From: a virus
Strand: one strand, 5' to 3'
Length of the DNA: 22,670 bases
Virus record (IMG/VR): IMGVR_UViG_3300036398_003866
Coordinates: 1 to 22,670 of that record
Part shown: positions 1 through 22,670 of the stretch, piece by piece
Position numbering within the stretch: the first letter of the stretch is position 1
How the letters are laid out: each line of letters starts with the position of its first letter
Made by a program: the position numbers and the translations under genes
Notes under the pieces: generated by a model
Database searches by the model: none
Told to the model about the DNA's origin: nothing
Seen by the model: only the letters and a program-made list of their open reading frames with translations

Positions 1-481
1 ACTGCAACCTTCCGGCGTTTATCACGCTGGTCTCCTCGTTGGGATCGGCGGGTGGGGCGGGGGTGCCGTAGTCGATGCCGGGGAGGAGGCACGCCCGGGG
101 TCCCCACGGCTGGTAGTCGATCGAGAGGCGCTGCACCCGCGGCGGGGTCGCCTCCACCGTGCCGCCCTGACCGTCCGAGAAACCGATGTGACCGTCGGGT
201 CCCCACCCCTGATAGGGGTCGTCGGGGATCAGCAGGCAGGCGCCCGCAATGCCGGCCGCCTCATCGAACGAGATTTCGAGCCCGTACCTGACTGCCAGGT
301 CATAAATCGTGACGCTCACAGTGGCTCCCAGGGGCCCTCCTGTGGCCACCTGGTAGGCGGCGGCGATCAGACCCGAGCAGTCCTTGTGGCCCGAGGTCGG
401 CGAGTCCCGGCCCGGGGCCGTCGAGTACGGCTGCCCCAGAAACAGCGCGGCAGCGTCGACGAGGTCTTGGCCGGTCGCCAT
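1..481 (-). CDS. NlpC/P60-type endolysin, N-terminal part (runs off the left edge)
   Basis: Likely cell-wall hydrolase for host lysis, cutting peptide bonds in peptidoglycan. The first 160 codons are visible without a stop and the C-terminus lies beyond the left edge. The NlpC/P60 cysteine-peptidase pattern is present: catalytic Cys35 in the motif DCSGL, preceded by a GQPYS-type stretch, and His98 in GHIGFSDGQGG followed by VEA, the usual spacing and surroundings of the catalytic His. The ATG at 481 is chosen because it forms a TGATG overlap with the stop of the holin-like gene, giving a holin-endolysin pair in the usual late-gene position. No signal peptide is seen, which fits holin-dependent release. 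A tail-associated peptidoglycan hydrolase is the main alternative, because NlpC/P60 domains also occur in tail-tip proteins. A C-terminal wall-binding domain would settle this but cannot be seen. Confidence 0.82.
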   Translation of the reverse strand, partial: MATGQDLVDAAALFLGQPYSTAPGRDSPTSGHKDCSGLIAAAYQVATGGPLGATVSVTIYDLAVRYGLEISFDEAAGIAGACLLIPDDPYQGWGPDGHIGFSDGQGGTVEATPPRVQRLSIDYQPWGPRACLLPGIDYGTPAPPADPNEETSVINAGRLQ

Positions 482-726
482 CAGGCGTCAGGCTGGGGTG
501 TCGGCCCGGGCACGGTCCCCGGCACCGGCGGGAGCTTCGGGTCGTGGTACAGCTGGTACCGGCTGTACGTCTGGGACCGGGTCACGAGGCCGAGGACCGC
601 GGCGGTCGCTGCGAGGATCGCCCCGATCTGCTGCGTCGACAGGTCCAGGCCGAAGCTCAGGGCGAGGGCGAGGAGCGCCTGCACGGCCGCCATCACCGAG
701 GCGGGTTCCCGCCTGAAGATGCTCAT
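481..726 (-). CDS. Small two-helix membrane protein, probable holin
   Basis: An 81-residue protein from the ATG at 726; a GTG three bases upstream is also possible. Residues about 10-27 and 33-49 form two hydrophobic stretches split by a short polar turn (DLSTQQ), with a basic N-terminus (RRE) and a polar, proline-rich C-terminal tail. Size, topology and position directly before the NlpC/P60 gene fit a holin that permeabilises the cytoplasmic membrane. The ATG forms a TGATG overlap with the stop of the upstream gene and has GAGG about seven bases upstream. Similar short proteins in actinophages are often labelled holin or just membrane protein, and no sequence motif proves pore formation. Confidence 0.65.
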   Translation of the reverse strand: MSIFRREPASVMAAVQALLALALSFGLDLSTQQIGAILAATAAVLGLVTRSQTYSRYQLYHDPKLPPVPGTVPGPTPQPDA

Positions 727-1244
727 CACGCTGCCTCGTAGGTGATCGTGGCGGACAGGGTGTCGTTCGTCGTGAACCCGGCGATCGGCGTCGAGTCCGT
801 CACATTGGCGAGTGTCGTGGCGCCGTAGGCGAAGAAGATCCGGTCGTTCGCAGTGTCGGTGTTGTGGTCGATGATCGGCACGACGTGGTACGACGTCACG
901 CCGGGATCGTTCACATGACCGATCCCGACCGGCACCCGGTAGTTGCCCGGGTCGCGGGCCGTCACCGGCAACGTCAACGTCAGCCGGTCCGACGACAGGT
1001 TCGTCGTCGACCCGCCCAGCAGGATGTACCGGGCGTGGACCGTCTTGTTGAACTGCATGTAGTGGCAGACCAGGGTCCCGTTACCGAGTGCGGCGCTGGT
1101 CCCGCCGAGCGTCGGCGTGAACGACGTCCACGCCTGGAACGCCTCGTAGATGTGCAGCGTGTTGTCGCGCAGATCGGTGTTCAACTGGGCGGCCGTGAGG
1201 GTGTTGTTCGCGACCCAGGTGCGGGGTGCAGTCCAAGCAGGCAT
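726..1244 (-). CDS. Minor tail / tail-tip protein (TWVAxxxLTAAQLNT family)
   Basis: A 172-residue protein whose N-terminus has the signature TWVANNTLTAAQLNTDLRDN at residues 9-28. This helix recurs in short tail-tip or fibre-like proteins of actinobacterial phages. The rest (residues about 38-172) is Thr/Asn/Gly-rich with alternating hydrophobic residues and looks like a beta-sandwich, as expected for a virion surface or receptor-contact domain. It starts eight bases after the tail hub gene ends, with AGGAG about five bases before the ATG, and its stop overlaps the holin-like start. Its position, last tail gene before lysis, supports a tail-tip role. No enzymatic residues are seen, and the exact function is unknown. 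Confidence 0.6.
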   Translation of the reverse strand: MPAWTAPRTWVANNTLTAAQLNTDLRDNTLHIYEAFQAWTSFTPTLGGTSAALGNGTLVCHYMQFNKTVHARYILLGGSTTNLSSDRLTLTLPVTARDPGNYRVPVGIGHVNDPGVTSYHVVPIIDHNTDTANDRIFFAYGATTLANVTDSTPIAGFTTNDTLSATITYEAA

Positions 1245-1252
1245 GCAGGCTC

Positions 1253-3700
1253 CTAGTAGCCGAGGGCTTCTTGATCGAGTTGGCCGTAGGTGGCGTCGTC
1301 GAGGATCAGAAAGACGCCCGTCTCCACCGGCGACGCCCGATAGGTCGTCGACCAGAACTTCGGGGCGAACCGGTGGCCGACACCCTCGATGATCAGCTCG
1401 CTGACGACCTCGTTGCCGGTCCCGAGCGGCGTGCGCTTCACCGTGATCCGGTCGCCGATCTGACGACGGCCGACCACCGGAGTGAGCGCCGACGGATTGG
1501 CGTGGACATGCACCGTCATCGCCTCGAGCCGCGTCGTCAGCTCCTTGTAGCGACCCAGCAAGAACGTCGCCCGGTCGTTGATCACATTGTCCGACGAGTC
1601 GTACGACGTCGGTGCCGCATAGGCCCGATTGCCGTACTTCGTGATGCCAGCGCTATCGGCCACCGTGATCGTGGTGCCACTTTGACGAGAGGCCGAGACC
1701 GGGTTGCGGAGCAGGGTCTCGTCCCTGGTCAACGAGAAGCCCTCTGCCACATACCGGACAGCCTCGCCTGAATGCACGTCACCGAAGGTCTGTTGCGAGT
1801 TACGGGAACGCGTGTCGAGCCACAACGCCTGGCGCGCCCGGTGGTGCACCCGGCCATACGCATCGACATGGGTCTGGCCGAGCTCCGTATCCGCCGCCTG
1901 CTGAATCGCCTGCAACGCCGACTGGCCAGCAGCGTCGAACGCTTGCATTGTCGAATCGCCCGTGTCGATGTCACGCAGACCGGCAGGCCAGTCGATCGCG
2001 TCGAGGATCGCGCCGACGCGTGCCCCAGTGGTCTGGCCGCTCCACGGTGTCGTCCCTACCGTGAAGCTGGACGCCACAGTTCCAGCCCCGTAGATCGCCA
2101 GTTCATCCAGAGTGCCGACGAACGGGAACTGACCCCCGGAGTTGTTTCCGATCAACAGCTCGCCGTTGCTGATCCCGAACCCAGCACCGGACAACTCGGC
2201 GGGTGTGAACTCGACACCAGTCGTCGTGGCCACGGCACCGCCGTCAATGACCCAGTCGGACGTGTTGAAATCGAACTTTGCGTAGTGGCTTTGCCCGTCA
2301 TTGACCGCAGCAGAGGTTTCCCAAAAGCCGCCAGCGCCGCTACTCCAGAACCGCAACTTGCCTGATCGCAACATCACAAACGCAACGATGTTGTCGTTGC
2401 GTATCTGCAAGATCACGCCGCTCGTGGCAGTCGTCGTGAACCAGAACTCGTACTGGCTCGCAACCGTCAGATAACTCACCGAGTGCGTACCCGACGCTCG
2501 ACTGGTTCCATTGGCCGCCCATGCGCTGCCCGGATCGTTCGTCAACAGCGACCCGACCAATGTCGGCGTCGCACTGAACGTTCCATGCCGGTCGTTGCCC
2601 GACGAGTCAGTCAGCCGGTTCGAGTCATCGAACCGGAAATAGACATTCGGGGATTTCGCCAAGGTCGCCTGCTCGTACGCCGACGGAGCCAACGTGGCGT
2701 CCAACAGTGCGAACGCGTCGGCGAGCTGCACCGTCGTGTAAACCGCCTGATCAGCGGCCGGCACCACTTGGCCCCAGTCGGTCACATACCCTCGGAACAC
2801 CGGGTAGGTGGTGCTCGAGCGGGTCATGCGGATGCGGAACTGGCGCATCGGAACGAGTTTGCCGTAGTAGGTGCCTGACGTGTTGTCCGGGTCGAACAGG
2901 CGGGTCGTGGCCACCAAGGTCAAGGCGGCAGTCCCGGCGTTGAAACGGTCGACCTCGTACTGGCGGCCGGTCTGCACCGAGCCTTCTTGCACGTAGTCGG
3001 TGATGTCGACCCAGTCGGACGTGTACGCAGCCGCCCCGGCGAGCGTCCACGTCTCCCCGCTCGACGCCACGAACGAGGTCGCAGACCGGTCCGCATCGAG
3101 ATCCGGTTGCAACCATGCGACGAGCGTCGACCCCGAGTAGAGGCGGGCCTCGTAGATCCGGCCGGTCAGACGGTTCGCGAACGCCCCGTCGGCACCGACG
3201 ACCAGCGCCGCAGTCGACCCGGCCGGTGTCCCCGAGGTCATCGTGTGGGTCGACACCTGCGTCCAGCCGGACCAGACGGCCGGCATGGCCTGAGAGTCGG
3301 CAGCCCGGTAGAAGGTCACCGCCCCGGTGGCGGTGACGTACTCGACGCCGAGCCAGTACACGGTGTTGTCGACAAGAGACGGCGCCGACGACGTTTGGGT
3401 GACCTCAGTGGTGCCGTCCGTGGAGCGGCCCCACAGCAGCGCCCCGGCGGTCGTGACCGACAGGCGCCAGCCGAGGTTGCCCGACGCGCCGTGCGTGACC
3501 AGCTGCTGCGTCGCCGCCGCGGTCCAATCGGTGGCCCGGACCCGGACCATGACCCGGTAGGTGCCTGCGAACGTGTAGCCGGCCGCGTCTGGGGTGGACA
3601 CGTACGTGCCCGCAGAGCCGTCCACGCCGATGTAGGTTTCGACCGTCTCGTAAGGGCCCTTGTCCGGCGCCCACTCCACGATCGGGGCCGGCACGGTCAT
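1253..3700 (-). CDS. Tail hub / minor tail protein with two LamG-like domains
   Basis: An 815-residue protein just downstream of the tape measure, overlapping it by ATGA. I read the domains as follows. Residues about 40-200 form a LamG/concanavalin-like beta-sandwich (TFAGTYRVMVRVRA, later GRIYEARLYSGSTLVAWL). Residues about 228-345 are the tail-hub segment with VDITDYV, GRQYEVDRFNAGTAAL and FDPDN. Residues about 350-545 are a second LamG-like domain (VYFRFDDS, DSSGNDRHGTF, GTLDELAIY). Residues about 555-815 are the hub C-terminal half (GARVGAILDAIDWPAG, RDIDTGDSTMQA, QIGDRITV). In relatives known to me the two hub halves are usually continuous, so the second LamG looks like an insertion. The likely job is baseplate/hub assembly plus carbohydrate binding at the cell surface. 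The hub assignment is by resemblance, and the LamG calls are fold-level. Confidence 0.75.
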   Translation of the reverse strand: MTVPAPIVEWAPDKGPYETVETYIGVDGSAGTYVSTPDAAGYTFAGTYRVMVRVRATDWTAAATQQLVTHGASGNLGWRLSVTTAGALLWGRSTDGTTEVTQTSSAPSLVDNTVYWLGVEYVTATGAVTFYRAADSQAMPAVWSGWTQVSTHTMTSGTPAGSTAALVVGADGAFANRLTGRIYEARLYSGSTLVAWLQPDLDADRSATSFVASSGETWTLAGAAAYTSDWVDITDYVQEGSVQTGRQYEVDRFNAGTAALTLVATTRLFDPDNTSGTYYGKLVPMRQFRIRMTRSSTTYPVFRGYVTDWGQVVPAADQAVYTTVQLADAFALLDATLAPSAYEQATLAKSPNVYFRFDDSNRLTDSSGNDRHGTFSATPTLVGSLLTNDPGSAWAANGTSRASGTHSVSYLTVASQYEFWFTTTATSGVILQIRNDNIVAFVMLRSGKLRFWSSGAGGFWETSAAVNDGQSHYAKFDFNTSDWVIDGGAVATTTGVEFTPAELSGAGFGISNGELLIGNNSGGQFPFVGTLDELAIYGAGTVASSFTVGTTPWSGQTTGARVGAILDAIDWPAGLRDIDTGDSTMQAFDAAGQSALQAIQQAADTELGQTHVDAYGRVHHRARQALWLDTRSRNSQQTFGDVHSGEAVRYVAEGFSLTRDETLLRNPVSASRQSGTTITVADSAGITKYGNRAYAAPTSYDSSDNVINDRATFLLGRYKELTTRLEAMTVHVHANPSALTPVVGRRQIGDRITVKRTPLGTGNEVVSELIIEGVGHRFAPKFWSTTYRASPVETGVFLILDDATYGQLDQEALGY

Positions 3701-5541
3701 ACGACGGCCCTCTGGCGGATCAACGGCCCGCCCGGCCGGTTCAGCTCGGAGGCGGTGACCTCGGCCAGGACCCGACCGTCGACGACCAGCGGGATCGTGA
3801 TCGACCCGCCGCCGCCGAAGCCCATCGCCGGGAGCGGCTGGTTGCCCGGCACCCGGGACAGGGGAATGACGGCCTCGGGGCCGGCTTCTCCGATGAGGGC
3901 GACGGTGGGCCGGTTGACGATGCCGCCGGTAGCGCCGTAGGCGAGGAACCCTTCGCCGAAAATCTGCCGGGCTTCGTCGGCGCTGAGGCCGAGGCTGGCG
4001 ATCTGCCGGTTGATCTCCTCAGTGTTGAGCTCGATTGCGAAGCGGGTGCGGACTTCTTCGGGGATGCCGCCGAGCTTGTCGGCGTAGGTCTGCAGGTTCT
4101 TCACGAGCGGGTTGTTCGGGTCGAGGGTCCCGGCGACGTAGTTCAGGATCTCGGCCATACGTCGCTGGCCGGCTTCGCTGTCGGTGGTGAGACCTTCGAG
4201 CTCGACCTGCTGCTTCGCGTAGTTCAGGGTGGCGTTGGTGGCGCCGAGGAGGGCTTCTTTCTTGTCGAGGTCGGTGGCGGTGCTTTCGGCGTTGACCTGG
4301 TTGTAGCGGAGGACGGCCCGCTCGAGGCTGATCTCGGCGCCTTCCAGGCCGAGCTTCTGCAGCATCAGGTCATAGGTGACTTGGAACGCTTCCCGGTCTT
4401 TGTCGATGGCGGTCTGCTGTGCTGCGGTGCGCCGCTCGGTGATTCGGAGCACCTTGTCCTCGGCGGTCGCCAGCTCATCCTTGGCGGCCCGCAAGTCCTG
4501 CCCCTTCTTGACGCCAGCGTCGGAAAGTTCGGTGACCTTGGCGAGCGCCTCGTTGTAGCGGCCTTGCGCCTCGGCGAGCCTGTCAACGTTGTCACCACCC
4601 ACACCGAGCTGCTGCAAGGCGTTCGTGACCCCCTTGAGCGGGTTGACGGTGCCTTCCACATTGTTGCGAACGAAATCAAACACGTCCGCAGCATTGGTCC
4701 CGGCGAACTCGAGATCCTCGAGCTTCGTGCTGAGATCGCCGGTGAAACGGATCGCCGTGGCCATCGCGCTCGCCAGCGTCGTCAGGGTCGGGACCAGCTC
4801 GTTGCCGGCTGCGACCTTGAGCTCCATCATCGAATCGTTGAGGTCGTCCATCGCCAGCTCGAACCGGCGGGCGCTCATCACCTGCTCGTCGCTCAGGATC
4901 TGCCGGTCGGGGACGGCGTTGAACATCTCCCGGATGCCGTCCCGGCCCTGCTCGAGGATCGGGATCAGGTCCAGGCCGCCACGGCCGAACGCCTCTTGCA
5001 CCAGCTGCGCCCGGGTGCCCTGGTCGGTCGTGGACTCGAAGGCGTCGGCGACCGACAGCAACGTGCGGTACATGTCGAGGTTGCCGTCCTTCGAGCGGAC
5101 GACCTCCGCGCCGTACTTCGACAGGTCCACCGACCCCGACTCGAGGCCCCGAGCGAACCGGAAGAATCCGGTGTTCGCCTTCTCCTGCGAGATCTGCAGA
5201 TCGTCGAACACGGCCACCAGGCGCGACGACTGCTCGGCACCCAGGCCAGACGCCCGGGAGAAATCCCGGACCTTCCCGGCCAGGTCGGTGAACTCCCGAA
5301 TCGACGCGACTGCCGCCGCCGACAAGGCACCCACCGCCGCCACCGAGTACATCCCGATGTTCTGGCGGATGTGATCCCCGGCCACCCCGGCCATCGCCCC
5401 GAGCTTCGACATCTTCGTCGTCGTCCCGGTGACCCCATCATCCAGAGTGGTCGCCGCACCGCCGGCCTGGCGCAGCGCGGCGACCGCATCCCGGGCGTCG
5501 CCGGTGATCAACAGCTCGAGCCGTTCAGTGACCGTAGCCAT
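3697..5541 (-). CDS. Tape measure protein
   Basis: A 614-residue protein that would set tail length and occupy the tail lumen. It lies directly after the chaperone/gp10-like genes and before the hub gene. Residues 1-60 are a typical start, followed by a hydrophobic Ala/Val segment around 66-82. Residues about 300-450 are charged and helical (Arg/Glu/Asp/Lys/Ala/Leu), consistent with coiled coil. Residues 539-563 carry the widespread tape-measure motif beginning GGIVNRPTVALIGEAGPEAV. At about 0.15 nm per residue this predicts a short tail of roughly 90 nm. No peptidase or transglycosylase domain is recognised. AAGG sits about six bases before the ATG. This is one of the more certain calls in the window. 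Confidence 0.92.
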   Translation of the reverse strand: MATVTERLELLITGDARDAVAALRQAGGAATTLDDGVTGTTTKMSKLGAMAGVAGDHIRQNIGMYSVAAVGALSAAAVASIREFTDLAGKVRDFSRASGLGAEQSSRLVAVFDDLQISQEKANTGFFRFARGLESGSVDLSKYGAEVVRSKDGNLDMYRTLLSVADAFESTTDQGTRAQLVQEAFGRGGLDLIPILEQGRDGIREMFNAVPDRQILSDEQVMSARRFELAMDDLNDSMMELKVAAGNELVPTLTTLASAMATAIRFTGDLSTKLEDLEFAGTNAADVFDFVRNNVEGTVNPLKGVTNALQQLGVGGDNVDRLAEAQGRYNEALAKVTELSDAGVKKGQDLRAAKDELATAEDKVLRITERRTAAQQTAIDKDREAFQVTYDLMLQKLGLEGAEISLERAVLRYNQVNAESTATDLDKKEALLGATNATLNYAKQQVELEGLTTDSEAGQRRMAEILNYVAGTLDPNNPLVKNLQTYADKLGGIPEEVRTRFAIELNTEEINRQIASLGLSADEARQIFGEGFLAYGATGGIVNRPTVALIGEAGPEAVIPLSRVPGNQPLPAMGFGGGGSITIPLVVDGRVLAEVTASELNRPGGPLIRQRAVV

Positions 5542-5550
5542 GAGAACCTT

Positions 5551-6033
5551 CTAGAAGTGGCGGCGCATCAACGTGACGGTCGGGGAGACCAACACGTCCT
5601 GCGCCTTGTCGATCGACTGGGCGACCCCACGACGCCACGGGTACTTGCCGCGCGTGCCCGGATGCTGCGCCGACTGACGCAACCCCACACCCGGAATCAG
5701 GATCGGCTTACGGTTCGCACGCTGCCGACGCCCACGCCCGATCGTCTCCCGAGGGATCCGATGGGCTTTCGTCGGACGCTCCACCAGCTGGAACGGGCCG
5801 TACGCAAACACCTTCGACTTCGGTTCACCACCGAAGTTCCCGACGTTGTACTTCACGCCGATACGCGCCCCACGCTTCCCCACATTGCGGAGCCGTTTCG
5901 GCGCCAAACGCTCCACGTTCTTCTTCACCATGAACGACACTTCCTTGACCTGCGTCAACGGAAGATCACTCACATCATCGGCGAACCGTTGCAACTTCCG
6001 GGCTGCCTGCGACCCCGACCTCGACACACCCAT
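5551..6033 (-). CDS. HK97-gp10-like neck/tail protein
   Basis: A 160-residue, Arg/Lys-rich protein. The segment AYGPFQLVERPTKAHRIPR (about 77-95) and HPGTRGKYPW (124-133) match the general pattern of HK97-gp10-like proteins, in which a 'G(T/P)xxHxI' stretch precedes an 'HPGT' loop. Members are small proteins of the neck or tail completion region. Its place here, between the tail chaperone and the tape measure rather than between connector and tail tube genes, is less usual and raises the possibility of a dedicated minor tail role. It begins four bases after the chaperone stop and ends nine bases before the tape measure start. The family call is moderate and the functional call is tentative. 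Confidence 0.6.
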   Translation of the reverse strand: MGVSRSGSQAARKLQRFADDVSDLPLTQVKEVSFMVKKNVERLAPKRLRNVGKRGARIGVKYNVGNFGGEPKSKVFAYGPFQLVERPTKAHRIPRETIGRGRRQRANRKPILIPGVGLRQSAQHPGTRGKYPWRRGVAQSIDKAQDVLVSPTVTLMRRHF

Positions 6034-6036
6034 CGG

Positions 6037-6452
6037 TCACCCCGGATCCGAACTCAACAACAACGCCACATCCCGAGCCGTGAACTCCTCACGCACCTGA
6101 CGGGGCGTGAAACAGAACGGGGGCCGGACCAGCTGGACGAGCAAAGCGTCTAGCGGCCGGCCCCCTGCGGAGGGATTCCGTCTGTGAACTCCTGCGGCTT
6201 GTCGTCCGGAACCAGCTCGAACCGTTCGAGCATCTCCCGGCCACTCAACGACGCAGGAACGTCGACCCCCACCTGCGCGCAAGCAGCGGCCAACACCTCC
6301 TGGGCGACTCGAGCATCCCGAGCCGGTGCCGAGATCACGTCGATCCACGACACCTTGAACTTCTCGGCGATCTCCGCCAACACTCCGAGCTGCAGATCCT
6401 GAACCTGCACGAACCCGGTGCCGGCCTTGACGGCCCAGACCTTGTCGCCCAT
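6037..6452 (-). CDS. Tail assembly chaperone, long -1 frameshift product (gpGT-like)
   Basis: Predicted fusion of 138 residues. It reads 97 codons from the ATG at 6452, slips -1 on the GGG codon at 6164-6162, and continues for 41 codons to the TGA at 6039-6037, i.e. complement(join(6037..6162,6162..6452)). The -1 frame after the slip encodes a convincing protein end (LDALLVQLVRPPFCF, then REEFTARDVALLLSSD), with the aromatic and acidic character of the T portion of lambda-type tail chaperones. It has no plausible start or ribosome site of its own. The gene sits between tail tube and tape measure genes, the conserved place for this system. In lambda, the ratio of gpG to gpGT matters for tail assembly around the tape measure. 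Frame direction and overlap are seen directly; slippage is inferred. Confidence 0.78.
6150..6452 (-). CDS. Tail assembly chaperone, short product (gpG-like)
   Basis: A 100-residue protein that would be the main, non-shifted product of the chaperone locus. It starts MGDKVWAVKAGTGF and has a helical middle (LGVLAEIAEKFKVSWIDVI, then VAQEVLAAACAQVGVDV), ending in a proline/glycine-rich tail where the slip site lies. AGGGGG about six bases before the ATG is a strong ribosome site. It follows the tail tube gene by 25 bases. Length and position fit tail assembly chaperones of long-tailed phages, which bind the tape measure during tail polymerisation and are absent from the finished virion. Primary sequence is poorly conserved in this family, so the call rests mainly on position and the overlapping -1 frame. 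Confidence 0.78.
   Translation of the reverse strand: MGDKVWAVKAGTGFVQVQDLQLGVLAEIAEKFKVSWIDVISAPARDARVAQEVLAAACAQVGVDVPASLSGREMLERFELVPDDKPQEFTDGIPPQGAGR
6161..6165 (-). other. Putative -1 frameshift slippery run in the tail chaperone gene
   Basis: On the coding strand the site reads CAG GGG GCC in the first frame, a run of five G. A tRNA on GGG (6164-6162) can slip back one base and still pair perfectly with GGG (6165-6163), entering the -1 frame that stays open to 6037. The A-site codon GCC would re-pair poorly with GGC, so this is a P-site slip rather than a canonical X XXY YYZ double slip. The first-frame stop TAG is only 10-12 bases downstream of the GGG codon, which leaves little room for another site. 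Confidence 0.6.
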
Positions 6453-6477
6453 CGGTTACCCCCTGGTCGTTGGTTGG

Positions 6478-6876
6478 TCAGCCGACCTTCGTGACGGCCG
6501 ACGATGCCCGGAAGTTGCCGGACACGGTGACGGCCTCGCCGACCCCGGTCGAGACCGAGAAGTCGAAGGTGGCGGTGCCGAACCAGTACTGGCCGGTGTT
6601 GCCGGTCGACGGGTACAGGTAGAAGCGGCGGGCGGCGCCGTCCGTGGCCGCCGTGTACAGCTGGGCGGTGGCGTCGTCGTAGAAGCCCGAGAACGATCCG
6701 GCGATGTCCGGCAGCCCGGCGACGTAGATCTTGTTCGTGTCACCGAAGCTGGTCACCTCGACGTCGTCGGTCGAGAAGTCCACCGACCAGGAGTTAAGGA
6801 ACGCGATCGGCTCGGCGGTGCCGGTCGAGGCGATGCCTGCGTAGAGGCGGCCGGACCGCCCGTGGATGCGGGGCAT
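6478..6876 (-). CDS. Major tail tube protein
   Basis: A 132-residue protein. The ATG at 6876 is chosen because GGAGGG lies about six bases upstream; an in-frame extension to 7002 would run into the upstream glycosyltransferase gene in another frame and is proline-rich nonsense. Features typical of siphovirus tube subunits are visible: VDFSTDDVEVTSFGDTNKIY (about 33-52), GLPDIAGSFSGFYDDA (about 55-70) and a second half of alternating hydrophobics (FYLYPS, YWFGTATFDFSVS, VTVSGNF). These fit the tube beta-barrel fold. The gene directly precedes the tail chaperone, as expected. An intrinsic-terminator-like hairpin lies just before its ribosome site. Confidence 0.85.
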   Translation of the reverse strand: MPRIHGRSGRLYAGIASTGTAEPIAFLNSWSVDFSTDDVEVTSFGDTNKIYVAGLPDIAGSFSGFYDDATAQLYTAATDGAARRFYLYPSTGNTGQYWFGTATFDFSVSTGVGEAVTVSGNFRASSAVTKVG

Positions 6877-6894
6877 GGGATCCCTCCAAGGATC

Positions 6895-6912
6895 AAAAGC
6901 CCCTTGCGGGGC
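6895..6912 (-). terminator. Intrinsic-terminator-like hairpin before the tail tube gene
   Basis: On the minus strand a perfect five-base-pair stem GCCCC/GGGGC closed by a GCAA tetraloop (6912-6899) is followed at once by TTTT (6898-6895). It begins five bases after the stop of the CgeB-like glycosyltransferase gene and ends about ten bases before the GGAGGG ribosome site of the tail tube gene. Stem strength and the U-run fit a rho-independent terminator, probably leaky because essential tail genes follow. An mRNA processing or stability element is the alternative. Confidence 0.55.
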
Positions 6913-6916
6913 AGGG

Positions 6917-7921
6917 TTACAACAGATCGAGGAGCCGAGCGGCGTTCGTGGTGAACGTCCGGTCGGCGACCGCAGCCCGGGCCTGGGCGGCGGCGTCGGC
7001 ACGATGGTCGTCGTGGGTGAGCCACCAGTCCAAGAGGTCCCGGACCTCGGCCGGCTCGGTGAACGTCGGCAGCATCGACAGGACCCGGTCGCCTTCGGGG
7101 CGGGGTTCCCGCAGGAAGAAGCAGCCGGTCGCGGCGAGCTCGACTTCCCGGGGGCCCATCGCCCAGCCGTCCGCCCCGGCGGAGCCTTCCTTGCGGTACA
7201 GGTTCAGCGACGCCCGAGCCGACTGGTACAGCACGGTGGTCTCGTCGTTGTCGAGGCAGTAGTCGTCAGGGTGCACGAGCCGCTCGGTGAACCAGGGGCC
7301 GGCGTCGGGCCAGTTGCCGCCGAGGCGCACGTCGAGGCCGGCGAGGTCGCAGGCTTCGAGGAACTTGATGCGGGACGGGTAGCCGGTGCCGACGAACGCG
7401 AGGTCGCAGGCCCATTCGGGGAGGCCCGGGCCGGGCCGGTGCAGCTGCGGGTCGTGGGCGTGGGGCACGTAGTAGGAGCGGGGCTGGTGTTTGCGGAACT
7501 CGGGAAGGTTCGTCGGGTCGTTGACGAGCACCACATCGAACAGGCTGGCCCGTTCGATCTGACGGTCGTCCTCGTAGGGCGATTCGGTGAACAGGGCGAC
7601 GAGCTTGTGACGGCGGGCCCGGATCACCTGGAGGATGTCGGGCGGGATGTAGAAGCCGCTCGTGACGAGGACCACGTCGGGCCAGAAGTCGTAGCAGGCC
7701 TCTTTCAGGCCGTTGGCGGCGAGGCGGATCCCGGCCTCGTTGTCGAACACTTGGCGCAGCTCGCCGTCTTTCTCGAGCATCGCCTGGGTGAAGAAGTCGA
7801 GCCGGTCGTCGAGCGCATACTCGACGACTTCGACGCCGAGCTGCTGGAACGCTCGTAGCCAGCCGTTGTGAACATCGAGCACGGAGAAGTGCGGGCCGGG
7901 CCGCACCATGAGGACCCTCAC
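6917..7921 (-). CDS. CgeB-like glycosyltransferase (GT-B fold)
   Basis: A 334-residue protein resembling the spore maturation CgeB / Glyco_trans_1_2 type. It has an N-terminal Rossmann-like start (VRVLMVRPGPHFSVLD), DVVLVTSGFYIPPDIL at about 82-97, LFTESPYEDDRQIERASLFD at about 110-129, DLAFVGTGYPSRIKFLEAC at about 173-191, and the nucleotide-sugar-site-like stretch GPREVELAATGCFFLRE at 256-272 with the conserved acidic residue. The typical C-terminal helix region (RDLLDWWL) follows. It would transfer a sugar from a nucleotide donor; the acceptor is unknown. It starts one base beyond the stop of the tail terminator gene with GTG (an in-frame ATG lies at 7909) and ends before a terminator-like hairpin. 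It interrupts the usual terminator-tube gene order, so it looks inserted. A virion protein substrate is an inference. Confidence 0.82.
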   Translation of the reverse strand: MRVLMVRPGPHFSVLDVHNGWLRAFQQLGVEVVEYALDDRLDFFTQAMLEKDGELRQVFDNEAGIRLAANGLKEACYDFWPDVVLVTSGFYIPPDILQVIRARRHKLVALFTESPYEDDRQIERASLFDVVLVNDPTNLPEFRKHQPRSYYVPHAHDPQLHRPGPGLPEWACDLAFVGTGYPSRIKFLEACDLAGLDVRLGGNWPDAGPWFTERLVHPDDYCLDNDETTVLYQSARASLNLYRKEGSAGADGWAMGPREVELAATGCFFLREPRPEGDRVLSMLPTFTEPAEVRDLLDWWLTHDDHRADAAAQARAAVADRTFTTNAARLLDLL

Positions 7922-8326
7922 TTAGAAGTAATCCTCCCGGCCGACCTGGCATTCGGTGATGGCGATCCAGCAGTCGAGCTCGTCGGCGTAGTCGACTTCC
8001 CACTGCGACGCCCCGAAGTACGGGTCGTTGGCACCCCGCCCGAGGATCGCGTCGACCTGGTCGATCGCCGTGTCGAGCCGCGCCTGGGTGATGTCCTGGG
8101 TGCCGTCGGCGCAGTAGATCCGCAGCTGGAACCGGAAGAACTCCGGGGTGACACCCACCGTGAGGATCGTCACCGAGGCCGGCTTGGCGATCTCGCCCGG
8201 GTTCGGTTCGTGACCGTAGACCCGGCTGATCGCCGTGAGCGTCGCCGCCGGGGCGCCGGTCGTGATGTTCGATGCGAGCCGGGCGAACAGGTCGGCCTTC
8301 GCGTTGGCGAGGCTGGTCGGGGCCAT
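7922..8326 (-). CDS. Tail terminator-like protein
   Basis: A 134-residue protein starting with the ATG at 8326, which forms TGATG with the connector stop. The upstream in-frame extension is an out-of-frame reading of the connector gene and is rejected. A helical N-terminus (ANAKADLFARLASN) is followed by a beta-rich body (ASVTILTVGVTPEFFRFQLRIYC at about 50-72), a helix (RLDTAIDQVDAILG) and a C-terminal edge (WEVDYADELDCW, then CQVGREDYF). This order resembles tail terminator or tail completion proteins of actinophages, which cap the tail tube and join it to the head. Its position after the connector supports this. Sequence conservation in the class is low, so an alternative neck role remains possible. 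Confidence 0.6.
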   Translation of the reverse strand: MAPTSLANAKADLFARLASNITTGAPAATLTAISRVYGHEPNPGEIAKPASVTILTVGVTPEFFRFQLRIYCADGTQDITQARLDTAIDQVDAILGRGANDPYFGASQWEVDYADELDCWIAITECQVGREDYF

Positions 8327-8952
8327 CAGGCGATCCCGGCCGGCCGGATGTATTCGGCGAGCAGTTCGATGACGGCCCGGGGGACCGCGAAGGCGGGGAT
8401 GCCGAGGCCGACGTCGTCGACGGGCCCGAAGGTGGAGGAGCCGACACCCTGCTCGCGGCGCCACAGATGCGAGAACATGATCGCGGCGCCCCGCTTGAAG
8501 ACCTCGTCGACGAGGGCGGTGGTGGCGTAGCGGCCGGCGACGTAGGTGACGACGACGGCACCGCCGGCGGGGAACGTGTACGGGCCACCCTGGGAGCGGC
8601 GGTAGATGCGGTACGGCGCTTCGGCGGTGATGTCGATCAAGAAGGCGTCGGTCGGCTTCGACGAGACGGACTCGCCGGTGAGGGTGGTGGCGCTGCCGTC
8701 CTGGTCGTACTCGATGCACGAGCTGACGGATGCGATCGGGGTGTGGCGCACGTCGATGAACGGGGCGGCACCGCAGTAGTGCGTCTCGTTGGAGATAGTG
8801 CGCCGCACGACATAGCCGCAGAGAGTGTCGATCCGACGGGAGACGCCGGTGATGTAGGCGGCGAGCTCGGTGTCGTAGGTGGTGTTCGACGCGTCGATGT
8901 TGACCGCCGCCTTCGCCTCGGTCAGCGAAATGATGTCGAGCGTGTCGGGCAT
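8326..8952 (-). CDS. Head-tail connector protein, gp6-like
   Basis: A 208-residue protein. The N-terminus SLTEAKAAVNID (about 8-19), followed by TYDTELAAYITGVSRRIDTL and the 'GYVV' segment, is the helical pattern of phage gp6-like / gp15-like head-tail connectors, which form a ring under the portal. A beta-rich insertion follows (HTPIASVSSCIEYD), then VVVTYVAGRYATT and a helical C-terminus. The ATG at 8952 has GAGG about five bases upstream, lying within and just after the stop of the glycosyltransferase gene. In typical phages this gene directly follows the capsid gene; here about 4.3 kb, mostly sugar enzymes, lies between them. Confidence 0.78.
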   Translation of the reverse strand: MPDTLDIISLTEAKAAVNIDASNTTYDTELAAYITGVSRRIDTLCGYVVRRTISNETHYCGAAPFIDVRHTPIASVSSCIEYDQDGSATTLTGESVSSKPTDAFLIDITAEAPYRIYRRSQGGPYTFPAGGAVVVTYVAGRYATTALVDEVFKRGAAIMFSHLWRREQGVGSSTFGPVDDVGLGIPAFAVPRAVIELLAEYIRPAGIA

Positions 8953-8959
8953 CTGGTCC

Positions 8960-9535
8960 TCACTTGCAGTCGTAGGGCAGCTGGCCGAGGCTCAGGTTCT
9001 GCCCGTGGAACCGGTAGGTCCAGGTGACCTTCGGTTCGCAGACGAACTCAGCGCCGACCTCGAGGGCCCGCTGCCAGAAGTCCCAGTCTTCGGCGCAGTC
9101 CCAGTCGGTCGTCTTGCGGTATCCGCCGAGCTCCTGCCAGAGGCTGGTGCGGACCAGCGCGCCGCCGCCCGGGATGAAGTTCCGGTGCCGCAACGTGTCG
9201 GCGTCGAACTCGGCGTTCGGGGTCCACCCGTCGCGACCTTCGCTGCGACACCAGGTGTACGTCACGTCGTACCAGCCGGCCGCCGCGGTGACCGTGGCGA
9301 GATGCTGCGGGTCGAGGAGGTCGTCGTCGCACATGACCATCAGCCAGCGGGTGGTCACTTGGGCGGCGAGCCGGTTGATGGTGGCGACGAATCCGTCGCG
9401 GGGATGATCGACGGCGATCAGATGCGCCCGGGGGGCGACGGTCTGGGCGGCCACCGAGGCGCACAACTCGCCGAGCATCCCGGATCGTTCCGGCATCGAC
9501 GCCGTCAGGATCGTGACGTCAGCGGTAGCGCGCAT
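8960..9535 (-). CDS. GT2-family glycosyltransferase (GT-A fold)
   Basis: A 191-residue protein from the ATG at 9535. The reading frame is open further upstream, but that part overlaps the preceding gene and is Thr/Pro-rich without family character. GT2 hallmarks are visible: N-terminal ADVTILTASMPERSGMLGEL, helix LCASVAAQT, the metal and nucleotide-sugar-binding CDDDLLDP with DDD at 70-72, GGGALVRTSLWQELGGYR at 123-140, and the catalytic-base-like EDWDFWQRA at 149-157. It is short for GT2 but has all core parts of the catalytic domain. It overlaps the GT32-like gene by 17 bases and ends seven bases before the connector gene. Donor and acceptor are unknown. Confidence 0.85.
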   Translation of the reverse strand: MRATADVTILTASMPERSGMLGELCASVAAQTVAPRAHLIAVDHPRDGFVATINRLAAQVTTRWLMVMCDDDLLDPQHLATVTAAAGWYDVTYTWCRSEGRDGWTPNAEFDADTLRHRNFIPGGGALVRTSLWQELGGYRKTTDWDCAEDWDFWQRALEVGAEFVCEPKVTWTYRFHGQNLSLGQLPYDCK

Positions 9536-10199
9536 CGAGGAACTCGTCGGTGGGCTGGTCGGACCAGCGGTCACGGGTGTGACCCCAGTGGTGCACCGCA
9601 TACGAGTCGGGATGGTCGGCCCACTCGTCGCGCATCGACTCGACGTCGTAGAGGACCGGGTTGAACGCCACCTTCGGAAAGACGTGGAGGAGGCCCGGGT
9701 TCGTGCGGTCCATCCAGCTCAACAGGTGCGGGCCGGTGACCCCGTTCATCGGCTCACCCTGAAGTTCCCGGTACCGGGGTTCGAGCTCGTCGAGCAGCCG
9801 ATCGAAGAACCTATGGCCCGGCTCGCAGCCCATCAGCGCGTTCGACAGGAACTCGCCGTCTTCCATCCCGGCGAACGCCGAGATCCCATCGAGGGGAATC
9901 TTCCGGAGGGCTTCCATGTCACAGTTCGCATAGATGCCACCGAACTCGAACAGCAGCTCGTACGACACCACGTCGGCCCGCTGCACATGCACCCCGAGCT
10001 CAGGCACCCCACCGCCCACGTTCACACCCCGACGGGCGATCTCGTCGAACACCCACTGGTTCCGCAGGGCCGGCAGATCATCCTCACGCCACAGGCGCAC
10101 CTCGTAGCCGAGACGCTCCCAGGTGCGGCCGAACTCCACCAGCTCCCGGCGCATCGGGGCCGGCCCGAACCAGATGCGGTGCACGACCTCGGGGATCAC
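9519..10199 (-). CDS. GT32-like (OCH1/capsular type) glycosyltransferase
   Basis: A 226-residue protein from the GTG at 10199, which forms GTGA with the stop of the SDR gene. The family start is clear: IPEVVHRIWFGPAPMRRELV at 2-21, then YEVRLWREDDLPAL, then RADVVSYELLFEFGGIYANC at about 74-93. In the Gly_transf_sug (GT32) family the last motif normally ends in a DXD that holds the metal and nucleotide sugar; here it reads Asn92-Cys-Asp94 then Met-Glu, so the first Asp is Asn. The C-terminal half has GVTGPHLLSWM and HHWGHTRDRW, matching the usual end of the family. It probably transfers a hexose. Activity with the altered DXD is uncertain, although the rest of the site is preserved. Confidence 0.82.
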   Translation of the reverse strand: MIPEVVHRIWFGPAPMRRELVEFGRTWERLGYEVRLWREDDLPALRNQWVFDEIARRGVNVGGGVPELGVHVQRADVVSYELLFEFGGIYANCDMEALRKIPLDGISAFAGMEDGEFLSNALMGCEPGHRFFDRLLDELEPRYRELQGEPMNGVTGPHLLSWMDRTNPGLLHVFPKVAFNPVLYDVESMRDEWADHPDSYAVHHWGHTRDRWSDQPTDEFLDARYR

Positions 10200-11101
10200 G
10201 GCTTCGACCAGGAGATGCCTTCGGCCTTGCGGTAGTACTCGACCGTCTCGGCCACCCCGTCGCGCAACGTCCGGAACGACGGGCAATGCCCGTACAGCGG
10301 CTCGAGTGTCACCGGATCACCGACGACGGTGGAGTCCTCCGGTTCTCCCGGGCGCATCGGCAGATGCGTGATCGTGCCGCCCGTGTACTCGGCGACCAGC
10401 TCGGCGATCTCGCGGACCGTCGGGGCGTACCCGGTGCCGGCCTCGTAGCAGAAGCCGTCCGGGTTCGGGCCGTGCAGCATCGCCCGCACGAACACTTCGG
10501 CGACATCAGCGACGTGGATCATGTCCATCCGTTGGGCGCCCGACCCGTAGACCTCGATCGGGTCGCCGGCCAAGCCGCGGCAGATGAACGCCGGCATGAT
10601 CTTGCGGACCTTGCTGTGCCCGTACGGAGCGGCGACCGACTGGCCAGGCCCGTAGGCGTTCAACGCCCGGACCACAGCGATGCGGGTACCCCGCTCGGTG
10701 TTGTACATCTCTGCGAACCGTTCGGCACACGTCTTCGAGATCGAATAGCCGTTGATCATCCAGTAGTTCCCGACCGCGGCGAGCGCGGCGGGGACCTGGT
10801 ACTGGGCGACCGCCTCGAACACGTTGAGTGCCCCGAGGATGTTCGTCTCCGCCGCCGGCCGAGGGTTGGCGATCGTCTCCTGGGTGCCGAGCACCGCGGC
10901 GAGATGGATGACCCCGTCGGCGTGGGCGACCGCCTCGGTCACCGCCACCGGATCCCGCACATCGCCCAGAATCAGCTCACACCCAGCCGGTGGCTTCCGG
11001 ACATGCCGATCAAAAATCACGGGCGTCAGATCGCGCTGTAGCAGCGCTGCGACGACGTGAGACCCGATGAACCCGGAACCTCCGGTGACCAGCACGTTCA
11101 T
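10196..11101 (-). CDS. NAD-dependent nucleotide-sugar epimerase/dehydratase (extended SDR)
   Basis: A 301-residue protein of typical length for extended short-chain dehydrogenases. Residues 6-13 (TGGSGFIG) are the GxxGxxG dinucleotide motif; Asp31 at the end of the second strand suggests NAD rather than NADP; GDVRD (46-50) and HLAAV (66-70) are classic. The catalytic Tyr119 and Lys123 are in YSISK. NAYGPGQ at about 149-155 is the substrate-domain signature. It resembles UDP-glucose 4-epimerase and related dehydratases, so it would make or convert an activated sugar for the neighbouring transferases in the cytoplasm. It overlaps the GT2 gene upstream (ATGA) and the GT32-like gene downstream (GTGA). 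Exact substrate cannot be read from the sequence. Confidence 0.9.
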   Translation of the reverse strand: MNVLVTGGSGFIGSHVVAALLQRDLTPVIFDRHVRKPPAGCELILGDVRDPVAVTEAVAHADGVIHLAAVLGTQETIANPRPAAETNILGALNVFEAVAQYQVPAALAAVGNYWMINGYSISKTCAERFAEMYNTERGTRIAVVRALNAYGPGQSVAAPYGHSKVRKIMPAFICRGLAGDPIEVYGSGAQRMDMIHVADVAEVFVRAMLHGPNPDGFCYEAGTGYAPTVREIAELVAEYTGGTITHLPMRPGEPEDSTVVGDPVTLEPLYGHCPSFRTLRDGVAETVEYYRKAEGISWSKP

Positions 11102-11766
11102 GATGCCCCCAGCAGCTCGCGCACCGGCTCGAGATCCCAGCCGTGCATCTCCACAGTCCTGTTCCCCCAGGTGGAGGTGTGACCGTTGTGATCAGCGAGG
11201 TCGATCTGCGCCACCCGGTAGCCGGCCTCGTGGAGCCGCTGGCAGGTGGGCACGTCACCCCAGCCTTGGATCTTCTCGGGGACCGGGCCGATCTTCGGCC
11301 AGTCCCCCGGGCGGAACGACCAGGACGCCGCCCCGGTGCTGGCCCGGATCAACCCGGGGACCTGCCCGTAGCGGACCCGTTCCCGGATCGTGTTCCACTC
11401 GAACATCGGCTCGAGATGACAGCCGGTGAGGATCACGTCGGCGGGCGCTTCGGCCCACCAGTCCCGCAGCCGGTCAGCCCACCCGGGCCGCCAGCCCATG
11501 TCGTCATCGGACAGGACGCACAGATCTGCGTCGGTTCCGATGGCCACACGAGCACACAGGTTCGTGCCGTGCCCGCAGGTGGACAGCCGGTCCTTGGAGA
11601 CGTAGCCGCCGAGCTCGGCGACGAGCTCCGACGTGCCGTCCGTCGACCCGTTGTCGACCGGGATCACCCGGGCGTCCCGGGCCAGGGACTGATAACAGTC
11701 CCAGAACAGCGACTCCCGGTCGTTCAAGAACAGGTTGTGGCACAGGATCGCTGCGGTGATCCTCAC
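11098..11766 (-). CDS. GT2-family glycosyltransferase (GT-A fold)
   Basis: A 222-residue protein from the GTG at 11766, which forms GTGA with the GT4 stop. Motifs: RITAAILCHN at the start, PVDNGSTDGTSELV at 36-49 (the nucleotide-binding DNGSTDGT), GTNLCARVA, then LCVLSDDDMGWRPGWADRL at 82-100 with the DDD metal-binding site. The C-terminal half has a GWGDVPTCQRLHEAGYRV stretch, where the GT2 catalytic-base region (often ED) reads GD, then HNGHTSTW. The protein is compact and lacks membrane segments, so it should act on a soluble acceptor. It has no close resemblance to the second GT2 in the cassette (8960-9535) beyond the shared fold, so the two are not a recent duplication. Confidence 0.87.
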   Translation of the reverse strand: MRITAAILCHNLFLNDRESLFWDCYQSLARDARVIPVDNGSTDGTSELVAELGGYVSKDRLSTCGHGTNLCARVAIGTDADLCVLSDDDMGWRPGWADRLRDWWAEAPADVILTGCHLEPMFEWNTIRERVRYGQVPGLIRASTGAASWSFRPGDWPKIGPVPEKIQGWGDVPTCQRLHEAGYRVAQIDLADHNGHTSTWGNRTVEMHGWDLEPVRELLGAS

Positions 11767-12923
11767 AGCCGGATCGGCTCCACCGTCGGCACCAGGCCCT
11801 GCAGCTGCTCGAGTGCCGGCCGCCAGTACTGGGCGTACACCGAGTCGGCGTCGTACTGCTCGGCGAAGGTGCGGCACTGCGGGCCGAGCTCGGCGAGGAG
11901 GTCCCGGTTCTCGTTGGCGTGCCGGAGTGCATCGGCGATGTCGTCGATGATCGGGGTGCAGAAGTACGCGAGCTGGGCGGGATCCCAGCGGGGTTGCGCC
12001 AGCGTCTTGTAGCCGGGCCCGGCAAGTTCGGCCTGGGCGGAGAAGTCGGTGACGATCACCGGCGTCCCGCAGGCTTGCGCCTCGATCGTCGGGATCCCGA
12101 ACCCTTCGCCCATGCTCGGGAACAACAAGACGTCGAACGCCGAGTACAGGGTGGCGAGCTCGGCCTGGCCGATCATCCCCGAGCGGTACCGGTAGTCGTC
12201 GACGAACAGCAGATTCTCGGGGCTGATCCCGACGCCGGTGGCGAGGGCCCGCAGGTCCATGCCGCCGAGGGCGCCGCGCTGTTCCGCATGCACGTACAGC
12301 AGGGCGGTCGGGTCGGTGTCGAGCAGCCGGCGGAACGCGAGGAACGCTTCGGGGTACGCCTTGCGGCACGGCTCCAACGAGTTGTTCGTCGAGCACATCC
12401 CGACCAGGAACCGGTCGTCGAGACCGAGGCGGGCCTTCGCATCGGCGACCGGCTGGAAGACCTCGGTGTCGATCCCGTGGGGGACGTACAGCGGGTCGTG
12501 ACCGTCGCCTTGCAGCTGACGGCGACCGAACTCGCTCATGGCGATCGGCATCGAACCGGACTGCTGGAAGAACCGGGCGACGAGCCGAGGCATCGGCGCA
12601 TGGTCGATCGGCACCCACGACGCCAACGTGAACTCCGACAGGGCCGGATGATCCAACGTCCACACGTCGTAGAGGGTCAACAGCAAGCCGGGCTCACCGT
12701 CGAACCAGTGCAACGCATGGGCGCAGATCACGTCGTTGGAGTAACCCGACCCGGACGGGTAGACCCGCACCCCGTCCCAGTCGCGCACCCCACCCTGCAA
12801 CCCGTAGTTGGCGATGACCGCCACGTCGTGGCCGTCGGCCACCAGGCGAGGCACGACCTGGGCGGTCTGCTGCCCGTACCCGGTCGGCGCCCACGGCGCA
12901 TTCGAGAACCAGGCGATCTTCAC
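11763..12923 (-). CDS. GT4-family glycosyltransferase (GT-B fold)
   Basis: A 386-residue protein from the GTG at 12923, overlapping the 65-aa gene by GTGA. The N-domain begins VKIAWFSNAPWAPTGYGQQT, with the glycine-rich loop of GT4 enzymes; PHGID at 148-152 marks the linker to the C-domain. RFLVGMCSTN (171-180) starts the second Rossmann domain. EGFGIPTIEAQACGTPVI (273-290) is the EX7E donor-site motif with both Glu residues (273 and 281). It is soluble, with no signal or membrane helix, and would use a nucleotide sugar. It opens the five-gene sugar cassette inserted after the capsid gene. The fold assignment is very secure; donor and acceptor are unknown. Confidence 0.9.
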   Translation of the reverse strand: MKIAWFSNAPWAPTGYGQQTAQVVPRLVADGHDVAVIANYGLQGGVRDWDGVRVYPSGSGYSNDVICAHALHWFDGEPGLLLTLYDVWTLDHPALSEFTLASWVPIDHAPMPRLVARFFQQSGSMPIAMSEFGRRQLQGDGHDPLYVPHGIDTEVFQPVADAKARLGLDDRFLVGMCSTNNSLEPCRKAYPEAFLAFRRLLDTDPTALLYVHAEQRGALGGMDLRALATGVGISPENLLFVDDYRYRSGMIGQAELATLYSAFDVLLFPSMGEGFGIPTIEAQACGTPVIVTDFSAQAELAGPGYKTLAQPRWDPAQLAYFCTPIIDDIADALRHANENRDLLAELGPQCRTFAEQYDADSVYAQYWRPALEQLQGLVPTVEPIRL

Positions 12924-13117
12924 CGGGTCTCCGCCGGGGCAGACACCCGAGTCTCCTTCGCCGGACGGCCCACCTTCTTGCGGGTCACGACGACCCACGA
13001 CGAGCCGGCCGGGACGACGGAGATGATCTCCTCCCGGGCCTCGAGTCGCTTCACCGCGTCGGCGAGCTGCTCGGGCGCAGGAGAGTGTTCGCTGATCGAG
13101 ACGATGTGAGCAGGCAC
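12920..13117 (-). CDS. 65-aa protein of unknown function leading the sugar cassette
   Basis: The GTG at 13117 is chosen because AAGGAG lies four bases upstream; a longer reading to 13228 would translate two hairpins and is proline-rich. I do not recognise the protein. Residues 1-10 (VPAHIVSISE) and about 31-46 (IISVVPAGSSWVVVTR) look like beta strands around a helix (PEQLADAVKRLEARE), so a small alpha/beta fold is likely. The tail KKVGRPAKETR has a GRP core flanked by basic residues, like an AT-hook, but one such core alone proves nothing. Its stop overlaps the GT4 start (GTGA). It is the first gene after the capsid and its hairpins, so it could serve mainly as a translational leader for the cassette. 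Confidence 0.6.
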   Translation of the reverse strand: MPAHIVSISEHSPAPEQLADAVKRLEAREEIISVVPAGSSWVVVTRKKVGRPAKETRVSAPAETR

Positions 13118-13136
13118 GGTGCTCCTTGGGCGTGGT

Positions 13137-13168
13137 GTGGGCGGCGGCCCGTGCCAGCCGCCACCCAC
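13137..13168 (-). promoter_or_regulatory. Strong hairpin just upstream of the 65-aa gene
   Basis: The arms at 13137-13148 and 13157-13168 pair at 11 of 12 positions, with an eight-base loop and one C-A mismatch. On the minus strand it lies about ten bases before the AAGGAG ribosome site of the 65-aa gene. There is no U-run, so termination is less likely than an effect on translation or mRNA stability. Confidence 0.45.
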
Positions 13169-13194
13169 CACCACATCAGTTCGGCACGGAGAAG

Positions 13195-13232
13195 GTGTGT
13201 GGGGGACCGGGGATCGCCCGGCCCCCACACGC
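13195..13232 (-). terminator. Long hairpin directly downstream of the capsid gene
   Basis: Outer arms GTGTGGGGG (13197-13205) and CCCCCACAC (13222-13230) pair perfectly. They extend by a G-U and a G-C pair at the base and, past one bulged A, by five more pairs (13207-13211 with 13217-13221) around the loop GATCG. It starts about 14 bases after the capsid stop codon on the minus strand. The stem is far stronger than chance. The downstream tract is CCTTCTCCG rather than a U-run, so it may attenuate or rho-terminate capsid transcripts, or protect the capsid mRNA 3' end, rather than act as a classical intrinsic terminator. Confidence 0.5.
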
Positions 13233-13245
13233 GCACGAGGGCGGA

Positions 13246-14511
13246 TCAGGTGGTCGGGGCCTTGAGGAACTTCACGTGGCCGTCCACACCGCCGACGTAG
13301 TCGGAGTCGCTGCGCAGGACGGTCCGGAAGGTCACCAGGTCCGAGCTGAACGCGAACTCGTCGCTGCGCTCGAACCGGACGTTGGCCACGTCCCGGATGT
13401 AGAAGTTCGAGAAGTTCCCGAACGCCATGTGGGTCCCACCCGCCGTCGCGAACGTCGTGACGTTGGGGTCGAGCACCATCGGGTAGCCGAGCAGCCGGTC
13501 AGGCTCGCCTGCGGTCAGCGTCGGCTCCCACAGCGGCCGGCCCGTCGTGTCGGTGATCCGACGGATCTTCGCCGCGTTGGTGTCGAGCGTGAACCAGTAG
13601 GCACCGAGCGACCGGGCCTGCGGGTTGACCGAGTAGACCAGGTCCACGAGGTTGCCGTAGGACGGCACCCCGGTGGCTGCGGTCTGGGCGGTCGCCCCGA
13701 CGGACTGGGTCGTCATGATGCCCTTGGGCTTCGAGGAACCCGAGCCGGTGACGTAGTCGCTGTCGGTCACCCGGGCGATGGCCTGGGCGGTGTCCCGGGC
13801 GATGAACCCGAGCATGTCGATGCCCGTGTCGGCCAGCAGCTCGCTCGACACCTGGGTGAGCACACCGTACTTCCAGGCGTTGAGGGTGGTCTTGCCGAAG
13901 GTCGGCTCGACCTCGCCGATGGCCGTGCCCTCACCGCGGATCGCCGCCGTCGAGCGGGTCGCCACGTGGGGGATCTCGAGGGCCTCACCCGACTGGGTCG
14001 TGAGCACCGTTACGTTGAGGTTCCGGGCCCCGGTGTAGAACTCGACGTACTCGACCAGCTGCCGCTGGAACGACGTCGGCACCGTGTTGCCGCCGAGGGC
14101 TGCGGTGTCCTCGAGGAGGTCACGCAGCTCGCGGGCGTCGGCACCCGAACGGATCAGGCGCTTCTCCCGCCACGCCGGGCCGAGGTCGAGGTCGATGCTG
14201 CGGATCTCGCCGCGGAGGAAGCGGGTCATCTCGTCGACCTGCTTCTCGGACCGGCGGGTCATCTCGGCCTCGGCGATGACCGGCTCGTACGCGGCCCGGG
14301 CCACGGAGGCCTCGCGCTCACGCTGCTCGATGTCGAGGAACGACCGGATCTGGCCGTCCTTCTCGTCGATGTCCCGGTTGATGGCGTCCCACTTGGCCTG
14401 CTCCTCGCCGGTGAGCTCGCGCGCCTCGCGCTCCGCCACCTCGAGCAGCTCCTTGGCCTCGTGCCACGCACGCTGCCGCGCGTCGCGCAGCTGGTTCAGG
14501 TAGTTCTGCAT
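13246..14511 (-). CDS. Major capsid protein, HK97 fold
   Basis: A 421-residue protein. Residues 1-110 are highly charged and helical (RDARQRAWHEAKELLEVAER, KWDAINRDIDEKDGQIRSFL), the scaffold-like delta domain removed by the protease in HK97-type phages. The capsid fold follows: ALGGNTVPTSFQRQLVEYVE at about 138-157, then the E-loop and P-domain (SGEALEIPHV, EVEPTFGKTTLNAWKYGVLT, VSSELLADTGIDMLGFIARD) and the A-domain with SDYVTGSGSSKPKGIM, LVDLVYSVNPQ, LLGYPMVLDPN and FGNFSNFYIRDV. AAGGA lies about eight bases before the ATG. The exact cleavage site is not visible. Upstream are the protease and two small genes; downstream is the hairpin region that separates it from the sugar cassette. Confidence 0.95.
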   Translation of the reverse strand: MQNYLNQLRDARQRAWHEAKELLEVAEREARELTGEEQAKWDAINRDIDEKDGQIRSFLDIEQREREASVARAAYEPVIAEAEMTRRSEKQVDEMTRFLRGEIRSIDLDLGPAWREKRLIRSGADARELRDLLEDTAALGGNTVPTSFQRQLVEYVEFYTGARNLNVTVLTTQSGEALEIPHVATRSTAAIRGEGTAIGEVEPTFGKTTLNAWKYGVLTQVSSELLADTGIDMLGFIARDTAQAIARVTDSDYVTGSGSSKPKGIMTTQSVGATAQTAATGVPSYGNLVDLVYSVNPQARSLGAYWFTLDTNAAKIRRITDTTGRPLWEPTLTAGEPDRLLGYPMVLDPNVTTFATAGGTHMAFGNFSNFYIRDVANVRFERSDEFAFSSDLVTFRTVLRSDSDYVGGVDGHVKFLKAPTT

Positions 14512-14606
14512 CTGACTGAGTCCTTGTTCAATGCCCTCAGGGGCACAGGACGGATGGGGGAATGCCCGGTGCGTGGCGCGCGGCCGGACGGGGTATTGCG
14601 GAGAAG

Positions 14607-14641
14607 TTGCCGTCGGTGGTTGCGAACCGGCCGACGGACAA
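14607..14641 (-). promoter_or_regulatory. Hairpin upstream of the capsid gene
   Basis: The stretch folds as TTG/CAA, then CCGTCGG/CCGACGG, then GGTT/AACC around a GCG loop, with small bulges. On the minus strand it lies between the stop of the 111-aa gene and the capsid start, about 95 bases before the ATG. It is followed at once by CTTCTCCG, as the hairpin after the capsid gene is. It may set the 5' end of a processed capsid mRNA or act as an attenuator. No promoter is recognised in the 162-base gap. Confidence 0.4.
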
Positions 14642-14650
14642 CCAGAACGG

Positions 14651-14668
14651 CGGCGGCACGAACCGCCG
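14651..14668 (-). promoter_or_regulatory. Short GC hairpin after the 111-aa gene
   Basis: A perfect six-base-pair stem CGGCGG/CCGCCG with a six-base loop. On the minus strand it begins about six bases past the stop codon of the 14674-15009 gene. It lacks a U-run. With the hairpin at 14607-14641 it makes the gap before the capsid gene highly structured. Confidence 0.3.
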
Positions 14669-14673
14669 AGACC

Positions 14674-15009
14674 TCAGGTGTACGAGTCGAGAATCCGACG
14701 GGTCCACGACACCGCCGGATCACCACCCCACGCGGCCCACGCCACCCGACCCGGGCTCGGATAGCCCGGCTCACCAGGCGAGAACCCCTCGCCCTGCTTG
14801 TCGGCCTCGTGGCGGGCCAGATACGACGCGATCCTCCGGACCGTGTCCAAACTCACAGGCTCACCGTTGGCGAGCTGCGCTGCCCGGCGCCGACCGACTG
14901 CGGTGAATCCGCCGCCGGCGTGCCCTTCGGCGATCCAGGCAAGCGCCCGTTGCGCTTCTTCCCGGACCCCGTCGGGCGGCCGCCAAGGCTCCCGAACTTC
15001 TAGGCGCAC
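14674..15009 (-). CDS. Conserved phage protein of unknown function (GFSPGE/GYPSPGRVAW type)
   Basis: A 111-residue soluble protein. I recognise the pattern RALAWIAEGHAGGG, then TAVGRRRAAQLANGEPVSLD, RHEADKQGEGFSPGE (67-80) and GYPSPGRVAWAAWGGD (82-97). It recurs in many phages as a small protein or as a domain attached to head-region proteins, without a known function that I can name. Conserved Trp, Gly and Pro residues suggest a compact fold, and the ARHEADK helix is a good candidate for an interaction surface. The GTG at 15009 overlaps the four-cysteine gene by ten bases and has no good ribosome site, so translation is probably coupled. It sits between protease and capsid genes and may act in head assembly. 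Start position is uncertain. Confidence 0.6.
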   Translation of the reverse strand: MRLEVREPWRPPDGVREEAQRALAWIAEGHAGGGFTAVGRRRAAQLANGEPVSLDTVRRIASYLARHEADKQGEGFSPGEPGYPSPGRVAWAAWGGDPAVSWTRRILDSYT

Positions 15010-15335
15010 GGTGGGACACGCCGCTTCAGCAGCGCCAGGTGCCGCTTACGGACCGACTCGCCGCCCAGCAACTCGACGGGGATCACCCACAGTTTGCACA
15101 CACCCGCTGGGGAGATCTCACCGTCGACGATCTCGCATGCCTGCGGACCTTCGTAGAACCAGCAGTTCGCACAGACCATCCCGTCACCGGCGAACGGCGA
15201 CTCGGCCACATAGTGCGCACCGTCCGGGCCGATGCCCTGATCCCACTTGCCGAGCAGATCAGCGATCTCCTCGAGCGTCTCGTACATCAGCTGCTGGCGA
15301 GGCGCCGCCTCGTACATCGAGTCCTCGAGGCTCAC
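15000..15335 (-). CDS. Four-cysteine (HiPIP-like) small phage protein
   Basis: A 111-residue protein from the GTG at 15335 (GTGA overlap with the protease stop). Four cysteines are spaced C55-x2-C58-x8-C67-x12-C80 in the segment beginning VCANCWFYEGPQACEIV and ending SPAGVCKLWVIP. This resembles the Cys pattern of high-potential iron-sulfur protein-like domains found in some phage head modules, though the spacing is shorter than in true HiPIPs. It could bind zinc or an iron-sulfur cluster, or the cysteines could form disulfides. The N-terminal third is acidic and helical, and the last 25 residues are basic. It lies between protease and capsid genes. Metal binding and any role in the head are inference. 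Confidence 0.55.
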   Translation of the reverse strand: MSLEDSMYEAAPRQQLMYETLEEIADLLGKWDQGIGPDGAHYVAESPFAGDGMVCANCWFYEGPQACEIVDGEISPAGVCKLWVIPVELLGGESVRKRHLALLKRRVPPCA

Positions 15336-16024
15336 GCCGCCGGGCCCAGCTGCTTCGCCAGCAACGCCAGGCGCAACGCCACCAGGCCCGACGTGGTGCG
15401 CTCCTCCACCAGCTCCGGCACCAAGACCTCGGCGACCTCGGCCTCGAGCTCGTCGGGGAGACGACCCGACCGGATCGCCTCCACCAGCACCCCGGCGTCC
15501 ACGCCCCGCTTGCCGGCCAGATGCTCCACCGCCCGGGTCGCGACCTCCGTGTCGAGGTACGCCGGGTACGTCACCGGCGAGACGTCACCGTTGTGGAGGC
15601 TCACTTCCCGCAACGTCCGCAACGGATAGCCGTCATCGGTGCGATCCCACCGGTCGTCGATCACCCGGAACCCGAAGCTCGACTGGGTGATGTCACCCCG
15701 CTCGATCGAGACCATCAGATCCCGGCCGTACGACGTGTCGGGGATCTTGACCTCGTAGGCCAAACCCCGGTCGTCTTCCTCGAGGTACAACGTGCCGGCC
15801 TTCGACCGGCCGAGGATCAAGCTGGCGTCATGGTTGAACAGGGCCCGCACGTCGGCTTCGCCGATCGTCTTACGGAACGCACCCGGAGCGATGCGCTCCA
15901 CGAACCCGCCGAGGTCCTGCGACAGCCGGTTGAAGACGGCGGCATGCCCCGCGATGCGGAACTCGTCGCCGACCGCCCGGGCCTCGAACTCGGTGGAGTA
16001 GTAACGGCGCTCACTCGGGCGCAT
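15332..16024 (-). CDS. Prohead maturation protease, HK97 (S78) type
   Basis: A 230-residue protein that should cleave the capsid delta domain in the prohead. The family pattern is clear: the N-terminal beta-strand FEARAVGDEFRIAGHAAVFN, then ERIAPGAFRKTIG (43-55), ALFNHDASLILGR (61-73) with the catalytic His65, QSSFGFRV (114-121) with the active-site Ser115 or Ser116, and REVSLHNGDVSPVTYPAY (139-156) containing the conserved acidic residue Glu140. The C-terminal 60 residues are helical and probably serve as scaffold. The ATG at 16024 has GAGGTG close upstream and overlaps the 611-aa gene by 14 bases. Its partner substrate is the capsid protein two genes downstream. Confidence 0.92.
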   Translation of the reverse strand: MRPSERRYYSTEFEARAVGDEFRIAGHAAVFNRLSQDLGGFVERIAPGAFRKTIGEADVRALFNHDASLILGRSKAGTLYLEEDDRGLAYEVKIPDTSYGRDLMVSIERGDITQSSFGFRVIDDRWDRTDDGYPLRTLREVSLHNGDVSPVTYPAYLDTEVATRAVEHLAGKRGVDAGVLVEAIRSGRLPDELEAEVAEVLVPELVEERTTSGLVALRLALLAKQLGPAA

Positions 16025-17846
16025 TGGTCACCTCACTGATCGCAGCAGCCACAGCCCCCACTAGGCGTTGCTGATGGATCCAACGGGCGGCCTTCGGCCG
16101 CCAGACTCGTTGCACTGCCGAGCAGGCCGCTCGTGTCTCGACCCGTCGACCGCTTCGCACCACACACGCCGACACGGCCCGCACCGGCGCCGCCCGACAT
16201 TCGACCAACGTGCCCCAGCACACCGCCCGAGCCACGACCTCGAAATGGCTGCGCACCGCTGGCGTCGCCACCGGCAGCTGCACCGTGGCCGGCCCGACGA
16301 TGACCCGGACCGAAATGACGAACCGGGTCCGTTGCCGGTACAGCGGCCCGAGCGGTTTCGGCTTCGGATACCAGCTCGAGGCGGGCGGCAGCGGCAAGCC
16401 ACCACCGGCCGAGATGGTTCCCGAACCGTCGAGCAGGCCAGCACCGGAACGGATCGTCGACCCGCCGGCAGCGACCGCACCCGACCCGGCCAGGAGGCCC
16501 GCAGCCGAACGGATCGCCGACCCGGAGGCCGACACGGTGCCGGCCCCGACGATCGTCGCCGCACCGGGTTCGCCGCCGGTAGCCGACAGAGCCCCGGATC
16601 CGGCGAGCTCGGCGCCACCCGACATGAGCCGGCTGCCGGTCGCAGTCACCGCACCCGACCCGGCGATCGCCGCCTGGCCGGTCTTGGCGACATCACTCGA
16701 AGCGCTGATCGTCCCGGTTCCGGCGACGGCAGCCTGTCCGAGCGCGGTCCGCAGACCGCTCCCCGACACACTTCCGTCGCCGACGACCGTCGCCGCACCG
16801 GCCGCCACACGAACCCCGGCCGCCTCGACCGTCCCGGTCCCAGCGACCGCACCGCCCGCGGCGCGCACTGCGACACCCGACCCGGAGACCGCACCCGACC
16901 CGGCCAACGTCGCCAAACCGACCCGGGCCGCAACGCCCGACCCGACGAGCTGACCGTCCCCGGCGACCGCACCGGCACCGAGCCGCACGGCAACCGCCGC
17001 CGCCGACACCGCCCCGGCCCCAGCCAGTGCACCCGCCCGGCCCCGCACTGCGAGACCCGACGCCGACACGGCCCCGTCGCCCGCCACGCTGCCGGTACGG
17101 GACCTGGTCGCAGAACCCGACCCGGAGACCTGACCGTCCCCAGCGACCGCACCCGATCCGCCGCGGCTCGTCACCGCCCGGATCTCGACCGCATGCATCA
17201 GCATCCGGTCGTTCGCCGCCGACGCCGACCCGTCGACCGACGTGTCATTGTCGTTGCGGAACTCGAACGACAGGCGCATCGTGTCGCCGCCGGACGCCTG
17301 CTGGGCGTTCAGACCGGAGACGATCGCGAAGCCGGAACCCGCCGTGTTGGTGAGTGTCCCGCCCGCATTGTCGTACGAGAGGAACCAGCCGCCCGTCGCG
17401 TTGCTCGACGACGCAAACGCACCCAGCGTCGCAGTGACCGTGTCGGCCGTCGTCGATGCGACCGCCGACTGCACCATGCCCCGGTCAGCACCCCGGGCCA
17501 CATCCGTCAGCTCGGCGACACCCCAGATCGCACCGTCAGCCGTCTGACCCGAAGGCACCGCACCCGAGAACGTGATCGCCCCGGCCGACGCCGACGAATC
17601 CGCATAGCCGGCCCACACGGCCATCGACGGCTGCGTGGTACCACCCCCCACGTCGTTGCCGACCCGGGACCAGGTGATGTTGTTGCCGCTGATCGAAGGG
17701 ACCAGCGGCGAACCACCCAGGTCATGGACCGCAAACGCGACCAGGTAGATCTTCCCGGCCGTGGGCGTCCATGACGCAGTGGTGAAATCCCTGGCGTCGG
17801 TGTCGGTCCCGGCGACGTTGAGGGCTGACGCAGCGGAGACAGGCAT
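16011..17846 (-). CDS. Repeat-containing putative virion surface protein (611 aa)
   Basis: Not assigned to a known family. Three parts are visible. Residues 1-225 are Gly/Ala/Ser/Thr-rich and beta-like (KIYLVAFAVHDLGG, GNNITWSRVG, MLMHAVEIRAV), similar in style to beta-sandwich surface domains of environmental phages. Residues 233-482 are twelve tandem units of 20 residues (one has 18) plus a partial thirteenth, with consensus roughly hydrophobic-AG-x-G-x-V-S-G-x-G-x-A-x-R-x-x-A-G. Residues about 486-611 begin PASSWYPKPKPLGP and become Arg-rich with four cysteines (543, 550, 561, 575). GAGGGGGG about four bases before the ATG is a strong ribosome site. Being coded between portal and protease suggests a head-associated fibre, but a tail fibre is possible. 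Its many Ser/Thr and small residues make it a candidate glycan acceptor, which is inference. Confidence 0.72.
   Translation of the reverse strand: MPVSAASALNVAGTDTDARDFTTASWTPTAGKIYLVAFAVHDLGGSPLVPSISGNNITWSRVGNDVGGGTTQPSMAVWAGYADSSASAGAITFSGAVPSGQTADGAIWGVAELTDVARGADRGMVQSAVASTTADTVTATLGAFASSSNATGGWFLSYDNAGGTLTNTAGSGFAIVSGLNAQQASGGDTMRLSFEFRNDNDTSVDGSASAANDRMLMHAVEIRAVTSRGGSGAVAGDGQVSGSGSATRSRTGSVAGDGAVSASGLAVRGRAGALAGAGAVSAAAVAVRLGAGAVAGDGQLVGSGVAARVGLATLAGSGAVSGSGVAVRAAGGAVAGTGTVEAAGVRVAAGAATVVGDGSVSGSGLRTALGQAAVAGTGTISASSDVAKTGQAAIAGSGAVTATGSRLMSGGAELAGSGALSATGGEPGAATIVGAGTVSASGSAIRSAAGLLAGSGAVAAGGSTIRSGAGLLDGSGTISAGGGLPLPPASSWYPKPKPLGPLYRQRTRFVISVRVIVGPATVQLPVATPAVRSHFEVVARAVCWGTLVECRAAPVRAVSACVVRSGRRVETRAACSAVQRVWRPKAARWIHQQRLVGAVAAAISEVTNAPE
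16398..17150 (-). repeat. Twelve and a half tandem 60-base (20-aa) repeats
   Basis: Units start at residues 233, 253, 273, 293, 313, 333, 353, 373, 393, 413, 431, 451 and 471 of the 611-aa protein, so the period is 60 bases with a single 54-base unit. Each unit carries an 'AGxGxV' core followed by an 'SxSG' turn and a variable half, often with one Arg. At DNA level a 17-base string ACCGCACCCGACCCGGC recurs on the plus strand at 16474, 16648 and 16888, with spacings of 174 and 240 bases that match the unit period. Units are diverged, so expansion is not very recent. Confidence 0.85.
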
Positions 17847-17891
17847 TACGCCCCCCTCGGCGTCACGTCACCGCCAGCCATGGCCGGCGGC

Positions 17892-18269
17892 CTAGGTGAA
17901 CGTGTAGGTGAGCGCCGTGAGGTTGAACGTGTCGCCCGCAGTGACCGACACCGAGCTGGTCAACGCACCCGCACCCAGGCAGTTCCCGGCGCTGATGTTG
18001 TCCCACAGCGAGATGTGGCTGTACGTCTCCGTGGCAGCCACGTTCGTCCAGCTCGGCGAGTTGGACAGCGAGATCACCCCGCTCGACGCAGCCCCGAACT
18101 CGACGGCCTTTCGGGTCGTCTCCGTCGCCGCGTTCGACGTGCCGGCCTCACCCGGGTCGCCGGTGTGCAACTTGGCGTACACCGCAGCGGGCGCCGTGAA
18201 CGACGAGCCGTTGCCGCCGCCACGCAGCGCGTTGCCGATGGCGTTCTCGAGGTAGTCCGACATGCTCAC
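17892..18269 (-). CDS. HTGDPG-type phage structural protein (125 aa)
   Basis: A 125-residue protein of a type common in actinobacterial phages and prophages. It has an N-terminal helix (DYLENAIGNAL), YAKLHTGDPGEAGTSNAATE at 31-50, RKAVEFGAASSG, SWTNVAATETYSHISLWD at 73-90 and a beta-rich end (LTSSVSVTAGDTFNL). The pattern fits a small beta-sandwich such as a head decoration or fibre-tip protein. The precise role is not established to my knowledge. GTG at 18269 gives a GTGA overlap with the 98-aa gene; ATG at 18263 is the alternative. It lies between the portal and the 611-aa repeat gene, so these three genes may build one accessory structure on the virion. Confidence 0.65.
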   Translation of the reverse strand: MSMSDYLENAIGNALRGGGNGSSFTAPAAVYAKLHTGDPGEAGTSNAATETTRKAVEFGAASSGVISLSNSPSWTNVAATETYSHISLWDNISAGNCLGAGALTSSVSVTAGDTFNLTALTYTFT

Positions 18270-18562
18270 AGGATCTCGATCTCCAGGTCGTGGGCGAACT
18301 CGGCGCCCGGCGGCAACGGCAGCGGGGCACTCAACCGGTGCAACGTCTCGACAGTCACATCACCCTCGAGCAGCCGCACCTCGTCGAAACGGACCAGCCG
18401 TGCGAACGGACCGAACACCAGCCGGCCACGGATCTGACCGTCCTGGTGGGGGAGTGGTTGGCGGGCGTAGCCGACGGCGACGACCTCGAGGCCGTCGTCG
18501 AACAGGGCGACGGAGAGGCGAGGCGAGTCGAGGGCCCGGAGCAGGAAGGCGCGCAGGCTCAC
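18266..18562 (-). CDS. 98-aa small phage protein following the portal
   Basis: Starts at the GTG at 18562, overlapping the portal stop by GTGA. The upstream in-frame extension to 18862 is an out-of-frame, Arg-rich reading of the portal gene and is rejected. Residues 1-33 (RAFLLRALDSPRLSVALFDD, then EVVAVGYARQ) show a helix followed by strands. The body is made of beta-strand-like pieces (GRLVFGPFARLVRFDEVRLL, VTVETLHRL) and the end has PLPPGAEFAHDLEIEIL. The segment 'VALFDxGxEVVAxGYARQP' resembles short beta proteins that accompany HTGDPG-type proteins in other phages. No function can be given. It is probably structural because of its coupling with the next gene. Confidence 0.6.
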   Translation of the reverse strand: MSLRAFLLRALDSPRLSVALFDDGLEVVAVGYARQPLPHQDGQIRGRLVFGPFARLVRFDEVRLLEGDVTVETLHRLSAPLPLPPGAEFAHDLEIEIL

Positions 18563-19770
18563 TCGTGGACCTCGGTGACACCGTCGACGGGTTCGTCGAA
18601 CTCGGTGAACAGCCGCACGTTGATGTTGCGCATCGCGTCGTCGGGCCCGGTGCCTGCAGGCTCCTCGGGCGGCGTGTTGATCGGGTCGAGGTTCTCCCAG
18701 GCTCGGACCTCGTTGAGCTCGAGGAACCCGGTCTCGATCCCGATCTTGTAGGACTCGTACCGGTCCCGCAGCGCCGAGCGGAGGAACGCGTCGAGGTTCA
18801 CCTTGGCGAACTGGGGGCGGGGCAGCAGCTTCGTGAACGCGCGCTCGATCCGGACGATCCACGGCATCAGCGAATACTTCGTCACGTCCGAGCCCAGCTG
18901 CTCAGTGTTGGCGTACGTCATGCTCGACCCGGACATCGGCGTGAACGGATGCTGCAGGCCGAACAGCCGGTAGATCTGTTCGTCGTTGTACTTGCGAGTC
19001 TCGAGGAACTGCGCCTGGTCCGGTGTGATCGAGATCGGCGTGTAGTTCGCACCGCCGGTCAGGACGGCCGGCAGGTTCGACCGGTTCACCCCGCCGTGCG
19101 CGGCCCGCCACGACTGGGCGAGCTCCTTGGCCTGCTCGGGGGTGACGATGCCCGGCGACGTGATCACCCCGGACGGGGTGGCGCCTTGGGCGAAGAACTT
19201 GGAGCCGTACGTCTGGGCGGCGAGGCCGAGGCCGATCGCGTCCCGGGCTGCGGTGATCGGGTCGACGCCGACCTTCGCGCCGGGGAACAACATCGCCGGG
19301 ATGTGCATGATCTCGCCGTCGAACCGCTGCCCGTTGATCCGGAACGCTTTGCGCATCCCGACCGATTCGACCTGCACCATGTCCGGGTGCATCGGCCACA
19401 ACTCGACGATCTGCCCGCCGTCGTTGCGGGTCACCAGCCAGAACGCATTGCCGCGCAACAGCAGACTCACGATCGTCTGCACGAGGAACGCCACCCGGTC
19501 GGTGTCGACGTTCGGCTGCTCCAACCAGGCCGGCGTCGGAATCGACTCGGTCTGATTCCCGCGGCCCCGATACACGTCGACCGGCAGCATCGCGATCGAG
19601 TCGGAGATCACCCGCACACACGAGAACACAGCCAGCAGCTGCATGCTCGTGTGCTCATCGACCCGCACCCCAGCAGACGACGCCGGGGCGAAATCCAGGT
19701 CGTCGCCGCGGCCCCAAGCCGCCAAGGCTGGATCCCGAATCGCTCGGCTCTCAAACAGCCTTGCCAGCAT
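18559..19770 (-). CDS. Portal protein, HK97 type
   Basis: A 403-residue protein of normal length for this family. It would form the twelve-subunit ring through which DNA enters and leaves the head. Family features: SMQLLAVFSCVRVISDSIAM at 42-61, PVDVYRG, TIVSLLLRGNAFWLVTRNDG at about 99-118, ELWPMHPDMVQV, IMHIPAM, DPITAARDAIGLGLAA, then FFAQGATPSGVI, KYNDEQIYRLFGL with its 'E-I-x-R-x-F' motif, and NLDAFLRSALRDRYESYKIG near the C-terminus. GGAG about six bases before the ATG supports the start, which overlaps the small membrane protein gene by 20 bases. The C-terminal EPVDGVTEVHE tail is acidic. Confidence 0.93.
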   Translation of the reverse strand: MLARLFESRAIRDPALAAWGRGDDLDFAPASSAGVRVDEHTSMQLLAVFSCVRVISDSIAMLPVDVYRGRGNQTESIPTPAWLEQPNVDTDRVAFLVQTIVSLLLRGNAFWLVTRNDGGQIVELWPMHPDMVQVESVGMRKAFRINGQRFDGEIMHIPAMLFPGAKVGVDPITAARDAIGLGLAAQTYGSKFFAQGATPSGVITSPGIVTPEQAKELAQSWRAAHGGVNRSNLPAVLTGGANYTPISITPDQAQFLETRKYNDEQIYRLFGLQHPFTPMSGSSMTYANTEQLGSDVTKYSLMPWIVRIERAFTKLLPRPQFAKVNLDAFLRSALRDRYESYKIGIETGFLELNEVRAWENLDPINTPPEEPAGTGPDDAMRNINVRLFTEFDEPVDGVTEVHE

Positions 19771-19912
19771 TCCGTCTCCGATCGGCCTCGACCGAAACGC
19801 CGAGCAGCACCAAGGCGATCCCGCCGGCCACGACTCCGAGCCAGGGGACCAACATCCAGAAGCCGACGGCGATGACCGCCAGGCCGGCGACTTGCAGCAC
19901 GGTGTGAATCAC
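19751..19912 (-). CDS. 53-aa membrane protein between terminase and portal
   Basis: Starts at the GTG at 19912, forming GTGA with the terminase stop. Two hydrophobic segments at about 5-22 and 25-41 (QVAGLAVIAVGFWMLVPWLG, VVAGGIALVLLGV) are separated by a short Pro/Trp turn, and the C-terminus is basic (EADRRRNAGK). Small membrane proteins at this place are common in actinobacterial phages, without a settled function. The gene is too small to judge by composition alone, but the clear two-helix pattern and tight coupling to both neighbours support it. A role in membrane association of packaging or in superinfection is conceivable but not shown. Confidence 0.68.
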   Translation of the reverse strand: MIHTVLQVAGLAVIAVGFWMLVPWLGVVAGGIALVLLGVSVEADRRRNAGKAV

Positions 19913-21420
19913 AAGGCCCCCAGGTTGATGACCTGCGGCGACGCCTGCGGTTTCGCGGCGACGCTCAAGGCGATGCACATGGCGACCGCCGAGTCGATCC
20001 GGTCTTTCGACTTCGACTTGGCGAGGGTGAACCCCCGCTCGTTGGAGCGGGACACAGCGTTCAGGACTTGCGTCTCGAACGCTTCGTCGCCGTCGTGGGA
20101 GATCTCGCCCCGGCGGATCATCTCGTAGCAGCCGCCGACCGCCGGGGTCATCCGCTCGAGGGACTGGGGGAACTCGAGCATCGGGTAGCCCTCGTCCTCG
20201 AGCTGCTGTGCGGGGAGGTCGAAGAACCTCGGGTCGTAGGCAACGCCCCGGACGTCGTACATCGCGGCGAGCTCACGGATCGTGGCCATCGCATCGGTGA
20301 CGTCGAGGCGGCCGTCGTCTCGAGGCAGCCAGATCTTGGCTTTCACATGCCAGCGTTCGCCCCGCTGCTGCACCCACACCACAGCCGTCGAGTCGTGCTT
20401 CAACGCGACGTCGACCCCGATCCACGTCGGCGCCGATGGTTCCATCGCCCACGGGTCGGCCAGGCCACGCCACAGGTTGCGGCCGTCAGACCCCAGCCAC
20501 GACTCGACCCCGTCGACCCACTGGCCCAGCTGGAAGATCCGAAAATGGGATTCCGGCGACAACGCCACCGCAGTCCGCATAGCGTCGATGTTCTTGTAGC
20601 CCTCGGCGAGCGCCGGATTCGCCTGGTACCACTGCTCCTCGTCGAGGATCGAACAGCCCTCGTCCGCCGCGTACTCGGTGTAATGAAAGCCGGGCAGCTC
20701 AGCCCCCGACCTCACCCGATCCCGCAAATGCCACAAGGCAGAACGACGATCGAACCCCGGAGTGCCGATGCCGGCCACGAGCGATCTCGGCCGCTTGCCG
20801 GAAGCCAGCAGCAACGAGTCCCACGACTCGATGCCCATGAACCCGATCTCGTCGCAGACGGCGACGCTCGGATCCAGACCCTGCAAACCATCGGGATCGT
20901 TCGACACCGGGAACATCTCGCCCCCGGACCGGGGAACCAGCACACGCGTATTGCCGATCCCCGAATAGATGAGGCACTGCTCGACCAGGCGAGGCTCGCG
21001 CTCGATCATGTGCACAGCCACGCCGTACACCGAACGAATCGCCTGGCCGATCGTCGTCGCCACGATCGGCACCTGGGGCGCACCCGAATCATCCGGATCG
21101 AGCAACGCCCAGACCGCAACCGTCGCCAAGAACGTCGACTTACCGTTGCCTCTCGGCAGCTCCATCGCCGCCGAACTCACCCCCGGCGCCAGAACCCGCC
21201 GCAACCAATCCTTCTGGAACTCGGCCAGCCGCAACAGCTCACCAGCTCCGTAACCCTTCGGCGGCCGGCAATACGACTCGATGAATCGAATCGCACGCTC
21301 CGCCCGATCCGACTCCCGCCACCGATACCACGGCGGCTCACCCGGATCTTCCCACTTCTTCCGAGCATTCCGAGCACCGAACTTCGCACCCTGCGAACCA
21401 GTGTCCTGGCGGCCTGCCAT
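19909..21420 (-). CDS. Terminase large subunit
   Basis: A 503-residue DNA packaging motor ATPase and nuclease. The ATG at 21420 forms TGATG with the HNH stop; a GTG three bases upstream is possible. Walker A is PRGNGKST at 89-96, Walker B SVAVCDE ends at Asp190-Glu191, and the ATPase coupling region follows (LASGKRPRSLVAGIGTPG). The RNase-H-like nuclease domain has WIGVDVALKHDSTAVVW at about 333-349 with the first catalytic Asp, AYDPRFFD, and a last acidic pair in SKDRIDSAVAM near 476. All expected catalytic residues appear present. The terminal genes of the module follow directly. No small terminase gene is recognised in front of it; an HNH gene takes that place. Confidence 0.95.
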   Translation of the reverse strand: MAGRQDTGSQGAKFGARNARKKWEDPGEPPWYRWRESDRAERAIRFIESYCRPPKGYGAGELLRLAEFQKDWLRRVLAPGVSSAAMELPRGNGKSTFLATVAVWALLDPDDSGAPQVPIVATTIGQAIRSVYGVAVHMIEREPRLVEQCLIYSGIGNTRVLVPRSGGEMFPVSNDPDGLQGLDPSVAVCDEIGFMGIESWDSLLLASGKRPRSLVAGIGTPGFDRRSALWHLRDRVRSGAELPGFHYTEYAADEGCSILDEEQWYQANPALAEGYKNIDAMRTAVALSPESHFRIFQLGQWVDGVESWLGSDGRNLWRGLADPWAMEPSAPTWIGVDVALKHDSTAVVWVQQRGERWHVKAKIWLPRDDGRLDVTDAMATIRELAAMYDVRGVAYDPRFFDLPAQQLEDEGYPMLEFPQSLERMTPAVGGCYEMIRRGEISHDGDEAFETQVLNAVSRSNERGFTLAKSKSKDRIDSAVAMCIALSVAAKPQASPQVINLGAL

Positions 21421-22406
21421 CACCCCACCAAACGCAGCTGCTCATTGGCCGGCCGGTTGCCCTTGCTCACATTGCAACGCAAATGGGCCAGCTGGACATT
21501 CGCCCAGGTGTGCGTACCGCCAAGAGATACCGGCACGATGTGATCCAACGACGGGCCCATCGGGTCTTTCTTCGAGCGGCCATCTCTTGCAACTTTGCCG
21601 CCGCATAGTTGGCAGCACCACTTGTCCCGCTCGGCGACTTTCAGCAGATCAATGCGTTCGATCGGCCCGTTGTTCAACATTCGAGCCTTGCGCCGATGCA
21701 CGGCATCCAGGAACTGTGGAGGAGTACGCCCGTACTTGGCGGCTTCGGCTCGATAATGCTCACGTGCTCGCAAAGTGTTGGCAACCCCGCTGCACTTGGA
21801 ACTGCAATAACGTTGAGTCGCCAGCTTCGTAACAAACGCACGATCACAGGTTCCGCATTGCAGCGACAGGACCGGCCGAGGCATCTGCGGAAGGTGAATG
21901 CGTTGTGCTTCACCCATGCATGCGCGCGAGCAGTACTTTGCCCAGGTCGTCGGCTGACCTTTGACCGACTGTTGTTTATGCGGCCAGAAGCCAACCTCGC
22001 AAACCGCGCATTGCATCCACGGGCCTCGTCCTGGAGGTGCTGGACTCTTGCACCCGCTGCACCTCGGCGTGGAGACATGCCGTTCCGACAAGCCAATGAA
22101 CGTGCCACACGAACCGCACACATGCCGATAGACACGCGACGAGTTCGCCGGAGTGCCTTTGCCCTTCGACGCAGAGTTACACCGACGCGAACAGAACAGC
22201 TTGCGTTTGTGTCCTGCGGCCGGTGGCACAAAGCTCCACCCGCACCACACGCAAGGACGCGCGTGCGGAGTCCAGTCAGGCGGCAAGCCGGCTCGGACAC
22301 GTCCCCTGCAGCGGGCGTCGGCGTTCGTGCATTCGCGACACCGGCACGGATACGGGTGCGGCATGAACTCACGAAACGGAGCTGAGTTGCGCATAGCCTT
22401 GGGCAA
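21420..22406 (-). CDS. HNH endonuclease with multiple zinc-finger-like cysteine pairs
   Basis: A 328-residue protein. I choose the TTG at 22406 because GGAGG lies exactly seven bases upstream; the ATG at 22394 is the alternative. The HNH domain is at the C-terminus: C265-x2-C268, LDHIVPVSLGG with Asp288-His289, Asn303, His308 and CNVSKGN, all canonical positions. Five cysteine clusters precede it: 21/23/26/33, 52/55/72/76, 97/100/116/119, 133/136/159/163 and 184/187/201/205. Most are of the form CxxC...CxxxC with a YCS or FCS step, typical of zinc-ribbon-like units. The gene is visibly less GC-rich than its neighbours. HNH proteins next to terminases assist cos cleavage in some phages; a homing role is the alternative. 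Confidence 0.85.
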   Translation of the reverse strand: MPKAMRNSAPFREFMPHPYPCRCRECTNADARCRGRVRAGLPPDWTPHARPCVWCGWSFVPPAAGHKRKLFCSRRCNSASKGKGTPANSSRVYRHVCGSCGTFIGLSERHVSTPRCSGCKSPAPPGRGPWMQCAVCEVGFWPHKQQSVKGQPTTWAKYCSRACMGEAQRIHLPQMPRPVLSLQCGTCDRAFVTKLATQRYCSSKCSGVANTLRAREHYRAEAAKYGRTPPQFLDAVHRRKARMLNNGPIERIDLLKVAERDKWCCQLCGGKVARDGRSKKDPMGPSLDHIVPVSLGGTHTWANVQLAHLRCNVSKGNRPANEQLRLVG

Positions 22407-22434
22407 GTCGGCACCTCCAGAGGGTGTCGGCCAC

Positions 22435-22465
22435 GCCCCCGGACGGCTGCAACCGTGCCGGGGGC
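22435..22465 (-). promoter_or_regulatory. Strong hairpin in the HNH leader
   Basis: Arms GCCCCCGG (22435-22442) and CCGGGGGC (22458-22465) pair perfectly, extended by ACGG/CCGT with one bulged base around a six-base loop. It lies about 13 bases upstream of the GGAGG ribosome site of the HNH gene on the minus strand. There is no U-run after it, so translational or processing control fits better than intrinsic termination. Confidence 0.4.
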
Positions 22466-22568
22466 ACCTGTCTCCACAGGCCGAGGGGCCTACGAGTAGG
22501 TATGGACAGTTGGGCGCTGGGTGTTGCTCAGACGCCACTAAAAGATCGAAGGCGCGACGGACGCAGCC

Positions 22569-22577
22569 TGTGGATAA
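22569..22577 (-). other. Perfect DnaA-box 9-mer
   Basis: The minus strand reads TTATCCACA, the standard bacterial DnaA box. It is in the non-coding leader. Only one copy was noticed, with no AT-rich unwinding region beside it, so an origin is not supported. It may bind host DnaA as a regulator or be chance. Confidence 0.25.
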
Positions 22578-22604
22578 CGAGGCGCGCGCGATCGAGCTCG
22601 TCGA

Positions 22605-22670
22605 TTAGCTGCGACGCTTCGCCCGCTGGTTGCAGGTTGGACAGGAGACGAGCCAGCCGGCGGTGGGGTC
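22605..22670 (-). CDS. C-terminal end of an unidentified gene (runs off the right edge)
   Basis: The last 21 codons and a TAA stop of a minus-strand gene are visible. The end reads PTAGWLVSCPTCNQRAKRRS, with a CxxC pair and a basic tail that look like a real protein end, perhaps one half of a zinc-binding unit. It could be another small zinc-finger or HNH-type protein, or a small terminase-region gene, but nothing more can be said from this fragment. Confidence 0.4.
   Translation of the reverse strand, partial: DPTAGWLVSCPTCNQRAKRRS

Follow-up and report, generated by a model that had tools for sequence, protein, structure and literature searches.

What are the genes of a sugar-enzyme pathway doing between the capsid gene and the connector gene of a phage? 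The question is raised by a virus contig of 22,670 bases, the whole of which is called the window here, in which the clear genes run from the terminase to a lysin-like protein and all lie on the minus strand. Glycosylation of phage virions has been documented experimentally in a few mycobacteriophages. The original prediction saw in this locus a dedicated pathway for the decoration of virions, built from five genes for a GT4 transferase, a GT2 transferase (GT2a), an extended SDR, a GT32-like transferase and a second GT2 transferase (GT2b) at positions 8960-12923. The coordinates, order and strand of the five genes are correct, and so is the identification of their flanks as the major capsid protein (MCP) and a gp6-like connector or neck protein (Table 1). 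The interval between these two structural genes is referred to below as the slot.

Table 1. Features in and around the capsid-neck slot of the window, with the support for each assignment.
Feature	Positions	Strand	Support
Major capsid protein (MCP), HK97 fold, Phage_capsid	13246..14511	-	Pfam 3e-53; phrog_10
Terminator-like hairpin right after the capsid stop codon (GTGTGGGGGCCGGG..CCCCGGTCCCCCACAC), upstream of the cassette	13197..13230	-	Fold; about 45 loci compared
65-aa ORF, GTGA overlap with the GT4 start	12920..13117	-	68-98% conserved in L002-L009
GT4 glycosyltransferase (GT-B, retaining type, E273-x7-E281)	11763..12923	-	Pfam 4e-13; phrog_2170 5e-37, full length
GT2a, GT2 glycosyltransferase	11098..11766	-	Pfam 1e-6
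Extended SDR, nucleotide-sugar epimerase/dehydratase-like (TGGSGFIG, YSISK)	10196..11101	-	Pfam 5e-41; phrog_540; PDB relatives
GT32-like glycosyltransferase (Gly_transf_sug)	9519..10199	-	Pfam 21.4 bits (cut-off 23)
GT2b, GT2 glycosyltransferase	8960..9535	-	Pfam 3e-6; phrog_14775
gp6-like neck/connector protein	8326..8952	-	phrog_442 head-tail adaptor, 6e-15
Tail completion/terminator-like protein	7922..8326	-	Own HMM with phiPsal1 tail completion protein; position
Sixth glycosyltransferase (Glyco_trans_1_2/DUF3880, GT-B fold)	6917..7921	-	Pfam 4e-13; AlphaFold model
Major tail protein	6478..6876	-	phrog_10528, 5e-10

The short overlaps that had been described between the cassette genes are present at every junction, as GTGA between GT4 and GT2a, ATGA between GT2a and the SDR, GTGA between the SDR and the GT32-like gene and 17 nt between the latter and GT2b, whose end is separated from the neck gene by a gap of 7 nt. 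GT4 itself starts with GTG and shares a GTGA with the stop of a 65-aa ORF. This ORF, the terminator-like hairpin and a sixth glycosyltransferase, situated between the tail-completion and major-tail genes, had been overlooked in an otherwise accurate inventory, and the four different transferase folds that were proposed come down to two, GT-A (GT2 and probably GT32) and GT-B (GT4 and the sixth gene). The Pfam scores of GT4, GT2a, the SDR and GT2b all exceed the curated cut-offs, and that of the GT32-like protein falls slightly under its own. No transmembrane segment was found in any of the six enzymes of the window, and in a DNA-level search of phage records the SDR was the only match.

A strong hairpin, in many cases accompanied by a T run, comes after the capsid stop codon in nearly all relatives inspected (about 45 loci). 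It occurs whether the slot is filled or empty and belongs to the capsid gene, not to the cassette; an Rfam search of the structure from eight sources gave no match. Its presence makes it likely that the enzymes are produced by read-through, and it may keep their expression below that of the capsid protein.

The capsid, neck and GT32-like proteins, used as queries, led to related IMG/VR contigs. All six genes are present in the same order and at 74-84% identity in locus L005 and in the 21.5-kb contig 3300046028_008083, both of which are long enough, and shorter related contigs retain the cassette genes as far as they cover them. The full set is kept also in the more distant locus L019, with 65% identity for GT4, 67% for the sixth gene and only 38% for GT2b. 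Between close relatives the enzymes gave pN/pS values of 0.23-0.53 and the structural genes values of 0.19-0.56; the six genes are thus under purifying selection, as the structural genes are.

An alignment of five GT4 proteins gave at least 576 matching stretches in IMG/VR, and every ORF of the fetched loci was compared with our own profiles for structural and sugar genes. The MCP gene lies directly upstream of GT4 in 70 of 85 distinct loci (the best 80 of at least 576 matches were fetched), counts that are not independent, as there is kinship among many of the viruses. Among the other 15 loci, 12 are on contigs that begin within 231 nt of GT4, and the last three are of a type with another capsid protein. 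A neck gene follows downstream in 46 of the 70 and in 12 of the 15, the remaining contigs mostly ending too soon. At least three capsid families were found upstream of GT4, namely phrog_10 (the type of the window), phrog_267 and phrog_371/4523. Searched against 84,980 bacterial genomes, the GT4 alignment gave 21 matches assigned to Actinobacteria, Gammaproteobacteria, Gemmatimonadota, Planctomycetes, Chloroflexi, Firmicutes, Saccharibacteria and others, host labels that are unsure since nearly all of the matches are in metagenome bins. Among the matches examined, all but the few weakest and partial ones, these homologues sit among phage head or tail genes wherever the flanks could be read. By its neighbourhoods, GT4 is a phage family, and it opens the slot in almost every relative.

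A control search was made with a capsid alignment, without selection for transferases, and of the 80 loci fetched 59 had readable capsid and neck genes. The slot contained GT4 in 45 of the 59 (1.3-3.9 kb) and GT2 only in two, and was empty in 12 related phages, in which 60-108 nt and no other gene separate the MCP from the neck gene. Capsid and neck genes thus adjoin when the slot is empty, in agreement with the earlier view of the two as normal neighbours. The slot recurs in many of the loci fetched with either GT4 or the capsid, and the idea of a cassette peculiar to the window phage was rejected. On the capsid tree, the filled or empty state changes three times, compared with 11.1 times in shuffles, and GT4 distances correlate with head-gene distances (r about 0.8-0.86). 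By the few changes of state and the matching distances, GT4 behaves like a head gene passed on by descent, and unlike a passenger that moves freely. GT4 tracks all head genes about equally, so that such correlations do not single out the capsid; mere linkage inside the head operon could also account for its position and co-inheritance. A close pair on the capsid tree is formed by L178, with an empty slot, and L156/L157, with GT4 only, and to either side of the insertion their DNA can be aligned at 73-76%. GT4 is the sole cassette gene also in L060, L156 and L157 being the better examples.

Slot ORFs in other phages fall into about 50 clusters, some of which are miscalled frames. The recognised transferases are of GT2, GT4, GT17-like and TOD1/MUCI70-like types, and a cytidylyltransferase-like enzyme is present in the slots of 23 loci. 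Other contents are SDRs, methyltransferases including a CmcI-like type, UDP-galactopyranose mutase, a Gfo/Idh oxidoreductase with a hexapeptide acyltransferase, a UDP-glucose dehydrogenase-like protein and a 2OG-Fe(II) oxygenase. These contents are what a glycan pathway whose outer sugars vary would comprise. The same variability, together with the occasional slot ORF that is not recognisable as a sugar enzyme, could be explained by a capsid-neck junction that is a tolerated insertion site for unrelated enzymes without a common target. We regard this as very improbable, given that GT4 constantly comes first, whatever else the slot contains in almost all cases, that it follows the capsid tree and that most of the other recognised contents are sugar enzymes.

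Two named phages show the slot in a recognisable form. The Pontimonas phage phiPsal1 (MG835450) has the order MCP, GT4, methyltransferase (reverse), GT2 and neck, and its GT4 is 38% identical to that of the window over the whole length and its capsid protein 31%. Its cassette is smaller, however, with neither SDR, GT32 nor sixth gene, and the function of these genes was not studied in the description of the phage (PMC6106888). In Microcystis phage Mae-JY09 the order is MCP, a small protein, GT4, a GT2-like gene, an SDR and the connector, so that its slot shares with that of the window the succession GT4, GT2, SDR, although the capsid protein is without detectable similarity to that of the window, the host is a cyanobacterium and the SDR is only about 26% identical. 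In the literature searched, which left most subscription papers outside, no description of the capsid-neck slot was found.

The catalytic equipment of the enzymes varies in how closely it conforms to known families. GT4 has a GT-B nucleotide-binding half in which the E-x7-E motif, the conserved R-K pair and the His are all present. E273 is found in 156 of 157 sequences, E281 in all 157, and R187, K188 and H149 each in at least 155, so that GT4 is expected to be a working retaining GT-B enzyme. The AlphaFold model of the sixth glycosyltransferase (pLDDT 76.5) matches the GT-B enzymes PimA, BshA and PimB'. The structure predicted for the GT32-like protein (pLDDT 51.5) was too poor to use, and PDB sequence searches with these two genes gave no match. 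At the DXD position the GT32-like protein has N-C-D in the window, in L005 and in Microbacterium phage Magritte, N-T-D in L019 and D-M-D in L103; N-C-D retains the second Asp. In the SDR, the nucleotide motif TGxxGxxG is present as TGGSGFIG and YxxxK as YSISK (Y119-x3-K123), and the proposed role in converting a sugar donor is plausible. The usual active-site Ser/Thr is absent, however, from the SSxxVYG segment, which is shortened and reads AVGNYWMINGYSISK (AVGNYWMING). With this segment altered and shortened the reaction is uncertain, and the epimerase label would be premature. The segment is similar in Magritte, Kela and L019. Magritte and the Streptomyces phages Kela and Satis carry the same SDR subfamily (52-57%) beside a transferase, and in Magritte a GT32-like gene is also present, but the pair is located upstream of the terminase or beside the tailspike and not behind the capsid gene. 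The N-C-D of the GT32-like protein and the SDR without Ser/Thr indicate that some steps of the pathway may be non-standard.

The cassette probably constitutes a phage-encoded pathway that glycosylates a virion protein, and of the functions considered this one, put forward in the original prediction, is best supported, by the position of GT4 behind the capsid gene in many phyla, by soluble and conserved enzymes and by a complete GT4 centre. Glycosylation would take place inside the infected cell during late expression, and the acceptor would most likely be the major capsid protein, or else a protein of the head-tail junction or the tail tube. GT4 would add the first sugar, taken from a host nucleotide sugar, and the SDR would alter one sugar donor. 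GT2a, the GT32-like enzyme, GT2b and the GT-B enzyme encoded after the tail-completion gene might add further sugars, or a second structural protein might be decorated. A heteropolymeric glycan, as originally envisaged, may be the product in the window, and relatives carry anything from one transferase to several. The glycan could be of benefit in shielding, adsorption or stability.

In mycobacteriophages, glycans are reported on the capsid and tail tube, with the C-termini of these proteins as the reported modified sites and with transferases located near the genome end (PMC11256854, PMC12619734, citing PMID 37329881). When phages with filled and empty slots were compared, the C-termini of their capsid and neck proteins, and of those for tail completion and tail tube, did not differ visibly in Ser/Thr content. 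This result counts against the reading, and no acceptor could be named from it. The mycobacteriophage Che8, an actinobacterial siphophage with reported glycans on the capsid and tail tube, likewise encodes its own glycosyltransferases. Its gp108-110 (GT2 fused to a methyltransferase, GT2 and GT25-like) occupy the right end of the genome, however, and the capsid gene directly adjoins that of the adaptor. Only the GT2 domain of gp108 resembles a window protein, GT2b (E 7e-12), and no relatives of the window GT4, SDR, GT32-like or sixth gene were found in Che8. If our reading is right, the window cassette would work like the glycosylation system of Che8 without being a member of it by descent.

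Other targets have been suggested for similar enzymes. For the Planktophila phages E7 and F5, isolated in 2023 and carrying transferases, DNA protection or superinfection exclusion was put forward (PMC10202952). Modification of the host envelope (wall polysaccharide or glycolipid), leading to superinfection exclusion or helping adsorption or release, is one option named by the authors working on freshwater actinophages (PMC10202952), and phage transferases are known to act in this way in lysogens. Enzyme types of envelope glycans (cytidylyltransferase-like, UDP-galactopyranose mutase and rhamnosyl methyltransferase) also occur in slots elsewhere. The same GT4 is nevertheless found behind the capsid gene in phages whose hosts differ widely in their envelopes, and the location is late structural and not a lysogeny region. 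The absence of transmembrane segments from the window enzymes, of a gtrA/gtrB-type pair (flippase GtrA and bactoprenol transferase GtrB) from the slot and of an annotated envelope-glycan (gtr-type) gene set from the complete phiPsal1 genome likewise speaks against an action on the envelope, which we consider unlikely. Glycosylation of phage DNA as a protection from host nucleases, the proposal for the Planktophila phage transferases (PMC10202952), has precedents in existing phage DNA transferases, and genes for a GDP-mannose dehydratase and of a QueC-like type are present in L096, which has only the sixth gene in common with the window. As the window is a fragment, genes for DNA hypermodification could lie outside it. 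In the complete phiPsal1 genome, however, only an N6 methylase and no gene for base hydroxymethylation or hypermodification is annotated, and the cassette genes adjoin capsid genes and not replication genes, so that DNA as the target seems distinctly improbable. Both the envelope and the DNA explanation are weakened by the phiPsal1 genome and by the occurrence of the slot among hosts that differ in their envelopes.

Decoration of the virion remains the preferred function, and the slot is best read as a widespread variant of the known phage virion glycosylation, whose genes are mostly unrelated and placed elsewhere. Should the slot decorate virions, phages with a sugar coat would be frequent among those that infect abundant aquatic bacteria, and recognisable by gene order alone, and natural pairs of relatives with filled and empty slots would make the purpose of phage glycans directly testable. 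Gene order argues for testing the virion first, ahead of the DNA protection or superinfection exclusion suggested previously (PMC10202952). More tentatively, and with the balance tilting slightly against it, the phage-specific GT4 may be a near-core head gene across about seven phyla and several capsid families that starts a capsid or neck glycan, the variable genes behind it making up an island open to exchange, through which the sugars coating the particle are diversified. Such a system would parallel, in prokaryotes, the variable glycan shields of animal viruses.

The position of the sixth gene is occupied in other loci as well. In L096 and L098 a gene of 50% identity to it lies between the tail completion and tail tube genes, and in L105 GT4 is found between the tail terminator and the major tail protein, where the window has its sixth gene. 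In L116, by reading only, GT4 lies among apparent connector and head-tail joining genes.

The SDR encoded between capsid and neck genes in the window is one of a phage subfamily, also present in Microbacterium and Streptomyces phages, in which the active-site segment is shortened and reads AVGNxWxxxxYSISK or close to it; in every case a transferase adjoins the SDR. The GT32-like enzyme of the same slot carries N-C-D at the DXD position, a substitution retained in relatives and in the Microbacterium phage Magritte; the GT32-like enzyme of locus L103 has the canonical D-M-D. Compared with its counterpart in the related locus L019, GT2b is only 38% identical, against 60–73% for most neighbouring genes; this gene may have been exchanged or may evolve rapidly, which is what one would expect of a transferase that adds outer sugars.

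Among slot genes, the third commonest cluster is a TagD-like cytidylyltransferase (L144 and 22 other loci), a hint that a CDP-activated alcohol or sugar goes into the proposed virion decoration. A possible acceptor, or else a fibre, is a Gly-, Ser- and Ala-rich protein of 611 aa with numerous imperfect AVAGDGxVSGSGxAxR-type repeats; its gene and the adjoining phrog_240 head protein gene are both absent from relatives L003 to L007.

Nearly all of these phages have a terminator-like hairpin following the capsid gene (about 45 loci compared). Its loops are of two recurring types, GTTGTAGGTTGC-like and GAACACGCAGGGC-like, and conservation of the loop is unusual for plain terminators. An Rfam search with the hairpin from eight sources gave no match.

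Two loci from other phages are also listed: L103, binned as Planctomycete, and L096, from a phage with the GT-B-fold glycosyltransferase gene found among the window's tail genes.

Coordinates of the features (window positions unless a locus is named)
Feature	Coordinates	Remark
SDR subfamily	10196-11101; L013:2393-3307; L016:5622-6572	shortened active-site segment
GT32-like enzyme	9519-10199	
GT2b	8960-9535; L019:11447-12010	
TagD-like cytidylyltransferase	L144:7176-7598	
Repeat protein	16011-17846	between phrog_240 head protein and protease
Post-capsid hairpin	13197-13230	
Small ORF	12920-13117	between capsid gene and GT4; window clade
Similar-looking small ORF	L103:7744-8004	precedes GT4
GDP-mannose dehydratase, then QueC-like (deazaguanine) gene; small DUF6884-like gene	L096:663-3427	QueC-like and DUF6884-like genes recognised by eye; upstream of tail genes

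Follow-up and report, generated by a model that had tools for sequence, protein, structure and literature searches.

Few phage structures are as poorly understood as the fibres of neck and head. In fibre I of the Ralstonia podophage GP4, five gp80 dimers are reportedly joined by an elongated rope protein; PDB entry 8JOU is the structure of this fibre. The genome record of the Shigella phage Sf14 places portal, gp30, gp31, protease, decoration and capsid genes in this order. PDB 9C39 is the neck map of Sf14, described with gp30 and gp31 as two whisker sets, with gp31 dimers atop gp30 dimers held by an adaptor and a single gp30 chain threading two whiskers (PMC11821841). In the Anabaena myophage A-1(L), the neck fibres formed by gp80-gp81-gp82 are long chains of beads, each bead being a gp81 trimer (PMC10966104). 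Here we analyse a 22,670-nucleotide stretch of virus DNA (the window), in which a gp80-like gene is followed by a gene for a 611-residue repeat-built protein. Because the two genes are found side by side in a wide variety of dissimilar phages, most of them uncultured, their products probably form a hair-like fibre where head and tail meet.

The genes are transcribed in the order terminase, portal, gp80-like protein, 611-residue protein, protease, two small genes, capsid and sugar cluster (Table 1). With 98.2 bits against a cut-off of 27 (E = 5.9e-28), the gp80-like protein belongs to PF23140, the family "Podophage GP4 fiber I protein gp80", and it also matches phrog_240, "head protein", at E = 3.6e-32. 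Among PDB chains it matches 8jou_a (E = 5e-8, from an entry with 10 chains) and 9c39_K (E = 2.7e-5), and the stretch matched falls within the 110-residue gp31 of Sf14. Its homologues in Sf14 and GP4 are thus proteins of neck or tail-vertex fibres whose structures were resolved by cryo-EM. The window has the Sf14-type arrangement, in which whisker-type genes, one of them gp31-like, are flanked by portal and prohead protease. The first-pass annotation had placed the repeat gene between portal and protease; the protease does adjoin it, but the gp80-like gene separates it from the portal gene. The accompanying view that fibres are not expected in this slot has to be given up: the neighbour is a Gp80/whisker homologue, and Sf14 provides a precedent, its whisker genes likewise lying between portal and protease. 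A virion-surface fibre or stalk, as proposed at first, is still the best interpretation.

Table 1. Features of the window discussed in the text
Feature	Position	Strand	Remarks
Repeat gene, whole	16011-17846	minus	611 aa, ATG start; overlaps the first 14 bases of the protease gene
N-terminal domain, residues 1-225	17172-17846	minus	homologue identities and AlphaFold2
Repeat region, residues 226-482	16401-17171	minus	13 cores, about 20 residues each
C-terminal part, residues 483-611	16014-16400	minus	Pro-rich linker, then Arg/Val/Trp-rich segment
gp80-like fibre/whisker protein, presumed partner	17892-18269	minus	125 aa; PF23140 Gp80
Portal protein	18559-19770	minus	PF04860, E = 5.2e-84
Prohead protease	15332-16024	minus	PF04586, E = 4.3e-48
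Major capsid protein	13246-14511	minus	PF05065, E = 3.1e-53
Sugar cluster	6917-12923	minus	putative modifiers, with a presumed tie to the repeat protein
Glycosyltransferase-like	6917-7921, 8960-9601, 11098-11835, 11763-12923	minus	above Pfam cut-off
NAD-dependent epimerase	10196-11101	minus	above Pfam cut-off
Glycosyltransferase-like	9519-10247	minus	PF04488, 21.3 bits, below the cut-off of 23

The minus-strand frame of the repeat gene stands as first described, with a beta-rich N-terminal part and 20-residue repeats. Differences between the window and its relative L002 at codon positions 1/2/3 number 14/8/56 in the N-terminal domain and 28/15/47 in the C-terminal part, and codon-position differences from L011 also back this frame. 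Given the third-position excess, with substitutions tracking the minus frame, a plus-strand ORF opposite the repeats (16068-17774, 568 residues) is a shadow. In an identity autocorrelation of residues 227-482 with 500 residue shuffles, the repeat region peaks at lag 20 (45% identity, z = 13) and again at lag 40 (z = 10). Its 13 GxG cores lie between residues 235 and 473, spaced by 20 residues eleven times and by 18 once; the initial count of twelve units was thus off by one, while the period itself is borne out. Gly and Ala make up half of the region, and Ser and Thr 20%. Tandem Repeats Finder returned 0 rows for the repeat gene because the DNA repeat is too diverged; this absence of a DNA-level array, together with the strong protein periodicity, rules out a tandem-DNA artefact. 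The N-terminal domain probably comprises two beta-sandwich halves in the models (about residues 1-115 and 116-225). None of the Pfam families, Gp80 (PF23140) included, matches the 611-residue protein at E <= 0.1, and no PHROG family matches it as a whole.

In the viral contig search, the N-terminal domain is 79-92% identical to its counterparts in L002, L010/L003, L011/L004 and L012/L005, 37-39% identical over part of its length to L013, and 35% over a short stretch to L006/L007/L014/L015, with L015 at about 23%. In L013 the domain is a stand-alone 222-residue protein, and no gp80 match was found anywhere in that record. Each of the four relatives checked (L010, L011, L012 and L015) carries both a gp80-like gene and a repeat protein, and each of their records matches a glycosyltransferase family (E <= 0.001). 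Among the relatives the N-terminal domain is kept, whereas everything after it, repeats as well as C-terminal part, is exchanged; the C-terminal part of the window protein is common to L002/L010 and missing in L011/L012. Whole-protein relatives were not found in GenBank phages, nor N-domain relatives in genome contigs. A joint scan of 27 repeat proteins gives matches to several PHROG families, nearly all of which lack a function, the best supported being phrog_23524 (in 13 proteins), phrog_8987 (in 9) and phrog_21286 (in 3). The initial statement that no described family has this architecture is accurate insofar as no function has been attached so far, but PHROG families do match and the relative L011 passes the cut-off of DUF2807. 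A literature search outside subscription papers found no printed account of either the repeats or the Gp80 family. The labels of some related repeat proteins at present read "serine-rich adhesin", "E3 ubiquitin-protein ligase HERC6" or "glycerophosphodiester phosphodiesterase".

The ORF after the gp80-like gene was inspected in the best 80 of 470 confirmed contigs that carry such a gene. An ORF of at least 150 residues follows in 70 of these 80 loci, giving 32 clusters at 80% identity; L025, L026, L034, L035, L042, L051, L054, L062, L069 and L072 have no such next ORF and lie outside the counts. With a period called at a z20 of at least 4, the 20-residue period occurs in 23 of the 32 next-gene clusters, whereas other ORFs from the same best 80 of 470 loci show it in 5 of 243 clusters (Fisher p = 1e-21, a test that ignores remaining kinship between clusters), and the other 9 of 32 are without it. 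The next-gene proteins span 176 to 1501 residues, and their ends vary between groups: "LEQLD" N-parts come with Trp-rich C-parts, "FTDTPGFREF" N-parts also occur, and L022 has a LamG-like N-part that matches the protein encoded at 1253-3700 of the window. The pair is surrounded by head and neck genes, but in varying layouts, these being portal, pair, protease and major capsid protein (MCP); MCP and pair; portal, pair and MCP; and MCP, virion protein, pair and virion protein. Specifically, the pair lies downstream of the capsid gene in L038, L065 and L011, between portal and capsid genes in L070, and, in L090, farther downstream than the capsid gene, flanked by two virion proteins of the head category. 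L070 additionally joins two Gp80 domains within a single reading frame, which would fit a gp80 that works as a pair.

Repeat motifs were compared by a column-permutation test with 60 permutations, each test group being represented by a single protein. Rows for L015 and L070 from a separate unit finder are disregarded, since it fell back on its seed there. The motif of the window group is detected in PO (z 14.8), FW (12.9) and L022 (10.5), where none of the 60 permutations did as well, and the reverse direction gives 24.9 from PO, 6.3 from FW and 5.4 from L022 to the window group. The same motif is below detection in GI (0.3), LE (0.2), RH (1.2), L070 (0.5), L015 (-0.4) and Mel (1.7). Judged from sequence, unit motifs are common to several groups beyond composition, but not to all of them.

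Among cultured phages, the isolate set consists of nine GP4-type podophages with a gp80 homologue, five of them closely related Lessieviruses; GP4 itself is not a member. The gene after gp80 has a z20 of at least 4 in six of the nine, namely DC1 (7.0), BcepIL02 (7.8), CSP3 (7.4), BcepMigl (4.3), POI1126 (6.3) and PBC5 (4.4), and a lower value in JC1 (3.4), Itty13 (2.9) and Atu_ph08 (2.6), where the ORF was called in this analysis and the record annotates a different frame. GP4-type repeats have the period alone in common with the window, whose motif scores z 0.2 in them with 21 of 60 permutations as good, and no convincing PDB chain match was found for the GP4-type repeat proteins. The neighbours in Sf14 (gp30, z20 1.5), Megabear and Dori are without the 20-residue period. 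Beyond this set, MW202462 has a repeat gene ("serine-rich adhesin", z20 9.9) after a gp80-like gene, and gp51 of Methylophilales phage Venkman is strongly periodic (z20 10.9), with the gp80-like gene elsewhere in the genome. The Microcystis phage Mel-JY03 repeat protein reaches a z20 of 13.9; both Mel-JY03 and Pseudanabaena phage Pan4 encode related repeat proteins, yet neither whole record contains a PF23140 match. The repeat proteins of DC1, BcepIL02 and BcepMigl carry the label of virion structural proteins in their records.

We propose, with a probability of roughly 0.45, that the gp80-like protein has its repeat-built partner in the 611-residue protein and that the two form whiskers at the head-tail junction, in which the repeat protein would most likely act as the rope backbone. 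This is the most economical reading because it joins the recurrent pairing, a period retained while its residues change, the chain that threads the Sf14 whiskers, the fusion in L070 and the rope reportedly present in GP4. Homology, synteny and periodicity are observed, and we infer that the protein enters the virion, touches the gp80-like protein, docks it repeat by repeat and helps to bind the host. In such a fibre, the N-terminal domain or the C-terminal part would anchor the rope at one end, each 20-residue repeat would offer an equivalent docking strand for gp80-like subunits, and the number of repeats would set the fibre length and the number of beads. The fibre may capture or bind the host surface, and the sugar genes of the phage may decorate it. 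Several observations speak against a rope: repeats occur without gp80 in Mel-JY03 and Pan4, 9 of 32 clusters are without the period, AlphaFold2 shows no extended rope but a beta-helix that stands by itself, and the motif is not common to GP4-type repeats. The strongest counter-evidence is the virion proteomics of JC1, whose Table 6 lists gp53 (gp80-like) and gp55 and omits gp54, the repeat protein (PMC9144972). If each fibre has many beads and a single rope, the low copy number could account for this absence, although that argument is special pleading.

Of the other readings, a free-standing right-handed parallel beta-helix stalk, which would carry or space the terminal domains and use the gp80-like neighbour only as anchor or tip, is the most likely, though less so than the rope. 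The rise of a parallel beta-helix is 4.8 A per coil, and with one repeat per coil, which the 20-residue unit approaches in length, 13 coils would measure about 6 nm. The earlier proposal of a beta-solenoid or stalk finds backing in that the AlphaFold2 models of the window protein and of L011 both draw a beta-solenoid for the repeats, albeit at a repeat pLDDT of about 40-62. The window model has a mean pLDDT of 46 and the L011 model one of 53 (from alignments of only 6 and 5 rows), with values mostly below 30 in the C-terminal part of the window protein and up to 86 in the N-terminal domain of the L011 model. At that same repeat pLDDT of about 40-62, structural alignment places both repeat regions on parallel beta-helix proteins: the window repeats on 7vul_B, the depolymerase of phage P560 (Z 16.8, rmsd 3.5, 254 residues), and the L011 repeats on 7vul_A (Z 15.8, rmsd 3.1, 245 residues). 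GH87 glucanases rank next; further rows for L011 are far lower (7.6), whereas the window list declines step by step into other helical-beta proteins. In three stretches, the repeats of L011 exceed the DUF2807 (PF10988) cut-off (25.8 bits, cut-off 24.2), and the window repeats weakly match PDB 3jx8/3lyc (E = 0.0045). Against the stalk, the window protein has no DUF2807 match, its repeat region giving none at E <= 1, and only 1 of the 27 repeat proteins matches at E <= 0.01; Foldseek finds nothing for the window model at E <= 0.001 and, for L011, a best TM-score of about 0.17. In BFVD, the whole L011 model has 21 matches at E <= 0.001 with low TM, mainly to uncultured-phage proteins, one match being a mycobacteriophage minor tail protein. 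VIA-align rows for residues 1-225 reach a Z of about 4-7 at best, and the fold of the N-terminal domain is therefore left unnamed. The stalk also leaves the frequent placement of the repeat gene after gp80 unexplained. The repeats may form a right-handed parallel beta-helix, which we hold with low confidence, because the prediction is of low confidence and a rope bound to its partner cannot show in a monomer prediction.

It is considerably less probable that the protein is above all a heavily glycosylated acceptor, a scaffold for phage-added sugars that would shield the virion or adhere to mucus or the host. The idea draws on the sugar cluster of the window, first counted as six genes, of which four glycosyltransferase-like genes and one epimerase pass their cut-offs and the sixth does not. 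In line with it, a glycosyltransferase match (PF13692 or PF00535 at E <= 0.001) was found in 18 of the 35 records counted as repeat-positive but in only 1 of the 12 counted as repeat-negative (p = 0.015, among related and fragmentary records), with median record lengths of 13.4 and 12.3 kb. The 50 records searched were a selection from the 80 loci, the window and the relatives; L013 (no gp80), L025 and L026 were excluded, L060, whose repeat ORF is the second gene, counts as positive, and L064 and L071 count as negative despite a farther period-20 ORF. Additionally, a glycosyltransferase-like gene follows the pair in L011, L015 and L038, and the Ser and Thr share of the repeats, 20% here, rises to 31-32% in two other groups. 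However, 17 of the 35 repeat-positive records match neither family searched, and phage glycosyltransferases may target capsid, tail, DNA or host sugars. Glycan modification of the repeat protein is possible, and the co-occurrence does not single this protein out.

Least probable of all is an assembly factor of chaperone or scaffold type for the gp80-like fibre, lost from mature particles: the JC1 virion list, with gp53 and gp55 and without gp54, suits it, but proteins of up to 1501 residues with variable lectin-like or beta-sandwich ends resemble surface parts, three isolates' proteins are annotated as virion structural, and few copies per virion could evade detection.

A gp80-like gene with a period-20 partner would serve as a two-gene signature for annotating such fibres in uncultured phages, and the pair allows a direct test of whether repeat number sets fibre length. 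It also points to a gene that may encode the GP4 rope. A wider version, in which the 20-residue repeat is a universal docking pitch for gp80-like beads in a widespread fibre system, with length changed by repeat gain and loss, swappable ends and decoration by the phage's own glycosyltransferases, is a less likely extension; under it, the gene immediately after gp80 would encode the rope of GP4 fibre I, and a programmable neck fibre would be present in many uncultured phages from aquatic habitats.

Among described systems, the A-1(L) neck fibres resemble the fibre proposed here as long bead chains, but only the gene name gp80 coincides. DUF2807, annotated as a putative auto-transporter adhesin, head GIN domain, is matched above its cut-off by the repeats of L011 and not by the window protein. 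With the Sf14 whiskers the window shares the portal-protease slot, in which the gp80-like protein is a homologue of gp31; unlike the window protein, the 166-residue gp30 is without the 20-residue period, and its gene precedes gp31. The GP4-type systems differ in that the window protein, at 611 residues with a 225-residue N-terminal domain, is longer than their 143-291 residues and has a repeat motif not common to theirs. Like GP4 fibre I, however, the window has a gp80-like partner (PF23140), its repeat gene adjoins the gp80-like gene in the arrangement common to the Lessieviruses, and the gene after gp80 in GP4-type isolates usually has the 20-residue period, the gene adjacent to gp80 being presumably that of the GP4 rope.

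The 815-aa LamG-containing protein of the window matches the repeat protein of another virus record, L022, whose N-terminal part is LamG-like in appearance; judging from this sequence relationship, end domains seem to be mobile among virion genes. Separately, a 222-aa protein without repeats in L013 is a relative of the N-terminal domain (residues 1–225) of the window repeat protein alone.

Giant versions of the repeat protein, 705 to 1501 aa in length and with 20/42-residue periods, are encoded in L053 (a 160 kb contig), L049, L037 and L044. In L070, the gene for the gp80-like protein, the presumed partner encoded beside the repeat gene, carries two Gp80 domains in a single frame, a natural tandem fusion.

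Coordinates of the features described
Record	Feature	Positions
Window	LamG-containing protein	1253-3700
Window	Repeat/protease overlap	16011-16024
Window	HNH endonuclease gene	21420-22538
L013	222-aa protein	7971-8639
L022	Repeat protein	4182-5993
L053	Giant repeat protein	6392-10897
L070	gp80-like gene	4285-5043
L070	Gp80 copy 1	4291-4653
L070	Gp80 copy 2	4672-5031
L100	Period-20 protein	4959-5675
L101	Period-20 protein	4044-5933

Within the window, the repeat and protease genes overlap by 14 bases, which suggests that their translation is coupled. Beside the large terminase gene lies a gene for an HNH endonuclease that contains several CxxC motifs.

Proteins with the 20-residue period also occur in isolates (L100 and L101), in which they are labelled as E3 ubiquitin-protein ligase HERC6 and glycerophosphodiester phosphodiesterase, both probably misannotations.
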